From contig NZ_CP121660.1 in assembly GCF_029714365.1 (NCBI RefSeq), forward strand, positions 1,240,001 through 1,304,000: a DNA stretch of 64,000 nt. Direction: 5' to 3'. The stretch's first letter is position 1. The number at the start of each line of letters is the position of its first letter. The stretch is from Sinorhizobium terangae (GTDB taxonomy: Bacteria; Pseudomonadota; Alphaproteobacteria; Rhizobiales; Rhizobiaceae). Of this stretch, positions 1-64,000 are shown piece after piece. The notes under the pieces are model-generated. The model worked only from the letters and a program-made list of their open reading frames with translations. It did no database searches and was not told where the DNA came from. A program made the position numbers and the translations under genes.

Positions 1-14
1 AGCAAATCAAAGTG

Positions 15-58
15 CTACAGCGACCTTTGCGCGTCCGATTGGACGCGCGGCGCTGTAG
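15..58. repeat. RIME-like nested palindromic intergenic repeat, copy A
   Basis: Outer arms CTACAGCG (15-22) and CGCTGTAG (51-58) enclose a perfect inner stem, GCGCGTCC (29-36) and GGACGCGC (41-48), around a GATT loop. The same design recurs at 44583-44625, 50515-50558 and, degenerate, near 52017-52054. This resembles the intergenic mosaic elements known from rhizobia; the family name is an inference. Confidence 0.7.
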
Positions 59-560
59 TGAAGCCGGCGCGTAGCACGAGAGCCGGTCCGCGCCGGCCGA
101 CTCATCACAGGCGGCGACGCCCGGTGGGAGCACTGAGGCTGGTCCAATTTCGCCAATCGCAAACCCAGCCGATTAACCGTTCCAAATACGCTCCGGCCGA
201 GTTCTTCGACGCCCTCCGCCTCCAAGGGATGCAAACAGGCTTACGGCATGCGCGATCTGAATCCGGAAGGCGTGCCGGCTGATCGCGACAGTGCTGCACC
301 GTCGAGCGACCTGTCCTCCCTACACTGTGGACGTGTTCCGGATAGACGGTGCGGACAATAAGGCGACCGCCAAGGTCGCCGCGCCCTGAACGGCACAACT
401 CCACCTAGCGACAGCAGCACACTGCGCCGCTGACAACAATGCCGACTGAAGCCTCGGATCTCGGGCGCCTGCAGCCCGGCCCTTCCATGTCGCAAGATCA
501 CCCTATGTTCTCTGGTATCACGCCGACCCGGCCGCCTCTTGCCATAACGCGGTGAATTTT
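59..560. other. Non-coding stretch upstream of the hut operon
   Basis: About 500 bases with only short overlapping reading frames on both strands. None has a recognisable protein family, a convincing ribosome binding site or a consistent codon bias. No terminator or RNA gene was recognised. It may hold decayed sequence between the repeat at the window edge and the hut promoter. Confidence 0.5.
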
Positions 561-563
561 CGC

Positions 564-592
564 TTGTCATTGGCAATAATATGTCTATACAT
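564..592 (+). promoter_or_regulatory. Probable hut promoter with overlapping HutC-type operator
   Basis: TTGTCA (564-569) is followed after 16 bases by TATACA (586-591), a plausible sigma-70 pair 26 bases before the hutI start. The -10 box lies inside the inverted repeat ATGTCTATACAT (581-592; TGT-N4-ACA core at 582-591). GntR/HutC-family repressors bind sites of this kind, and HutC is the usual urocanate-responsive hut repressor. No hutC gene is in the window, so regulator identity is inferred. Confidence 0.55.
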
Positions 593-617
593 TATCGCAG
601 AAGAAGGGCGGTAACCC

Positions 618-1865
618 ATGGACGAAAACAGCAACCCAAGCTCAGGCAATACAAGCCTCTGGCGCAATGCGCGCATTGCAACGCTTCGCGAGGATATGGG
701 GCCGCTCGGCGTCATCGAGAGAGGTGCCATCGCCACCCGCGGCGACCGGATCGTCTACGTCGGCACAGAACAAGACCTGCCCCTGGACATTGCCCGAGCC
801 GACCAGGTAATCGATTGTGAACGCCGCTGGATCACGCCGGCCCTCATCGATTGCCACACCCATATCGTCCACGGCGGCAACCGCGCACGTGAATTCCAGC
901 TGCGGCTCGAAGGTGCCACGTACGAGGAAATCGCGCGCGCCGGCGGTGGCATCGCCTCGACGGTGAAGGCGACCAATGCCCTGTCGGTCGAAGAACTGGT
1001 GGAAGCAGCACTTCCGAGGCTCGACACGCTGCTTGGCGAGGGGGTCGCGACGGTCGAGGTGAAGTCGGGCTATGGCCTGAACATCGAGGCCGAACTGAAG
1101 ATGCTGCGGGCCGCGCGCCGCCTGCAAGAATTGCGCCCCGTGCGCATCGTCACGAGCTATCTCGCCGCGCATGCGACGCCTCCCGAATATAAAGGGCGCA
1201 ACGGCGACTATATCGCCGATGTCGTGCTGCCGGGCCTCAAGAGCGCCCATGCCGAGGGCCTCGTCGACGCCGTTGACGGCTTCTGCGAAGGCATCGCCTT
1301 CTCACCCGACGAGATCGCCCGAGTCTTCGACGCCGCGAAGGCGCTAGGCCTGCCGGTCAAGCTCCACGCCGAGCAGCTTTCGGATCTCGGCGGCGCCAAG
1401 CTCGCGGCTTCATACGGCGCGCTTTCGGCCGACCATCTTGAATATCTCGATGCGGAAGGCGCTGCGGCCATGGCAAAGGCCGGAACCGTCGCCGTGCTTT
1501 TGCCTGGTGCATTCTATACGCTTCGGGAAAGGCAGTTGCCGCCGGTTCAAGTCCTGCGTGATGCAGGCGCGCGCATCGCCATTGCGACGGACTGCAATCC
1601 GGGCACTTCTCCGCTGACTTCGGTGCTTCTGACCATGAACATGTCGGCGACGCTCTTCCGGCTGACCGTTGACGAATGCCTCGCGGGTGTCACGCGCGAA
1701 GCCGCACGCGCGCTCGGAATTCTCGACAAGACCGGCACGATCGAGGTCGGCAAATCCGCGGACCTCGCGATCTGGAACATCGATGAGCCTGCCGAACTTA
1801 TCTATCGGATAGGCTTCAATCCGCTGCATCAGCGCATCTTTGGAGGCGAAAGAATCGGCCAATGA
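618..1865 (+). CDS. hutI: Imidazolonepropionase (HutI)
   Basis: Hydrolyses 4-imidazolone-5-propionate to N-formimino-L-glutamate, the third step of cytoplasmic histidine degradation. The 415-residue protein has the usual length and carries the amidohydrolase metal ligands: His80 and His82 in the CHTH motif, His250 in KLHAEQ, and Asp325 in [10 protein letters not shown]. The conserved HGGNRAREF block follows the first His pair. The ATG has a purine-rich ribosome site, AGAAGGGCGG, about 7 bases upstream and lies just downstream of the palindromic promoter. Its TGA overlaps the hutH ATG (ATGA), so translation of the two is probably coupled. It is the first gene of hutIHGU. Confidence 0.97.
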
Positions 1866-3397
1866 CCATCGTACTTAAGCCAGGCTCCGTTCCGCTCAAG
1901 GATCTGGAGACGATCTACTGGACCCGGGAACCGGCCCGCCTCGATCCCGCCTTCGACGCCGCCATTGCCAAGGGCGCTGCCCGCATCGCCGAAATCGCAG
2001 CCGGCAATGCGCCGGTTTACGGCATCAACACCGGCTTCGGTAAGCTTGCCTCGATCAAGATCGACAGCGCCGACGTCACGACGCTGCAGCGCAACCTCAT
2101 CCTGTCGCATTGCTGCGGTGTGGGGGCGCCGCTGCCGGAAAACATCGTCCGGCTGATCATGGCGCTGAAGCTGGTCTCGCTCGGCCGCGGCGCTTCGGGC
2201 GTCCGGCTCGAGGTCGTCCGCCTGATCGAGGCGATGCAGGAACGGAGCGTAATCCCGCTGATCCCGGAAAAGGGGTCGGTCGGCGCCTCCGGCGACCTTG
2301 CTCCGCTTGCGCACATGGCGGCCGTGATGATGGGCCACGGAGAAGCGTTCTTCGATGGTGAGCGCATGCCGGGCGCAGCCGCGCTTGAAAAGGCCGGTCT
2401 TACGCCCGTGAGGCTCGCCGCCAAGGAAGGCCTCGCCCTGATCAATGGCACGCAGGCGTCCACCGCTCTGGCGCTCGCCGGTCTCTTCCGTGCCCATCGC
2501 GCCGCGCAGGCGGCGCTCATTACCGGTGCACTTTCGACCGATGCCGCAATGGGGTCGTCCGCGCCCTTCCATCCCGATATCCATACGCTGCGCGGCCATC
2601 GGGGCCAGATCGACACGGCCGCCGCCCTTCGCCAGTTGCTCGAAGGATCCGTGATCCGGCAGAGCCACATCGAGGGCGACGAACGGGTGCAGGATCCCTA
2701 CTGCATCCGCTGCCAGCCACAGGTCGACGGCGCCTGCCTCGACCTCTTGCGCTCTGTCGCCGCATCGCTCACGATCGAGGCCAACGCCGTCACCGACAAT
2801 CCGCTGGTGCTTTCGGACAACTCTGTCGTCTCGGGCGGCAATTTCCACGCCGAACCGGTGGCCTTTGCCGCCGACCAGATCGCGCTTGCGGTTTGCGAAA
2901 TCGGCGCGATCGCGCAGCGCCGCATCGCGCTTCTCGTCGATCCGGCGCTGAGCTACGGCCTGCCGGCGTTCCTGGCCAAAAAGCCCGGGCTCAATTCGGG
3001 CCTGATGATCGCGGAGGTCACCTCCGCCGCGCTGATGTCGGAAAACAAGCAACTCGCGCATCCGGCTTCGGTCGACTCGACGCCGACATCCGCCAACCAG
3101 GAAGACCACGTGTCGATGGCTTGCCACGGTGCGCGCCGCCTGCTGCAGATGACCGACAACCTGTTCTCTATCATCGGCATCGAGGCCCTGACGGCCGTCC
3201 AGGGGGTCGAGTTCCGGGCGCCGCTGACGACGAGCGCGGAACTGTCGAAGGCAGTGGCTGCCGTACGCAGCGTGTCGCTGACGATCGAAGAGGACCGCTA
3301 CATGGCCGACGATCTCAAGGCGGCCGGCGAACTGGTCGCATCTGGCGCGCTCAACGCCGCCGTCTCCGCTGGCATTCTTCCGAAGCTGGATCTCTGA
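1862..3397 (+). CDS. hutH: Histidine ammonia-lyase (HutH)
   Basis: Deaminates L-histidine to urocanate, the entry step of the hut pathway. The 511-residue length matches bacterial HutH. The self-cyclising Ala142-Ser143-Gly144 triplet that forms the MIO electrophile is present in [15 protein letters not shown]. The N-terminal GINTGFG block (residues 54-60) and the downstream VTDNPL and [11 protein letters not shown] blocks are also conserved. It overlaps hutI by 4 bases and is followed after one base by hutG, so the four genes form one tight operon. Nothing is missing from the active site. Confidence 0.98.
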
Positions 3398-3398
3398 C

Positions 3399-4210
3399 AT
3401 GGCCGTTTTCGAAGTCCATCGGGGCACCTCCCCCGTCATCCTTGGCTTTCCCCACACGGGCACCGACGTGCCCGCGCCGATCTGGGAACGGCTCAACGAC
3501 AACGGCCGCATCCTCGCCGACACGGACTGGCACATCCACGAGCTCTACGAAGGGCTTCTGCCGGGAGCCACGACCGTGCGCGCGACCTTCCACCGATACG
3601 TCATCGACGCCAACCGCGACCCGGAAGGCGTGAGCCTCTATCCCGGTCAGAACACCACCGGTCTCGTGCCGGAAACCGACTTCGACGGTGTGTCTATCTG
3701 GAAGGATGGTGAGGCACCGACGGGGGCTGATATTGCGACGCGCCTTCGCGATTTCCATGCTCCCTATCACGCGGCGCTCGCCGCCGAGATCGAGCGCGTC
3801 AAGGCGATCCATGGCGTGGCGGTTCTCTACGACTGCCACTCAATCCGCTCGCATATTCCGTTCCTCTTCGAAGGCAAGCTTCCCGACTTCAATATCGGCA
3901 CGGACATGGGTAAGACCTGTGCCGCCGAAATAGAGAAGGCAACGGCAAAAATCGCCGCTTCGGCAGAGGGTTACACCAGCATCCTGAACGGGCGCTTCAA
4001 GGGCGGCTGGACCACCCGCCACTATGGCCGACCCGAAACGGGTGTCCACGCGATCCAGATGGAGCTTGCCCAGTCCACGCATTTGGCAACGGAAGCGCCG
4101 CCCTTCGCGCTGGATCCCGCCAAGGCCGAACGCCTTCGCACCCATCTCAAGGCCATCCTGAAACGCATCGAAACAATGGCATTCGCCCTCAAACTGACAG
4201 GGAGTGAGGC

Positions 4211-4214
<4 letters not shown>
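3399..4214 (+). CDS. hutG: N-formylglutamate deformylase (HutG, FGase family)
   Basis: Hydrolyses N-formyl-L-glutamate to glutamate and formate. The 271-residue protein belongs to the N-formylglutamate amidohydrolase family, seen in the N-terminal [11 protein letters not shown] and [18 protein letters not shown] blocks and the central [16 protein letters not shown] block. It is not the arginase-like formiminoglutamase that shares the HutG name. This type belongs to the five-step pathway and needs a formiminoglutamate deiminase (HutF), which is not in this window. Its TGA overlaps the hutU ATG by 4 bases. Confidence 0.93.
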
Positions 4215-5890
<1,676 letters not shown>

Positions 5891-5898
5891 CGAAGAAC

Positions 5899-5930
5899 GC
5901 GGGAGGCCGCCGGGCGGCCTCCCGCTCTTC
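5899..5930 (+). terminator. Intrinsic terminator of the hut operon
   Basis: A perfect 12-bp stem, GCGGGAGGCCGC (5899-5910) with GCGGCCTCCCGC (5914-5925), closes a 3-base loop and is followed by the pyrimidine-rich TCTTCTCTTT. It sits between the convergent ends of hutU and the minus-strand MFS gene (stop at 5937) and may serve both. Confidence 0.85.
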
Positions 5931-5936
5931 TCTTTG

Positions 5937-7151
5937 CTACGATACCGAAACCGCCCTGCGACGGGCTCCGTCTAGGAACAAGAGCAGGGCACAGCCTGCA
6001 ATCCCCGCAGCCGCACCAAGCAGCGCTGTTCCGGAATAGTCGCTGATGCGGGTGCCGAGCGCGAAAAGCGCCGCGCTGAGCGCCCCGCCCAAAAAGATGT
6101 TCACCGCAATCAACGAGCTTCCAAGCCCTGGACGGTCGGCTATCAGGTCTTGCAGATAGGTGATCGGGATGCTGATCAGCGCTGCCGCCCCGAAGCCGCT
6201 GATGGGTGTCAACGCATAGACATGCCAGGGCCGGGACGAAAAGCCGAGCAGCGCCATATAGACCACGTAGATTGCCGTTCCGAGCGCAAGCGCGTCGATG
6301 TGGCTGAGGCGATACTGGATCCGCCCCCAGACCAGAATGAAGATTACCTCCAGCAGCGCCACAACACCGACGACGATGCCGATATCGGTGGCCGAGCCGC
6401 CGGCTGCACCGGTCACGATCAACGGCAACACGGCCGCGTTGACATGCAGCGTGGAGCAGATGAGTGCCACGGCGACAAGCCGGGCAAGAACACGCGGCGA
6501 GAGAATCTCCGCGAAAGATGCGAGATAAGAAAGCCGCTTGCTCAGGATCGGATCGACCCCGTTTCGGGCGGGCAGCAGGAAAAAGACCAGCAGCAGATTG
6601 CCAATACAGCCGAGACTCGCCAGCAGGTAGGCAGGCAGCATGCTGCCGCGCGCCGACAGCACGAAGCCGACCAGCCCCGGAACGAGAACCCACGACAGCG
6701 ATATAGCCGCCCTCACGCCGGAATTGACCGCTGCCGCATCCTTGCCGCCCATGCCGTTCGCCGCGGTGCGGACATTGGCGAACAGGAGCGAGTTGAGTGC
6801 GCCGTGGACGGGCAGCAGCAACAACATGGCAATGACGAAGCTCGTTTTTGTCGGCAGCGCGTAGACCAGGCCGTAGCCGACAGCGCCAGAGAGGATGACC
6901 GCCAACATCAGCGTCCGGTAATTGCCGACGCGGTCGGCGACGATGCCGACGGTGACGCTGAAGGTGACATTGACTAGCGCCGCAATGAAGATCAGCGCGG
7001 AATAGAACCCGTCGCTCAAGCCAAGCTCGGCAATCCCGACCACCGACTGATAGGGCGAGGTCGCAGCGCCCGAGAAGCCGAAGAGAAAGATGGCAAGCAC
7101 ACTCGCCCGGATAACCGGGTTGCGCATGGCGAAGAGAAGCGAGGAAGACAT
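5937..7151 (-). CDS. MFS transporter, sugar-efflux-like
   Basis: A 404-residue polytopic membrane protein with about 12 hydrophobic helices and the loop GIVADRVGNYRT that corresponds to the MFS motif-A region. The N-terminal half (FGFSGAATSPYQSVVG) recalls the SetA/SetB sugar efflux group, but I cannot fix the substrate. The start chosen is the MSSSLLFAM methionine at 7151; the longer upstream frame is low-complexity and overlaps the preceding gene. It is the last gene of the RidA-RpiR-SDR-GH20-M81 unit, 79 bases after the M81 stop, so it probably imports or exports that unit's substrate or product. Confidence 0.75.
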   Translation of the reverse strand: MSSSLLFAMRNPVIRASVLAIFLFGFSGAATSPYQSVVGIAELGLSDGFYSALIFIAALVNVTFSVTVGIVADRVGNYRTLMLAVILSGAVGYGLVYALPTKTSFVIAMLLLLPVHGALNSLLFANVRTAANGMGGKDAAAVNSGVRAAISLSWVLVPGLVGFVLSARGSMLPAYLLASLGCIGNLLLVFFLLPARNGVDPILSKRLSYLASFAEILSPRVLARLVAVALICSTLHVNAAVLPLIVTGAAGGSATDIGIVVGVVALLEVIFILVWGRIQYRLSHIDALALGTAIYVVYMALLGFSSRPWHVYALTPISGFGAAALISIPITYLQDLIADRPGLGSSLIAVNIFLGGALSAALFALGTRISDYSGTALLGAAAGIAGCALLLFLDGARRRAVSVS

Positions 7152-7230
7152 GGGTGGATCCGCGAAGTGCGAAGTCTTATGAGGAGACCGCCCCAAGATG
7201 GGGCGGTCGTAGCAGGAAGGCTGGGGTTGC

Positions 7231-8664
7231 TCAGGTCCAGCGAGCCGAGAAGCGCGCCTTTGGCTCGAAATCGAAATCGCGGTCGAACGGGAACACCGGC
7301 CGCTGGCGGCGTTCGCTCGCGAGATTTTTGATGTCCTGATTGACGACACCGTCGGTGAGCGCCATCAGGTTGGGATTGGCAATCGGCGCAAGCTCCGGCG
7401 AAAGATAACCGGATTTGACGACGAGCAGGCCTACGGTGCTCGGATCGAGGCCAAGGCGACGGAAGTCCTCTATGTTGTGGTAAGGACGCCGGCGCGCCGA
7501 CAGCACCACCTGGATCCCGCCGATTTTCACGACCGCCTGGCGCTCGGCAATCGGACCCGGATCGTCCAACCGCACGACAGTGGCCGTCACGTCGGCCACA
7601 GGGCTCGACGGGTCGAGGCTGCCGCCGAGCCTCAAAGCCAGCGTCGCGCCTTCGCCGGCCTCGAAACAGGCTTCGACGGCCGGCCAGTCGGCAATGCCGG
7701 CGACCAGCGCGTCCTGCCAGCCTCGTGCAAGAAGCGCCTTCAGCACGTCGGCTCGGTCGCCGACGCCGCCTCCGGTGGGGTTGTCCCCGGAATCGGCGAG
7801 GATGACGGGCCTCATTGCCGTCTTCTCGGCAATGTCGAGCATCGCTTCGAGCGGCCCCGTGACCGGACCGAAACGGAAATTCTCCCGCTCATTCCAGTAG
7901 CTTGTGGCGATTTCTTCCACCGCTTTCGAGGCGGCCGCCTTGTCCGATCCGGTCACCACCGCGCAAGCGGTCGCCCGCGGTTCGTCCGCCCACACGTAGC
8001 CGACCATCAGGTTGGCGTCGAGAATACCGGGACGCTGATCGAAGTCCGGCAGCCGCCGGTAAAGGCTGCTCGCAGGTTCATCCTCCGTCGACGTGCATTC
8101 CCCGGGCAGCAGTAGCGGCACGGGCGCCCAGGCGACGCCTGGGCGCGTTCCCGTGCGCAGGGCCTCCACCAGCATTGACCAGGCCCGGACCATTGTCTCG
8201 CGTGTATCGATGTGCGGCGCGGTGCGGTAGCCGGCAAAGATGTCGATCTCATCGATGATCTTCTGGCTGACATTGCCGTGGAGATCATAGCTGGTTGCGA
8301 TCGGGCAATCCGACCCGACAACGGCGCGCGCGGCGGAAATCCAGTCACCTTCGGCGTCGTCCATACCGTCGACCTTGATCGCCCCGTGCATCGCGAGATA
8401 GAGCCCGTCGAGCGGCAGAGCAGCACTCAGCCGCTCGAGGAATTCCGTCTTGAAGGCGTCGTAAGCCGCGCGCGAAACGGGACCGCCGGGCACGGCCCGT
8501 GCATGAAGGAGCGGGACATGCTCAAAGCCGTCAGCCTCGAGAAAGCTGAAATAGTCCGCTTTCAGGAGCTCCGCTCCCCTCAGCACCCGGAAGTCCTCGC
8601 CCGTCATCAAGACGGGCGAATAGGTGCTGCACTCCGTATGGATTCCACCGACGGCGATCCGCAT
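7231..8664 (-). CDS. M81 family (MlrC-type) metallohydrolase, first copy
   Basis: A 477-residue M81/MlrC-family protein. The N-terminal MRIAVGGIHTECSTYSP, the MHGAIKVDGMDDAEGDW block, the metal-site-like SYDLHGN block and the DSGDNPTGGGVGD block are the family landmarks. MlrC was first described in microcystin breakdown as a cytoplasmic peptidase; most relatives in rhizobia have no known substrate. The gene begins 10 bases after the GH20 gene ends and is followed by the MFS gene. A second M81 protein lies at 13312-14787 in the divergent unit, so this locus carries a diverged pair. Family assignment is secure; function is open. Confidence 0.85.
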   Translation of the reverse strand: MRIAVGGIHTECSTYSPVLMTGEDFRVLRGAELLKADYFSFLEADGFEHVPLLHARAVPGGPVSRAAYDAFKTEFLERLSAALPLDGLYLAMHGAIKVDGMDDAEGDWISAARAVVGSDCPIATSYDLHGNVSQKIIDEIDIFAGYRTAPHIDTRETMVRAWSMLVEALRTGTRPGVAWAPVPLLLPGECTSTEDEPASSLYRRLPDFDQRPGILDANLMVGYVWADEPRATACAVVTGSDKAAASKAVEEIATSYWNERENFRFGPVTGPLEAMLDIAEKTAMRPVILADSGDNPTGGGVGDRADVLKALLARGWQDALVAGIADWPAVEACFEAGEGATLALRLGGSLDPSSPVADVTATVVRLDDPGPIAERQAVVKIGGIQVVLSARRRPYHNIEDFRRLGLDPSTVGLLVVKSGYLSPELAPIANPNLMALTDGVVNQDIKNLASERRQRPVFPFDRDFDFEPKARFSARWT

Positions 8665-8674
8665 GGCTTCAGAC

Positions 8675-10594
8675 TCACAAAATCGGGCTCAGAGGGGCGA
8701 TCGCAGCGAAACGCGGCCAGTCCTTTTGCGCCTTTGGCGTCCAGGCCGCCTCAGCGATGGCGGGGAGACGCGGGAAGACAAGACGATTGAAATAACCGCG
8801 CGAGAGGAAATGCTCCGACCAGATGCAGGCCTGCACGCCCTTCATGCGATGCTTCAGCTCTTCCGGAAATTCGCCTTCCGCTTCATAGGCATAGGTGTGT
8901 GCAGGTGTTGCCGTGCCGGCCCAGCTTGCTCCCGGCTCCTGGAAGGCTTCGGCCTGCGCCATGTCGAGGTAGTAGGCCTGTCCCGGCGTCATCACGACAT
9001 CGTAACCTTCGCGGGCCAGCTCGATCCCGACCTTGGGGTTCTCCCAAGCCATCAACAGCGTGCCCTCGGTGCCGACGCCGCCGCCATGGGCGACCTCGTT
9101 CCAGCCGACGAGCTTGCGGCCGCGCGCCGTCAGCATCTGCTTCACCTTTTTGAGGAAGTAGGACTGCAACGCAAAGGTCCCGGAAATGCCCTCCCGTTCC
9201 ATGAGCTTGCGCGCCAATGGCGACGCCAGCCACGAACCATTGGCCACCTCGTCGCCGCCCACATGGATGTACTGGCTCGGGAAGAGCTCGACCATTTCGT
9301 CGAAGACCTTTTCGAGGAATTCGTATGTCAGCGGAATGGCCGGGTTCAGCGCATTGTTGGGGTAACCCTGGACCGAATGATAGCTTTCCGGGGCCTCCTG
9401 CCCATCGGCGAGTTCCGGCAGGGCGACGAGCGCGGCCGTACTATGGCCCGGAATGTCGATCTCCGGTACGACCTCGATACTGAGCGCGCCGGCATGGGCG
9501 ACGATCGCCCTCACCTCCTCCTGGCTGTAGAAGCCGCCCACCGGTTCGGCGCCGTTGCCAAGCTGCGGCAGCATCGGCTCGTCCGGCCCGCGCAGCACGC
9601 CAAGCGTCGTCAGCGTGGGATAGGCCTTGATCTCCAGCCGCCAGGCTTCGTCGTCGGTCAGATGCCAGTGGAAGATGTTGAGCTTGAACCAGGCGAGAAT
9701 ATCGATGAGCCGCATGACGTCGGCGGTCGGATAGAACTGGCGGGAGACGTCGAGATGGCAGCCGCGCCAGCCGTAACGGGGCTGGTCCGAAATCGTGCCA
9801 GAGACGGGAAAGCGGAACTCGCCCCCCTCCCTGCGCGACCCGTCAAGGAGCTGCGCGAGCGTCGTCAACCCGTACTGCCGGCCGGCAGCGGCGCCATATT
9901 CGAGCCGGATCTCGCGCTCGGAAAAGGCCAGCGCATAGGCCTCGGGACCAAGTTCGGGCTTCTCCGCGAAGACGATCGGGCGACCCTGTGGGGACGAGGC
10001 GAGCGTGAACGGAGCGTGGCCTCCCGGGAAGAGACGGTGAAAGAGCGCGAGCACCGTATCGACCGCGCTGATCTCGTCCTTGCTGCTCCCGGATGCCGGA
10101 TAAAGAATGACCGGGAATCCATCACCCGGGATCACGTCGATCTTCGCCGGCCAGGGCTGCAAGGCGTAGGGCAGGTCGAGCTTGCCTTGCGGCAGGCGCT
10201 GCGGTGGAGGCTCGCTCGTAGCCCCTTCCAGCAGCAGATCGGAAACCGCTACTGGCACATGCCGCTCGTCTGAGAGCGTCAGATAGGCGGACTTTGCGCC
10301 GTCCGTGCAGTGTTTTGCCTGCCGGTGCAGCCCGCTGACCGTAAAGGTCCAGCTCTCGCCCTCGCCAAGGATAAATCCCTTTGGCGGTGCGAATTCGTGG
10401 AAATTGGCATTGCGGCGCACAAAGACGGCATTCTCGCAGGCGGCCCCATCGATGACGCGGGTCAGCGATGTGTAGACGAGGCGAAAATCGCGGAGTGGAG
10501 AATCAGAGAGATTGACGAGGGTGAAGGTGAAGCGTCCGAACGGGCCGCCATCCGGTTGCCAGGCAGATTCGAGGCGATAACAAACCGGCTGCAT
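8675..10594 (-). CDS. Beta-N-acetylhexosaminidase, GH20 family
   Basis: Predicted to release terminal N-acetylglucosamine or N-acetylgalactosamine from oligosaccharides or glycoconjugates by substrate-assisted catalysis. The 639-residue protein has an N-terminal carbohydrate-type beta domain (about 1-130), a GH20b-like domain (about 130-265) and the catalytic barrel starting at YGWRGCHLDVSRQFY. The catalytic Asp448-Glu449 pair is in HVGGDEV, and HWHLTDDE is intact. The start at 10594 has GGGAGGACGCTC just before ATG; a 29-residue longer frame lacks this. No obvious signal peptide is seen, suggesting action on imported sugars. It ends 10 bases before the M81 gene. Confidence 0.88.
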   Translation of the reverse strand: MQPVCYRLESAWQPDGGPFGRFTFTLVNLSDSPLRDFRLVYTSLTRVIDGAACENAVFVRRNANFHEFAPPKGFILGEGESWTFTVSGLHRQAKHCTDGAKSAYLTLSDERHVPVAVSDLLLEGATSEPPPQRLPQGKLDLPYALQPWPAKIDVIPGDGFPVILYPASGSSKDEISAVDTVLALFHRLFPGGHAPFTLASSPQGRPIVFAEKPELGPEAYALAFSEREIRLEYGAAAGRQYGLTTLAQLLDGSRREGGEFRFPVSGTISDQPRYGWRGCHLDVSRQFYPTADVMRLIDILAWFKLNIFHWHLTDDEAWRLEIKAYPTLTTLGVLRGPDEPMLPQLGNGAEPVGGFYSQEEVRAIVAHAGALSIEVVPEIDIPGHSTAALVALPELADGQEAPESYHSVQGYPNNALNPAIPLTYEFLEKVFDEMVELFPSQYIHVGGDEVANGSWLASPLARKLMEREGISGTFALQSYFLKKVKQMLTARGRKLVGWNEVAHGGGVGTEGTLLMAWENPKVGIELAREGYDVVMTPGQAYYLDMAQAEAFQEPGASWAGTATPAHTYAYEAEGEFPEELKHRMKGVQACIWSEHFLSRGYFNRLVFPRLPAIAEAAWTPKAQKDWPRFAAIAPLSPIL

Positions 10595-10617
10595 GAGCGT
10601 CCTCCCGATATGGCTTG

Positions 10618-11394
10618 TCAGTAATGGATGGATTGCGAAAAGGTGCGTGCGAGTTCCGCCTGGCCTGCGGTAAGCCCGCAATCGACCGGCAGGCAGACGC
10701 CGGATATAGCACCTGCCAACGGCCCTGCCAGGAACTGGACGGCATTGGCGACGTCTTCCGGATTGACGATGCGCTGCAGCGGATACCAGCGCTTCGCCTC
10801 CTCGAAGACCTGCGGGTTGGCGGCAGCGCGCGCTTCCCAGGCCTGGGTGCGCACGGTGCCGGGCGCCACCGCATTGGCGCGGATGCCGAATTTACCGTAT
10901 TCCACCGCGATCAGCCGGGTCAGGTGAAGCAGGCCGGCCTTGGCGGCACTATAGGCCGGATGCCCGAAAACATTCATGCCGTTGACGGATGCGATGTTGA
11001 CGACCGATCCCCGGCTTTCCTTCAGCATGTCCTCAACGGCCCGGAAACAAAGGAATGCCGCTTCGAGATTGAGTGCATTGTCCATGCGCCAGATTTCCGG
11101 CGTCGTATCATGCAGGCTGACGGCGCGTGCCGCACCCGCATTGTTGACGAGCGTGCGCACCGCTCCGAGCGACCCGGCCGCCGCCGTCATCGACGCGACG
11201 CTCGCGGCATCCGTGACATCGCAGGCGATGGCTGCGAAGCGCTCCTTCGCGCCGAGGTCGCGTGCGACCTTTTCCGCCGCATCGCCGTCGATGTCCGCAA
11301 GCACGACCACCTCATGATCATCGGCCAGGCGACGCGCGATCGCACGGCCGATATCACCGGCCGCTCCGGTGACGATCGCTACGGATTTCTTCAT
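10618..11394 (-). CDS. SDR family oxidoreductase
   Basis: A classical short-chain dehydrogenase of 258 residues. It has the nucleotide-binding TGAAGDIG motif near the N-terminus, the NNAG motif, and a catalytic Ser plus YSAAK (Tyr-x-x-x-Lys) motif. An acidic Asp in VLADID at the end of the second strand suggests NAD(H) preference. The ATG at 11394 has AGGAG 7 bases upstream, so the 17-residue longer frame is unlikely. It lies between the RpiR regulator (19-base gap) and the GH20 gene (23-base gap). It probably oxidises a sugar or polyol intermediate; the exact substrate cannot be read from sequence. Confidence 0.85.
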   Translation of the reverse strand: MKKSVAIVTGAAGDIGRAIARRLADDHEVVVLADIDGDAAEKVARDLGAKERFAAIACDVTDAASVASMTAAAGSLGAVRTLVNNAGAARAVSLHDTTPEIWRMDNALNLEAAFLCFRAVEDMLKESRGSVVNIASVNGMNVFGHPAYSAAKAGLLHLTRLIAVEYGKFGIRANAVAPGTVRTQAWEARAAANPQVFEEAKRWYPLQRIVNPEDVANAVQFLAGPLAGAISGVCLPVDCGLTAGQAELARTFSQSIHY

Positions 11395-11413
11395 GCGGCG
11401 CTCCTGTGGCACA

Positions 11414-12277
11414 TCAGTCTCCGAGAAGCTGGCGATCGTCGCCATCCCTGTGCACCACCAGTTGCTGCTTGATGCGCCTCAGCGTCGCCGTCGCCTGCGG
11501 TTGGACACGGTAGGCGACGAGGCTGGCGATGATATCAAGCAAGGCCACATAGGCGATGCGCGTGGATGTCGGACGATAGATGTTGTTGCCTTCCGGCAGA
11601 TCGACCGGAACGGTGATGTCGGCGGCAAGCGCGACGGGGCTGCCGCTCTGGGTCAGCGCGATCGTCGGAACCCTGGCTTCGCGAGCGAGCGTGAAGGCAC
11701 GCACGAGTTCCGCGTTGCGCCCCGACAGGGACGAACCTATCAGCACGTCCTTCGGCTTGGCCGCGGCCGCCATCATCAGTTGCATGCTGTGATCGGAGCT
11801 CGAAGTAATGCGCAGTCCGAGCCGGAAGAGGCGGTTCTGCAATTCGCTGGCAATCATCGAGGAATTGCCGCCCGAACCGAAGGCGTAAATCATTTCCGCT
11901 TTGGCCAGCCGCTCCGCAGTCTCTTCGATCGCGGCGAGATCAAGCGAGCGGTGCAGCAGGAAGAGTGCATTCTGCGCCTTGGTAATGATGTCCTGCGCGA
12001 CGTCGGCCGGTTCCTGGCTCTTCGGCTCGGGCTTCAGGTAGCGCATGCCTATATAGGCGGTGCGGGCGAGTTGCACCTTGAAGTCGGAAAAGCTTTCGCA
12101 GCCGAGACGCCGGCAAAAACGTGTCACCGTCGGCGGCGACACATCGGCTTTGCCCGCAAGCTCGATGATCGAGGCGTTCACGGCAAATTCGAAATCATTG
12201 AGCAGGATATCGGCAATGCGGTTCTCCGACTGGGATAGCCGCCCCTTTTCCTCCTGCAGTGTCGCGAAAATATCCAT
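11414..12277 (-). CDS. RpiR/MurR family regulator with SIS domain
   Basis: A 287-residue transcription regulator. The N-terminal HTH_6 domain (about 1-80) contains the recognition segment VSPPTVTRFCRRLGC. A sugar-isomerase (SIS) domain (about 120-260) with FGSGGNSSMIA and SLSGRNAELVRA is the expected site for a phosphosugar or amino-sugar effector. It is encoded inside the operon, 20 bases after RidA and 19 bases before the SDR, so it likely controls this unit and the divergent one. The inverted repeat TGAAA-N4-TTTCA at 12772-12785 is a candidate operator. Confidence 0.9.
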   Translation of the reverse strand: MDIFATLQEEKGRLSQSENRIADILLNDFEFAVNASIIELAGKADVSPPTVTRFCRRLGCESFSDFKVQLARTAYIGMRYLKPEPKSQEPADVAQDIITKAQNALFLLHRSLDLAAIEETAERLAKAEMIYAFGSGGNSSMIASELQNRLFRLGLRITSSSDHSMQLMMAAAAKPKDVLIGSSLSGRNAELVRAFTLAREARVPTIALTQSGSPVALAADITVPVDLPEGNNIYRPTSTRIAYVALLDIIASLVAYRVQPQATATLRRIKQQLVVHRDGDDRQLLGD

Positions 12278-12297
12278 CGAACGCCACCCCCTTACAA

Positions 12298-12687
12298 TCA
12301 GGCGTCCTTCGGCTTGTAGGCGACGCAGTCGACTTCAACCTTGCAGTCGACCATCATCGAAGACTGCACGCAGGCGCGCGCAGGAGGATGAGCGCCGAAA
12401 TATTCCTGATAGATCTTATTGAAGCTCCAGAAATCACGCGGGTCGTCCAGCCACACGCCGACCCTCACCACGTGTTCGACACCGTAACCGGCCTCTTTCA
12501 GAATAGCCAGGAGATTGCCGATCGCCTTGTGTGTCTGCGCGACGATATTGCCGTCGATGATCTCACCGTTTTCCATGGCGACCTGACCGGAAACGTGCAG
12601 CCAGCCGTCTGCCTCGACGGCCCGCGCAAACGGCAGCGACTTGCCACCCGCGCCGGCCTGCTCCGCGCCATAACGTTTGATGGACAT
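12298..12687 (-). CDS. RidA family (YjgF/YER057c) protein
   Basis: A 129-residue RidA-superfamily protein, the family that hydrolyses reactive enamine/imine intermediates or acts on related small molecules. Typical blocks are LHVSGQVAMENGEII, the central IGNLLAILKEAGYGVEHVVRV, and the C-terminal ACVQSSMMVDCKVEVDCVA. The Arg that binds the carboxylate in true RidA (usually R-x-x-V/A near residue 105) is not obvious: ARACVQ is at the site, so it may belong to another Rid subgroup. The start at 12687 is chosen over 12735 for its GAAGG ribosome site. It is the first gene of the minus-strand unit. Confidence 0.82.
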   Translation of the reverse strand: MSIKRYGAEQAGAGGKSLPFARAVEADGWLHVSGQVAMENGEIIDGNIVAQTHKAIGNLLAILKEAGYGVEHVVRVGVWLDDPRDFWSFNKIYQEYFGAHPPARACVQSSMMVDCKVEVDCVAYKPKDA

Positions 12688-12800
12688 AGCGACCTTCGTG
12701 CAAATTATTTTCTTTATCCGTTGACAAGTCACCACAGAATACGGAATTTGACCAGAGAAAATCCTGGTTTATGAAAAGAATTTCAATCCAAGGCGAAGTG
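12688..12800. promoter_or_regulatory. Divergent promoter region with RpiR-type inverted repeat
   Basis: The AT-rich spacer between RidA (minus) and the NTF2-like gene (plus) contains TTGACA at 12721-12726 and the inverted repeat TGAAA-AGAA-TTTCA at 12772-12785, just upstream of the plus-strand start at 12801. A similar TGAAA-N5-TTTCA core occurs at 41539-41553. Binding by the nearby RpiR protein is inferred. Confidence 0.4.
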
Positions 12801-13292
12801 ATGCGGGATCCCTTCCAGAATCCGTTCCCCACCTCCGATGTTGCCCGACATGCGATCTGGGACATGTTGGTGACGCGAGATATAGACGCTTTCCTTGCTG
12901 CAGACTGGTCGTTGGTCGCGCAGGATTTCGTCGAGCACGGCTTCATCGGGATCGACGGAAGGCGGGACGAAAACCCTGACAATTGGCGTCTCTCCTTTCC
13001 CTCGCTTGCAGCCTATCGCGACGAATGGCTGCGCCAGGCGAAGGACTTCGCCAGCCAATCCTTCGCCGAGGACCCGCGCGCGGCGATCTTCGCGACAACC
13101 ACTTTGGAAGACATAGAGATCAACGGCGAGCTGGCGCTGGCGCGCAAGAAGTTCGACGGCGGCCTGAAGAAGGCCGATGGCAGCTTTGATGTCATGAAAT
13201 GGCAGACGGTCTATTATTGCCGGCTGCATCAAGGCCGCTGGAAGATCTGCGGCTTTACCGGCTACCTGCCCAACCCGATGGGATCGAACTAG
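12801..13292 (+). CDS. NTF2/SnoaL-like fold protein of unknown function
   Basis: A 163-residue soluble protein whose pattern (MRDPFQNPFPTSDVARHAIWDMLVTRDIDAFLAADWSLVA at the N-terminus, then a C-terminal YYCRLHQGRWKICGFTGYLP beta segment, cut here for length) resembles NTF2/SnoaL-like proteins. The start at 12801 is preferred over the ATG at 12771 because AAGGCGAAG precedes it, and the earlier ATG has no ribosome site and overlaps the candidate operator. It is followed after 19 bases by the second M81 gene and is probably co-transcribed with it. No catalytic role can be assigned. Confidence 0.6.
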   Translation: MRDPFQNPFPTSDVARHAIWDMLVTRDIDAFLAADWSLVAQDFVEHGFIGIDGRRDENPDNWRLSFPSLAAYRDEWLRQAKDFASQSFAEDPRAAIFATTTLEDIEINGELALARKKFDGGLKKADGSFDVMKWQTVYYCRLHQGRWKICGFTGYLPNPMGSN

Positions 13293-13311
13293 GCGAAAAA
13301 AGGCGACAGCA

Positions 13312-14787
13312 TTGCGAATTTTTACGGCGGCCTTGGCGACCGAAACCAACACCTTCTCGCCGATCTGCATCGACAAGCGAGCCTTCGAGGCTTCGCTCTA
13401 TGCGCCGCCAGGCAGCCATCCGGAGACACCGACGCTTTGCACCGCACCGATCACCGTCGGCCGGCAGGTCACGGCCGAAAAGGGCTGGGAACTGATCGAG
13501 GGGACCGCTGCCTGGGCGGACCCCGCCGGTCTCGTGAACCGGCACACCTATGAAAGCCTGCGCGACGAGATCCTCGATCAGTTGCGGGCCGCCCTTCCCG
13601 TCAATGCTGTCGTTCTCGGTTTGCATGGCGCCATGGTCGCCGACGGCTACGAGGACACTGAAGGTGATCTGCTGACGCGCATTCGCGAACTCATCGGGCC
13701 CGACGTGCTCCTCTGCGCTGAACTCGACCCGCACAGCCATCTGACCGGGAAACGGATCGCGGCGACCGATTTCTTTGTTTTCTTCAAGGAGTTTCCGCAT
13801 ACGGATTTCGTCGATCGCGCCAAGGATCTGTGGCGGATCGCCGTCGATACGCTCGAAGGCCGCGTCAAGCCGGTCATGTCGGTCTTCGACTGCCGGATGA
13901 TCGACGTGTTTCCGACGTCGCGCGAACCCATGCGCAGCTTCGTCGACAAGCTCATGGAGATCGAGAGAGACGACACCGACGTGCTCTCGCTCTCGGTCGT
14001 GCATGGCTTCATGGCTGGCGACGTGCCGGAAATGGGCACGAAGATGATAGCAGTGACCGATGGCAACCGGGAGAAAGGCCAGGCGCTTGCCCGCGACCTT
14101 GGGCTTGAACTCTTCGCCAAACGCGGCACGTTCCGGATGCCGGAACTCGGCGAACGCCAAGCGGTCGCCGAGGCGATCGCCGCGACCGCCGGTCCGGTGG
14201 TGATCGCGGACATGTGGGACAATCCCGGCGGCGGTACGGCGGGTGATGCGACCGTGGTGCTCGAAGAACTGCTCGCCAATGGCGTCACCGATGCTGCCGT
14301 CGGCACCATCTGGGACCCTATGGCCGTGCAGATCTGCATGGCCGCAGGCGAAGGCGCCGAGATCCCGTTGCGTTTCGGCGCGAAATCCGCGCCAGGTACC
14401 GGCAATCCGATCGACGGAACTGTCACGGTCATAAGTCTGGTGCGAAACGCCGAAATGCGGTTCGGAGAAAGCTTCGCGCCCTTTGGCGACGCCGCGCACA
14501 TTCAGCATCGCGGCATCGACATCATCCTGAATTCCACCCGCGCACAGAGCTTCGACCCGAGCCTGTTCTCCGTGATGGGAATTGACCCGCGGTCGAAGAA
14601 GATCCTGGTCGTCAAATCGACGAACCATTTCTTCGCGTCCTTCTCGAAGATTGCGTCGAAGATCCTCTATTGCTCGGCCGGAACGCCCTACCCCAACAAT
14701 CCGGCGAAAACGCCCTACAGGCGCGTGCGGCGCGACATCTGGCCGATGGTCACCGACCCGTTTGCGGCGGAAAGAGGTGCCGCCTGA
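13312..14787 (+). CDS. M81 family (MlrC-type) metallohydrolase, second copy
   Basis: A 491-residue M81 protein with MRIFTAALATETNTFSP at the N-terminus, LHGAMVADGYEDTEGDLL, the ELDPHSHLTGK metal-site block and DMWDNPGGGTAGD. The reading frame opens with TTG at 13312, with AAGGCGA 7 bases upstream; no in-frame ATG or GTG fits the family N-terminus better. It is clearly diverged from the copy at 7231-8664, so this is not a recent duplication. It pairs with the NTF2-like gene and diverges from the RidA operon. Substrate unknown. Confidence 0.85.
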   Translation: MRIFTAALATETNTFSPICIDKRAFEASLYAPPGSHPETPTLCTAPITVGRQVTAEKGWELIEGTAAWADPAGLVNRHTYESLRDEILDQLRAALPVNAVVLGLHGAMVADGYEDTEGDLLTRIRELIGPDVLLCAELDPHSHLTGKRIAATDFFVFFKEFPHTDFVDRAKDLWRIAVDTLEGRVKPVMSVFDCRMIDVFPTSREPMRSFVDKLMEIERDDTDVLSLSVVHGFMAGDVPEMGTKMIAVTDGNREKGQALARDLGLELFAKRGTFRMPELGERQAVAEAIAATAGPVVIADMWDNPGGGTAGDATVVLEELLANGVTDAAVGTIWDPMAVQICMAAGEGAEIPLRFGAKSAPGTGNPIDGTVTVISLVRNAEMRFGESFAPFGDAAHIQHRGIDIILNSTRAQSFDPSLFSVMGIDPRSKKILVVKSTNHFFASFSKIASKILYCSAGTPYPNNPAKTPYRRVRRDIWPMVTDPFAAERGAA

Positions 14788-14939
14788 GCATCGCCGGAGT
14801 GTTTTTCGGTGCCAGTTCGATATCACGAAGCCCGATTTCGCCTTGCGGCACCACAGTGTGCGCAGGTTCGGGTATCTTCCGCACCTCGGTCCTCTGGCCA
14901 CTGATCCGGGCTATATTTGTATTCAAGCTCTGAAATCTG

Positions 14940-14965
14940 ACCCGGCCGTAGAGCCGGGTTTTCCT
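14940..14965 (+). terminator. Intrinsic terminator downstream of second M81 gene
   Basis: Stem ACCCGGC (14940-14946) and GCCGGGT (14953-14959) around a 6-base loop, followed by TTTCCTTTC. It lies 152 bases after the M81 stop. The rest of 14788-15045 shows no gene. Confidence 0.7.
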
Positions 14966-15045
14966 TTCAGGGCGCAGCGTCATTTTGCAACCAAGCCTGC
15001 GTCAGGGACGGGTGCGGGATTCATTCCGGCGGGCGTTCCGCACCG

Positions 15046-15234
15046 TCACCGCCACTTGGGCGCCCGCTTGGCATTATGCAGCAGTTCCCGGGATGTGGCG
15101 AACGCGCCAAAGAGGAGGGTTAGCCGCCGTTCTTCTTCATCGCATAGGCGATGCCGTCGGCAAAACTCGTGGACAGACCAAACCTTGGTGGCGGTGTGGT
15201 TCGAAAGCTTCTCGGCTTCTACTCGTTCCGTCAT
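15046..15234 (-). CDS. Small rhizobial protein of unknown function (62 aa)
   Basis: A 62-residue, mostly helical, charged protein with FCRRHRLCDEEERRLTLLFG and a downstream FATSRELLHNAKR segment. It resembles short proteins I recall beside rhizobial genes, but I cannot name a family. Support comes from GGGAGGAG six bases before the ATG, one of the best ribosome sites in the window, and codon use like its neighbours. It stands alone between the M81 terminator and purU. It has no signal peptide or membrane segment. Confidence 0.6.
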   Translation of the reverse strand: MTERVEAEKLSNHTATKVWSVHEFCRRHRLCDEEERRLTLLFGAFATSRELLHNAKRAPKWR

Positions 15235-15487
15235 CTTGCTCCTCCCAAAGCGTTGAACACCAGGGTATGCTACTAAAGTCTAATGAAGCAAGCGATAAAC
15301 TAAGACATACGGCATTTGCCTGGCACCCCTCCTCTGGCGATGGGGCGATCATGCGGCGCCGGCTCCCCTCGGCGGGTGAGCTCGCCGCTTCTTGTTCCGA
15401 CATCCTTTGGCGGCGCCGGTTGCCGTGTCTTTGCCCGTGTCGCCGCAGTGCTCTCTGCCCGCATCCGACGCCTGTCTCATCTATTGC

Positions 15488-16372
15488 TCACCCCATCCGC
15501 TCCGACGCATAGCTCCCCGGGCTCGGCGGGAAGACGACGACGCGGTTGCCGTTGATGAAGCAGCGGTGGTGGATGTGGGCGTGCACGGCGCGGGCCAGCA
15601 CCTGGCTTTCGACGTCGCGGCCGATCGAGACATAGTCCTCGGCCGACTGCGCATGGGTGATGCGGGCGATGTCCTGCTCGATGATCGGACCTTCGTCGAG
15701 ATCGGCGGTGACGTAATGCGCCGTCGCGCCGATCAGCTTGACGCCGCGCTCATAGGCCTGCTTGTAGGGGTTGGCGCCCTTGAAGCTCGGCAGGAAGGAG
15801 TGATGGATGTTGATGATCCGGCCCGACATCTTCTTGCAGAGCGCGTCGGACAAGACCTGCATGTAGCGGGCCAGTACGATCAGTTCGGCGCCGGTCTGCT
15901 CGACGAGTTCCATCAGCTGGGCTTCGGCCTTCGGTTTGTTCTCCTTCGTCACCTTGATGCAGTGGAAGGGAATGTCGTGGTTGACGACCACCTTCTGGTA
16001 GTCGAAGTGGTTGGAGACGACGCCGACGATGTCGATCGGCAGTGCGCCGATCTTCCAGCGGTAGAGCAGGTCGTTGAGGCAATGGCCGAAACGCGACACC
16101 ATCAACAGCACTTTCATGCGCTCTTCGGAATCGCGGATCTCCGCCGTCATCTCGAACCGTTTCGCGACCGGTTCGAAGCCTTCCCGCAATTCGTCAAGCT
16201 TGACACCTTCCTCGCTGATGAAGACCAACCGCATGAAGAACAGACCCGTTTCGAGATCGTCGAACTGCGAGCTGTCAGTGATGTTACAGCCCTTTTCGGC
16301 GAGATAGCCCGAAACTGCCGCGATGATGCCGGTCGTCGACCTGCAGGTAATTGTAAGGATGTGCGATTTCAC
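15488..16372 (-). CDS. purU: Formyltetrahydrofolate deformylase (PurU)
   Basis: Hydrolyses 10-formyl-tetrahydrofolate to formate and tetrahydrofolate. The protein has an N-terminal ACT domain (about 1-80, SGYLAEKGCNITDSSQF) and a C-terminal formyltransferase-like domain with the NIHHSFLPSFKGANPY block (His190) and ADLDEGPIIEQD. Start is GTG at 16372 with AAGGAAG upstream; this gives 294 residues, the usual length, whereas the upstream extension is out of family. It sits 23 bases after doeB and ends the long minus-strand operon. PurU commonly accompanies sarcosine oxidase because demethylation loads the folate pool. Confidence 0.95.
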   Translation of the reverse strand: MKSHILTITCRSTTGIIAAVSGYLAEKGCNITDSSQFDDLETGLFFMRLVFISEEGVKLDELREGFEPVAKRFEMTAEIRDSEERMKVLLMVSRFGHCLNDLLYRWKIGALPIDIVGVVSNHFDYQKVVVNHDIPFHCIKVTKENKPKAEAQLMELVEQTGAELIVLARYMQVLSDALCKKMSGRIINIHHSFLPSFKGANPYKQAYERGVKLIGATAHYVTADLDEGPIIEQDIARITHAQSAEDYVSIGRDVESQVLARAVHAHIHHRCFINGNRVVVFPPSPGSYASERMG

Positions 16373-16395
16373 GACTATCTTCCTTGGAACGTGAG

Positions 16396-17394
16396 CTAAA
16401 CCGCGACGACGGCAACACAGTCGCCCTGCTTGACCAGACCTGGAAAGTGCCGGGCGGCCAGCAGGCCGTCCATCTTCGCCTTGATCGCGACCGGTTCGGC
16501 ACCGGTGCGCCCGATGGGATAAATGCGGGCAACCACGTCGCCCTTGCGTACCTTGTCCCCTAGATCGACGAGTGGCTCGATCAGGCCTCCATCTTCCGCG
16601 AAGGAGAAGCAGTCGCCGTCCGGCATGTCGAGCCATTCGGTCCTCGATGTCTCGACTGCCCCCTTCAGAATGCCGGCGGCGCGAAGCACGTTCCTGACGC
16701 CGCGTTTGGCGATGCCGGCGCTCCTGGCGGTTGCCGTTCCGCCGCCGCCAAGCTCGGTGGTGATAAACACCTTGCCCATCTCTTCGGCCGCAGTATCGTA
16801 CATTCCGACCGCATCGATCTCCAGCATCTTCATCGACCAGGGCGCGCCGAACGCCTTGACCAATTCGAAAGCCCTTGCCTCCTGCTCCTTGTCCGGCAGG
16901 ATGTGCGCGGCGCAGAACGGCAGGAAATCAAGCGTCTTTCCCCCCGAGTGGAAGTCGAGGACGATGTCCGCGAGCGGCAGGAGTTCTCGCTGGAAATAGT
17001 CGGCGATCTTCTGGGTCACGGTGCCGTCCGGCCTTCCCGGAAAGCTACGGTTCATATTGCCCTTGTCGATCGGCGACGTGCGGGTGCCGGCGGTGAAGGC
17101 CGGATAGTTCATGGCCGGTACGATAATGACTCGTCCCGTCACCTCATCCGGCTCCAAAGTCCGGGCGAGATCGAAGAGCGCGATTGGCCCTTCGTACTCG
17201 TCGCCGTGGTTGCCGCCCGTCAGAAGGGCGGTCGGGCCATCCCCATTCTTGACGACGGTGATCGGGATCATCACCGATCCCCAGGCGGAGTCATCGCGGC
17301 TGTAGGGCAGCCGCAGAAAGCCGTGCTGGACGCCTTCGGCCGAAAAATCGACGCTTGCTGAGATCGGCGATGGCCGCAATATCGTCTCGGTCAT
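16396..17394 (-). CDS. doeB: N-acetyl-L-2,4-diaminobutyrate deacetylase (DoeB/EutE)
   Basis: Removes the acetyl group from the N-acetyl-diaminobutyrate formed when the ectoine ring is opened. The 332-residue protein is of the AstE/AspA zinc hydrolase family: GGNHGDEYEG supplies His63 and Glu66, and DFHSGG supplies His149. The C-terminal domain ends in a beta-barrel-like region. EutE is known to act with EutD, and here the two genes are 6 bases apart in the order doeA-doeB. purU follows 23 bases later. Confidence 0.93.
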   Translation of the reverse strand: MTETILRPSPISASVDFSAEGVQHGFLRLPYSRDDSAWGSVMIPITVVKNGDGPTALLTGGNHGDEYEGPIALFDLARTLEPDEVTGRVIIVPAMNYPAFTAGTRTSPIDKGNMNRSFPGRPDGTVTQKIADYFQRELLPLADIVLDFHSGGKTLDFLPFCAAHILPDKEQEARAFELVKAFGAPWSMKMLEIDAVGMYDTAAEEMGKVFITTELGGGGTATARSAGIAKRGVRNVLRAAGILKGAVETSRTEWLDMPDGDCFSFAEDGGLIEPLVDLGDKVRKGDVVARIYPIGRTGAEPVAIKAKMDGLLAARHFPGLVKQGDCVAVVAV

Positions 17395-17400
17395 TTGTTG

Positions 17401-18582
17401 CTAGTCCTTGATAAAGAGCTGGCGCGGCACGTTGGCGAAACACTCGACGCCCGTCTCTGTGATGAGGATGCTTTCCGTGGTCTCAAAGCCCATGTCCTCG
17501 AGCCAGAGCCCGGTCATGAAGTGGAAGGTCATGCCCGGTTTCAGTTCCGTCCTGTCCCCGGGACGCAGGCTCATGGTGCGCTCACCCCAGTCCGGCGGAT
17601 AGGAAAGCCCGATCGGGTAGCCGGTGCGGTTGTCCTTGACGATGCCGTATTTCTTCAGGACCGCGAAGAAGGCCTTGGCTATGTCCTCGCAGGTGTTGCC
17701 CGGCCTGGCGACGGCAAGCCCCGCCTCCATTCCTTCGAGGGTCGCCTTTTCCGCGTCGACAAAGGCCTGGGTCGGCTTGCCGAGGAAGACCGTGCGCGAC
17801 AGTGGCACATGGTAACGATTGTAGCAGCCGGCGATCTCGAAGAAGGTCCCCTCACCCGCCTTCATGGGCTTGTCGTCCCAGGTAAGATGCGGCGCGGTTG
17901 CATCGCGGCCCGAGGGCAGCAGCGGCACGATCGCCGGGTAGTCGCCGCCGATCCCGTCAACCCCGCGCGTGCCGGCGTCATAGATCTCCGCGACGAGATC
18001 GCATTTGCGCATGCCGACCTCGATCTTTTCGAAGATACGGCGATGCATGCCCTCGACGATACGGGCCGCGTTGCGCATGTACTTGATCTCGGTCTCGCTC
18101 TTGACCGCGCGCTGCCAGTTGACGAGCGCGGTCGCATCGACGAAGCGGGCATTCGGCAGATGCTTTTGCAGCGAGGCGAACGCGGCGGCGGAGAACCAGT
18201 AGTTGTCCATCTCGACGCCGATCCTGAGTGCACCCCAGCCGCGGTCGGCAAGGATGCCGGAGAGGTAATCTATGGGATGGCGTTCGGTCGACTGCACGTA
18301 GTGGTCGGGGTAGCCGATGATGCTCTCGTGCTTCAGATAGGCCGTCAGCTTTGCACCGTTGGCGTCCTGGCCGCGGCCGAACCAGATCGGCTCGCCCGAT
18401 AGCGGTACGATCACGGCCTGGTGCACGTAGAACGACCAGCCATCATAGCCCGTCAGCCAGGCCATGTTCGATGGGTCGCTGACGATCAGCAGGTCGATGC
18501 CCTTCGCCTCCATCGACTGGCGCGTTTTCAGCAGTCTTGCTTCATATTCCGCCAAGGAAAATTTGAGATTGGGTTGAGTCAT
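17401..18582 (-). CDS. doeA: Ectoine hydrolase (DoeA/EutD), M24 creatinase-like
   Basis: Opens the ectoine ring to N-acetyl-diaminobutyrate. The 393-residue protein has the creatinase N-terminal domain (LTGYDGWSFYV) and an M24 pita-bread domain. His232 (PHLTW) and Glu249 (FFEIAG) are kept, but the two Asp ligands of metal-dependent M24 peptidases are replaced (Glu249 and Pro260), as expected in metal-free creatinase and DoeA. The conserved GLSYPPDWGERTMSLRPGDR block is present. It sits next to doeB, which favours it over the paralogue at 26765 as the main ectoine hydrolase. Confidence 0.92.
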   Translation of the reverse strand: MTQPNLKFSLAEYEARLLKTRQSMEAKGIDLLIVSDPSNMAWLTGYDGWSFYVHQAVIVPLSGEPIWFGRGQDANGAKLTAYLKHESIIGYPDHYVQSTERHPIDYLSGILADRGWGALRIGVEMDNYWFSAAAFASLQKHLPNARFVDATALVNWQRAVKSETEIKYMRNAARIVEGMHRRIFEKIEVGMRKCDLVAEIYDAGTRGVDGIGGDYPAIVPLLPSGRDATAPHLTWDDKPMKAGEGTFFEIAGCYNRYHVPLSRTVFLGKPTQAFVDAEKATLEGMEAGLAVARPGNTCEDIAKAFFAVLKKYGIVKDNRTGYPIGLSYPPDWGERTMSLRPGDRTELKPGMTFHFMTGLWLEDMGFETTESILITETGVECFANVPRQLFIKD

Positions 18583-18609
18583 CGTCGTTTCCTCGATTTT
18601 TCCCAGGGT

Positions 18610-19602
18610 CTAGCTTACGAACGTAGTCCCGGCATCCGCCGTATTGGCCCGCGTGAAGGCGAGGGTGGCGATTGCCGTATCCTGAATGCCGGTTCCGGTG
18701 AGATCCGCGATGGTGATCTGATCGGCGTCCGCGCGTCCCGGTCTCTGCCCGGCGATGATCTGCCCAAGCTCCGGGAAGTCATTCGCGGCCCCGACAACGC
18801 CAGCCTCAATGGCGTGGTGCAGTTCGCCGAGCCTGCGCGTCTGCGCGAGACTGTCGGCCACATAGAGGTCCGCGCGGCCAATGACGGCGGGCTCAATCTC
18901 ATTCTTGTGCTCGGCGTCCGAGCCCATAGCCGTAACGTGCTGTCCTTTCTCGAGCCATTCCGCTTTCAGAATGGGCGTGGCCGAGGGCGTCGTCGTGATG
19001 ATGACGTGTGCGCCCGAGACAGCTGCCTTCGCGTCTGAAACGGCGGTCACGGGGATCCCGAGCTTTTCGGCAAGCTCATCTGCCGCAGCCTTGGCCTTGG
19101 CATGATCCCGCGCCCAGATGCGCGCTTCGCGGATTGGCCGCACCAGCGCGAGCGCCTGAAGCTGCAGCTTCGCCTGCATCCCGGCTCCCAGAACCGCGGC
19201 AACGCTGGCATCCTTGCGGGCGAGATGCTTCGCGGCAACCGCTCCGGCGGCGGCGGTGCGGACATCCGTCAGGTAGCCGTTATCGAGCAACAGCGCCTGA
19301 ACGAGGCCGGTGCGGCTGGACAGCAGCACCATCATCCCGTTGGTGCTCGGCAAGCCGATCTTGGGATTGTCGAAGAAGCCAGGGCTGATCTTGATTGCAA
19401 AGCCTTCGATACCGGGAACATAGGCCGTCTTGACGTCGACCTCGCCGCGGTACTCCGGAATGTCCAGCCGCAGGATGGGCGGCATTGCCACGGCCTTCGT
19501 AGCCAAGGCATGGAAAGCGCTCTCGACGCAATCGACCGCCTCGGGGTCGAGCGATGCGACCGCCCTCAGATCAGCCTCTGTGAGAATCTTCATTTGTGTC
19601 AT
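18610..19602 (-). CDS. eutC: EutC, ornithine cyclodeaminase family (ectoine/hydroxyectoine utilisation)
   Basis: A 330-residue member of the ornithine cyclodeaminase/mu-crystallin family. It has the N-terminal substrate Lys in FAIKISPGF (Lys71), the nucleotide motif VLGAGMQAKLQLQAL, and DVRTAAAGAVAAKHLA. In ectoine clusters this family is named EutC and is implicated in hydroxyectoine breakdown; the precise reaction is not settled from sequence. The ATG overlaps the eutB stop by 4 bases (ATGA). doeA follows 27 bases downstream. Confidence 0.9.
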   Translation of the reverse strand: MTQMKILTEADLRAVASLDPEAVDCVESAFHALATKAVAMPPILRLDIPEYRGEVDVKTAYVPGIEGFAIKISPGFFDNPKIGLPSTNGMMVLLSSRTGLVQALLLDNGYLTDVRTAAAGAVAAKHLARKDASVAAVLGAGMQAKLQLQALALVRPIREARIWARDHAKAKAAADELAEKLGIPVTAVSDAKAAVSGAHVIITTTPSATPILKAEWLEKGQHVTAMGSDAEHKNEIEPAVIGRADLYVADSLAQTRRLGELHHAIEAGVVGAANDFPELGQIIAGQRPGRADADQITIADLTGTGIQDTAIATLAFTRANTADAGTTFVS

Positions 19603-20588
19603 GTTCTACTACCCTCCCGCAGGGGATCCTTCTCGCCGTTGATCACGCGCCGGTGCAGCCCCATGTCGATGTTGCGTCCTGAAAGGATCAGCGCGACAGG
19701 TCCGCCAATGTCTTTGACCTTGCCCGCCAAAAGTGCCGCAAAGCCGACGGCCCCTGCCCCCTCGACAATCTCGCGTTCCTGTTCGTAGGCGTGTCGCATG
19801 CCGGCGGCGATCTCTTCTTCGGAAAGCAGCACGACTTCGTCGAGGAGATCACGACACATGGTGAAGGTGACGCGGTTGTCGAGTCCGATCCCGCCGCCGA
19901 GCGAGTCCGCAAGACTTTCCTCTTCCTCGACCTGCACGGGCCGGCCGGCGTCGAGGCTTGCCTTCATCGCCGCACCGCGCTCCATCGTCAGCCCGATCAC
20001 CCGTGCCTTTGGCCGGCGCGCTTTGACCGCTGCGGCGACGCCCGCCGCGAGCCCGCCGCCCGAGAGCGGCACCAGCACCGTCGACACCTCCGGCATGTCG
20101 TCGACTATCTCCAGCCCCAAGGTAGCCTGGCCGGCAACGATCGCCGGATGATCGAACGGCGGCACCATCACCAGCCCCTCCTCGCTGACCAGACGGTCGA
20201 CCTCCTGCTGGGCCTCGTCCTGCGATCTGCCGACGATTCTCACATTCGCGCCGAGGCGCCGAATCTCCGACACCTTGTTCTCGGGCACCAGCCGCGACAT
20301 GCAGATCGTTGCGCTCGATCCTTCGGCTTTCGCCGCATGGGCAAGCGCCCGGCCGTGATTGCCAGTCGAGGCCGCCACGACACCGCGCGCCCGCTCCTGC
20401 GGGCTGAGCGACAGGACGGCGTTGGTAGCGCCGCGCAGCTTGAAGCTGCCGGTCGTCTGGTGGTGTTCGAGCTTCAGGCCGACTGGCACGCCGCAGCGCT
20501 CGGAAAGCGACGCGGAAAGGACAAAGGGGGTGCGCAGCACCCGGCCGGCGATCCGTTGCCGGGCCGCCAGGAAAGCGTCGAGCTCCAT
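19599..20588 (-). CDS. eutB: EutB, threonine-dehydratase-like PLP enzyme (hydroxyectoine utilisation)
   Basis: A fold-type II PLP enzyme of about 329 residues. The Schiff-base lysine is Lys50 in TTGSFKLRGA, and the glycine-rich PLP phosphate loop is SGGGLAAG. In ectoine/hydroxyectoine clusters this protein is EutB, proposed to act as a dehydratase on a hydroxyectoine-derived intermediate. The start at 20588 is favoured: its ATG overlaps the soxG stop as TGATG, with GGAGGA upstream. Longer starts at 20597 and 20609 run into that ribosome site. The one-base junction with soxG couples ectoine and sarcosine genes. Confidence 0.9.
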   Translation of the reverse strand: MELDAFLAARQRIAGRVLRTPFVLSASLSERCGVPVGLKLEHHQTTGSFKLRGATNAVLSLSPQERARGVVAASTGNHGRALAHAAKAEGSSATICMSRLVPENKVSEIRRLGANVRIVGRSQDEAQQEVDRLVSEEGLVMVPPFDHPAIVAGQATLGLEIVDDMPEVSTVLVPLSGGGLAAGVAAAVKARRPKARVIGLTMERGAAMKASLDAGRPVQVEEEESLADSLGGGIGLDNRVTFTMCRDLLDEVVLLSEEEIAAGMRHAYEQEREIVEGAGAVGFAALLAGKVKDIGGPVALILSGRNIDMGLHRRVINGEKDPLREGSRT

Positions 20589-21085
20589 CACTGGCATTCC
20601 TCCAGCCATTCAGAGATGCTCCTTGCGAAGCTTCGCGGCACGACAAATTCGCCATCGCGCTCCGAGAAACGCGTGAACATGACCGGGATGCGGTGCAGCG
20701 AGGAAAAGGTCGCAACGCCCAGTGTGCGGTCCCAGTCGATCGCCAGACACTTGGAGACGACATCGCGCAGATCGGGCGTGGAGACCTCGATGCGTATCCG
20801 CCCTTCGCTGAGGTCCAGCCTGCAGCCCAATTCGGGCGGAATGCCGGAAGCGATCGCCGACGAGCGCTCGGACGGGAAAATCCAGAAGCGCTGTGGTCCG
20901 GCGCGCACGACGCTGAGGCCGTCGCGGCCGGCAATCTGCCCGACCTGGATCGGCAGGGCGCCACCGATCTCGCCGGCGAGCGCCGACTCGAAAGCCGCAA
21001 GGGTGCCCTCCCATGCATCGCATTGAATGAGCGGGCATGGCAGTTGCTTCAGCACCATGCGCTTGGCGGATGACGTCTCAACCAT
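20588..21085 (-). CDS. soxG: Sarcosine oxidase gamma subunit (SoxG)
   Basis: The small gamma subunit of heterotetrameric sarcosine oxidase, 165 residues. The family pattern is visible in the RFWIFPSER segment, the RIRIEVSTPDLRDVV segment and the C-terminal RIPVMFTRFSERDGEFVVPRS block, given in shortened form. The start at 21085 overlaps the soxA end by 8 bases; the longer frame to 21148 lies within soxA and is not supported. The stop shares one base with the eutB ATG. It completes soxB-D-A-G. Confidence 0.9.
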   Translation of the reverse strand: MVETSSAKRMVLKQLPCPLIQCDAWEGTLAAFESALAGEIGGALPIQVGQIAGRDGLSVVRAGPQRFWIFPSERSSAIASGIPPELGCRLDLSEGRIRIEVSTPDLRDVVSKCLAIDWDRTLGVATFSSLHRIPVMFTRFSERDGEFVVPRSFARSISEWLEECQ

Positions 21086-24017
21086 GCATGCGTTCTCCGG
21101 CGGGATCGAGGAAGACGGGCGAAACGACGCGCGCCCGCACGACCTCATTTTTCATGGGGTAGGAGGCAATCACCTCGTCGCCTTTGAAGTCCGCGGCAAG
21201 CAGTCCGAGGCCGACGTAGCAGTCCAGCTCCGGACTGTAGGTGATCGACGTCATGCGGCCGTGGCCGTGGCCTTGCAGCGGCTCGCCGGGTGCAAACAGA
21301 AGCGCCCCACCGCGAAGCCGTTTGCCCGGTTCGATGCATTTCAGGCCGACCAGCCGCTGGCGGTTTGCAGCCTGAAACGCCTCCCGATGGCTGAGCGCCT
21401 CGCCGACATAGCCGCTGCGCTTGGCGACCATCCGGCCCATGCCGAGGTCCGCAAGCGTCGTCCTGCCGTCGATTTCCGGGCCGGCTACGTGGCCCTTTTC
21501 GATGCGCAGCGCACCAAGCGCCTCGACGCCGTAGGGTTTCAGGCCGTTTGGCGCGCCGGCATCGATGAGATGCCGCCAGGCGGCTTCTCCATTCGAGGCC
21601 CCGACATAGATCTCGTAGGCGCGCTCGCCGGAGTAGCTGAGGCGTATGATCCTCAGCGGGCTTTCCTTGAACATTCCCTCGGTCAGCCCCATGTGCGGCA
21701 GCGCCTCGTTGGAGAAATCGATCTCCGGGAACGCCGCCGCGAGTATTTTGGCGCTCTCAGGCCCAGTGACCGACATACCCGCCCATTCGTCGCTGACCGA
21801 TGAAACGGAGACGCGCAAATCCGGCCACGCCGTGTCCAGCAGGAACTCCAGCCAGGAAAGCACGTCCGCCGCCTTGGCGGTCGACGTCGTCATGAAGAAG
21901 CGGTTCTGCTCGAGGCGGGTCGTCGTTCCATCATCGAAAACAATTCCGTCGTCGCGCAGCATGACGCCGTAACGCGCCCGCCCGACTTTAAGGCTGGCGA
22001 AACCGTTGGCGTAGACCCTGTCGAGAAAGGCGGCTGCGTCCGGTCCCTGGATGTCGATCTTGCCGAGTGTCGAGATGTCCATGATCCCCGCCGCGGATCG
22101 CACAAGCCGCATTTCGTTGACGTAAGCCGTGTTCACATCCTTGCCGGAAGCCTCGAAGAACCACGGCCGCATCCAGAGACCGACCTCGAGCATCTGCGCG
22201 CCATTTGCGGTATGCCAGTCGTGGATCGGCGTGAGGCGGTAGGGACGGAAGTGGTGACCTGTCGCACGCCCGGCAACCGCCCCGATCGCCACCGGCGTAT
22301 AGGGCGGCCGGAAGGTAGTCGTTCCGGCCTCCGGGATCGAAATCCCGCGCAATTTGGCCATCACCTTCAGGGCGTTGATATTGCTGGTCTTGCCTTGGTC
22401 GGTACCCATACCGAGCGTCGTATAGCGCTTGAGGTGCTCGACCGACTCGTAGCCTTCCCGCTGGGCGAGTTGGATATCGTCGAGCGTCACGTCCATCTGG
22501 AAATCGACAAATGCCTTTCGCTGACCGAAGATCGGCTTGTAGACGGTCGTCGGTCCGGCCGCCTCCTCGATCTCCAAAGCGGGCAATTCGGTGACTGTCC
22601 CGGCCTTTCCAGCGACGGCGGCCGCCGCGCGGCCGGCGCTGGCACCCTCGGCGATCGCCGCCGAGACGCTCAGGCTTCCGCCCGCCGCGCCCGCGACGAA
22701 CTGGGTTTCGGGGAGCTGCCCCGGAACAAAGGCGTCGATCTCTGGGCGGTAGACAGGCTTCACTCCCTGGTGCGACGTCAGATGCAGCACCGGAGACCAG
22801 CCGGCGGACATGCCGACCAGATCGCAACTGACGCCGGTGGTGCCTGATTTTCCTGCGAGAACGACACCGGTTACCGCATATTTGCCTTTCACGTCCGCGA
22901 CATTCGTCGCGAGGTGAATCTCAGCACCCAATTGCTTGGCCTTCGCAAGCAGCGTCGGCTCCGCGAGCGGCCTCGCGTCGGCGATCGTGACGCGTGCGCC
23001 GTGGGTGAGGAGATCGAAAGCGGTGAGATAAGCGCTGTCGTCAGCGGTCGCGATCACGACGTTCCTGCCGGGCAGAACCGCGTAGCGATTGACATACGCC
23101 CTGAGCGCCGAGTTCAGCATGACGCCCGGCCGGTCATTATTCGAGAAGACCATCGGCCGCTCGATCGCGCCCGTCGCAAAAACGATGCTGCGGGCGTGCA
23201 GCAATGTGAAGGTTTTCCGCGCCGCATCCATCGCGGGACCAGCGAAGAGATCCGCATCCTCGATCAGTGCAAGCGTATTCCCGTCATAGAGGCCGAAGGC
23301 GGTCGTGCGGCGCATGATGCGCACGTTCGCCATTTCCTCAAGCTCTGCCCGCATCGCGCCGAGCCATGCCGCTCCCGCAGGCTCGGAAAGCAGGAGGCCG
23401 CCGATTTCGAAGTCCTGCTCGATCAGCAACACACGCGCTCCGGCTTGCGCGGCGGCCCGGGCGGCGGAAAGTCCGGCCGCGCCACTGCCGACGACCGCCA
23501 CGTCCGTGAAATCGTCACGGGAGTCGTACACATCCGGGTCCGGCAGCATTGTCGCCTTGCCGAGACCGGCGGCCTTGCGGATGAAGTGCTCATAGAACAT
23601 CCAGGCACGGCGGCTCGGTCCCATGAAGGTCTTGTAGTAGAAGCCCGAGGAAAGCAGCGGGCTGAACAGGCTGTTGACGCTCCGGACATCGAAACGCAAC
23701 GACGGCCAGTTGTTCTGGCTTGCCGCTTCCAGGCCGAATGCCAGTTCAAGCATCGTGGCCGGCAGGTTCGGCTCCCGGCGCGCGCCGGTGCCAACCGTCA
23801 CCAGTGCGTTCGGCTCTTCCGCGCCAGCGGAAAGGATGCCGCGGGGACGATGATACTTGAAGCTCCTGCCGACCAGCGCGACCCCGCTCGCAAGCAGGGC
23901 GGAAGCGAGCGTGTCTCCCTTGAATCCCGCGTACTGACGGCCATCGAACATAAACTTGATGACTTGCGAGCGGTCCAGATATCCGCCCGACGCAAGGCGC
24001 TTTTCGGTGGGTGTCAT
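21078..24017 (-). CDS. soxA: Sarcosine oxidase alpha subunit (SoxA)
   Basis: The large subunit, 979 residues. It has an N-terminal ferredoxin-fold-like region without iron-sulfur cysteines (about 15-100), an NAD-binding pyridine nucleotide module (DVAVVGSGAAGLSAARAA at about 170), and a C-terminal GcvT/aminomethyltransferase-like folate-binding domain (about 590-970). The complex demethylates sarcosine to glycine and gives 5,10-methylene-tetrahydrofolate or formaldehyde plus peroxide. The start at 24017 is fixed by ATGA overlap with soxD; the 33-residue longer frame lies inside soxD. Confidence 0.95.
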   Translation of the reverse strand: MTPTEKRLASGGYLDRSQVIKFMFDGRQYAGFKGDTLASALLASGVALVGRSFKYHRPRGILSAGAEEPNALVTVGTGARREPNLPATMLELAFGLEAASQNNWPSLRFDVRSVNSLFSPLLSSGFYYKTFMGPSRRAWMFYEHFIRKAAGLGKATMLPDPDVYDSRDDFTDVAVVGSGAAGLSAARAAAQAGARVLLIEQDFEIGGLLLSEPAGAAWLGAMRAELEEMANVRIMRRTTAFGLYDGNTLALIEDADLFAGPAMDAARKTFTLLHARSIVFATGAIERPMVFSNNDRPGVMLNSALRAYVNRYAVLPGRNVVIATADDSAYLTAFDLLTHGARVTIADARPLAEPTLLAKAKQLGAEIHLATNVADVKGKYAVTGVVLAGKSGTTGVSCDLVGMSAGWSPVLHLTSHQGVKPVYRPEIDAFVPGQLPETQFVAGAAGGSLSVSAAIAEGASAGRAAAAVAGKAGTVTELPALEIEEAAGPTTVYKPIFGQRKAFVDFQMDVTLDDIQLAQREGYESVEHLKRYTTLGMGTDQGKTSNINALKVMAKLRGISIPEAGTTTFRPPYTPVAIGAVAGRATGHHFRPYRLTPIHDWHTANGAQMLEVGLWMRPWFFEASGKDVNTAYVNEMRLVRSAAGIMDISTLGKIDIQGPDAAAFLDRVYANGFASLKVGRARYGVMLRDDGIVFDDGTTTRLEQNRFFMTTSTAKAADVLSWLEFLLDTAWPDLRVSVSSVSDEWAGMSVTGPESAKILAAAFPEIDFSNEALPHMGLTEGMFKESPLRIIRLSYSGERAYEIYVGASNGEAAWRHLIDAGAPNGLKPYGVEALGALRIEKGHVAGPEIDGRTTLADLGMGRMVAKRSGYVGEALSHREAFQAANRQRLVGLKCIEPGKRLRGGALLFAPGEPLQGHGHGRMTSITYSPELDCYVGLGLLAADFKGDEVIASYPMKNEVVRARVVSPVFLDPAGERMHG

Positions 24018-24280
24018 GCCCGTTGCCTTCTTGAGAAACTGACCGAATGGATCGAGTGCGTGACCGTGTCGCGCTCGACGACAAGCCATTGGCGGCAGCC
24101 GAGAACGTGCTGCCAATATTCCCGATGCAGCCCCTTGGGATTGGCGCGCACGTACACGTAGCGATACCAGGCATCGCCATCCGGATTGTCGTGAGCGGGG
24201 CGCTCGACGGTGGCATCGCCGCCGTAACGGAATTCACTGTGGTCACGCATGCCGCAGCAGGGGCAGTCGATACGAAGCAT
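24014..24280 (-). CDS. soxD: Sarcosine oxidase delta subunit (SoxD)
   Basis: An 88-residue delta subunit with the cysteine cluster near the N-terminus (IDCPCCGMRDHSEF; Cys6, Cys8, Cys9) and the YVRANPKGLHREYWQHV block with a later Cys in LGCRQWL, the expected zinc site. Length is typical. It starts 9 bases after the soxB stop and overlaps soxA by 4 bases. Confidence 0.95.
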   Translation of the reverse strand: MLRIDCPCCGMRDHSEFRYGGDATVERPAHDNPDGDAWYRYVYVRANPKGLHREYWQHVLGCRQWLVVERDTVTHSIHSVSFSRRQRA

Positions 24281-24289
24281 CTCGCTCTC

Positions 24290-25546
24290 CTATTGAAGCC
24301 ACGCGAAGGGGCCGGCACCAGCCTCGTCGATCATGTGCCCACTGCGGAAGCGCCCCAGCCCATAGCCGCGGACGAGCGCCGGCGTCTCGCCAGTCGCCAG
24401 CATCTCGGCGAAGCACCAGCCGGATGCGGGGGTCGCCTTGAACCCGCCGTAGCACCAGCCGCCATTCAGATAGAGGCCATCGACGGGCGTCAGCGAGATG
24501 ATCGGGCTGGCGTCCGGCGTCATGTCCATGATGCCGCCCCAATGGCGCAGCAGGCGCAGGCGCGAGATGTTCGGCATCAGCGCGATCGCGGCTTCACAGA
24601 CCTCGCGCAGCACGCCGGTATTGCCGCGCTGGGAGTAGGAATTGTAGCCGTCGAGGTTGCCGCCGAAGACGAGACCGCCCTTGTCGGACTGGCTGAGGTA
24701 GAAGTGGTCCGCCCCGTAGGCGACGACATGGTCGACCAACGGCTTGACCGGCTCCGTTACGAAGGCCTGAAGCAGATGGCTCTCGATCGGGAGCTCCAGC
24801 CCCGCCTTCTGGGCAAGGACCGACGTATGGCCGGCCACCGCAAGGCCGACCCGGCCGGCACCGATGCGGCCACGGGTGGTTTCAACGCCAACGATCCGAT
24901 CGCCCTGCCGGACAAAGTCCGTAACTTCGCAGCCCTCGATGATGTCGACACCGTGGCCGCTTGCCGCGCGTGCATAACCCCATGCGACCGCATCGTGGCG
25001 GGCCGTGCCGGCGCGCCCCTGGAAGATCGCCCCATGGATCGGAAACCGCGCCGTGTCGGAGAAGTCGAGATAGGGCACGAGCTTGCGCACGGCGTCCCGG
25101 TCGAGAATCTCCGCATCGATGCCGTTCGAGCGCATGACATTGGCGCGGTGGCTGAACGTATCGAGCTGATCCGCCGAATGTGCCGTCACGAGCTGGCCGC
25201 GCTGGGAGAACATGACGTTGAAGTTCAGCGCCGCCGACATTCCCTCCCAGAGCTTCATGGAGAACTCGTAGAACTGGGTGTTGCCGTCGAGCAGATAGTT
25301 CGACCGGATGACCGTCGTGTTCCGGCCCACATTGCCGCCGCCGATATAGCCTTTCTCCACCACCGCGACGTTGCGGATGCCGTGGTTCTCGGCGAGGTAG
25401 AAGGCGGTCGCGAGGCCGTGCCCGCCCCCACCTATGATGACGACGTCATAGGAGGCCTTCGGAGTGGCGGCCCGCCAGGCGCGTTGCCATCCCCGGTTGC
25501 CTGTGGCTGCGTGGCGCAGCAGCGAGAAGACCGAATAGCGGCTCAT
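24290..25546 (-). CDS. soxB: Sarcosine oxidase beta subunit (SoxB)
   Basis: The FAD-binding catalytic subunit, 418 residues. The N-terminal Rossmann motif is VVIIGGGGHGLATAFYLAE (about 35-53). The YIGGGNVGRNTTVIRSNY block and the C-terminal GGWCYGGFKATPASGW segment are diagnostic of SoxB. It begins 9 bases after the M24 gene and is followed by soxD. As the first of the four sox genes it shows that the operon order is M24, soxB, soxD, soxA, soxG. Confidence 0.96.
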   Translation of the reverse strand: MSRYSVFSLLRHAATGNRGWQRAWRAATPKASYDVVIIGGGGHGLATAFYLAENHGIRNVAVVEKGYIGGGNVGRNTTVIRSNYLLDGNTQFYEFSMKLWEGMSAALNFNVMFSQRGQLVTAHSADQLDTFSHRANVMRSNGIDAEILDRDAVRKLVPYLDFSDTARFPIHGAIFQGRAGTARHDAVAWGYARAASGHGVDIIEGCEVTDFVRQGDRIVGVETTRGRIGAGRVGLAVAGHTSVLAQKAGLELPIESHLLQAFVTEPVKPLVDHVVAYGADHFYLSQSDKGGLVFGGNLDGYNSYSQRGNTGVLREVCEAAIALMPNISRLRLLRHWGGIMDMTPDASPIISLTPVDGLYLNGGWCYGGFKATPASGWCFAEMLATGETPALVRGYGLGRFRSGHMIDEAGAGPFAWLQ

Positions 25547-25555
25547 GACAAAGTC

Positions 25556-26704
25556 CTATCGAACGATCGGGCCGAGCGGCGTGCGCGTCAGCACCTCGGG
25601 TCCGGTCTCCGTCAGCAAGACGGTGTTGGAGACGAAATCGTCCCCCTTTCCGGTCCCCATAAGCCAGGAAAGGATGTGGAAGCTCATGCCCGTGCGGATC
25701 TCGAGATCGGAATCGTGCCTGAGACCGGTCACCGTGTTTCCGCCCGTCCACGACGGCGGCTGGCCGACGCCCACGCAGTAGCCGCAGTGATGGCGGCGGT
25801 AATGGGAAAGGCCCGCATCATCGACGACAGCCTGCCAGGCGGCATAGACATCCCGGGCGCGTGCGCCGGGCCTGAGCGCCCCGACCACGGCATCAAAGGC
25901 CGCCGCCGTCACTTCCGCCATGCGCGCATCGGCGTCGCTGATGCCTCCAAGCCGGATCAGGCGCCCGAGCGGCGCGTGATAGCGCGAGATGCACCCGGAA
26001 AGCTCGATGAAGACCGGCTCTCCTTGGCGGTAGTTTCCCGATCCCCAAGTCGTGTGCTCCTCGCCAAGGCGGGAGGCCGGACGGATGAAGGGGCCAAAGC
26101 CAGGCACGTGACCTCCCGCGCGGGTCATCGCGGCGATGCATTCCGCAGCAACGTCGCGCTCCCGTGCACCGTCGGCGATCGCCTCGATGGCGGCGCTGGC
26201 CGCCGCGTCCGTGACCGCGGCCGCCCGCCGCATGAGGACCTGCTCCTCGGCGCTCTTCACCAGTCGCAACTGATCCACGAGGTTGGAGATATCGCTCCAC
26301 TCGGCGGACACGAGCGATTCCAGCCGCTGCGCAAGCCCGTGGCTCAGCCCGGACGTCCATTGCTCGAGCCCGAGCCGCTTTCCGGCAAAGCCCTGATCGT
26401 TGAGGATGCGCGACGCAAGGTCGGCCGCGGTTTCGCTATCGCTGTGGCCGCGGAACTCGGCCGCACGGACATGATTTTCGATCGTCACCCGCTCCATCGC
26501 GCGGGTGACGAGGGTGGGCACACCCCGGAGCGGAACGATGAGAAGATGGGGGGCAAAGTAGCCCCAGTGGTCGAGACCGGTCAGATAAAAGATGTTTTCC
26601 GGCGATGCGAAAACCGCCGCGTCAAGTCCGCGATCGACGAGCCCGGCTCTAACAGCATCAAGACGGCGCGCGATCTCGCCATCGGTAAAGGGATTACCGT
26701 CCAT
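25556..26704 (-). CDS. M24 family, creatinase-like hydrolase beside soxB
   Basis: A 382-residue protein with a creatinase N-terminal domain (FYLTGLDHWGYFAPHL) and M24 domain. The EEHTTW motif (His217) and FIELSG (Glu234) match the creatinase/DoeA active-site pattern, while the metal-binding Asp pair of true M24 peptidases is absent (Glu234, Pro245). It is more divergent from the two DoeA-like proteins here than they are from each other. Its stop is 9 bases before soxB. Since creatinase makes sarcosine from creatine, it may supply the Sox complex with substrate, but an ectoine-related or other amide substrate is equally open. Confidence 0.75.
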   Translation of the reverse strand: MDGNPFTDGEIARRLDAVRAGLVDRGLDAAVFASPENIFYLTGLDHWGYFAPHLLIVPLRGVPTLVTRAMERVTIENHVRAAEFRGHSDSETAADLASRILNDQGFAGKRLGLEQWTSGLSHGLAQRLESLVSAEWSDISNLVDQLRLVKSAEEQVLMRRAAAVTDAAASAAIEAIADGARERDVAAECIAAMTRAGGHVPGFGPFIRPASRLGEEHTTWGSGNYRQGEPVFIELSGCISRYHAPLGRLIRLGGISDADARMAEVTAAAFDAVVGALRPGARARDVYAAWQAVVDDAGLSHYRRHHCGYCVGVGQPPSWTGGNTVTGLRHDSDLEIRTGMSFHILSWLMGTGKGDDFVSNTVLLTETGPEVLTRTPLGPIVR

Positions 26705-26764
26705 GGTTTCTCTCTTGTCTTCCGCCCTCGGTCGGCGGCGCTTCGAATGGATATCAATGGGCGT

Positions 26765-27946
26765 CTATTCGACGACGATCAGTTCCCGGGGCGACGTGCA
26801 AAGCTTCTCCCCGCCCTTATCCGTGACGACGAAGGACTCGGATATCGCCAGGCCGAAATCGCCAAGCCAGACACCGGCCATCATGTGAAAGCACATGCCT
26901 GGCTGCAGCTCGGTCCGATCGCCCGGACGGAGACTGACCGTGCGCTCGCCCCAGTCCGGCGGATAGGCCAGGCCGATCGGATAACCGACGCGGCTTTCCT
27001 TTTTCAGCCCCCGGCTGCGCAGAACCGCCTGCCATGCGGCCTCGACCTCCCCGGCGGTGTTGCCGGAACGCGCCTTTTCGAGCCCGGCGTCCACACCGTC
27101 GACAATGGCCTTGGCGATATCGATGTAGGTCTGCGGCGGCCGGCCAAAATGCACCGTGCGGGTAAGCGCCGCATGGTAACGCCGCCTGACCCCGGCGATT
27201 TCAAGGATCGCGAGGCCGGACTGCGGCAGGGGGTCCTCGGTCCAGGTCAGATGCGGCGTGGCGGTGCCTTCACCGACGGGCATCAGCGGGCAGATGGCGG
27301 CATAGTCGCCGCCGAGACCACCGACGCCCATGATCTGGGCGTGATAGAGCTCGGCGATGACTTCGTTCTGCGGCACCCCAGGGCTCATCTTCGCGACGGC
27401 CCGCTCCATCGCATGTGAGCAAATGGCGCCGGCCTCACGCATCAGGGTCAGTTCGGGTTCCGATTTGATCAGGCGAGCCCAATTGACGAGATCGCCATTG
27501 TTGGAAAAGCGGGCATCCGGAAGCCCCTTGACGAGATGGGCGTGGCACCGCGCCGTGTAGTAGTGCGCGTCCATCTCCACCCCGATGCGCGCCTCCCCCC
27601 AGCCACGGGCCCGCACCAGTTCGGCAAGCTCGTCGAAGGGATGGCCTTCCGGGTTCTGCACCAGATACTCCGAAAACGGTACGACGTTGCTCTGAGGCAA
27701 GCCGGTCGTCAGAAGGGCGCTCTTCTCGTCCTGCGCGCGGCCGAACCAGATGGGCAGTTCCTCGTCCGCGTGCACGAGGACGCACTGCGGAACATAGAAG
27801 GACCAGCCGTCGTAGCCGGTGAGCCAACCCATGTTCGCGGGATCCTGACAGATGATGAGGTCGAAGCCCGCCCGCTCCATGCGCTTCTTCACGTCACGGA
27901 TCCGGCGTGAATACTCCGCCGCGGTAAAAACAGCCGACCTGCTCAC
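26765..27946 (-). CDS. DoeA-like M24 hydrolase, second copy
   Basis: A 393-residue protein closely matching the DoeA at 17401-18582 in length and layout, with LTGYDGWSFYV, PHLTW (His232), ILEIAG (Glu249) and GLAYPPDWGERTVSLRPGDR. Ala260 replaces the second metal Asp, so it too is of the metal-free type. The start is GTG at 27946 with GGAGGAG 5 bases upstream, which gives exactly the DoeA length; the ATG at 28006 adds 20 unrelated residues and covers a palindrome. It is the promoter-proximal gene of the minus operon. It may hydrolyse hydroxyectoine or ectoine; which copy prefers which is unknown. Confidence 0.85.
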   Translation of the reverse strand: MSRSAVFTAAEYSRRIRDVKKRMERAGFDLIICQDPANMGWLTGYDGWSFYVPQCVLVHADEELPIWFGRAQDEKSALLTTGLPQSNVVPFSEYLVQNPEGHPFDELAELVRARGWGEARIGVEMDAHYYTARCHAHLVKGLPDARFSNNGDLVNWARLIKSEPELTLMREAGAICSHAMERAVAKMSPGVPQNEVIAELYHAQIMGVGGLGGDYAAICPLMPVGEGTATPHLTWTEDPLPQSGLAILEIAGVRRRYHAALTRTVHFGRPPQTYIDIAKAIVDGVDAGLEKARSGNTAGEVEAAWQAVLRSRGLKKESRVGYPIGLAYPPDWGERTVSLRPGDRTELQPGMCFHMMAGVWLGDFGLAISESFVVTDKGGEKLCTSPRELIVVE

Positions 27947-27976
27947 GACATCTCCTCCATCGTGTACGACGACATA

Positions 27977-27988
27977 GATGTGTACATC
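27977..27988. promoter_or_regulatory. Putative GntR-type operator, minus-operon side
   Basis: GATGT-GT-ACATC is a perfect inverted repeat with a 2-base spacer, 31 bases before the GTG of the second doeA-like gene. TGT/ACA palindromes are typical GntR sites. The GntR gene at 31226 is the nearest candidate ligand. Confidence 0.45.
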
Positions 27989-28060
27989 ATTTTGCGCGAC
28001 ACGCAACAGGCTTTCCAGATTTTCGCATTTCCTCCGGAGCTTCTTGCCAAAACGAGAGAC

Positions 28061-28074
28061 AGATGTATACTTCT
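28061..28074. promoter_or_regulatory. Putative GntR-type operator, ehuB side
   Basis: AGATGTATACTTCT has a GTATAC core and near-symmetric flanks (one mismatch), 64 bases before the ehuB ATG. With the site at 27977 it gives each arm of the divergent ectoine region its own palindrome. Confidence 0.4.
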
Positions 28075-28137
28075 ATTCTCTCGCGAGGCATCCAAGCCGT
28101 GCGAGGCGAACACCATGTTCAAATAAAAGGGGAACCC

Positions 28138-29001
28138 ATGTTCAAAACTCTCATTTCCCGCAGGAATGCACTGAGGGCAGCAGCCCTCACGATTGCCGCC
28201 GTGTCCTTCTCCGGCTACGCCCATGCCGAGTCGACCCTCGAGAGGGCAAAGGCTGCCGGCTATATCCGCATCGGATTTGCCAATGAGGCGCCTTTCGGAT
28301 TTGCGACGCCGGACGGAAAGCTCACGGGAGAAGCGCCGGAAGTTGCGAAGGCCGTGCTCAAGAAAATGGGCATCGCGGAAGTGGACGGCGTCCTCACGGA
28401 ATTCGGCTCGCTCATTCCGGGCTTGAAGGCAGGTCGCTTCGACATCATCGCGGCGGGCATGTTCATCAATCCCAAGCGTTGCGCCGAGATCGCCTTCTCC
28501 GAGCCCTCCTATGGCATCGGGCAGGCCATGCTGGTCGCGAAGGGCAACCCCAAGGCGGTCAAGGACTATTCCACGTTCGCGTCCAACAAGGACCTGAAGC
28601 TCGCCGTGATGGCGGGTGCTGTCGAGAACGGCTACGCCAAGGATGCCGGCGTCGCGCCCGACCAGATCATCTCGCTGCCCGATCAGTCCAGCCTCGTCGC
28701 CGCTGTCCAGGCCGGCCGCGCGGATGCGGCAGCGCTGACCGCGCTCTCCATCGCCGAGATGGCCAAGAAGGCGGAAGGCGTGGAATCGACCGAGCCCTTT
28801 GGTGAAGTTGCCGGAAAGTCGGTCAAGGGCCATGGCGGCTTCGGCTTCCGCAAGGAAGACAAGGACCTCGTCGAGGCCTTCAACAAGGAGCTCGCCGCCT
28901 TCCTGGGCACCCCCGAACACATCGCCCTCGTCGAACCGCTGGGCTTTGGCAAGGCCTATCTGCCAAACAAGACGACCGCGCAGCTTTGCGCAGGCGAGTA
29001 A
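28138..29001 (+). CDS. ehuB: Ectoine/hydroxyectoine-binding periplasmic protein (EhuB)
   Basis: The solute receptor of the Ehu ABC importer, 287 residues. A Sec signal peptide (RRNALRAAALTIAAVSFSG, cleavage after AHA near residue 29) precedes a family 3 (polar amino-acid type) binding domain with IRIGFANEAPFGFATPDG. The start at 28138 has AAAAGGGGAA upstream; the longer frame from 28063 has none. The family alone would read as an amino-acid receptor; neighbouring doe/eut, asnC, ssd and atf genes point to ectoine. It is the first gene of the plus-strand operon. Confidence 0.92.
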   Translation: MFKTLISRRNALRAAALTIAAVSFSGYAHAESTLERAKAAGYIRIGFANEAPFGFATPDGKLTGEAPEVAKAVLKKMGIAEVDGVLTEFGSLIPGLKAGRFDIIAAGMFINPKRCAEIAFSEPSYGIGQAMLVAKGNPKAVKDYSTFASNKDLKLAVMAGAVENGYAKDAGVAPDQIISLPDQSSLVAAVQAGRADAAALTALSIAEMAKKAEGVESTEPFGEVAGKSVKGHGGFGFRKEDKDLVEAFNKELAAFLGTPEHIALVEPLGFGKAYLPNKTTAQLCAGE

Positions 29002-29014
29002 CGCCTTCTGGCCG

Positions 29015-29032
29015 GCGGCGCGAAAGCGCCGC
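29015..29032 (+). other. Hairpin between ehuB and ehuC
   Basis: Perfect 7-bp stem GCGGCGC and GCGCCGC around a GAAA tetraloop, without a following T-run. Such hairpins after a receptor gene often stabilise its transcript end and raise receptor level over permease; that role is inferred. Confidence 0.5.
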
Positions 29033-29064
29033 ACTTCCAATCCCTGCGTTCATGAGGGACCCAG

Positions 29065-29793
29065 ATGTGGATTCGCATGCTCGCCGCGATGCTCGCGGCA
29101 ACGTTGCTGCTGATTGCCCTGCTTTCGGCCAACCCTGATTACCGGCTCTTCATGCCGGGCTTGCTCGACGGCGCCGTCCTGACGGTAGAGATCACGCTTC
29201 TGGGTGCTGTACTCGCCGTATTCATGGCGCTGATAGCGGCACTCGCAAAGCTCTACGGCCCTCTGCCGATAAGGTGGCTTTCGACGACCTACATTGAAAT
29301 CTTCCGCGGGACTTCCGCGTTGGTGCAGCTCTTTTGGCTCTATTTCGTCCTGCCGCAATTCGGCATCTTCCTCGACGCCTTTGTGGTGGCGGTTCTGGCG
29401 CTCGGCCTGAACATTGGAGCCTATGGAGCGGAAGTGGTCCGGGGTGCCATCGTTTCCGTGGCGCGCGGACAGTGGGAGGCTTCGATCGCACTGAACATGT
29501 CTCAGGCACAAATGCTGCGCCGGATCATTCTGCCGCAGGCGTTTACGGCGATGATCCCGCCCTGGGGCAACCTTTTCATCGAACTGGTGAAGTCCACGTC
29601 GCTCGTTTCCCTGATTACGCTCGCGGACCTCACCTTCAAGGCCCAGCAAATGAACCAGACCACACTGAAGACCGTCCCGGTGTTTACCCTCGTGCTGCTG
29701 ATCTATCTGGCCATTTCTCTAACCGTCACCATTGGCATGCGCCTGCTTGAGCAGCGCGCGTCGAGGGGACTGACACGCGGAAGGGTCGCCTGA
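29065..29793 (+). CDS. ehuC: Ectoine ABC transporter permease (EhuC)
   Basis: An inner-membrane permease of 242 residues, HisMQ/GlnP type. About five hydrophobic segments are seen, with the cytoplasmic ATPase-docking loop at GQWEASIALNMSQAQMLRRI, and an N-terminal TVEITLLGAVLAVFMALI segment. The start at 29065 has GAGGGA upstream. Its TGA overlaps the ehuD ATG by one base (TGATG). It forms the channel together with EhuD. Confidence 0.92.
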   Translation: MWIRMLAAMLAATLLLIALLSANPDYRLFMPGLLDGAVLTVEITLLGAVLAVFMALIAALAKLYGPLPIRWLSTTYIEIFRGTSALVQLFWLYFVLPQFGIFLDAFVVAVLALGLNIGAYGAEVVRGAIVSVARGQWEASIALNMSQAQMLRRIILPQAFTAMIPPWGNLFIELVKSTSLVSLITLADLTFKAQQMNQTTLKTVPVFTLVLLIYLAISLTVTIGMRLLEQRASRGLTRGRVA

Positions 29794-30440
29794 TGTGGGA
29801 TTGGACATTCACATTCGAGATTCTGCCGGTGCTTGCTCGGGCGGCGATCATGACGGTCGAAGCGACCGCTCTCGGTTTCGTCATAGCGGCGACACTCGGC
29901 CTTGTGCTCGCCTCCATCAGGCTGGCTTTTCCGGCCGCCGGCGTCGTCGTCACGGTGCTCGTGGAACTGATCCGGTCGACGCCCCTGCTCATCCAGATAT
30001 TCTTCCTCTACTTCGTCTTGCCGAAGGCAGGATTCGTGCTGGATGCGTTTACGGCCGGCGTGGCAGCCATTGGCATTCACTATGCCGCCTATTGCTCCGA
30101 GGTTTACCGGGCCGGGTTCGAGAACGTTCCGAGAGGGCAATGGGAGGCATCGATCGCTCTCAATCTGTCTCCCTGGAACACTTTCAAGGATATAATCCTG
30201 CCTCAGGCCCTGCCTCCGGTCGTTCCTGCGCTTGGAAACTATCTGATCGCGCTTTTCAAGGAGACACCCTTGCTTTCGGCCATTGCCGTCCTCGAGCTCA
30301 TGCAGACCGCAAAGAACATCGGATCCGAGACCTTCCGCTATACCGAGCCCGTCACGCTCGTCGGGGTGTTCTTCCTGGTTATGAGTCTCGTTTCAGCGGG
30401 CATGGTCCGGATGCTCGAATCGTGGTTGCAGCGGAGATAA
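29793..30440 (+). CDS. ehuD: Ectoine ABC transporter permease (EhuD)
   Basis: The second HisMQ-type permease, 215 residues, homologous to EhuC. The ATPase-contact loop is GQWEASIALNLSPWNTFKDI, and the first membrane segment follows TVEATALGFVIAATLGLVL. It is translationally coupled to ehuC by TGATG and followed after 3 bases by ehuA. Nothing unusual. Confidence 0.92.
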   Translation: MWDWTFTFEILPVLARAAIMTVEATALGFVIAATLGLVLASIRLAFPAAGVVVTVLVELIRSTPLLIQIFFLYFVLPKAGFVLDAFTAGVAAIGIHYAAYCSEVYRAGFENVPRGQWEASIALNLSPWNTFKDIILPQALPPVVPALGNYLIALFKETPLLSAIAVLELMQTAKNIGSETFRYTEPVTLVGVFFLVMSLVSAGMVRMLESWLQRR

Positions 30441-30443
30441 AAG

Positions 30444-31223
30444 ATGAACGACATGCCAATGGTACGCTTCGAGAACGTTTCAAAACGCTACGGCCCGCTC
30501 ACCGTTCTCGACAATCTCAATCTTGACATCGGCCGCGGCGAGAAGGTGTCGATCATCGGTCCCTCGGGCTCCGGCAAGACGACCGTCTTGCGCATGCTTA
30601 TGACGTTGGAGGCCATCAATGACGGCGTCCTCTGGGTCGATGGGGAGCCCATGACGCACATGATGCAGAACGGCAAGCTCGTGCCTGCGACCACCAAGCA
30701 CATACGCCGGATCCGCGCGAAAATCGGCATGGTATTCCAGTCCTTCAACCTCTTCCCGCACATGACGGCGATGGGAAACTGCATCGAAGCTCCGATAACC
30801 GTGCTCGGAATGAAGCGCTCGGAGGCCGAGGAACGCGCGGCGGAACTTCTCAACATGGTCGGCCTGTCCGCCAAGAAGGATCACTACCCGTCGCAGCTGT
30901 CGGGCGGTCAGCAGCAGCGCGTGGCGATCGCGCGGGCGCTTGCAATGCGGCCGAAGATCATGTTGTTCGACGAAGTCACGTCGGCGCTCGACCCGGAACT
31001 TGTCGGCGAAGTCCTGCAGGTTATAAGGAAGATCGGGCGCGAACACGACCTGACCATGCTCATGGTCACCCACCAGATGGGTTTCGCCAAGGAGTTTTCG
31101 GACAGGGTGTGCTTCTTCTATCAAGGCAAGATTTGCGAGCAGGGCGCGCCGTCGGAAATCTTTGGAAACCCCAAGAACGAAAGGACAAGGCAGTTTCTGA
31201 ACGCTGTCTTGGAAGCAGGATAA
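30444..31223 (+). CDS. ehuA: Ectoine ABC transporter ATP-binding protein (EhuA)
   Basis: The cytoplasmic ATPase of the importer, 259 residues. Walker A is GPSGSGKTT (39-47), the signature is LSGGQQQRVAIARAL, and Walker B is IMLFDEVTSALDPE, followed by a switch His in VTHQMGFA. All catalytic residues are intact. It is of the polar amino-acid (GlnQ/HisP) class, matching the EhuB/C/D family. Two bases separate its stop from the TTG proposed for the GntR gene. Confidence 0.93.
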   Translation: MNDMPMVRFENVSKRYGPLTVLDNLNLDIGRGEKVSIIGPSGSGKTTVLRMLMTLEAINDGVLWVDGEPMTHMMQNGKLVPATTKHIRRIRAKIGMVFQSFNLFPHMTAMGNCIEAPITVLGMKRSEAEERAAELLNMVGLSAKKDHYPSQLSGGQQQRVAIARALAMRPKIMLFDEVTSALDPELVGEVLQVIRKIGREHDLTMLMVTHQMGFAKEFSDRVCFFYQGKICEQGAPSEIFGNPKNERTRQFLNAVLEAG

Positions 31224-31225
31224 TC

Positions 31226-31957
31226 TTGCATCCGGAATTGCCCGACAATGTCGAAACCAGCAACTCCCTCCAGCCGGCATCGGCCAGAGAGAGGTTCGAC
31301 CGGATATACCATACCCTCAGGGACCGCATCTGCATGCTCGAATACGCACCGAGCAGCCGTCTGTCCGAGGAAGAGCTGGCGAAGGAATTTTCCACCAGCC
31401 GCACGCCCGTGAGACGTGTGCTGGCAAGGCTGGAGTCCGAGGGGCTGGTGGAATCGGTGCATGGTGTCGGGACGATCGTGACCGACCCCGATATCGGGGA
31501 ATTGGTGCAGATCTATCATTTGCGCATGGAACTTGCGCTTCTGGTCGGCAAGCTTTCGCCGATCCCGCGCAGCGCCGAGGATCTCGAAAGGATCAGGGCG
31601 CTGATAGCCCGCTGCGACGAGGAGATGAAAAATCCCACGCAAAAGGCCTTCCTGCACCTGAACATGGCATTCTTTACCGAAATCAGGGCGTTTACGGGAA
31701 ACCTCCCGCTGCGGGAGATCAGCGAGCGACTGTACTATCAGGTCGTTCGCGTCGTCTTGAAAATGATGCCGAAGCTCGGATTGGCGGAAGAGTACTCGGC
31801 CTTTCGCAACGAGATGCAGGCTGTCCTGTCCGCCGCCGAAATCGGCGACTGGGAGGCGATCGGGTACATTCGGCGGGCCCATATCTCGATGAGCTTCCAC
31901 CGCATGATGGCCTATGCCGAGAAGTCGGAACAGTCCGAAGAGCGTTCCAAGGCATGA
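31226..31957 (+). CDS. GntR family transcriptional regulator of the ectoine region
   Basis: A 243-residue GntR/FadR-type regulator with an N-terminal winged helix (EEELAKEFSTSRTPVRRVLA) and an all-helical ligand-binding domain (about 95-235). It is not a MocR-type EnuR, because the aminotransferase-like domain is missing. The start is uncertain: TTG at 31226 has AGGA 5 bases upstream and no ATG fits. Its TGA overlaps the asnC ATG (ATGA). Location inside the ehu operon and paired palindromes in the divergent promoter suggest it controls both arms. Confidence 0.82.
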   Translation: MHPELPDNVETSNSLQPASARERFDRIYHTLRDRICMLEYAPSSRLSEEELAKEFSTSRTPVRRVLARLESEGLVESVHGVGTIVTDPDIGELVQIYHLRMELALLVGKLSPIPRSAEDLERIRALIARCDEEMKNPTQKAFLHLNMAFFTEIRAFTGNLPLREISERLYYQVVRVVLKMMPKLGLAEEYSAFRNEMQAVLSAAEIGDWEAIGYIRRAHISMSFHRMMAYAEKSEQSEERSKA

Positions 31958-32439
31958 TCAAGCTTGACGCCATTGATCTGCGCATCCTGGAAGCGATCCA
32001 GAAGGACGGAAGAATTACCAAGCTGGCGCTCGCCGAAAAGGCGGGGCTGTCGCCAACACCGTGCTGGCTGAGGCTGAGGAAACTGGAAAAGGCCGGGATA
32101 GTAACGGGCTATCACGCGCGGCTCGCCATGCGCCGGGTGACCCCGGTCACGAGCGTTCTCACCGAAATCACGCTCGGCAACCATCGCCAGACCGATTTCG
32201 AACGCTTCGAACGGGTGGTCGCCTCGATTCCCGAAATCGTCGCTTGCTGGTCCGTCGGCGGCGGCGTCGACTATATTCTGAAAATCATGACACCCGACGT
32301 CGACGCCTACCAGCGGCTCATCGATGGCTTGCTGGATCGCGAGTTGGGCATCGACCGCTATTTCACTTACATCGTCACCAAGACGGTCAAGGAAGAAACC
32401 CAGCTTCCGCTCACCAGCCTGATCCCTGATACGCTGTAG
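31954..32439 (+). CDS. asnC: AsnC/Lrp family regulator (DoeX type)
   Basis: A 161-residue Lrp/AsnC protein. The N-terminal HTH is LALAEKAGLSPTPCWLRLRKL, shortened here to its core SPTPCWLRLRKLEKAG, and a C-terminal RAM ligand domain (about 70-150) contains VACWSVGGGVDYILKI. In ectoine clusters the asnC gene next to ssd and atf is the DoeX-type regulator that senses a pathway intermediate. Overlap with gntR (ATGA) places both regulators in one transcript. ssd follows after a 133-base gap. Confidence 0.9.
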   Translation: MIKLDAIDLRILEAIQKDGRITKLALAEKAGLSPTPCWLRLRKLEKAGIVTGYHARLAMRRVTPVTSVLTEITLGNHRQTDFERFERVVASIPEIVACWSVGGGVDYILKIMTPDVDAYQRLIDGLLDRELGIDRYFTYIVTKTVKEETQLPLTSLIPDTL

Positions 32440-32572
32440 ATTGGGATGCCGTAGACAATCCGGCTCTCCAACCCCGCTTATTTAGTCCAACTCTCTGCCG
32501 GATGTGCCCGGAATAGACAACTTCTCTCCCTGTTGCAGTCCAGACTACAGCCAACACGAGAGGAGATCGGAC

Positions 32573-34069
32573 ATGACAGCTGTTTTCGCGCGCACGACCT
32601 TCCACGACGCATTGAACCACCTGAATGATCGGCAGCTCTTACGGGAGCTCGCCTATGTCGGAGGGCGCTGGGTTGCCGGGCGTGACGGCAAGGCCTTCGA
32701 GGTCTCAGACCCGGCAACGGGTGCGACGCTTGCCTGGGTCGCATCGCTCGAAGCCGCCCAGACTTCCGAAGCCGTCGATGCCGCTGCCAAGGCTTTCCCG
32801 GCATGGCGTAGCATGTTGCCGCAAGCACGCGCCGCCATTCTGCGCAAATGGTACGAGCTGATGCTCGCCGCCAAGGAGGATCTCGCGCTGCTGATGACGC
32901 TGGAGCAGGGCAAACCGCTTGCGGAATCCCGTGGCGAAATCGACTACGCCGCCTCGTTCATCGAGTGGTATGCCGAGGAAGGCAAGCGGCTCAACGCCGA
33001 GAACATAACGAGCCATCTGCCGGGCGCGGAGATGATCGTGCGCCGCGAAGCACTCGGCGTGGTCGGCGTCGTCACGCCCTGGAACTTCCCCTCCGCGATG
33101 ATCACCCGAAAGGCGGCCGCAGCATTTGCCGCCGGCTGCACAGTCGTTGCCCACCCCTCCTCCGAGACACCGCTTTCCGCCCTGGCGCTTGCGGAGCTCG
33201 GCGAGCGCGCCGGCCTTCCGGCCGGCGTCTTCAATGTCGTCACCGGTGATGCCGCGACCATTGTCGGCCGCCTGTGCGAGGAGCCCCGCGTGCGCGCCAT
33301 GAGCTTCACCGGCTCGACCGAGATCGGCAAGCTGATCGCCCGCCAGTGCGCTCCGACGATGAAGCGGCTGGTGATGGAACTCGGCGGCCATGCGCCGCTC
33401 ATCGTCTTCGCAGATGCCGACGTGGAGAAGGCGGCGGACATCGCGATCGCCGCAAAATTCGCGACCTCCGGGCAGGACTGCCTGGCGGCGAACCGGATCT
33501 ATGTCGAGCGACCGATCCTCAAGGCCTTCAACGAGGCTTTCGCTGCACGCGTATCCCGTCTCAAGGTCGGCGCGGGGCTCGCGCAAGACACGGACATCGG
33601 ACCGCTCATGCACGAGCGTGCCATCGGCAAAGTCGAGGAGCAGGTCGCCGATGCGCTGAAATGCGGCGCGAAACTCGCGATCGGCGGAAAGCGGCACGCC
33701 GCAGGGCCGCTGTTCTTCCAGCCGACCGTGCTCACCGATGTGCCGGACGACGCGCTGATCATGCGCGAAGAGACATTCGGCCCCGTGGCCGCCGTCACCG
33801 CATTCGGCAGCGAGGATGAGGTGATCGCCCGGGCGAACGACACCGAATATGGCCTCGTGGCCTACGTCGTTACTGAGAACGGCGCTCGCCAGCTACGGCT
33901 CGCACGAGCGCTCGAATACGGCATGGTGGCAATCAACCGGGTGAAGATCACCGGCGGACCGATCCCCTTCGGCGGCTGGAAGCAGTCCGGCTTGGCGCGC
34001 GAAGGCTCACGCCACGGCATGGAGGCCTTCACCGAACTCAAATATCTCTGCATCGACACCGCCGCCTGA
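32573..34069 (+). CDS. doeC: Aldehyde dehydrogenase, ectoine pathway (DoeC/Ssd)
   Basis: Predicted to oxidise aspartate semialdehyde to aspartate at the end of ectoine degradation. The 498-residue ALDH has TPWNFP (Asn171), catalytic Glu269 in MELGGH, and Cys303 in GQDCLAANR. One oddity is VVAHPSSETP at the cofactor loop, where a Lys-Pro is usual, so His replaces the Lys that binds the adenine ribose; cofactor preference may be shifted. On sequence alone succinate-semialdehyde dehydrogenase is an alternative; position between asnC and atf favours DoeC/Ssd. The start at 32573 has AGGAGATCGG upstream. Confidence 0.87.
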   Translation: MTAVFARTTFHDALNHLNDRQLLRELAYVGGRWVAGRDGKAFEVSDPATGATLAWVASLEAAQTSEAVDAAAKAFPAWRSMLPQARAAILRKWYELMLAAKEDLALLMTLEQGKPLAESRGEIDYAASFIEWYAEEGKRLNAENITSHLPGAEMIVRREALGVVGVVTPWNFPSAMITRKAAAAFAAGCTVVAHPSSETPLSALALAELGERAGLPAGVFNVVTGDAATIVGRLCEEPRVRAMSFTGSTEIGKLIARQCAPTMKRLVMELGGHAPLIVFADADVEKAADIAIAAKFATSGQDCLAANRIYVERPILKAFNEAFAARVSRLKVGAGLAQDTDIGPLMHERAIGKVEEQVADALKCGAKLAIGGKRHAAGPLFFQPTVLTDVPDDALIMREETFGPVAAVTAFGSEDEVIARANDTEYGLVAYVVTENGARQLRLARALEYGMVAINRVKITGGPIPFGGWKQSGLAREGSRHGMEAFTELKYLCIDTAA

Positions 34070-34093
34070 ACTGATTTGACGAAAGGAAAGACC

Positions 34094-35473
34094 ATGCTCG
34101 ATAAAAGCAACGAACTCACCGCCTGGGACCGCGACCATTTCTTCCATCCGTCCACGCATATGGGCATGCATGCGCGCGGCGAGAGCGCGACACGGGTCAT
34201 CAGTGACGGCGAAGGCGTCTACATCACCGACGTTGCCGGCAAGCGCAGCCTCGACGCCTTCGCTGGCCTCTACTGCGTCAACGTTGGCTATGGCCGGCAG
34301 AAGATCGCCGAGGCGATCGGCGAACAGGCGAAGAACCTCGCCTATTATCACGCCTATGTCGGCCACGGCACCGAGGCGTCGATCCGGCTGTCCAAGATGA
34401 TCATCGATCGCGCGCCGAAAGGCATGAGCCGCGTCTATTTCGGCCTTTCCGGTTCGGATGCCAACGAGACCAACATCAAGCTCATCTGGTACTACAACAA
34501 CATTCTCGGCCGGCCCGAAAAGAAGAAGATCATTTCCCGTTGGCGCGGCTATCATGGTTCGGGCGTGATGACCGGCTCGCTGACCGGCCTGCACCTATTC
34601 CATAATGCCTTCGATCTGCCGCGCGCACCGATCCTGCACACCGAGGCGCCCTACTATTTCCGCCGTCCGGATCGCTCGATGAACGAAGAGCAGTTCTCGC
34701 AATATTGCGCCGACAAGCTGGAGGAAATGATCCTCGCCGAAGGGCCGGATACGATCGCAGCCTTCATCGGTGAGCCGATCCTTGGTACGGGCGGCATTGT
34801 GCCGCCGCCGAAGGGCTACTGGCAGAAGATCCAGGCGGTGCTCGAGAAATACGACATCCTGCTCATTGCCGACGAGGTCGTCACGGGGTTCGGACGTCTC
34901 GGCACCATGTTCGGTTCCGATCACTACGGCATCAAGCCGGACCTCATCACCATCGCCAAGGGCCTGACCTCGGCCTATGCGCCGCTTTCCGGCAGCATCG
35001 TTTCGGAAAAGATGTGGCAGGTGCTGGTGCAGGGATCCGACGAACTCGGCCCGATCGGCCATGGCTGGACCTACTCCGCCCACCCGATCTGCGCCGCCGC
35101 CGGCATTAGCAATCTCGAATTGATCGACGAACTCGGCATCGTCGAGAACGCCGGCTCGACCGGAGCATATTTCCGATCCGAGCTTGCAAAGGCGTTCTCG
35201 GAGCACCGGCACGTCGGCGAAGTGCGCGGAGATGGTCTGATGGCGGCGATCGAGTTCGTGGAAGACCGGGACGATCGGAAGTTCTTCGATCCGGCGCTGA
35301 AGGTCGGCCCAAGGGTGGCTACGGCGCTGGCAGAGCGCGGCGTCCTCGGCCGGGCGATGCCGCAGGGTGACATCCTGGGCTTTGCCCCGCCCCTCTGCCT
35401 GACGCGGGAAGAGGCCGACATCGTCGTGACGGCGGCAGTCGGCGCCATCTCCGAAGTCCTGGGCAAAAAATGA
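34094..35473 (+). CDS. doeD: Class III aminotransferase, ectoine pathway (DoeD/Atf)
   Basis: Predicted to transaminate L-2,4-diaminobutyrate to aspartate semialdehyde. The 459-residue PLP enzyme has the cofactor Asp260 in LLIADEVVTGFGR and the Schiff-base Lys289 in ITIAKGLTSAYAPLSG. The start at 34094 has AAAGGAAAG upstream; an earlier in-frame TTG at 34076 lacks one. It follows doeC by 24 bases and is the last gene of the plus-strand ehu operon. Confidence 0.9.
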   Translation: MLDKSNELTAWDRDHFFHPSTHMGMHARGESATRVISDGEGVYITDVAGKRSLDAFAGLYCVNVGYGRQKIAEAIGEQAKNLAYYHAYVGHGTEASIRLSKMIIDRAPKGMSRVYFGLSGSDANETNIKLIWYYNNILGRPEKKKIISRWRGYHGSGVMTGSLTGLHLFHNAFDLPRAPILHTEAPYYFRRPDRSMNEEQFSQYCADKLEEMILAEGPDTIAAFIGEPILGTGGIVPPPKGYWQKIQAVLEKYDILLIADEVVTGFGRLGTMFGSDHYGIKPDLITIAKGLTSAYAPLSGSIVSEKMWQVLVQGSDELGPIGHGWTYSAHPICAAAGISNLELIDELGIVENAGSTGAYFRSELAKAFSEHRHVGEVRGDGLMAAIEFVEDRDDRKFFDPALKVGPRVATALAERGVLGRAMPQGDILGFAPPLCLTREEADIVVTAAVGAISEVLGKK

Positions 35474-35502
35474 CTGCCTGAATTCCGATAGTTCAAATCC
35501 GG

Positions 35503-35530
35503 CGGAGCGCTGTCCGGCTACGGCGCTCCG
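35503..35530 (+). terminator. Possible terminator hairpin after doeD
   Basis: Stem CGGAGCGC (35503-35510) and GCGCTCCG (35523-35530) with a 12-base loop, 30 bases after the doeD stop. No T-run follows, so an intrinsic terminator is uncertain. Confidence 0.35.
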
Positions 35531-35566
35531 TAAACCGTTCCAGTCCGACTTGCTTTGCAGCGCCCG

Positions 35567-35950
35567 TCAGCGACCGGCGGGCTGAAACAACTCGACGAAA
35601 TTGCCGGACGGGTCGATCAGCAGGATCTGTGATCCGCCTGGTCCGGTGACGATGTCGTTGCGGAACTTGGCGCCGGCGGCTTTCAGTCGCGCGACCTCGG
35701 CAGCCAGATCACCGACGATGAGGTGGATACGATTCCAGCCACCGGGCGCGGGACGCTCGCCGTCGGGCATCGGTCGGCCCGCGGAACTCAAAGGGCCACT
35801 GAGCAATAGCCGCAGCGCTCCGCGCTTGACGTCCGCGAAAGCCGGAGCGTGGTTGGAAAGAAGCGAAAAGCCCAGATGCTTCGTGTACCACTCGATGGAA
35901 GCCTCGACGTCATCCACCATGTAGCGCACGTTGACGGTTATTTCCGGCAT
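35567..35950 (-). CDS. VOC/glyoxalase-fold protein
   Basis: A 127-residue single-domain vicinal oxygen chelate protein with two beta-alpha-beta repeats (ITVNVRYMVDDVEASIEWY and RIHLIVGDLAAEV) and the C-terminal LIDPSGNFVELFQPAGR metal-ligand Glu. Function could be a lyase, isomerase or dioxygenase-like activity; sequence does not decide. The start at 35950 has GGGAGG upstream. It lies 98 bases after the ABC ATPase gene and could be the tail of that operon or independent. Confidence 0.75.
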   Translation of the reverse strand: MPEITVNVRYMVDDVEASIEWYTKHLGFSLLSNHAPAFADVKRGALRLLLSGPLSSAGRPMPDGERPAPGGWNRIHLIVGDLAAEVARLKAAGAKFRNDIVTGPGGSQILLIDPSGNFVELFQPAGR

Positions 35951-36048
35951 GCCTGCCTCCCGATCCGAGTTCACCCAGCCAGATTGACGTGCGGTACTCT
36001 ACGACAACGGTCGCGGAAGCGGAAATTTCCTGTGGCGCAACCAGCCGA

Positions 36049-37182
<1,134 letters not shown>

Positions 37183-37234
37183 GAATCTGTCTCCGGCCAC
37201 CGGCGAGAAGCGGCTCTTTCGTGAAAGCGAGGGA

Positions 37235-37264
37235 AGGACCGCGAACCCGTCAGTTCGCGGTCCT
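37235..37264 (-). other. Hairpin between binding-protein and ATPase genes
   Basis: Perfect 12-bp inverted repeat AGGACCGCGAAC and GTTCGCGGTCCT with a 6-base loop and no T-run on either side. It follows the binding-protein stop by 9 bases on the minus strand and is likely a transcript-stabilising or partial termination hairpin. Confidence 0.6.
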
Positions 37265-37272
37265 CATCGGGC

Positions 37273-38502
37273 TTACTTGTACTGTTCGAGTTCGCCGGCA
37301 GCCTTCTTCAAAGCATCGGCCGGCTCCGCCTTGCCCGTGACGACCGACTGCACCATGTCGATCATTGCGTTCTGAAAGCCCTTGTAATCCGTGAAGAGCG
37401 GCTCTGGACCGCCATAGCCAATGCCGTCGATCAACGGCTTCCAGGATGGGTCGGCCTTGACGAATTCGTCGACCTTCGGGGACGGGCGCAGCGGCGTCAG
37501 CCCTGCGCCGCCCTGCAACTCGTACTCGCCCTGCGGTCCCGGCGAGGTGATGAACTTCGCGAACTCGATCGCCTTTTCCTCGACGCCGGTACCCTTGAAG
37601 ATCGCCAGGCTGTCCGTGATCAGGAGCGTCCCTTCACCCTTGGCCGAAGGGCCGAGCGGCAGCGGCGCGATGCCCCAGTTGATCTTCGTGTCCTTGAGCA
37701 GCGCAGCCGCGCCGGAGCCCGACTGGATCATGCCAGCCTTGCCGTCAAGGAAGATGGCACGGATTTCGTTCTGCTCGTAAGCGGTCGCTCCTTCGACCGA
37801 ATAGGGCGTGATGTCCTTGTAAGCCTGCAGCGCAGCCAGCACTTCCGGGCTGTCCACCACAATCTTGTCGCCGTCGATGACCTTGCCGTTGTTGGTGTAA
37901 ACCCAGTGCATGAACTGGTGCATCGTGTTGTCGAAGGTCTTGGCCGGCAGACCATAGCCCGCAATGCCGGTCTTTTCCTTGATCTGCTTGGCAAAGGCGA
38001 TCTCTTCGGCCCAGGTCTTCGGCGGCGTTTCCGGGTCGAGGCCCGCCTGCTTGAAGAGGTCCTTGTTCCAATAGAGCGCCTTGGTCGAGAATGCGATCGG
38101 CACGCCCCACTGGTTATCCTCGAAGGTCACCGTGTCGACGATGTTCGGATAGTAGCTCTTCTTCTCTTCCTCGGTCATGGGGACCGGAACGATCATATCG
38201 TTCTCGGCGAACTCCTTGAGTGTGCGGGACCCCACATAGGCCATGCCGACCGGCGTACCGGCCGCAGCAAGTGTCGTCGCCTTGTCCTGGCACTGGGCCC
38301 AGCCGACGACTTCCGGTACCACCTTCCAGCCGGCGTTCTTGCCTTCCCATTCCTTGATGTATTTCTCGTGGATCGGATCGATCTTGTCGCCGCAGTAGAT
38401 CCAGCTGATCTCCTGGTCGGCGGCCTGCGCGGCAACGCTCCCGAGCGCGGTCGAACCGAGCAAGGCAAGCGTTAGAAAAGCAGTCTTGTAAGCAATGGTC
38501 AC
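37273..38502 (-). CDS. ABC sugar-binding periplasmic protein (family 1)
   Basis: A 409-residue extracellular solute-binding protein. The signal peptide is hydrophobic (FLTLALLGSTALGSVAAQA, cleavage after QAA near residue 28). Mature-domain motifs WGVPIAFSTKALYWNKDLF and the GYGLPAK region are typical of CUT1 sugar receptors. The substrate is not identifiable. Gene order Gfo/Idh dehydrogenase, two permeases, receptor, ATPase suggests uptake and oxidation of a sugar or polyol. Confidence 0.88.
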   Translation of the reverse strand: MTIAYKTAFLTLALLGSTALGSVAAQAADQEISWIYCGDKIDPIHEKYIKEWEGKNAGWKVVPEVVGWAQCQDKATTLAAAGTPVGMAYVGSRTLKEFAENDMIVPVPMTEEEKKSYYPNIVDTVTFEDNQWGVPIAFSTKALYWNKDLFKQAGLDPETPPKTWAEEIAFAKQIKEKTGIAGYGLPAKTFDNTMHQFMHWVYTNNGKVIDGDKIVVDSPEVLAALQAYKDITPYSVEGATAYEQNEIRAIFLDGKAGMIQSGSGAAALLKDTKINWGIAPLPLGPSAKGEGTLLITDSLAIFKGTGVEEKAIEFAKFITSPGPQGEYELQGGAGLTPLRPSPKVDEFVKADPSWKPLIDGIGYGGPEPLFTDYKGFQNAMIDMVQSVVTGKAEPADALKKAAGELEQYK

Positions 38503-38530
38503 GATGGAACTCCCCTTCTTTGGTGGTTGC

Positions 38531-39388
38531 TTATTGTTTCACCGCGCCGGCGGTCAGGCCGCTGACGAGATAGCGTTGCAGGAAGAAAATGACGACGACG
38601 GCCGGCGCAATGCCGACGAAGCTAGCGGCCATCAGTTCGTTCCAGACCACTTCCTGCCGGCCGAAATAGGCGAAGAGACCCACGGGCAACGGCATGTACT
38701 CGGTCTTGGAATTGAAGGTCAGCGCGAAGATGAACTGCTGGGCGTAGGAGCCGATGAAGGTGGTGATCGCGACGACGGTGATGCCCGGCATGGCGATCGG
38801 CAGGATCACCCGGCGAAGCGTGTAGAAGTGACTGGCGCCGTCGACGAAGGCAGCCTCGTCCAGTTCCCGGGGGATACGCATCATGTAGGTGCGCAAGAGC
38901 CAGATCGCCGAGGGAATGAGGAAGGCGACGCCCGGCACGATCATGGCGAAATAGGTGTTGAGCACGCCGAAGCTGCGCATCAGTCGGAAGAGCGGGATCA
39001 ACAGCACTGCGCCGGAAAACATGTTGACCGCGAGGAAGGCCGCAAGCAGCGGCCCGCTACCGCGGAACCTGAAGCGCGCAAATGCATAGGCAGCCGGCAC
39101 CACCAGTGCCAGCACGACCGCGGTGACGATGATGGAAACGAAGAATGAGTTGAAGATATAGCGGGCGAAGCCTGGCACGCTCACCCACATGGTCCTGTAG
39201 GCAGCAAAGGACCCATTCTCCGGCCAAAAGCGGTAGGGCGATGAAAAGAGCAGGCTGAGCGGCTTCAGCGACACCAGGAAGCCTTCGACAAATGGTGCGA
39301 GAATAAAGCTCAGGAAGACGAAGATCCCCGCATAGATTCCGACGAGCTCGTACCAGCGGTAGCGATTGATCAAGGCCGGCTGGCTCAT
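38531..39388 (-). CDS. ABC sugar transporter permease, MalG type
   Basis: A 285-residue inner-membrane protein with six predicted helices. The ATPase-docking EAA loop is DEAAFVDGASHFYTLRRVIL. It overlaps the other permease by 4 bases and precedes the receptor gene by 28 bases. Partner subunits are encoded on both sides; nothing abnormal. Confidence 0.9.
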   Translation of the reverse strand: MSQPALINRYRWYELVGIYAGIFVFLSFILAPFVEGFLVSLKPLSLLFSSPYRFWPENGSFAAYRTMWVSVPGFARYIFNSFFVSIIVTAVVLALVVPAAYAFARFRFRGSGPLLAAFLAVNMFSGAVLLIPLFRLMRSFGVLNTYFAMIVPGVAFLIPSAIWLLRTYMMRIPRELDEAAFVDGASHFYTLRRVILPIAMPGITVVAITTFIGSYAQQFIFALTFNSKTEYMPLPVGLFAYFGRQEVVWNELMAASFVGIAPAVVVIFFLQRYLVSGLTAGAVKQ

Positions 39389-40269
39389 CGGCTTTCTCCC
39401 GAGGCAAGGCGGTGGGTGACGCGGAAGTAGAGCAGGCAGAAAATCGACAGAAAGATGCAGATCACCACGGCGCGCGCTGCACCTTCGCCGTATTTCTTCG
39501 AGCCGATGGCCGTTCGATACGTGTCGATGATCATCGTCGTCGTGTCACCGTTCGGGCCGCCCTGAGTCAGAATCCAGATGATGTCGAACGAGTTGAAGGT
39601 GGCGATCAGCGACAGCATCGACATGGTGATCATCGCCGGAACAAGCAGCGGGAGCGTGATGCGGCGAAAGCGGTAGAAGCGGCCGGCCCCGTCCGTCCAT
39701 GCCGCCTCGTAAAGATCCTGCGGGATCGCCTGGATCGAGGCCAGGAGATAGAGCGTCACCAGCGGCACGCCGATCCAGACGTCGGTGATGATCGTTGCCC
39801 AGAATGCCGTTGAACCGTGCGCGAGGAAGGCGATCGGGCCGTCGACAAGGCCCATGTTCTGCAGCACGCCGGAAATCATCCCGAACTGGCCGTTGTACAT
39901 CCAGCCCCACATGAAGATGCCGATTGCCATCGGCACGATCCACGGCGGCATGGTCAGGACGCGAAAGAGCGCACGCCCAGGTACGGCGGCGTTCAGCATG
40001 ACGGCGCCGAAGGTGCCGATGATCATCTTGATCGAGACGGAAAAGAAGGTCCAAACGAATGTCCGGACGATCACTTCCGCGAAAGTCCTGTTGAAGATCT
40101 TGTCGTAGTTGACCGTGCCCACCCACTTGGTCGTCTTCTTCAGCGAAGCATCTGTAAACGACAGGATGAACGTGTCGACGAGCGGATAGGCAACGATGAC
40201 CGAGACATAGAGCAAGGCGGGAAGAAGCAGGATCCAGGCGAAGATGACGGTGCTGCGCCGAACGCTCAT
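39385..40269 (-). CDS. ABC sugar transporter permease, MalF type
   Basis: A 294-residue inner-membrane protein with six predicted helices and the EAA loop YEAAWTDGAGRFYRFRRITL. The start at 40269 has GGTGAGG just upstream; the frame to 40293 enters the preceding gene. It begins 13 bases after the Gfo/Idh gene stop and overlaps the MalG-type permease. Confidence 0.9.
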   Translation of the reverse strand: MSVRRSTVIFAWILLLPALLYVSVIVAYPLVDTFILSFTDASLKKTTKWVGTVNYDKIFNRTFAEVIVRTFVWTFFSVSIKMIIGTFGAVMLNAAVPGRALFRVLTMPPWIVPMAIGIFMWGWMYNGQFGMISGVLQNMGLVDGPIAFLAHGSTAFWATIITDVWIGVPLVTLYLLASIQAIPQDLYEAAWTDGAGRFYRFRRITLPLLVPAMITMSMLSLIATFNSFDIIWILTQGGPNGDTTTMIIDTYRTAIGSKKYGEGAARAVVICIFLSIFCLLYFRVTHRLASGESR

Positions 40270-40282
40270 GCTCCTCACCCTC

Positions 40283-41440
40283 TCAGGCCGCACGGGCGTG
40301 CAGGGCTTCGTCGAAGCGGTCCCAGAGCGGTCTCAAATCGACGACCGCCCTCTTCATCCGCGCCTCGTCCATGGAAAGCGCCAAGATGCCGGCCTCCAGC
40401 GCATCGAGCGGTGAGACCGGCAGCGGCCCCTCGTCTCGGACGTGGGCGATGATCTCGGCCGCCATCTGCTCGTCGGCGCCGTAATGCTGCGAAAGCTCCG
40501 TCGCGGCATAGCGCTTCTCGACCACCTTCTTGCCGGAGAGCACTTCATGGACATCGAGATAGCCGCGGATGAAGTCGCCTTCGGCCATGCCGCGCGATCC
40601 CATCACGCAGAAGCGGCGGAACTGGTCCGGCACGTTCAGGTTGGTGTGGAAATTCATCGCAACGCCGTTGGCGTATTCGATGATCGCAACCTGATAGTCG
40701 ATGATGTCGCCATCGCTGTCGAAGACCCTGTCCGATCCGAGCCACCCGCTTGGCTTGCGGTGGAAGAGCTGCAGATCGTTGATGCCTTCGCGGGCGGGAT
40801 CGTTGGCAGGAATGAAGCTCTTGCGGCCGCCGAAGCTTGCGACCCGTTCGGGCCGGGCGCCGACGACACCGTTATAGAGATCGAGGTCATGGCAGCATTT
40901 TTCGAGCATGAAGCTGCCGGCGTAGCGTCCATAGCGGCGCCAGTCACGCATGAAAAATGCGCCATGATAGGGTTCGATATGTTCCGAGGCCTCGATCGAA
41001 ACGACCTGGCCGAGCGTTCCCGCGGCCTGGGCGGCGCGAAGGTCGCGATACAGCGGCGCGTAGCGCAGCACGAGGCCGACCATCAGGCGGTCGTGACCGT
41101 GCTTCGCCAAAAGCCCGGCAAGCTCAAGGCTCTGTTCGATCGTACTGACGATCGGCTTCTCACAGAAGATCTTGAGACCAGCCTCTAGGCCGATGCGGAT
41201 ATGATCGAGATGCATGTGGTTGGGCGAGCCGATCATCAGCAGATCGAGCTTCTCGCTGGCGATCAGTTCCTCAGGCGATCCATAGGCCTTGCCGGCGGGA
41301 ATGCCTTTTTCGACGAGGGTTGCGAGGCCGGCGGGCGCCGGGTCGACATAGCCGGCGATCTCGAAGCTTTCGTCGATCGCCTTGAAAACGTAGCCCAGAT
41401 AGCCAAGACGGAATCCGAGTCCGATTATACCGACTTTCAT
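40283..41440 (-). CDS. Gfo/Idh/MocA family oxidoreductase
   Basis: A 385-residue NAD(P)-dependent dehydrogenase. The N-terminal Rossmann segment is MKVGIIGLGFRLGYLGYV, with the family EKPIVST motif (Lys in the active site) and the C-terminal alpha/beta domain carrying SFMLEKCCHDLDLYN, where the catalytic His follows the Cys pair. It is the first gene of the sugar transporter operon. The start at 41440 has AAGGGAA upstream; a 38-residue longer frame crosses the AT-rich promoter. Confidence 0.87.
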   Translation of the reverse strand: MKVGIIGLGFRLGYLGYVFKAIDESFEIAGYVDPAPAGLATLVEKGIPAGKAYGSPEELIASEKLDLLMIGSPNHMHLDHIRIGLEAGLKIFCEKPIVSTIEQSLELAGLLAKHGHDRLMVGLVLRYAPLYRDLRAAQAAGTLGQVVSIEASEHIEPYHGAFFMRDWRRYGRYAGSFMLEKCCHDLDLYNGVVGARPERVASFGGRKSFIPANDPAREGINDLQLFHRKPSGWLGSDRVFDSDGDIIDYQVAIIEYANGVAMNFHTNLNVPDQFRRFCVMGSRGMAEGDFIRGYLDVHEVLSGKKVVEKRYAATELSQHYGADEQMAAEIIAHVRDEGPLPVSPLDALEAGILALSMDEARMKRAVVDLRPLWDRFDEALHARAA

Positions 41441-41536
41441 GCTCGCGCTGTTCCCTTGCCTTTTGGCGTAATTTATTTTCGTAGACTGAGATAGATTTTT
41501 CAGGGCGTCAACAAAAAATCGGCCATTCCGGCGAAA

Positions 41537-41555
41537 TGTGAAATTCATTTTCACA
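41537..41555. promoter_or_regulatory. Putative operator upstream of the Gfo/ABC operon
   Basis: TGTGAAA-TTCAT-TTTCACA is a perfect 7-bp inverted repeat with 5-base spacer, 97 bases before the start of the Gfo/Idh gene. It sits next to AT-rich sequence and may also affect nothing on the other side, where the preceding transport operon ends at 41615. The regulator is unknown. Confidence 0.5.
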
Positions 41556-41614
41556 ATCGCGCCAAACTGCTGCTGTTACGACTTCTGCGAGCAGTGGCAA
41601 GTCGTCCGGATGGT

Positions 41615-42352
41615 CTAGGCGCGCACCCGGCCGGAAAGGAATCTCTCGAATGCCTGAAGCCCATCATGGATGAGCACGGCCAGCGCGGCGACGATGAGGC
41701 CGCCTTGAAGCACGAAGGCGAGGTTGTTCGACTGCAGACCGGCGATGATGACTTCCCCGAGCGTCTTGGCCGCAACGGTCGACCCGATCGTTGCGGTCGC
41801 AAGACTGATCACGACGGACAATCGGATCCCCGTCAGGATCACCGGCAGCGCCAGGGGAAGCTCAATGTTGAAAAGCCGCTGGCGCTCCGTCATACCCGCG
41901 CCGCGTGCAGCCTCCATCACGGCGGGCGGCAGCGTCGTCAAGCCCGTCAGCGCATTCTCGAAGATCGGCAGCAGGCCATAGAGGAAGAGGGCGATCAGCG
42001 TCGGTTTCTCGCCAAAGCCGAAAATCGGCACCGCCAGCGCCAGGACAGCGACCGGCGGAAAGGTCTGGCCGATGTTCACGAGGCTGCGCGAGAGCGGAAG
42101 AAACTCCGCCCCTGCCTTCCGCGTCACGAGGATCGCCAGAGCCACGGCAACGGCAGCCGCGCCAGCCGTTGCGACAAAAACTGTCCTGAGATGCAGCACG
42201 GTCAGCCAGAACAGGCTGCCCTGGTTGTAGATCGCCGGCGCATTTTGCTGAACCAGTGGCCGCAGCAAGGGTTCGAACCAGGAGGGCTGCAGCAGGAAGG
42301 CGAGCAACAGCAGCAGGACAGCAATCCGGGCGAGCTTGGGTAGCCACGCCAT
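41615..42352 (-). CDS. Osmoprotectant ABC transporter permease, YehW type
   Basis: A 245-residue permease of the OpuC/YehW class, with five to six hydrophobic segments and the docking loop MEAARGAGMTERQRLFNIEL. It starts at 42352 with TGATG overlap of the ATPase stop, so the longer frame to 42454 is rejected. It is last in the order receptor, long permease, ATPase, short permease, which matches the YehZYXW (OsmF) system in both order and protein sizes. Confidence 0.85.
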   Translation of the reverse strand: MAWLPKLARIAVLLLLLAFLLQPSWFEPLLRPLVQQNAPAIYNQGSLFWLTVLHLRTVFVATAGAAAVAVALAILVTRKAGAEFLPLSRSLVNIGQTFPPVAVLALAVPIFGFGEKPTLIALFLYGLLPIFENALTGLTTLPPAVMEAARGAGMTERQRLFNIELPLALPVILTGIRLSVVISLATATIGSTVAAKTLGEVIIAGLQSNNLAFVLQGGLIVAALAVLIHDGLQAFERFLSGRVRA

Positions 42353-43290
42353 CACCGTGGCCTCGCCGCCCGTTTTGCCAAGCCTTCGAGGCTGACCTTG
42401 CCGAGGATGGCGCCGTCCGGCGCGGCAACCGGCAGCGCAGATCGCCCGGACCACAGGAGCTCGGAGAGCGCCTCGCGCTGGCTGAGCGTCGCCGGTATCG
42501 GCGCGCCTTCGGCCGAGCCGGGCTCGACCGCATCCGCGGCCGTGTCGATCGCCAGCAGCCGGAATGGCCGCTCGCTGGTGCCGATCAGCGTTTCCACGAA
42601 AGGTGTCGCGGGTTTGACCAGCATCTCGGCCGGTGTCGCGTATTGCACGACCTCGCCCTTGTCCATCACGGCGATCCTGTCGGCGAGGTGAAACGCCTCT
42701 TCCATGTCATGGGTGACGAGGATGATGGTCGTGCCGAAGTGTCTCTGGATCGCGACGAGGTCGTCCTGCGCCTTGGAGCGGATGATCGGATCGAGGGCGC
42801 CGAAGGGTTCGTCCATCAGAAGCACGTTCGGCTCGGCGGCGAGCGCGCGCGCAACGCCGACCCGCTGCTGCTGGCCTCCGGAAAGCTCATGCGGATAGCG
42901 CGGGCCAAAGGCCGCAGAATCGAGCTGGAACAGCGTCAGCAGTTCCTCGACCTTCGCGTCGATGCGCTTCCTGTCCCAGCCGAGGAGCGTCGGGACCGTG
43001 GCGATGTTCTGGGCGACCGTGCGGTGTGGAAACAGCCCGTGGCCCTGGATGGCGTAGCCGATCCTGCGGCGAAGCTCGAAATCCGGCAGGGCGCGGTTAT
43101 CCTGGCCATCGATCCTGATCGTGCCCGAAGTCGGCTCGACCAGCCGGTTGACCATTCTGATCAGCGTCGTCTTGCCCGAGCCGGAGGTGCCGACGATCAC
43201 GGTGATCGTATGCGGTTCGACGGTCAGCGACACGTCGTCGACAACGGTCGTGTTGCCATAGCGCTTGGTAACCTGTTCGATTTCGATCAT
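42352..43290 (-). CDS. Osmoprotectant ABC transporter ATP-binding protein, YehX/OpuCA type
   Basis: A 312-residue ATPase with Walker A GTSGSGKTT (34-42), signature LSGGQQQRVGVARAL and Walker B VLLMDEPFGALDP. A C-terminal extension (about 240-312, LLAIDTAADA to KVSLEGLAKR) looks like one partial CBS module, the element that senses ionic strength in OpuA-type systems. It overlaps the long permease by 4 bases and the short one by 1. Confidence 0.9.
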   Translation of the reverse strand: MIEIEQVTKRYGNTTVVDDVSLTVEPHTITVIVGTSGSGKTTLIRMVNRLVEPTSGTIRIDGQDNRALPDFELRRRIGYAIQGHGLFPHRTVAQNIATVPTLLGWDRKRIDAKVEELLTLFQLDSAAFGPRYPHELSGGQQQRVGVARALAAEPNVLLMDEPFGALDPIIRSKAQDDLVAIQRHFGTTIILVTHDMEEAFHLADRIAVMDKGEVVQYATPAEMLVKPATPFVETLIGTSERPFRLLAIDTAADAVEPGSAEGAPIPATLSQREALSELLWSGRSALPVAAPDGAILGKVSLEGLAKRAARPR

Positions 43291-44474
43291 GCGGTATTGC
43301 CCTGGTTACGGTCCGTTACGGTCATTTCGATCAAGGCGTCGAGCACGATCGCCGCCGCAAAGGCCAGGACGACGGTCGGCACAGCGCCGAGCAGCACGAG
43401 GTCCATCGCCGTCTGGCCTATGCCCTGGAAGACGAAGACGCCGAAACCGCCGCCGCCGATAAGGGCGGCGATGGTTGCGAGTCCGATGTTCTGGACGAGC
43501 ACGATGCGGATGCCGGTGAGGATCACCGGAAAGGCGAGCGGAAACTCGATGCCGGCAAGTCGCTGCCAGTCGGTCATACCGATGCCGCGAGCAGCGTCGT
43601 TGGCGTCGCGCGGGACGCCGGCGAGCCCGACCACCGTATTGGCGACGACGGGCAGCAAGGAATAGAGAAACAACGCGACAAAAGCGGGCGCGACGCCGAT
43701 GCCGCGAATGCCGATGGCCGCGGCACCCGGCACATGTGTCGCGATCCAGCCGAGCGGAGCGATCAGGATGCCGAAAAGCGCGATCGACGGAATTGTCTGG
43801 ATGGCGTTGAGAACGTTCAGCACGCTGGCGCGCAACACCTCCACCCGATGGCAAAGCACGCCTAGCGGCAAGCCGATGACGGTCGCCGCCGCGAGCGATC
43901 CGAGCGCGAGCGTTACGTGCCGCCCCGCCTCCTTCCAGAAGGTGTCGACGCGGCTTGCATATTCCTTCAGGATGGAGAGTCCGTCCCAGCCGCCGGCTAT
44001 CAGCATAGCACCGGCGGCCGCAAGAACCGAAACAAGAAAGAGGAGGCGGATGACGGGCCCGGGATTCAGGCGTGTCAGCGCATCGGCAACCAGAAGTGAG
44101 AAGGCGAAAACCATCACCCAGAAGCCCGAGGCCGGCGAAACGCGGGCATAGGTGTTTTCCGGCGGCGTCAGATGATTGGCGGCCATTCCGATCAGAATGC
44201 CAAGCGCGACGAGAGCGGCAAAAGCCGCAGCCATTCGTACCAGGTTCGGCGTCTTGAAGAGGGCAACCGCCGCAGCCAACGCGATGAGGCCAAGAAGCGT
44301 GTATCCGAGCGATGGCGGCAAGGCCTCCAGAATTGCCTTCGCCTCACCCTGGACGATCCGGTTGGCCCGGAAGGTTGCAAACGGCGCAAGGAGCGCGCCG
44401 TAGCCAGCGAGCGCAGCAATGACGACGCCGAGCTTGTCGACGCGGAAGGGCAAGCGTTCCTTTCCTTGGATCAT
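43287..44474 (-). CDS. Osmoprotectant ABC transporter permease, YehY type
   Basis: A 395-residue permease, longer than usual because the N-terminal half adds about four extra membrane helices before the standard permease domain (about 180-390, with NDAARGIGMTDWQRLAGIEF as docking loop). That two-part architecture is the YehY hallmark. It is separated from the receptor gene by 189 bases containing a palindromic repeat. Confidence 0.87.
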   Translation of the reverse strand: MIQGKERLPFRVDKLGVVIAALAGYGALLAPFATFRANRIVQGEAKAILEALPPSLGYTLLGLIALAAAVALFKTPNLVRMAAAFAALVALGILIGMAANHLTPPENTYARVSPASGFWVMVFAFSLLVADALTRLNPGPVIRLLFLVSVLAAAGAMLIAGGWDGLSILKEYASRVDTFWKEAGRHVTLALGSLAAATVIGLPLGVLCHRVEVLRASVLNVLNAIQTIPSIALFGILIAPLGWIATHVPGAAAIGIRGIGVAPAFVALFLYSLLPVVANTVVGLAGVPRDANDAARGIGMTDWQRLAGIEFPLAFPVILTGIRIVLVQNIGLATIAALIGGGGFGVFVFQGIGQTAMDLVLLGAVPTVVLAFAAAIVLDALIEMTVTDRNQGNTA

Positions 44475-44525
44475 GCCATCACCCGTGGCGTTTCAGGAGT
44501 CGCCCGTCCGGTCGGATGGACTGCT

Positions 44526-44625
44526 GCATGATTCCTTAAATCGGAATCGATTAAGGACAAAATCATGCGGCAGTTCGATTTGCTACAGCGTCCTTTGCGC
44601 ATCTGACTGGACGCGTGGGCTGCAG
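44526..44625. repeat. RIME-like nested palindromic repeat, copy B
   Basis: Two modules. The first has outer arms GCATGATT (44526-44533) and AATCATGC (44561-44568) around an inner CCTTAAATCG and CGATTAAGG pair. The second begins CTACAGCG (44583) and ends in GGGCTGCAG (44625), a degenerate form of the 15-58 repeat. It lies within the operon after the receptor gene, so its RNA form may act as a processing or stabilising structure. Confidence 0.7.
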
Positions 44626-44663
44626 GAGGCGCCCGTCTGGACGTGCGCCCTCCCTTCGTCACA

Positions 44664-45575
44664 TCATTTCAGAAAGCCGTTCTTCTTCAAGAAGTCCTCG
44701 GCAACGGCCTTGGCCGGCTCGCCGCCAACCTGGACGCGCCCATTAAGCTCCTGCAGCGTCACGAGGTCGAGCTTTTCGAAGACCGGTTTCAGCAATTCCT
44801 CGATCTGCGGGTTTTCCTTGAGCACCGCTTCGCGGATGATCGGTGCCGGCTGATAGATCGGCTGGACGCTCTTGTCGTCTTCGAGCACGACGAGGCCGGA
44901 AGGCGCAATGCCGCCATCGGTGCCGTAGACCATCGCGGCGTTGGCGCCGTTCGTCTGATTTGCAGCCGCGGCAATCGTCGCCGATGTATCGCCGCCTGAC
45001 AGCGTGATCAGTTGGTCGGGCTTAAGCTTGAAGGAATATGTTGTCTGGAACGCCGGAAGCGCCGCGGCCGAGTTGACGAATTCGGACGAGGCCGCAAGCT
45101 TGACCTCGCCGCCGCCCGAGACATATTTGCCGAAGTCGGAGAGCGTCTTGAGCTTGTTGGCCTCTACGACCTCCTTGCGGAGCGCGATCGCCCAGGTGTT
45201 GTTGGCGGGCGACGGGGTCAGCCAAACGATCTTGTTGGCGTCATAGTCGAGCTTCTTTGCCTGCTCATAGGCCTTGGCAGCATCTTTCCAGGCCGGATCG
45301 TCCGCCTTCTCGAAGAAGAACGCTGCATTGCCGGTATATTCGGGATAAATGTCGATCTCCCCGGCGGTAATCGCCTTGCGCACCACTGGTGTCGCGCCAA
45401 GCTGAACACGGTCCGTGGTCTTGATACCGTTGGCATTGAGGACGGCGAGAATGATATTGCCGAGCACGCCCCCTTCCGTATCGATTTTCGAGGAAACGAC
45501 GACATCGGCCTCAGCCGCAGCGGCGGTGAGCGCGATGGCAAGGGCAGTACCGATAACAGTCTTGATCAGGCGCAT
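44664..45575 (-). CDS. Osmoprotectant-binding periplasmic protein, OsmF/YehZ type
   Basis: A 303-residue OpuAC-type receptor with a short signal peptide (cleavage after EADV near residue 23). The segment ITAGEIDIYPEYTGNAAFF is diagnostic of the OsmF/OpuCC group, which binds betaines, choline-like or related solutes. It is first in its operon and is separated from the permease by a repeat. Substrate not assignable, but compatible with the osmolyte theme of the window. Confidence 0.88.
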   Translation of the reverse strand: MRLIKTVIGTALAIALTAAAAEADVVVSSKIDTEGGVLGNIILAVLNANGIKTTDRVQLGATPVVRKAITAGEIDIYPEYTGNAAFFFEKADDPAWKDAAKAYEQAKKLDYDANKIVWLTPSPANNTWAIALRKEVVEANKLKTLSDFGKYVSGGGEVKLAASSEFVNSAAALPAFQTTYSFKLKPDQLITLSGGDTSATIAAAANQTNGANAAMVYGTDGGIAPSGLVVLEDDKSVQPIYQPAPIIREAVLKENPQIEELLKPVFEKLDLVTLQELNGRVQVGGEPAKAVAEDFLKKNGFLK

Positions 45576-45797
45576 GATTGTCTCCCTCGTTCTGGTCTCG
45601 CAGTTTGATCACGGATTCTCCGCTGGGTCGGCGTAAGCCATTCCATATATGTCAGGGTTCGGCGAAAAATAGAGCGGGTTGCGTGTCCGCGCCTACGGTT
45701 GAATTCTCCGGCAGACGCACTCTCCTATTGGACATTGCAATCGATACCGTTCTCAGCCACTCTCCCCTCAGCGCATGGAATTGTTTCGGGGGAAACC

Positions 45798-45968
45798 ATG
45801 TCCGTCAAGATTTTCGCGCTTTTGATTGGTGTGGTGGCGGGGCTTTGTGCCATGACCGCGCCCGCCGCCGTCTGCATCGCGGCCGATGCGGGCTGGCTGC
45901 CAATTGCCCTTCTCCAAGCTCTGATCGCAATTCTGCTAACCTTCCGGGTGGTGTCCTCCGTGTCATGA
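45798..45968 (+). pseudogene. Truncated DUF4126-like membrane protein remnant
   Basis: A 56-residue frame, MSVKIFALLIGVVAGLCAM followed by TAPAAVCIAADAGW, matches the N-terminal start of DUF4126 family proteins (usual length about 150 or more). The rest is missing and replaced by a short hydrophobic tail, LLQALIAILLTFRVV. It has GGGGGAAACC before the ATG and its stop overlaps the next gene's ATG (ATGA), so it is probably still translated. It could also be a genuine two-helix small protein; truncation by internal deletion is my reading. Confidence 0.55.
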
Positions 45969-47341
45969 GCAAGCACTTCGACGCAATCATCATCGGCGCC
46001 GGCCAGGCCGGACCATCGCTTGCCGGGCGGCTGACGGCTGCCGGCAAGACCGTTGCGCTCATCGAGCGCAAGCTTTTCGGCGGCACCTGCGTCAACACCG
46101 GCTGCATGCCGACCAAGGCGATGGTGGCCAGCGCCTATGCGATCCACACCGCGCGTCGCGGCGCCGAATACGGCATGATGACCGGCGCGATCTCCGTCGA
46201 CTTCGCCCGCGTCATGGCACGCAAGGAGAAGGTTCGGCTCGATGCTCGTTCGGGCGTGGAAAGCTGGCTCAAGGGCATGGACAACTGCACAGTCATCGAA
46301 GGCCATGCACGCTTCGAAAGCCCGACCGACATCCGCGTCGGTGATGAGCTGATTTCCGGCGACCAGATTTTTCTCAACACCGGCGGCCGTGCAGCGGTCC
46401 CTGATTTTCCTGGCGTCGACGAGGTTCCCTATCTCACCAACACCTCGATGATGGACCTCAGCGAACTCCCGGAGCACCTCGTCATCATCGGCGGCAGCTA
46501 TATCGGGCTCGAATTTGCTCAGATGTTCCGGCGTTTCGGTTCCGAGGTGACCGTCATCGAGAAAGCGCCGCGCCTGATCGGGCGGGAAGATCCGGACGTC
46601 TCCGATACGATCCGCGACATTCTCGAAAAGGAAGGCATCCATGTCCGCCTCAATGCCGAATGCATCCGCTTCGCCAAGCATAAAGACGGCGTCGCCGCCG
46701 GCGTCGATTGCACGTCAGGAGCGCCGGAAGTCATCGGCTCGCATGTGCTGCTCGCCACCGGCCGCCGGCCGAATACGGACGATCTCGGGCTCGACAAGGC
46801 TGGCGTGAAGACCGACCCGCGGGGCAATATCGAGGTCGACGATTTCCTGCGATCCAGCGTTCCACATATCTTCGCGATGGGCGACTGCAACGGCCGCGGC
46901 GCCTTCACCCACACCGCCTACAACGATTTCGAGATCGTCGCCGCCAATCTCCTCGACAACGATCCGCGCCGGGTGACCGACCGTATCCCGACTTACGCGC
47001 TCTACATCGACCCACCGCTCGGGCGCGCGGGCATGACCGAGAGCGAAGCCCGCAACAGCGGCCGCAAGCTGCTGATCGGCACACGGCCGATGACGAGGGT
47101 GGGGCGTGCCGTCGAGAAGGGCGAGACGCAGGGCTTCATGAAGGTGATCGTCGACGCGGACACGCAGGAAATCCTCGGCGCATCGATCCTCGGCACCGGC
47201 GGAGACGAAGCGATTCAGAGCATCCTCGACGTCATGTATGCGAAGAAGCCCTATACGACGATCACCCGCGCCGTGCACATCCACCCGACCGTGTCGGAAC
47301 TGATCCCGACGGTGTTCGGGGAACTTACTCCTGCGAAGTAA
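45965..47341 (+). CDS. Pyridine nucleotide-disulfide oxidoreductase, mercuric-reductase-like
   Basis: A 458-residue class I flavin disulfide oxidoreductase. It has the N-terminal FAD motif IIIGAGQAGPSLAGRL, the redox pair Cys42 and Cys47 in GGTCVNTGCMPTK, a second nucleotide motif (IIGGSYIGLEFAQMF) and the C-terminal dimer domain with the HIHPTVSELIPTV active-site His. It lacks the N-terminal HMA domain and the C-terminal Cys pair of MerA, so mercury reduction is unlikely. Its start overlaps the DUF4126 remnant by 4 bases. Codon use resembles neighbours. Confidence 0.87.
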   Translation: MSKHFDAIIIGAGQAGPSLAGRLTAAGKTVALIERKLFGGTCVNTGCMPTKAMVASAYAIHTARRGAEYGMMTGAISVDFARVMARKEKVRLDARSGVESWLKGMDNCTVIEGHARFESPTDIRVGDELISGDQIFLNTGGRAAVPDFPGVDEVPYLTNTSMMDLSELPEHLVIIGGSYIGLEFAQMFRRFGSEVTVIEKAPRLIGREDPDVSDTIRDILEKEGIHVRLNAECIRFAKHKDGVAAGVDCTSGAPEVIGSHVLLATGRRPNTDDLGLDKAGVKTDPRGNIEVDDFLRSSVPHIFAMGDCNGRGAFTHTAYNDFEIVAANLLDNDPRRVTDRIPTYALYIDPPLGRAGMTESEARNSGRKLLIGTRPMTRVGRAVEKGETQGFMKVIVDADTQEILGASILGTGGDEAIQSILDVMYAKKPYTTITRAVHIHPTVSELIPTVFGELTPAK

Positions 47342-47367
47342 TGCCAGGATTGTCCTTACCGAGTCCC

Positions 47368-47700
47368 TCAGAGCACGTCTGTCAGTTCGAGCGTCTGGTA
47401 GCCGGCCAAAAGCGTGATCAGGGATCCGACAAGCCGCAGGAGTGTCTTCTCCTGCAATGTCTTGATCACCCATCCCGCCGGCGGCGCCGCCGGAACACCT
47501 CCGACGATCAGCCCGCCAACAGATGTCAGGTAATCGCCGATTTCGCCGGTTTGCTCCCAGTGGCCGGTTACATGGTGGCGAGGAAGCTCAGCCACACCGA
47601 AGTGCAATCAGGAACTCGGCCGCATTGACCGTGCCAATCACGTATCGCGGCCGACCGCCGCGAACAGTAGGAATTCTTCCATACGTGGCTCTGCGCATGA
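47368..47700 (-). pseudogene. Decayed TauE/SafE (TSUP) permease fragment
   Basis: The C-terminal portion reads SVGGLIVGGVPAAPPAGWV then LLRLVGSLITLLAGYQ, typical of the last helices of TSUP sulfite/sulfonate exporters. Upstream on the minus strand, in a different frame, PRYVIGTVNAAEFLI (around 47600-47650) matches the preceding TSUP block and then runs into a stop, so the gene is frameshifted and lacks its N-terminal half. The next 280 bases (47701-47984) show no gene. Confidence 0.6.
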
Positions 47701-47984
47701 CTGCGTTCATGGTGCCCCTCAAGGTTCGCAATTAAACGGACCACGCATCGGCTTGTCCCGTGATTTCGGCTCGGTCCGGGCGTGCCTAACTACTGTCGAA
47801 ACGTTGCCGCACCCTGATCCAGTCGGTCGTGACCGGCCCCGCGACGATCACGTTCGTACGGATAGAGGCGTGGGGCGCGCGCAGCACAAACCAAAACGAG
47901 TGCCTTCGCGAACAAAAGCATCTCAGCTGTCGTTGCCGCAATTTGCGCGAACAACCGTTCGCGCCCAGAGCTTTTCCACTCTCG

Positions 47985-48539
47985 CTATTTCACCGGTACC
48001 ATAAGGTGGGCGTAAGGAGTGCCTGCCCACATCACATACGGCCGGGAGGTGTCGGGCTTAGGGTCCGTCGGATAGCCCTGCATCATGTCCGTCGCGTTGA
48101 CGATCATGACATGCGGGCCGGTTTCCACCCAGTTGTTACCCTCTTCAGGTTTTGTCGCGTAAGGATCGGTATTGCTTCCGTCGGTGCCGCCGGCCAGCAT
48201 ATACATGAAGCCTACCTTCCCTTTTGGCGGCTCCTTTTTCTGCATCCATGCCGTCGCCCATTCCATGGCATTGGCATCGCCGCACATCGGGTCCGGGCCT
48301 GGCGTGACCGGATTGTCCGGCATGCACCAGAAGCCGTTCGTGCCCTCCCTCAACGTGCGCATACTGCCCTTCTCGTCCATAACGTGGATGGCAGCGCCCC
48401 TTGCTACCGCAGCGGGCGCAGCGGATTCGGCGCTTTTGATCAGCGCAGCGTCGTCGACGGCTGCGTCGGCGGCTACGCCTTGCATTGCAACCAAGCTGCT
48501 TGCTGCCAACAGAGCAGCGGCCGTTAGAAGCCTTTTCAT
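47985..48539 (-). CDS. Exported protein of unknown function
   Basis: A 184-residue protein with a clear Sec signal peptide (MKRLLTAAALLAASSLVAM, cleavage after VAADA near residue 25). The mature part contains FWCMPDNP, a GDANAMEWATAWM segment and a C-terminal PYVMWAGTPYAHLMVP. I recall similar uncharacterised exported proteins in rhizobia but no function. The start at 48539 has GGGAG 8 bases upstream. It stands alone between the TSUP remnant and ddaH. Confidence 0.7.
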   Translation of the reverse strand: MKRLLTAAALLAASSLVAMQGVAADAAVDDAALIKSAESAAPAAVARGAAIHVMDEKGSMRTLREGTNGFWCMPDNPVTPGPDPMCGDANAMEWATAWMQKKEPPKGKVGFMYMLAGGTDGSNTDPYATKPEEGNNWVETGPHVMIVNATDMMQGYPTDPKPDTSRPYVMWAGTPYAHLMVPVK

Positions 48540-48711
48540 GGCCATTCTCCCGGATCGCATTCATCGTTGTCATTGTATCGGCCGGCGGCTGTCCCGAGCC
48601 GCATTAGCCACGCCTAAAATAATAGCAGATTGGCCGCACCCAAACAATTAAGCAGAGCAGGCCAGGGCGCCCGCGACGATCTGGTATCGTCCGTTGCCAT
48701 GCGGCACCTAT

Positions 48712-49521
48712 TCACCCACCTTTTCCGCAGCTGAACCAACGCAGCGACATGCAGGAGAGCCCGGCATCGATCTTGCCGATTTCCGTGGTCTTCAGCGGCA
48801 CGACCTTGAAGCCAGCCCTGTCGAGCATCTCGATCGTGCGCGGGAAGTCGGCGCCGACCATGACGACGTCATTGACCCGGAGCGCATTGGCGGCCGCCTC
48901 CTCGCCCTCCGGAATGATCACCTGCTTGAATTTCCCGAAGACGCCCGACCGCGCCAGGCGGTTGGTGGAAAGCACGGTTTCGTCGTCGAGCAGCGAGCAA
49001 TCCGTCTTGAAGTGGAGAACGCCCTCGGGCGTCGCGACGATCTCACTCTTGCGGCCGAGCCTGTCGAGACAGCTCTGAAGCGCTTCGGCGCCTGCCTTGT
49101 CTGTGCGGGCCGAGAGACCAATCATTACGCTTTCACCTGTCGTCAGCACGTCGCCGCCATCGGCATAGCCCGTGCCCGGTAGTTCAAGAACCGTCTCGAA
49201 CGCATCGCGCAGCGTCGGCGCGATTTCCTCGACTTCCTTCACGCGTGTCGCCGCGCCCGGCCTGAGCAGGATCGCCCCTTCGGTGAAGACGAGTGCCGGG
49301 TCCTCGACGAAGATCGCGTCCGGAAAGGCTTCGAGCGCCGGAAGGACGGCAACCTCAACGCCGGCTTTCTGCATCGCCTGAAGATAGGCGTCATGCTCGG
49401 CCTTGACCCCCTCATAGGTCGGGTTACCGCGATCTTCGGCGCGCAAGCCGTTGACGACCGAGCGCGAAGGAGTACGGGCGATGATCCTGTTGAAATTATA
49501 GACGGAGCGTGGCTGCGGCAT
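48712..49521 (-). CDS. ddaH: Dimethylarginine dimethylaminohydrolase (DDAH)
   Basis: Hydrolyses methylated arginine to citrulline and methylamine or dimethylamine. The 269-residue protein of the guanidino-modifying superfamily has the substrate-binding FVEDPALVF (Glu73, Asp74), the central HFKTDCS with His170, and the catalytic Cys257 in DAGLSCMSLRW. The usual length is slightly under 260-290. It is a single gene with AGGTG upstream of the ATG. Arginine deiminase is an alternative, but the length and C-terminal motif favour DDAH. Confidence 0.87.
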   Translation of the reverse strand: MPQPRSVYNFNRIIARTPSRSVVNGLRAEDRGNPTYEGVKAEHDAYLQAMQKAGVEVAVLPALEAFPDAIFVEDPALVFTEGAILLRPGAATRVKEVEEIAPTLRDAFETVLELPGTGYADGGDVLTTGESVMIGLSARTDKAGAEALQSCLDRLGRKSEIVATPEGVLHFKTDCSLLDDETVLSTNRLARSGVFGKFKQVIIPEGEEAAANALRVNDVVMVGADFPRTIEMLDRAGFKVVPLKTTEIGKIDAGLSCMSLRWFSCGKGG

Positions 49522-49687
49522 TCGTTCGGCACCTGAGCTTCGACGGTTTTCACTGATGACCGCTGCAGTCGATCAGAGAATCGCGCTCGACGCTAGCAAG
49601 TTTGCGTCTAAAGTGTTTTGATGAACAGAATCTCAGCCCGGCCCTGCCGGGGCTCTGCAGCTTCAGATGTGCGTCCCTGCGGCTGAG

Positions 49688-50209
49688 CTAAAGCTCGTCG
49701 GAGACGCCGACTCGGTGGCGATAGACCAGCTCCCAGCCTTTCCAGCCGGTGAACAGGAAAATTCCGACGACGATGAGCGAAAGCAGCAGTCCTTCCGGTA
49801 TCACGGCCTGGTCGCCATTTGAATAGCGCAGATAGAAGTTCACCGCCGTCACGACGATTGCTACCGCGTTGCCGATGAAGTGATACCAGGCATCCGTCAG
49901 TCTCCGGATGAGAGGCTCGCCCAGGAAATCCGTCAGACCGGCGACCGCTGCCAATGCGCCGAAGACCAGCGCGCCGCCGAGGAGCCACAGCGCCGCGGCT
50001 GACCATGATGACGAGCCCGTCTGCCAGAAGGCGAGATCGCAGAACAGCGTCGTCACCACGAAGACGACCGGAAACGGAATGAGCATCGGGTGGATCGGAT
50101 GGCCGGCGATCTGCAGCGTGCTGCGGGGATTGCCAGCAGGACGCGCCAATTCCGGCGTCGATACGGCTCCTTGCGCCGTCGTTGAAGTGTGACTTTCATT
50201 CCAAGTCAT
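49688..50209 (-). CDS. DUF2231 family inner-membrane protein
   Basis: A 173-residue membrane protein with four predicted helices and the family opening IAGHPIHPMLIPFPVVFVV. DUF2231 proteins are widespread with no agreed function; the HPxHP motif suggests a metal or haem site. The start at 50209 has GAGGAGG 7 bases upstream; the longer frame to 50260 has none. Single gene. Confidence 0.82.
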   Translation of the reverse strand: MTWNESHTSTTAQGAVSTPELARPAGNPRSTLQIAGHPIHPMLIPFPVVFVVTTLFCDLAFWQTGSSSWSAAALWLLGGALVFGALAAVAGLTDFLGEPLIRRLTDAWYHFIGNAVAIVVTAVNFYLRYSNGDQAVIPEGLLLSLIVVGIFLFTGWKGWELVYRHRVGVSDEL

Positions 50210-50514
50210 GGACGCTGCCTCCTCAATACGGAAGCGGCGGGCGTCAAAACTTCGCGTCACATCCAGCCGGATGGCGCGGAGCCGGTAGAGGTGTCCGGTG
50301 AAGCGCTCGACAACCTCCGAAGATCACTGCTCGACCTCTTCCGGCGGAGCCGGCGGCCGCCAACCTCAAAACGGCGGAATCGCGAGCGAGCAATTACAAA
50401 CGTCGCTTGATAGTAGAAGGTTCCACGACCGCAGGTACACTCAGCTGCCAGGCGCGGATGCGAGCACAAAGCAGCGGCGGTTGCTATCCCTCTGGAACCC
50501 TTGGGTGACACGCA
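50210..50514. other. Non-coding stretch before repeat copy C
   Basis: About 300 bases with no convincing gene. A plus-strand frame at 50189-50410 (73 codons) lacks a ribosome site and overlaps the DUF2231 start. It leads into the palindromic repeat at 50515. Confidence 0.4.
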
Positions 50515-50608
50515 TTACAGCGCCGTGCGTCCATTAGGACGCACAAACGACGCTGTAACTCTTTGATTCGACGCATCGTGCTTTCCGAAAATCGGGTCCG
50601 ATTTTCGG
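50515..50608. repeat. RIME-like nested palindromic repeat, copy C, with second palindrome
   Basis: Outer arms TTACAGCG (50515-50522) and CGCTGTAA (50551-50558) enclose GTGCGTCC-ATTA-GGACGCAC (50525-50544). A second perfect palindrome follows: CCGAAAATCGG (50585-50595), GT, CCGATTTTCGG (50598-50608). The layout parallels copies A and B with a different companion module. Confidence 0.75.
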
Positions 50609-50617
50609 GCCGATGTG

Positions 50618-51046
50618 CTAGCCATATACCCTGGTTGCGAAATCCGGATTGCCGCGCAAGGTATTGCTGATCGTGCAGATCTCCGCCTCGGCCGCCTCCG
50701 CGATCGCATGGCGAACGGTGTCGTCGAAATCGCCTTTGATGGAGAACTCGATGTCGAAGCGTGCGACACGCGACGGCTCGTCGTAGGCCTTCTCGCCGGT
50801 GACCTTTGCGGAGACCTCCGTCAATCTGTCGAGTACACCGAAGCGGCTCGCGGCAATGCGGGCGCTCAGCACCAGACAGCTCGCAAGCGAAGCATAGAGA
50901 AGATCGAGCGGGCCATAGCCCGGTTGTGACGGGCTGGTGACGATATCGAGTTCGCCGCCGGTGACCGATTTCACGTGCGGGAAGCCCGTGCGCCCGACGA
51001 CGGCGGTCGCGCCCGTCTCCCTCGTCCTTACCTTCAACTCAGCCAT
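50618..51046 (-). CDS. OsmC family peroxiredoxin
   Basis: A 142-residue OsmC/Ohr-superfamily thiol peroxidase. The two catalytic cysteines are Cys57 in SLASCLVLSARI and Cys124 in EAEICTISNTL. The short N-terminal segment lacks the Ohr signature, so the OsmC/YhfA subgroup is more likely. The ATG has GGGAAGGA 9 bases upstream. It reduces organic hydroperoxides in the cytoplasm. Single gene. Confidence 0.88.
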   Translation of the reverse strand: MAELKVRTRETGATAVVGRTGFPHVKSVTGGELDIVTSPSQPGYGPLDLLYASLASCLVLSARIAASRFGVLDRLTEVSAKVTGEKAYDEPSRVARFDIEFSIKGDFDDTVRHAIAEAAEAEICTISNTLRGNPDFATRVYG

Positions 51047-51176
51047 TCATTATTCCTTCCCGCTGCGCACGCGACCGGCGCAATATCGAGGCAACGCTCT
51101 GCTCCTGCAACAACGCCGCGGGGGCTTATCAGGCCCACGGCGCAATTTGCTCCCCGAAGAAATGGACGTGGATCGC

Positions 51177-51308
51177 TCAGTTCTTCTTCACCAAGCGGTA
51201 GGAGACGAAGTCGGATGTGGCGCCGTTGACGTTGCCCGCGACATTATTCTTCATCGCCACCTGGGTCGCCGCCTGGAACATGATCACGATCGGCGACTTC
51301 TCCTGCAC
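51177..51308 (-). pseudogene. C-terminal fragment of a family 5 peptide-binding ABC receptor
   Basis: The last 43 codons before the stop at 51177 read KSPIVIMFQAATQVAMKNNV then NGATSDFVSYRLVKKN, typical of the C-terminus of dipeptide/opine-type solute-binding proteins. The sequence upstream in this frame is not receptor-like, so only the end of the gene remains. No transporter genes remain beside it. The rest of 51047-51490 shows no gene. Confidence 0.6.
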
Positions 51309-51490
51309 TTTGTTCCGGTCGCGCTTTCGAAGCTCATCGCGAGGCCGGCGAAGCTCGCCTTTCTCGCGGCCACGCGAAAGGCTGCGAAGCAAAGAGCGCT
51401 CGGTCGCTCTCCAAACTTGATTGGGTCGCGGCGCGGTTTACGACCGCGATCCCCCGCCTTTGTTGTCCGGTCTAACGTCGCGCCGACGAA

Positions 51491-51946
51491 TCAGGCGGCT
51501 TCCGGCGGAATGACGCCCTTGGTGAAGAGGAAGCAGCCGTAGAAACGCGTCTCGCCCGTGGTGATGACGCAATAGGCCTTCTTCGCCTCTTCGTAGAAGG
51601 CGAAGCGCTCGATGCCGTACATCGGCGCCGGCTTGCCCTCGGCGCGATCGATTTCGGCCTGGACCTCCCGCTGTACCGCCGGAAGCTCGTCCGGTGCGCC
51701 CATGACTTCCATACGACCGGCCGAGGGCTGCAGCGGTGTGTCAAGCGGAAGGACCGAGAGCACCGCCTTTACGGCGCGCGCGGCGGAGACGTTGTCGATG
51801 TGCAGCAGTTTCCCGAGCGTCGTCTGACGCGCGATCGCATCGGATGGGAAATTGGTGTCCGAGATGACCAGCGTGTCACCGTGACCCATCGAGCGCAGCG
51901 CGTGCAGCACGTCGGCATTGAGAGCCGGGTCGATATTCCTGAGCAT
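51491..51946 (-). CDS. RbsD/FucU family sugar mutarotase
   Basis: A 151-residue RbsD/FucU protein that speeds anomer exchange of a sugar such as ribose, deoxyribose or fucose. It has LRSMGHGDTLVISDTNFP with His22 and Asp30, and the C-terminal FYGCFLFTKG. The start at 51946 has GGGGAGG upstream. It lies 238 bases downstream of the ALDH16 gene on the same strand and may be part of the deoxyribose cluster, consistent with a pentose substrate. Confidence 0.85.
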   Translation of the reverse strand: MLRNIDPALNADVLHALRSMGHGDTLVISDTNFPSDAIARQTTLGKLLHIDNVSAARAVKAVLSVLPLDTPLQPSAGRMEVMGAPDELPAVQREVQAEIDRAEGKPAPMYGIERFAFYEEAKKAYCVITTGETRFYGCFLFTKGVIPPEAA

Positions 51947-51960
51947 TCCTGTCCTCCCCT

Positions 51961-52054
51961 GCATGATTCCTTGACCGATCTAACGACAGAACCATGCTGC
52001 AATTCAACGTGCTGCGGCAACCTTGCACGTCCGATCGGACGCGCGGCCCTACAG
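51961..52054. repeat. RIME-like repeat, degenerate copy D
   Basis: Starts GCATGATT as in copy B and ends with the GCACGTCC-GATC-GGACGCGC stem (52025-52044) followed by CTACAG. Arms are less perfect than in the other copies. It separates the ALDH16 gene from rbsD/fucU. The remaining sequence to 52184 shows no gene. Confidence 0.55.
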
Positions 52055-52184
52055 GCACCCATCGCCGGGGCTTCCGGCGGCGTACGGCCGCATCAGGCCC
52101 ATTCCAACGCCGGGCGTCAACAAGGTTGTTCGGATTTCCCCGCTCTTCCGGCCGTGCCCCCGCCCAAAAAGATGCTGGACCCTC

Positions 52185-54569
52185 CTACTCGCCGTAGGGG
52201 ATCCAGATGTTCTTGACGTCGACGGCACGGCGCAGGAAAGCCGGGCCCTCGGCAGCCGTCCGGTCCATCCAGTCGATCGCCTTGCCGTAGTCGACAAACG
52301 TGCGCTTCAGGTTGCCGACGGAGAGCTTCTCGACCAGCGCCGAGAGTTCCGGTGAGCCGAAAGCCCAGAGCGCATCGACGTCGTTGTGGGCGGCAAGCGT
52401 CTTGGCGAGTTCGACCGCCGATCCGGTGACGATATTGATGACGCCAGCCGGCACATCGGAGGTTTCAAGCACGGAATAGAAATCCGTTGCCGCCAGCGGA
52501 TGCTGCTCACTCGGAACGGCGATGACGCGGTTGCCGACGGCGATCAACGGCGCCACGAGGCTGACAAGCCCAAGCAGCGGTGCCTCGGGCGGGCAGATGG
52601 CGCCGACGACGCCCTGCGGCTCCGGCATCGCCAGCGCAACGCCGCGCAGCGGCGGCTGGTGCACGACGCCCTCGTATTTGTCCGCCCAGGCGCCATAGGT
52701 GAAAAGACGCGCGATCGCAGCGTCCACCTCGGCCCTCGCACCGGCTGCCGAGGCGCCGGTCATGGCGGCGATGCGATCGGCAAATTCCGCCGCGCGGCCG
52801 CTTAGGTTTTCGGCGATGTAATAAAGGATCTGCGCACGGTTATGGGTCGTTGCAGAAGACCAGGCCGATGCAGCCTGCGCTGCGACGACGGCGTTGCGGA
52901 TGTCCTTGCGGTTGCCTTCGCCGACCTCGCCGATCACCTTGCCCTTGGAGGAAAGCACCGGCCGCGAATAGTTTCCATCCGGCCGCGCCTGCTTGCCGCC
53001 GATGAAGAGCTTTGCGGTGCGGTCGAGCGCCGGCATGGAGAAGTCGCCCGCGGCCGCTTTCACGATCGGCGCGGCCGGAACGGACCGGAGCTTGCGCCCA
53101 ACCCAGGCCTTCGGCTTCAGATATTCGTAGCAGCCCTCGCGCCCGCCCTCACGACCGAAGCCGGACTCGCGTTTTCCTCCGAAGCCGGCCGCCGCGTCAA
53201 AGAGATTGGTGGCATTGACCCAGACGACGCCGGACGCAAGCTTCGCGGCCACATGCAAAGCGAGCCCGATCGTTTCACTCCAGACGCTGGCGGCAAGGCC
53301 GTAGCGCGTATGATTGGCGAGCTGGATCGCCTCTTCCGGCGTGCGGAAGGTCATGGAAACCGCCACCGGACCGAAGATTTCCTCGGTGGCGACGATCGAG
53401 GTCGGCTGAACGTTCGTGAGCAGCGTCGGCGGATAGAAGCTGCCGCCCTTCGGCAGGTCGATCTTGGGCTGGTGCAGCGACGCGCCCTCGGTCACACCCT
53501 GGGCGACAAGGCTTTCAATCCGCTGCAACTGCACCGGCGCCACGATTGCCGCCATATCGATCGCCTTGTCCAGCGGTTGGCCGACGCGAAGCGTTCCCAT
53601 GCGTCGCGTCAGGCGCTCATAAAAAAGCGGGGCGATGCCCTCCTGGACGAGGAGGCGCGAACCTGCACAGCAGACCTGGCCCTGATTGAACCAGATGGCA
53701 TCGACGACGCCTTCGACCGCCCCGTCGATATCGGCATCATCAAAGATGATGAAGGGTGACTTGCCGCCGAGTTCCAGCGTCAGCGACTTGCCGGTTCCGG
53801 CGGTCTTCTCGCGGATGAGGCGGCCAACCTCGGTCGAACCGGTAAAGGCGATCTTGTCGATATCCTCATGCTCGACGATCAGCGCGCCGGTTTCTCCCTC
53901 GCCCGTCACTACATTCAAGACGCCCGGCGGCAACCCGGCCGCGGCGGCGAGATCGGCGAAGAGAAGCGCCGTCAACGGCGTGAATTCGGCCGGCTTCAGG
54001 ATGACCGTGTTGCCGAGCGCCAGCGCCGGCGCGACCTTCCAGGCCAGCATCAGGAAGGGAAAGTTCCACGGGATGACCTGACCGACGACGCCGACCGGCA
54101 CCTGATCGGCGAACTCGGTCTCCTGGAGCTGCGCCCAGCCGGCATGGTGGTAGAAGTGACGGGCGGCAAGCGGAATGTCGATGTCGCGCGTCTCGCGGAT
54201 CGGCTTGCCGTTGTCGATCGCTTCGACCACTGCGATCAGACGCGCGTGGCGCTGGATCATGCGGGCCAGCGCGTAGAGGTGACGCGCACGCGCATGGCCG
54301 GGCAACTTCGCCCATGCGCCCTGCGCCTTGCGGGCGGCGCCAACCGCGCTGTTGACGTCCTCGCGGCCGCCGAGCGCGATCTTGGCGAGCAAGGCCCCGG
54401 TCGCAGGCTCGTAGGTATCGAACGTCTTTCCAGACGCCGAAGCGACGAAGGCGCCGTTGATGAAGTGGCCGAACACGCCCTTGTGGCGCGCGAGCCATGC
54501 ACGCGCCTCGGTGTCGGCCTCAGGTGCGGGACCATAGGACATTTCGTCAAAATACCTGGCAACCGTCAT
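52185..54569 (-). CDS. Two-domain aldehyde dehydrogenase, ALDH16 type
   Basis: A 794-residue protein with two ALDH units. The first (about 30-500) is complete: Asn169 in VIPWNFP, Glu266 in LELGGK, Cys300 in NQGQVCCAGSR. The second (about 520-790) keeps an ALDH cofactor-like fold (GVVGAICPPEAPLLGLVS, VINIVTGSA) but ends early and has no catalytic Cys. This pattern defines ALDH16. The start at 54569 has AGGATAA upstream and follows the deoC stop by 5 bases; the longer frame overlaps deoC. It likely oxidises acetaldehyde released by DeoC. Confidence 0.88.
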   Translation of the reverse strand: MTVARYFDEMSYGPAPEADTEARAWLARHKGVFGHFINGAFVASASGKTFDTYEPATGALLAKIALGGREDVNSAVGAARKAQGAWAKLPGHARARHLYALARMIQRHARLIAVVEAIDNGKPIRETRDIDIPLAARHFYHHAGWAQLQETEFADQVPVGVVGQVIPWNFPFLMLAWKVAPALALGNTVILKPAEFTPLTALLFADLAAAAGLPPGVLNVVTGEGETGALIVEHEDIDKIAFTGSTEVGRLIREKTAGTGKSLTLELGGKSPFIIFDDADIDGAVEGVVDAIWFNQGQVCCAGSRLLVQEGIAPLFYERLTRRMGTLRVGQPLDKAIDMAAIVAPVQLQRIESLVAQGVTEGASLHQPKIDLPKGGSFYPPTLLTNVQPTSIVATEEIFGPVAVSMTFRTPEEAIQLANHTRYGLAASVWSETIGLALHVAAKLASGVVWVNATNLFDAAAGFGGKRESGFGREGGREGCYEYLKPKAWVGRKLRSVPAAPIVKAAAGDFSMPALDRTAKLFIGGKQARPDGNYSRPVLSSKGKVIGEVGEGNRKDIRNAVVAAQAASAWSSATTHNRAQILYYIAENLSGRAAEFADRIAAMTGASAAGARAEVDAAIARLFTYGAWADKYEGVVHQPPLRGVALAMPEPQGVVGAICPPEAPLLGLVSLVAPLIAVGNRVIAVPSEQHPLAATDFYSVLETSDVPAGVINIVTGSAVELAKTLAAHNDVDALWAFGSPELSALVEKLSVGNLKRTFVDYGKAIDWMDRTAAEGPAFLRRAVDVKNIWIPYGE

Positions 54570-54574
54570 CAGGA

Positions 54575-55588
54575 TTATCCTATCGGGTGTCTGTTGAGGG
54601 CCGAGTAGGCGCCGCTGACATGATGCTCGAGCTGGCGTTCGATATCGGCAAGCAGGCTCGATGCCCCGATGCGGAAGAGATCGGGTTCCAGCCATTCACG
54701 GCCAAGTTCGTCCTTCATGAGGAATTGATAGTTCAGCACATCTTTCGCCGCCGAGATGCCGCCGGCCGGCTTGTAGCCGACCTTGAGCCCGGTGCGCTCC
54801 TGATAGGCCCGGATCATTCTCAGCATGACGAGCGTTACGAGCAGCGTCGCGTTGACACCCTCCTTGCCCGTCGAGGTCTTGATGAAGTCGGCGCCGGCCA
54901 TCATGCAGACGAGCGATGCGCGCGCCACATTGCGCAGGGTCTTGAGATCGCCGGTCGCGAGGATCGCCTTGACATGAGCGTCTCCGCAAGCCGCGCGGAA
55001 ATCGCGCATCTCGTCGTAGAGCGCCTGCCAATTGCCGGTCAGCACATGCTCGCGCGTGATGACGATATCGATCTCCCGCGCGCCATCGGCGACGGAGGCC
55101 TCGATCTCCTTCAACTTCACGTCGTGCGGCACGAGACCCGCCGGAAAGCCGGTGGAGACGGCGGCAACCGGAATACCTGAACCTTCAAGCGCATCTACCG
55201 CCGTCGAAACGAAGCGATGATAGACGCAGACGGCACCGGTCGTGATGCCGCGATCGCCCATGCCGAGCGCATCGAGAATGTCCTGTCGCACTGGCTGGCG
55301 CGCCTTGGCGCATAGCCGCCTGACGCGCTCGGTCGTGTCGTCGCCATTGAGCGTGGTAAGATCGATGCAGGTCACCGCCTTCAGCAGCCAGGCGGCCTGG
55401 GCGTCCTTCTTGACCGTACGCCGCCCCGGCAGTGTCGCAACACGCCGTTCGGCCGCCGACAGATTGACACGCTGATCGACCACCCACGAAAGGTCGAGCT
55501 CGATGCCATCATTGCGCGGCCAATTGTGACCCGCACCGACGATCTTAGCGGATGCCGCCGCCGTGCTCTTCACAGCAAGGTCTTCCAA
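54575..55588 (-). CDS. deoC: Deoxyribose-phosphate aldolase (DeoC)
   Basis: Cleaves 2-deoxyribose-5-phosphate into glyceraldehyde-3-phosphate and acetaldehyde. The 337-residue class I aldolase has Schiff-base Lys237 in ADFIKTSTGK and Lys273 in GYKPAGGIS. It is the longer DeoC form with an extra N-terminal segment (about 45 residues, including GIELDLSWVV). It is 143 bases downstream of deoR and 5 bases upstream of the ALDH16 gene; these two form an operon. Confidence 0.95.
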   Translation of the reverse strand: MEDLAVKSTAAASAKIVGAGHNWPRNDGIELDLSWVVDQRVNLSAAERRVATLPGRRTVKKDAQAAWLLKAVTCIDLTTLNGDDTTERVRRLCAKARQPVRQDILDALGMGDRGITTGAVCVYHRFVSTAVDALEGSGIPVAAVSTGFPAGLVPHDVKLKEIEASVADGAREIDIVITREHVLTGNWQALYDEMRDFRAACGDAHVKAILATGDLKTLRNVARASLVCMMAGADFIKTSTGKEGVNATLLVTLVMLRMIRAYQERTGLKVGYKPAGGISAAKDVLNYQFLMKDELGREWLEPDLFRIGASSLLADIERQLEHHVSGAYSALNRHPIG

Positions 55589-55664
55589 ACGACTACTCCT
55601 CGTATCGCCGATGTCGCCCTCGGGCGCGCATCTTCGCAGCTTTTGTCCGCCTTGGCGATGTTGT

Positions 55665-55697
55665 TATCTTTTTATCTATTTATGTTAGAATTCCACC
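55665..55697 (-). promoter_or_regulatory. deoC promoter region with DeoR-type operator half
   Basis: The 13-base stretch TATGTTAGAATTC (55681-55693) equals the left half and centre of the Escherichia coli deo operator, though the right half is degenerate (CACCA). Next to it is AT-rich TGTTATCTTTTTATC (55660-55674), a possible second half-site. Both lie 72-105 bases upstream of the deoC start on its own strand. Confidence 0.55.
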
Positions 55698-55731
55698 AAA
55701 GCGCCGATCTGTCAAGCAAAGCGCGAAGCGC

Positions 55732-56457
55732 CTATCCGACCGCCGTCTCGCCATCTTCCGTGATCACCGCCCGAAAGGCGCCCGTGGGCGCGAAAAAGGC
55801 CGGCTTCAGCTTGCCGATCTTGCTGCGATCGACGACGAGGTAATTTTCCCGAGCGAGCGAGATCACCTTCTGCTTGATCGACACCTCGTGGAAATGGACG
55901 CAGGTCGCGCCCCGCTGTCGGTCGATCCCGGCGGCGGAGAGAAACGCGACGTTGATACCAAGCCGATCAAGCGTCTCCAGGCCGGAATCGCCTGAAAAGG
56001 ATGCCGACGACGGATGAAAAAGACCACCCAGCATGACGATCCGCACATTGGGTTTCCGGGTCAGGCGGTCGGCCACGTTCAACGAATAACAGACTGCCGT
56101 TATTGAATAATCTTCCGGAATCAGATCGACGAGGTATTCAAGCGTCGTGCCGCAGTCGATGAAGATCGTCTCATCGGGACGAATATACCGTGCGGCATGG
56201 ACGCAGGCCTCGCGCTTGGCGGCCGCATGGCTGTCAGCCGCGCGCGCAAGCTCATAGGGAATGTCGCTTTCGATATCGGCCGCGGGAACGATGTGCCCCC
56301 CGAGATAGCCGAAAAGCCCGGGATTGTCGGCAACGTCGCGGCGCACCGTCATTTCCGATACGCCAAGCAGCGCGGCGGCCTCTTTCAGATGAAGCACGCG
56401 GCGCGCCGAAAGCGCGTCGGTCAAGGTCGTGATACGTGTCGACTTGCGACTGGTCAT
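55732..56457 (-). CDS. DeoR/GlpR family regulator
   Basis: A 241-residue DeoR-family repressor. The N-terminal HTH is KEAAALLGVSEMTVRRDV. The C-terminal DeoRC sensor domain (about 65-230) has IFIDCGTTLEYL and YLVVDRSKIGK, the phosphosugar-binding blocks. The start at 56457 has GGGATC upstream. It precedes deoC on the same strand and probably represses deoC through the operator at 55681. It could be named deoR by context; sequence cannot confirm the effector. Confidence 0.88.
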   Translation of the reverse strand: MTSRKSTRITTLTDALSARRVLHLKEAAALLGVSEMTVRRDVADNPGLFGYLGGHIVPAADIESDIPYELARAADSHAAAKREACVHAARYIRPDETIFIDCGTTLEYLVDLIPEDYSITAVCYSLNVADRLTRKPNVRIVMLGGLFHPSSASFSGDSGLETLDRLGINVAFLSAAGIDRQRGATCVHFHEVSIKQKVISLARENYLVVDRSKIGKLKPAFFAPTGAFRAVITEDGETAVG

Positions 56458-56511
56458 CGATCCCGGTTCTCGCAATCCAGCATGTGAGCGGGAGCTCGCT
56501 AGAAATTTTAT

Positions 56512-56527
56512 TGTGAGAATTATCACA
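56512..56527. promoter_or_regulatory. CRP-like palindrome upstream of deoR-type gene
   Basis: TGTGA-GAATTA-TCACA matches the CRP/FNR-family consensus TGTGA-N6-TCACA exactly and lies 55 bases before the start of the DeoR-type gene. Binding by a rhizobial cAMP receptor is inferred; a DeoR autoregulatory site is an alternative. Confidence 0.5.
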
Positions 56528-56578
56528 GAATCCATCACATCGGCAAGCGGCCTTCCAATCGGTCACCTGGATGCGGCC

Positions 56579-57286
56579 CTAGAGGCTCAGCACGTCTTTC
56601 AGGTCACCACTTTTCTTCGCTCGGAGATCGAGGTCGGCTTCGATGTGATCGATATGTTCTAGCATCAGCCTGCAGGCGGCCTCGACATCTCCTTTCTCTA
56701 AGGCGTCGATGATCTGCTGATGCTCGGCATGACCGCAGCTTGAGACCACCGACTGGCCGTAAAGCGCAATCACCAGCGAGGAACGCGCAATGAGTTCGTC
56801 CATAAAACGCTGGAGAATGGCATTTCCGGTGATCGCCGCGAGCGCCAGGTGAACGTCGCCGGAGGCCTTGATCTCCGCCCGGCGCGCCGACTGGCCACGC
56901 TCATTGGTTAGCCGCTCCTCTGCGGCAAGCAGCGCACGCAACTCCTTGATATGTCGCTTCTCCAGATGACGGGCCGCCTCGCGTAAAAGGCCCGGCTCGA
57001 TAAGTCGGCGCGTCGCGAATATCTGCTGCGCCTCAGCAACCGAGGGGTAGGCGACGAAGGCGCCGCGGTTCTTTTCGACCGTCACGAGCCCTTCGTAGGA
57101 AAGGGCCTGGAGCGCGGCGCGCACGACCGTGCGGCTGACGTTGAAAAGGCCGCCGACGTCGTTTTCGGAAAGCTTCGTTCCGGGCGCCAACCGCCGCTCG
57201 ACGATCGCCTCGCGGATCACGTCACGGATATGCTGGGCGCCGGTGTCGATGGCGTTTTCTGCCGGGGCAAGAGTGGCTGAGGTCAT
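56579..57286 (-). CDS. GntR family regulator, FCD domain
   Basis: A 235-residue GntR/FadR-type regulator. The N-terminal winged helix has ENDVGGLFNVSRTVVRAAL, and the C-terminal FCD domain (about 90-215) has the metal-binding His residues in DVHLALAAITGN, CGHAEHQQI and LEHIDHIE. It diverges from the ABC transporter operon at 57540, and a perfect palindrome lies between them at 57371. Confidence 0.9.
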   Translation of the reverse strand: MTSATLAPAENAIDTGAQHIRDVIREAIVERRLAPGTKLSENDVGGLFNVSRTVVRAALQALSYEGLVTVEKNRGAFVAYPSVAEAQQIFATRRLIEPGLLREAARHLEKRHIKELRALLAAEERLTNERGQSARRAEIKASGDVHLALAAITGNAILQRFMDELIARSSLVIALYGQSVVSSCGHAEHQQIIDALEKGDVEAACRLMLEHIDHIEADLDLRAKKSGDLKDVLSL

Positions 57287-57370
57287 GGGGCTGGGAATCC
57301 GAACAATGTTGACACTCTAACGCGGCGCACGCCGGAAGTGAATCATTAATTGTGCTCAACTCGGCTTTCA

Positions 57371-57382
57371 ATTGTATACAAT
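57371..57382. promoter_or_regulatory. GntR/FCD operator between regulator and transporter operon
   Basis: ATTGTATACAAT is a perfect palindrome of the TTGTATACAA type recognised by many FCD-type GntR regulators. It is 85 bases from the regulator start and 158 bases from the transporter start, in the only spacer between them. The rest of 57287-57539 shows no gene. Confidence 0.65.
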
Positions 57383-57539
57383 ATTGGCAGTCTTTGCCGA
57401 CGACCGCCTACAAAATGTGCAACCGCTCAGGCCAAACCCGCCGGCCGATCGCGGCATCCGAAAACGTGGCCATGGATATCAGGCTTTTTAGCAAACTGGC
57501 ACGCTTGATGCTTCTCTCCTGTCGCAAGGAGAAAACGCC

Positions 57540-58628
57540 ATGTCAAAAGCGGCAGAGATCGATATTGCCTCCGTTTCCAAGATCTACGGATCGACCACCG
57601 CCGTCCATTCGATCAGCCTAAAGATTCCCGCCGGCAGCTATTGCTGCTTTCTCGGACCCTCCGGCTGCGGCAAGACATCGACGCTGCGCATGATTGCCGG
57701 TCACGAGAGCATTTCGTCCGGCGACATTCGTCTCGGCAATACCGTGGTCACGGATTTTCCGCCGGCGAAACGCGGCACGGCGATGATGTTCCAGTCCTAC
57801 GCGCTGTTCCCTCATCTCGATCTCGTCGACAACGTGGCCTTCAGCCTGAAGATGAAGGGCATAGAAAGGGATGAGCGCCGGGCGAAGGCGCTGGAAATGC
57901 TGAAGCTCATGCAGATGGAGGCCTATTCGACGCGTCGCCCGGCGCAGCTTTCCGGCGGCCAGCAGCAGCGCGTGGCGCTTGCCCGGGCGCTCATCACAGA
58001 TCCGGAGGCGCTGCTGCTCGACGAGCCGCTCTCCGCGCTCGATCCCTTCCTGAAGATCCGGATGCGGGCAGAGTTGAAGAAGCTGCAAAAGACGCTCGGT
58101 ATCACCTTCGTCCATGTGACGCACAGCCAGGAAGAGGCGATGGCGCTGGCCGACCTGATCGTCATCATGAACAACGGCCGCATCGAGCAGGCGGCCAAGC
58201 CACGCACCGTTTTCGAAAAGCCGGCAACCGCCTTCGTTGCCCGCTTCATGGGCGACCATAACGTGCTTTCCGGCCGCATCACGGCGATCGGGGACGGCAT
58301 AGTGACGCTGCAGGTGCCCGAAGGCCAGACCTTTGCCGTACGCGATATCGCGCAGGAGGTCGGCAAGCCGATCGACATCGGCATCCGCACCGATCGCGTG
58401 CGTCTCGAACCGGCCTCGGAAAGATCACTGGGCCTCCAAGGTGTCGTCTCGAATGTCGAGTATCGCGGCGCTTCCGTGAGGATCACCGTGATCGGCGCCG
58501 GCAGCGACGACTTCACCGTGATCCTCTCCGACGCGGACTACTTCAGGAAACCGGTCTCCGTGGGCGAAGCGGTGTCCTTGAGCTGGGCCTTGGAGGACGT
58601 GATCCCTCTCGGCCGTCTTTCGGCATAG
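57540..58628 (+). CDS. ABC transporter ATP-binding protein, PotA type
   Basis: A 362-residue ATPase of the polyamine/opine uptake class. Walker A is GPSGCGKTS (39-47), the signature LSGGQQQRVALARAL, Walker B ALLLDEPLSALDP, and a C-terminal TOBE domain (about 280-360) is present. CAAGGAG lies before the ATG. First gene of the operon of ATPase, receptor, two permeases and racemase. Confidence 0.88.
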   Translation: MSKAAEIDIASVSKIYGSTTAVHSISLKIPAGSYCCFLGPSGCGKTSTLRMIAGHESISSGDIRLGNTVVTDFPPAKRGTAMMFQSYALFPHLDLVDNVAFSLKMKGIERDERRAKALEMLKLMQMEAYSTRRPAQLSGGQQQRVALARALITDPEALLLDEPLSALDPFLKIRMRAELKKLQKTLGITFVHVTHSQEEAMALADLIVIMNNGRIEQAAKPRTVFEKPATAFVARFMGDHNVLSGRITAIGDGIVTLQVPEGQTFAVRDIAQEVGKPIDIGIRTDRVRLEPASERSLGLQGVVSNVEYRGASVRITVIGAGSDDFTVILSDADYFRKPVSVGEAVSLSWALEDVIPLGRLSA

Positions 58629-58709
58629 CGAGAAGAGGAAACGCGCGATGCGTTTTCGCCCGCGCCTTGCTCACAAACAACCACCAACCACCAAGAAGGG
58701 GAACTGCGT

Positions 58710-60008
58710 ATGACAACCGAAGCCAAGACACTGAAAGCCCAAAAGGGCATCTCCCGACGCTCGCTGCTTAAGACGGGCGCTGCCGCCGTTGGCGCCATCG
58801 CCGGATCCGGCGTTATCACCGGATTCCCGACCATCTGGGCGCAGAACCCGATCACGCTCCGCCAGTTCGGTACCGGCGTTTCGAACATCAACGCGATCGC
58901 CGAGAAGTGCAAACAGGACCTTGGCATCACGCTGGAAATGACGGCGACCGACTCCGACGCCGCCGCCCAGCGCGCCGTCACCCAGCCGGACTCCTACGAC
59001 ATCGCCGACATCGAATACTGGATCGCCAAGAAGGTCTTCCCGGCTGGCGTCATGCAGCCGATGGATGTCACCAAGATCAAATATTACGACAAGATCGTGC
59101 CGCTCTTCATCAACGGCAAGCTGAAGCCGGACAGCGTAATCGCCCAGGGCACCGCGCCGCACACCGTCGGCTTCGTCGAAGCGCAGGACTCCAAGACCTT
59201 CGCCAAGGCGCCGACGCAATGGATGACCCTCATCCCGACCATCTACAATGCCGACACCCTCGGCATCCGTCCGGATCTCGTCGGTCGCGAGATCACGACC
59301 TGGGCCGACATCATGGATCCCGCCTTCAAAGGCAAGACGGCGCTCCTCAACATCCCTTCGATCGGCATTATGGACGCCGCCATGATCATGGAGGCCATGG
59401 GCAAGATCAAATATGCCGACAAGGGCAACATGACAACGGATGAAATCGACCAGACCATCGATTTCCTCATCAAGGCCAAGCAGGATGGCCAGTTCCGTGC
59501 CTTCTGGAAGTCCTTCGACGAGAGCGTCAACCTGATGGCTTCGGGCGAAGTCGTCATCCAGTCCATGTGGTCGCCGGCCGTCGCCGCCGTCCGCTCCAAG
59601 GGGATCGCCTGCAAATACCAGCCGCTGAAAGAGGGCTATCGCGCCTGGGGCGGCGGGCTCGGTCTTGCCGCCCACCTGCAGGGCGCCCAGCTCGACGCCG
59701 CTTACGAATACATCAATTGGTATCTCTCCGGCTGGGTCGGGGCCTATCTCAACCGCCAGGGTTACTACTCCGCCGCCATGGAGACGGCCAAAGCGCACAT
59801 GTCCGAGGACGAGTGGGGCTTCTGGGTCGAGGGCAAGCCGGCAAAGGGCGACATCCTCTCTCCGGAGGGCAAGGTCATGGAAAAGGCCGGTGCCGTCCGC
59901 GACGGCGGCTCGTTCGAGGAACGTATGGGCAAGGTCGCGTGCTGGAACTCCGTGATGGACGAGGACCGCTACATGGTCCGCCGCTGGAACGAGTTCATCG
60001 CGGCGTAG
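58710..60008 (+). CDS. ABC transporter binding protein, PotD type, Tat-exported
   Basis: A 432-residue periplasmic receptor. The N-terminus has the twin-arginine signal ISRRSLLKTGAAAVGAIAGS, so it is exported folded. The mature part resembles the spermidine/putrescine receptor family (PEVYD-like blocks replaced here by SPEGKVMEKAGAV near the end). The twin-arginine route implies cofactor-assisted or early folding. The substrate is not identifiable. It follows the ATPase by 81 bases and is followed by a hairpin-rich 240-base gap. Confidence 0.87.
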   Translation: MTTEAKTLKAQKGISRRSLLKTGAAAVGAIAGSGVITGFPTIWAQNPITLRQFGTGVSNINAIAEKCKQDLGITLEMTATDSDAAAQRAVTQPDSYDIADIEYWIAKKVFPAGVMQPMDVTKIKYYDKIVPLFINGKLKPDSVIAQGTAPHTVGFVEAQDSKTFAKAPTQWMTLIPTIYNADTLGIRPDLVGREITTWADIMDPAFKGKTALLNIPSIGIMDAAMIMEAMGKIKYADKGNMTTDEIDQTIDFLIKAKQDGQFRAFWKSFDESVNLMASGEVVIQSMWSPAVAAVRSKGIACKYQPLKEGYRAWGGGLGLAAHLQGAQLDAAYEYINWYLSGWVGAYLNRQGYYSAAMETAKAHMSEDEWGFWVEGKPAKGDILSPEGKVMEKAGAVRDGGSFEERMGKVACWNSVMDEDRYMVRRWNEFIAA

Positions 60009-60030
60009 AGGAGATTTGGCCTCACGTTAA

Positions 60031-60230
60031 GCGATCGCCTCTTATCGGAGGCGATTGCCCCTCACCCTTGCCCTCTCGCCGCACGCGGGGAGAGGGGACG
60101 AGGGGCGCGGCTCCCGCACTTTCTCTTCGCGAGGGAAAAGGTAGGACGAGGACAGCGCCGTAAGTCCCTTTCTCCCCGCGAGCGGGGAGAAGGTGCCGGC
60201 AGGCGGATGAGGGGCAGTTTCCAAGGCAAA
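60031..60230. repeat. Hairpin-rich rhizobial-type intergenic repeat after receptor gene
   Basis: A first hairpin, GCGATCGCCTC (60031-60041) with GAGGCGATTGC (60048-60058), has one G-T wobble. It is followed by GC-rich repeated segments containing the perfect stem TTCTCCCCGC-GA-GCGGGGAGAA (60170-60191). The CCCTCACCC and GGATGAGGGG flanks are typical of a repeat found between many rhizobial genes; no coding frame is credible. Confidence 0.65.
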
Positions 60231-60248
60231 ATTGTAAAGGGATTGAGT

Positions 60249-61157
60249 ATGACAGCCGTCGCAAGCTCAGGAGAAATCAAGGCCGGCAAGGCACCACGCT
60301 TCCTCGCCGCACCACAATGGCTGATTGCTTATCTCCAGGCGACGCCGCTCTTCCTGATCCTCGGCTTCTTCTTCATCCTGCCGATCCTGACCATCTTCGT
60401 CGTCAGTTTCTGGGACTACGACTTCGCGGGCATCTACCCGGATTTGCTGACAATGAACTATACGGACACGCTTGGCTCGTGGGTGACGTGGAAGACCTAT
60501 CTCAACACGCTGAAATTCACGGCGATCACCTGGGCGCTGACGCTCGTGATCGGCTTCTGGGTCGCCTACTTCCTCGCCTTCCACATCCGCACGACGACGA
60601 TGCAGATGGTGCTCTTCCTCGTTTGCACCGTGCCGTTCCTCACCTCCAACATCATCCGGATGATCTCCTGGATCCCGGTACTCGGCCGCAACGGCCTCGT
60701 CAACTCGACATTGATCGAGCTCGGCATCGTCCCTGAGCCGATCGAATGGCTGCTCTACTCCGATTTTGCCGTCGTGCTCGCCATGGTGCATCTCAACACG
60801 CTGTTCATGGTGACGCCGATCTTCAACACGCTGATGCGCATCGATCGCTCGCTGATCGAAGCCGCGCGCGATTGCGGCGCGAGCGGCTCACAGATCCTCT
60901 GGAACGTCATCCTGCCGCTGGCAAAGCCGGGTATGGCGATCGGCTCGATCTTCGTCGTGACGCTGGTGATGGCGGATTTTTCCACCGTGCAGGTCATGTC
61001 CGGCGGGCAGAGCGCATCGGTCGCGCTGATGATGAAGAACCAGATGTCGCTGCTTCAATATCCAGCGGCGGCCGCCAACGCCGTCGTGCTGCTGATCGTC
61101 GTTCTTTTGATGGTCGCCGCGATCCTCCGGGTCGTCGATATCAGGAAGGAGCTCTGA
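60249..61157 (+). CDS. ABC transporter permease, PotB type
   Basis: A 302-residue inner-membrane permease with about six helices and docking loop EAARDCGASGSQILWNVILP. The start at 60249 has GGGATTGAGT upstream; the frame to 60207 extends into the repeat. It is followed after one base by the second permease. Confidence 0.88.
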   Translation: MTAVASSGEIKAGKAPRFLAAPQWLIAYLQATPLFLILGFFFILPILTIFVVSFWDYDFAGIYPDLLTMNYTDTLGSWVTWKTYLNTLKFTAITWALTLVIGFWVAYFLAFHIRTTTMQMVLFLVCTVPFLTSNIIRMISWIPVLGRNGLVNSTLIELGIVPEPIEWLLYSDFAVVLAMVHLNTLFMVTPIFNTLMRIDRSLIEAARDCGASGSQILWNVILPLAKPGMAIGSIFVVTLVMADFSTVQVMSGGQSASVALMMKNQMSLLQYPAAAANAVVLLIVVLLMVAAILRVVDIRKEL

Positions 61158-61158
61158 G

Positions 61159-61980
61159 ATGAGCCACGAAAGACGGACTTGGGAATTCTATGTGCTGGCG
61201 GCCTTCTTTGCGCTGTTCGTGCTGTTCCTTTACGGACCGTTGTCGGCGGTCCTGATCCTCTCCTTCCAGGGGCCGGACGGCGGTCTCACCTTTCCGCTGA
61301 ACGGCGTTTCGCTGCACTGGTTCTACAACCTCTTCGAAAAGCAGGCTGTCGGCGATTTCGGCGCCTCGTTCCGCCGGTCGTTCACGCTGGGACTTATGGT
61401 CATGGTCGTTAACGTCGTCGTGGCGCTCTTGGCGGGGCTCGCCTTCCGCCACCGCTTCCGCGGCTCGACGACACTCTTCTACGTGACGGTCGCGAGTCTC
61501 GTCGTGCCCTCGATCATCATTTCGCTTGGCATCGGCGTCGTCTTCCAGCAGTTCGGGTTAAAGCCCGCTTGGTATTCTTCCGGGTTCGGCGCGCACCTCA
61601 CCTGGACGCTGCCCTTCGGCGTGCTGATCATGTTCGCCGTCTTCAACCGCTTCTCGCCCGCCTATGAGGAAGCCGCCCGCGACCTCGGCGCAACGCCATG
61701 GCAGACCTTCCGTCATGTCGTGCTGCCGATGATCGCGCCGAGCCTCGTCGGCGTCGGCCTCTTCGGCTTTACCCTCTCTTATGACGAGTTTGCCCGCACG
61801 CTGATGACGTCGGGCACCTACAACACGCTCCCACTCGAAATCTACGGCATGACGACCAATGTGACGACGCCGGTGCTCTATGCTCTCGGCACGGTCACGA
61901 CGCTGTTCTCCTTCACCATCATCCTCGTCGCTCTCGCCGTCATCCTCGTGCTCAGGCGTCGGCAGGCAAAGATAAGCTGA
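61159..61980 (+). CDS. ABC transporter permease, PotC type
   Basis: A 273-residue permease, six helices, docking loop EAARDLGATPWQTFRHVVLP. It is translationally close to the PotB-type gene and ends 5 bases before the racemase. Nothing unusual. Confidence 0.9.
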   Translation: MSHERRTWEFYVLAAFFALFVLFLYGPLSAVLILSFQGPDGGLTFPLNGVSLHWFYNLFEKQAVGDFGASFRRSFTLGLMVMVVNVVVALLAGLAFRHRFRGSTTLFYVTVASLVVPSIIISLGIGVVFQQFGLKPAWYSSGFGAHLTWTLPFGVLIMFAVFNRFSPAYEEAARDLGATPWQTFRHVVLPMIAPSLVGVGLFGFTLSYDEFARTLMTSGTYNTLPLEIYGMTTNVTTPVLYALGTVTTLFSFTIILVALAVILVLRRRQAKIS

Positions 61981-61985
61981 CATCC

Positions 61986-62717
61986 ATGCGCATTCTGATC
62001 GTCAATCCGAACACCACAGCCTCAATGACGGAAAAGGCTGCGCAAGCAGCGCGCGCCGTCGCCGGACATGGGACCGAAATCGTCGCAGCAACCTCCAGAA
62101 ACGGGCCCGCCTCGATCGAGGGGCACTATGACGGCGCGATTGCTGTACCGGGCCTGCTTCTCGAAATCCGCGCGGGGCAGGCAGCCGGCGCCGATGCCGC
62201 CATCATCGCCTGTTTCGATGACACCGGGCTCGAGGCTGCGCGCACCCTCGCCGACATTCCCGTGCTGGGGCTTTGCGAATCCGCCCTGATGACGGCCGCG
62301 CTTCTGGCCCAACGCTTCACCGCCGTCACCACGCTGGAGCGCTCCCGCGTTCTTATCGAAAACCTCGTCGTGCGCTATGGCATGGGCGGCCGCGCAAAGG
62401 TTCGTGCCGCCGATATTCCGGTGCTCGATCTTGAGGACAAGGACTCGGGCGCGCTCGCCAAGCTCAGGCGCCAGATCGAGTTGGCGCTTACTAAGGACAG
62501 AGCCGAAGCGATCGTTCTTGGCTGCGCCGGCATGACCGATCTAGCGCAGCTTCTGCAGCGCGAATACGGCGTCCCGGTCGTCGATGGCGTCTCAGCGGCG
62601 GTCAAGCAGGCTGAGGCGCTCGTCGCGCAGGGCCTTACGACCAGCAAGCGCGGTTCCTATGCCGCACCGATTGCAAAACCCTACACCGGTTCGATGCAGG
62701 CCTTCGCGCCGGAATAA
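61986..62717 (+). CDS. Hydantoin racemase-like protein (Asp/Glu racemase superfamily)
   Basis: A 243-residue protein of the Asp/Glu/hydantoin racemase family. The two catalytic cysteines are Cys76 in IACFDDTG and Cys180 in VLGCAGM, as in characterised rhizobial hydantoin racemase (Cys76 and Cys181 there). The MRILIVNPNTTASMTEK opening is typical. It is the last gene of the transporter operon, so the racemised compound is probably what is imported. No hydantoinase or carbamoylase gene lies beside it. Confidence 0.87.
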   Translation: MRILIVNPNTTASMTEKAAQAARAVAGHGTEIVAATSRNGPASIEGHYDGAIAVPGLLLEIRAGQAAGADAAIIACFDDTGLEAARTLADIPVLGLCESALMTAALLAQRFTAVTTLERSRVLIENLVVRYGMGGRAKVRAADIPVLDLEDKDSGALAKLRRQIELALTKDRAEAIVLGCAGMTDLAQLLQREYGVPVVDGVSAAVKQAEALVAQGLTTSKRGSYAAPIAKPYTGSMQAFAPE

Positions 62718-62871
62718 GCCTGTCCCTGAGCCCCGCCCAATCAATCGCTCAGGTTGCAGCACCGCTCAAGCGACAGTTGCCGCGGGCCTTTGCCGCATGC
62801 GCGATTGACAAGCCGGCGAGAAGGTTGACAAAGTGACGCTCCATCGAGACGGGCAGCATCGGGGAGGACTT

Positions 62872-64000
62872 ATGTCTATGCGCGCGTTTGTCGGCCTTTC
62901 CACCCTTCTTCTCACGCTCGCCTCCCTCAGTTCACCTGCTGCGGCGGCTGAAACGAGCCGCACAATCGAGATTACGCAAGACGGCGATTATTTCGGGTTC
63001 GATCTTCGCACCGAGCAGAATGTCTCGCTTCGGCAGTGCGAGACCGCCTGCATCGCCGACCAGGCCTGCCGCGCCTTCACCTACAATCCAAAGGTGAGGT
63101 GGTGCTTCCTGAAATCCGACTTCAATCAGTTGAACACCTTCAAAGGGGCGATCGCCGGCAAAGTCGTCGAGACGGGCAGCGTCCAGCCCGATATCGGCGC
63201 GCCATCGCGTCTCTCTTTCATCTCAGACGATCTGTTGCAGCAGGCGCGTGACGTCAAGGCGAACCTAGCGCTCACAGAGGATCAACAGGGTTTCGGCGTC
63301 AACGGTCTGATCGAAGCCGCCCGGAGCGAGTTGACAGCCGGCAACATCGAGAATGCGCTGAAAGGCTTTCGCGGTGCGCTGGCGGTAACGCTGGATGACG
63401 GCGAATTGTGGCTGGAGACGGCGCGTGCAGCCAACCGGATCACTGGCAACACTGAGATTGCCGGCCAGGCAGCGCTTGCCGCCCTCAACGGCTATCAACT
63501 GACCCGCACGACCGAGAGCCGGGCAGACGCGCTCGCCGTTCTCGCCAAATCGCTCGAAAACACAGAGAACTATCGCGCCGCCCTCAACGCCTACAAGGCG
63601 AGCCTCGAACTCGTGCAGGCGAAGACGGTCGAAACGGCCTACCTCGATCTCAGGGCGCGGCAGGGGTTCCGCGTCACCGACCATACGATCGATGCCGACA
63701 GCGCCAGCCCGCGTGCCTGCGTCCAGTTCTCCGAGCAGCTCGTCAAGAACGGAACGGACTACGCCTCGTTCGTCACTCTCGATGGCAAGGCTCCCAAGGC
63801 GGTCGAGGCCAAGGGAAACGAGATTTGCGTCGAGGGCCTGTCGCACGGGCAACGCTACAAGCTTGTGCTGAGGCAGGGCCTGCCCTCCTCCGTCGACGAG
63901 GTCATCGAAACGCCCGTCAGTCTCGACATCTATGTCAAGGATCGCTCGCCAATGGTGCGCTTCACCGGCGACAGCTTCGTGCTGCCGTCGACCGCACGGC
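62872..64000 (+). CDS. Bacterial alpha-2-macroglobulin, N-terminal part (runs off the window)
   Basis: The frame is open to the window edge (376 codons). It starts with a signal peptide (FVGLSTLLLTLASLSSPAA, cleavage after AAA near 24), then a PAN/apple-type domain with CETACIADQACRAFTYN and WCFLKSDFNQ (about 25-105). Next is a helical repeat-like region (about 125-255), then beta-rich sequence with GLSHGQRYKLVLRQGLPS, matching the first macroglobulin domains of bacterial alpha-2-macroglobulins. These large periplasmic proteins trap proteases. GGGGAGGACTT precedes the ATG. The thioester region lies outside the window. Confidence 0.82.
   Translation, partial: MSMRAFVGLSTLLLTLASLSSPAAAAETSRTIEITQDGDYFGFDLRTEQNVSLRQCETACIADQACRAFTYNPKVRWCFLKSDFNQLNTFKGAIAGKVVETGSVQPDIGAPSRLSFISDDLLQQARDVKANLALTEDQQGFGVNGLIEAARSELTAGNIENALKGFRGALAVTLDDGELWLETARAANRITGNTEIAGQAALAALNGYQLTRTTESRADALAVLAKSLENTENYRAALNAYKASLELVQAKTVETAYLDLRARQGFRVTDHTIDADSASPRACVQFSEQLVKNGTDYASFVTLDGKAPKAVEAKGNEICVEGLSHGQRYKLVLRQGLPSSVDEVIETPVSLDIYVKDRSPMVRFTGDSFVLPSTAR

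Follow-up and report, generated by a model that had tools for sequence, protein, structure and literature searches.

Analysis of a 64,000-nucleotide stretch of Sinorhizobium terangae DNA (the window) revealed an eleven-gene operon of mosaic origin, in which a cassette that stands alone in other bacteria is combined with eutBC-doeAB of the ordinary Rhizobiaceae kind. Our preferred explanation, to which we give about an even chance, is that the operon and the genes divergent from it form a single regulon of two modules, which would jointly serve ectoines and an ectoine-like compound giving an N-methyl amino acid. Gene identities were assigned using NCBIfam models with curated cut-offs. The operon lies on the minus strand (27946-15488), its genes following each other in the order proposed in the initial annotation:

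26765-27946, minus: M24a, DoeA-like hydrolase paralog, first in the operon, GTG start (TIGR02993, 480.8 bits)
25556-26704, minus: M24b, divergent DoeA-like M24 hydrolase (from comparison with solved structures and a residue test)
24290-25546, minus: soxB (TIGR01373, 657.6 bits, over cut-off)
24014-24280, minus: soxD (TIGR01374, 110.6 bits, cut-off 116.5 missed)
21078-24017, minus: soxA, carrying a folate-binding GCV_T domain (TIGR01372, 1229 bits, over cut-off; GCV_T match)
20588-21085, minus: soxG, divergent, TGATG shared with eutB (TIGR01375, 53.1 bits, cut-off 143.95 missed)
19599-20588, minus: eutB (TIGR02991, 570 bits, over cut-off)
18610-19602, minus: eutC (TIGR02992, 582 bits, over cut-off)
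17401-18582, minus: doeA (eutD), ectoine hydrolase (TIGR02993, 823 bits, over cut-off; the only such match in the genome)
16396-17394, minus: doeB (eutE) (TIGR02994, 628 bits, over cut-off)
15488-16372, minus: purU, formyl-THF deformylase, GTG start (NF004684, 429 bits, over cut-off, as are two further matches in the genome)

No gap exceeds 60 bases, as had been noted; the largest separates M24a from M24b (60), and the next junctions are M24b/soxB 9, soxB/soxD 9, soxD/soxA -4 and soxA/soxG -8. The soxG stop and the eutB start indeed share one base (-1, TGATG), followed by eutB/eutC -4, eutC/doeA 27, doeA/doeB 6 and doeB/purU 23. With the starts chosen here, genes overlap at 4 of the 10 junctions and not at five, as first counted. 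A consensus scan detected one promoter-like site (plus strand, 28044; shuffle mean, 2.0) and nine terminator-like sites (8.6 in shuffles). The anatomy, together with the conservation of the soxG/eutB junction and a single divergent control region, supports the suggested joint transcription of the sarcosine-oxidase-type set and the ectoine genes, probably as a single transcript.

The initial annotation mentioned neither the divergent unit ehuBCDA-gntR-asnC-ssd-atf (plus strand, 28138-35473), nor two operator-like palindromes, nor that eutA is missing from the genome. The divergent side is composed as follows:

27978-27987: operator-like palindrome near M24a (WWGTRYACWW)
28063-28072: operator-like palindrome near ehuB, covering a -10-like TATACT
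28138-29001, plus: ehuB-like solute-binding protein (TIGR02995, 310 bits, over cut-off)
29065-29793, plus: ehuC (TIGR03004, 273.9 bits, over cut-off)
29793-30440, plus: ehuD (TIGR03003, 295.4 bits, over cut-off)
30444-31223, plus: ehuA (TIGR03005, 439.5 bits, over cut-off)
31226-31957, plus: gntR, FCD-type regulator, start uncertain (PF00392 and PF07729)
31954-32439, plus: asnC/lrp-type regulator
32573-34069, plus: ssd, aldehyde dehydrogenase, below the cut-offs of its best-matching models (83% identical to a gene in an annotated Shinella eutABCDE cluster)
34076-35473, plus: atf, aminotransferase (88% identical to a gene in an annotated Shinella eutABCDE cluster)

For ehuB, the ATG at 28138 is preferred; a longer ORF would begin within the operator-like site. 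Among 40 divergent regions from related loci, the same regions from which the motif had been chosen, 38 contained the WWGTRYACWW palindrome, compared to a mean of 0.5 in shuffles preserving single-base content only and 6 sites in 835 kb of background. These 40 regions, mostly from near relatives, were those among 62 examined loci in which a divergent ehuB and a first gene were found. The palindrome preceded M24a-first (27/27), M24b-first (8/10) and eutB-first operons (3/3), with two exact matches in just 6 of the 40 regions. Ten of 13 further loci had at least two sites, and none was found in the other three (L035, L047 and L054), in L097 and L098 where looked at, or in the ordinary eutABCDE stretch of Shinella. 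Control of the regulon by the GntR-type protein is plausible.

In the rear part of the operon, DoeA, DoeB, EutB and EutC all exceed their curated cut-offs, as in an ectoine/hydroxyectoine catabolic cluster. Going by the description in PMC5924519, the window and the ehuABCD-eutABCDE cluster on pSymB of S. meliloti have the EhuBCDA importer, EutB, EutC, DoeA/EutD, DoeB/EutE, AsnC, Ssd and Atf in common. In contrast to that cluster, the window contains two additional M24 genes, soxBDAG and purU inside the operon, has a GntR-FCD regulator and no close EnuR, lacks eutA, and encodes an importer of a different Ehu lineage (its EhuD shares 54-57% identity with that of ordinary clusters). The eutA model gave no match at E 0.001 in the whole genome, whereas among the 33 genomes of the genus it gave some match in 27 and one over the cut-off in 21. 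As EnuR reference we used the MocR-type regulator beside Shinella ehuA, which we equate with EnuR because of its position; its best match in the genome, located on C1, is 33% identical.

The middle part has the B-D-A-G order of heterotetrameric sarcosine oxidase operons, with SoxB and SoxA over their cut-offs. Alignment of SoxB to 2gag_B showed that GGFK and a His at the FMN-attachment place are kept, the latter being presumably the FMN-carrying His. The set differs from such operons in that SoxD and SoxG are below their own curated cut-offs (those models are still the best and only matches of both proteins), and in that it is led by two DoeA-like hydrolases and accompanied by an ectoine-type importer. 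Two other soxB genes over the cut-off are present in the genome, both on C1.

M24a aligned to the solved ectoine hydrolase 6twk with 388 bits, and at 480.8 bits it missed the TIGR02993 cut-off for ectoine hydrolase (613). The closest solved relative of M24b is also this ectoine hydrolase (134.6 bits, vs 69.7 bits for creatinase 1chm); as a DoeA, M24b missed both cut-offs (152.5 of 613 for TIGR02993, 203.5 of 575 for NF038259). M24b had been called creatinase-like, and this holds for the family fold and for the catalytic His232 of creatinase, which is kept in 64 of 64 M24b rows, but not for the substrate: R64, E262, R335 and E358, which we take to be the substrate-binding residues of creatinase, were each kept in 0 of 64 rows. 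Because of this residue test, we reject M24b as an ordinary creatinase. We defined DoeA-type residues as those invariant across 25 of 25 DoeA rows and, except for the His, unlike creatinase. His217, Trp220, Glu234, Pro317, Trp319 and His343 (M24b numbering) were found in 32/32 M24a and 64/64 M24b rows. Judged from these alignments, the M24b residues are ectoine-hydrolase-like rather than creatinase-like, and the protein looks like an amidine hydrolase.

M24b could nevertheless be a divergent creatinase, the first module then being a route from creatine via sarcosine to glycine. Indeed, 9 of 39 sox-containing M24b loci have neither M24a nor doeA in the examined stretch, and an EE pair next to the catalytic His (62/64 and 63/64 rows) could hold a guanidinium group. 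Furthermore, in a Paraburkholderia locus (L062), soxG is followed by a serine-forming and a serine-using gene, which encode serine hydroxymethyltransferase and L-serine ammonia-lyase (each over its cut-off), as expected if Sox yields glycine and methylene-THF. Against these points stand the missing creatinase residues and the closer similarity to ectoine hydrolase, and we consider a creatine route very improbable.

The initial annotation raised the possibility that this gene order is universal in ectoine clusters. This was rejected: eutB is over the cut-off in all 33 genomes of the genus, of which only 10 carry the fusion. An M24b match at 1e-60 was obtained in 13 of the 33 genomes (96-100% identical in 10, 34-45% in three), and in 10 of the 10 genomes with the 96-100% identical protein, eutB lies 4976-4978 bases from M24b. 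The TGATG junction of soxG and eutB is present in 8 of 8 fused loci besides the window, six of them distinct (L013/L088 and L010/L090 are letter-identical). In a set of six fused loci, purU comes next in 5, the sixth being L011, where it was not seen. Since the gene order is conserved, it is not an accident of assembly.

In Rhizobium sullae, in Shinella and in many Mesorhizobium, an M24a-M24b-sox-importer-gntR cassette occurs on its own. In trees, the fused M24b is the sister of R. sullae M24b, and the fused EutB is placed next to Rhizobiaceae EutB from ordinary clusters. Rather than an ectoine cluster with inserted sox genes, as first described, the locus is the reverse, a stand-alone M24a-M24b-soxBDAG-Ehu cassette with eutBC-doeA-doeB behind it and eutA absent.

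Such a mosaic might have arisen by the chance joining of two unrelated routes, one yielding sarcosine and the other ordinary ectoine catabolism, with only promoter and importer in common; we regard this as possible, but less probable than a joint function. In line with chance joining, one Shinella plasmid carries the stand-alone cassette and, elsewhere, a full eutABCDE-ehu cluster, and in three genomes of the same family (G101, G137 and G168) eutA lies beside eutB and the M24b relative is distant or sits on a different contig. However, the EutB proteins that M24b accompanies belong to at least three backgrounds, namely the Sinorhizobium fusion, a sox-less Mesorhizobium type, and a deep EutB clade in Chelativorans and others. 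A Chloroflexota MAG (L066) adds a case in which M24b neighbors an EutB-like gene of 37% identity. Luck could explain a single fusion, but repeated fusions less readily.

We collected 63 M24b loci (59 plus the annotated plasmid regions L095-L098; 5.4 to 33 kb, some ending at contig edges), which are informative only on loci with M24b because M24b was the query. Within the stretches examined, sox was present in 39, eutB (at least 250 bits) in 26, both in 7 and neither in 5; 19 had eutB without sox and 32 sox without eutB. At a threshold of at least 100 bits, eutB was found in 30 loci, among them L066, L097 and L098, whose dehydratases are 31-37% identical. L035, cut at its edge, was left out of the 26 and set eutB-positive in the 43-row tree. 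On this tree, the partner state shifts at least 8 times (observed labels only); 18 of 64 rows, near relatives, were dropped from the M24b partner tree, and the 43-row version additionally lacks three long branches (21/64). In an order-level genome draw, with at most 10 eutB, 13 eutA and 9 M24b candidates scored per genome, eutB was present in 12 of the 15 M24b-containing genomes and in 39 of the 184 lacking M24b, a comparison that mixes related genomes and is confounded by shared ancestry. The repeated partner switching makes a functional link likelier than one chance join. It also lends indirect support to the earlier idea of a shared intermediate, since M24b accompanies sox and eutB in several lineages, although such an intermediate would be hypothetical.

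Alternatively, M24b, or M24a with M24b, may replace the missing EutA in another hydroxyectoine route, with sox as a passenger. In the genus, eutA exceeds the cut-off in 1 of the 10 genomes that have an M24b ortholog vs 20 of the 23 without (counting as "without" the three with a 34-45% identical relative), a comparison that again mixes genomes of shared ancestry; the sole exception, G016, carries eutA in a second cluster. Moreover, none of the 63 M24b loci has eutA at 200 bits or more (L053 has a 142-bit relative), and in four Mesorhizobium loci M24b directly precedes eutB, which is the place of eutA in ordinary clusters. On the other hand, 4 of the 10 M24b genomes (G026, G027, G028 and G030) match the eutA model below the cut-off, M24b is accompanied by sox and not by eutB in 32 of the 63 loci, and EutA is a proposed racemase, whereas M24b resembles an amidine hydrolase. 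According to PMC5924519 and PMC13188858, many ectoine clusters lack eutA anyway, their gene content being variable. We therefore consider a EutA replacement unlikely.

In the two-module regulon that we favor, module 1 (GntR-FCD regulator, EhuBCDA-type importer, M24a, M24b and SoxBDAG) would take up an ectoine-like amidine, from which the DoeA-like hydrolases would free an N-methyl amino acid, with sarcosine as the likeliest candidate. SoxBDAG would demethylate it to glycine and 5,10-methylene-THF, and PurU would convert formyl-THF to THF. The serine genes behind soxG in L062 and the nine M24b-sox loci lacking M24a and doeA speak for this reading as well. Module 2 (EutB, EutC, DoeA and DoeB, then Atf and Ssd) would lead from ectoine/hydroxyectoine towards aspartate. 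Because module 2 is located directly behind soxG in Sinorhizobium, the two modules, which may act on related compounds, would share a single importer and a single promoter region containing both operator-like sites.

The literature examined names no natural N-methyl, ectoine-like substrate, and in our search we recognized no description of this gene combination. In PMC13188858 and PMC5924519, "sarcosine oxidase" has 0 occurrences, and the lone "sarcosine", in PMC13188858, belongs to a reference title. We tentatively suggest, as a possibility short of an expectation, that M24b marks an undescribed pathway for an N-methyl ectoine-like amidine, comprising EhuB-type import, DoeA-like opening, dedicated sarcosine-oxidase-type demethylation and, for the hydroxylated form, EutB/EutC. 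The recurrent M24b-sox-eut-Ehu association and the conserved operator-like site provide a concrete, testable system of solute-binding protein, hydrolase and demethylase. If the suggestion is true, the Sinorhizobium fusion would be one among several independent assemblies of an N-methyl-amidine pathway, and it would follow that the surroundings of plant roots contain a methylated osmolyte or nutrient resembling ectoine; if the N-methyl reading holds, rhizobia would use a nutrient that has so far escaped description.

The window lies on contig C2 of a 6.63-Mb genome of three contigs. Its proteins are 97 to 100% identical to those of the S. terangae locus L010, and the closest plasmid records to the region are the Sinorhizobium chiapasense and S. 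mexicanum megaplasmids (approximately 91%). Gene calls and profile matches recovered the eleven operon genes of the initial annotation in the same order:

Minus strand, operon in transcription order: M24a, M24b (both DoeA-like, M24 family), soxB, soxD, soxA, soxG, eutB, eutC, doeA, doeB, purU (eleven genes)
Opposite strand, divergent genes: ehuBCDA, GntR-FCD regulator, AsnC, Ssd, Atf
Window 4211-5890: urocanase gene, histidine utilisation at the window's left end
Window 52185-54695: protein of 836 residues that contains two aldehyde dehydrogenase stretches

The operon junctions are as tight as claimed, the six gaps measuring 6 to 60 bases, but we counted four overlaps, not five. The soxG stop and the eutB start do share one base (TGATG, preceded by GGAGGA); TGATG recurs in all eight other fused loci read (M24a-M24b-soxBDAG directly ahead of eutBC-doeA-doeB), six of which are distinct in letters.

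With M24b as the query, the window's genes were mapped onto 59 loci with an M24b relative, and four annotated plasmid regions were added (63 loci), using one genome per species and single-gene trees.

Kinds of M24b locus
No eut, gntR-ehu running divergently from M24a-M24b-soxBDAG: R. sullae, Shinella and numerous Mesorhizobium
No sox, M24b-eutB-eutC-doeA-doeB-asnC-ssd-atf: Mesorhizobium L033, L036, L037 and L061
Fusion: six loci (L009-L014), five of which showed purU
eutBC-M24a-M24b: with sox, L039; without sox, L034 and L055 (L055 cut)
Ehu-eutBC-asnC-ssd-M24b-atf, ArgE-like gene beside doeA, no doeB found in these loci: Chelativorans, Nitratireductor
gntR-ehu with M24b-sox only: Burkholderiaceae L059, L062

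An Ehu-type ATPase was present in 56 of the 63 loci, sox in 39, eutB (at least 250 bits) in 26, both in 7 and neither in 5. The Shinella plasmid carries the cassette together with a complete eutABCDE cluster, so the cassette is not simply that cell's ectoine route.

Because the fused EutB groups next to EutB from ordinary Rhizobiaceae clusters, and the fused M24b is sister to that of R. sullae, with Shinella next, the fusion, as judged from these trees, arose within Rhizobiaceae by the joining of two modules. Of 33 genomes in the genus, ten carry it, and in all ten eutB lies 4976 to 4978 bases from M24b. L089 (G016:C4:1511192-1512145) belongs to G016, a genome with both fused and ordinary eutA-bearing clusters; the EutB of its ordinary cluster falls with fusion EutB in the tree and shares 92% identity with the fused copy, compared with 79 to 80% for EutB from nine further ordinary clusters in the genus, which hints at recombination between copies or at a donor lineage.

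That the two routes came together by chance is possible but doubtful. Bearing on this, partner state changed at least 8 times overall on the 43-row M24b tree (sox presence 8, eutB presence 6; observed labels only). In a 199-genome draw of the order, 12 of the 15 M24b-bearing genomes had eutB, versus 39 of the 184 others (P = 7e-6, kinship ignored), and after removal of six genomes with neighbouring eutB and M24b, in 6 of 9 M24b genomes (P = 0.006, kinship ignored).

Distant versions lie on conjugative plasmids of Mesorhizobium sp. AR07 (L097) and Rhizobium sp. CCGE532 (L098), with M24b approximately 46% identical. Both hold GntR, aspartate dehydrogenase, ehu, M24b, amidase, sox, a beta-eliminating-lyase relative, a threonine/serine-type dehydratase and purU. 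In L097, M24b is followed by amidase, sox, lyase relative, dehydratase and purU, and aspartate dehydrogenase lies by the importer; the dehydratase's nearest model was hydroxyaspartate ammonia-lyase, scoring below cut-off. On a Mesorhizobium sp. 131-2-5 plasmid (L096), soxBDAG and an Ehu importer share one run with a gene annotated as ectoine hydrolase, a relative of M24b (42%) and two M20 deacylases; the upstream gene is of the PLP-dependent aminotransferase family, MocR-like by label and place.

M24b could also stand in for EutA, a reading we consider improbable. No M24b locus of the 63 had eutA at 200 bits or more; L053 has a eutA relative (34% identical, 142 bits). A profile search found no eutA in the S. 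terangae genome; of 33 genomes in the genus, 21 had a match to the same model above its cut-off: 1 of 10 with an M24b ortholog versus 20 of 23 without (P = 5e-5, kinship ignored). A 2020 JBC study reportedly dealt with a hydrolase-deacetylase pair. Literature searches, with most subscription papers outside their reach, yielded no recognised paper on the M24b-sox-eut combination. PMC5924519 describes ehuABCD-eutABCDE and many clusters without eutA, and PMC13188858, a survey covering 575 EutD proteins, likewise finds clusters that lack eutA; the term "sarcosine oxidase" occurs in neither.

The genome holds no close EnuR, the MocR-type regulator of ordinary ectoine clusters (top match to that of Shinella, 33% identical). 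One gene, doeA of the operon, passed the ectoine hydrolase cut-off, and three passed that for purU. Three also passed that for soxB, two of them on contig C1; therefore, the operon's sox set is a paralog beside these.

The label "creatinase-like" for M24b held only in part: the catalytic His of creatinase 1chm is kept in 64/64 M24b rows, but R64, E262, R335 and E358 are each kept in 0/64. Against solved structures, M24b scored 134.6 bits with ectoine hydrolase versus 69.7 bits with creatinase, and we regard a creatine route as very unlikely. His217, Trp220, Glu234, Pro317, Trp319 and His343 are present in all M24b (64), DoeA (25) and M24a (32) rows. Specific to M24b are an EE pair before the His (62/64 and 63/64 rows) and an HH pair within a short insert (63/64 and 64/64).

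The palindrome WWGTRYACWW, defined on the very regions in which it was counted, occurs in 38 of the 40 divergent regions between ehuB and the operon (single-base shuffle mean, 0.5 regions), the two without it being L097 and L098; elsewhere in the same loci, 835 kb held 6 sites. It precedes operons starting with M24a (27/27), M24b (8/10) and eutB (3/3), and is absent from Shinella's ordinary eutABCDE stretch (L099). Only 6 of the 40 regions have two exact matches. In the window, the 191-base M24a-ehuB gap contains two operator-like sites at a spacing of 85 bases, one overlapping the -10-like TATACT of a promoter-like site pointing to ehuB. In the simplest reading, the GntR-FCD regulator whose gene accompanies the importer would control both sides. 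The longest ehuB ORF (window 28063) would begin within one of these sites; translation more probably starts at the ATG at 28138, which follows AAAGGGGAACCC. A third match (window 57372-57381) precedes an ABC-transporter ATPase gene (57540-58628) and may be a site for this regulator or a sister one.

SoxB keeps GGFK, a motif in solved sarcosine oxidase, and a His that we take to be the FMN anchor. EhuB keeps most of the 2q88 residues that are presumably ectoine contacts, with one Tyr-to-Phe change. In L062, serine hydroxymethyltransferase and L-serine ammonia-lyase genes lie downstream of soxG, which fits a Sox yielding glycine and methylene-THF. In 9 of the 39 sox loci (some of them cut, so that another may sit elsewhere), M24b is the only hydrolase of its type seen, and from this pairing with sox we infer that M24b makes the Sox substrate.

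Most likely, the operon would combine two routes. In one, an ectoine-like compound would be imported and hydrolysed by the DoeA-like enzymes, SoxBDAG would demethylate an N-methyl amino acid, and PurU would close the folate cycle. In the other, EutBC-DoeAB would handle ectoines, and Atf and Ssd from the opposite strand would finish. The sox and ectoine steps are in line with established or proposed roles of these families.
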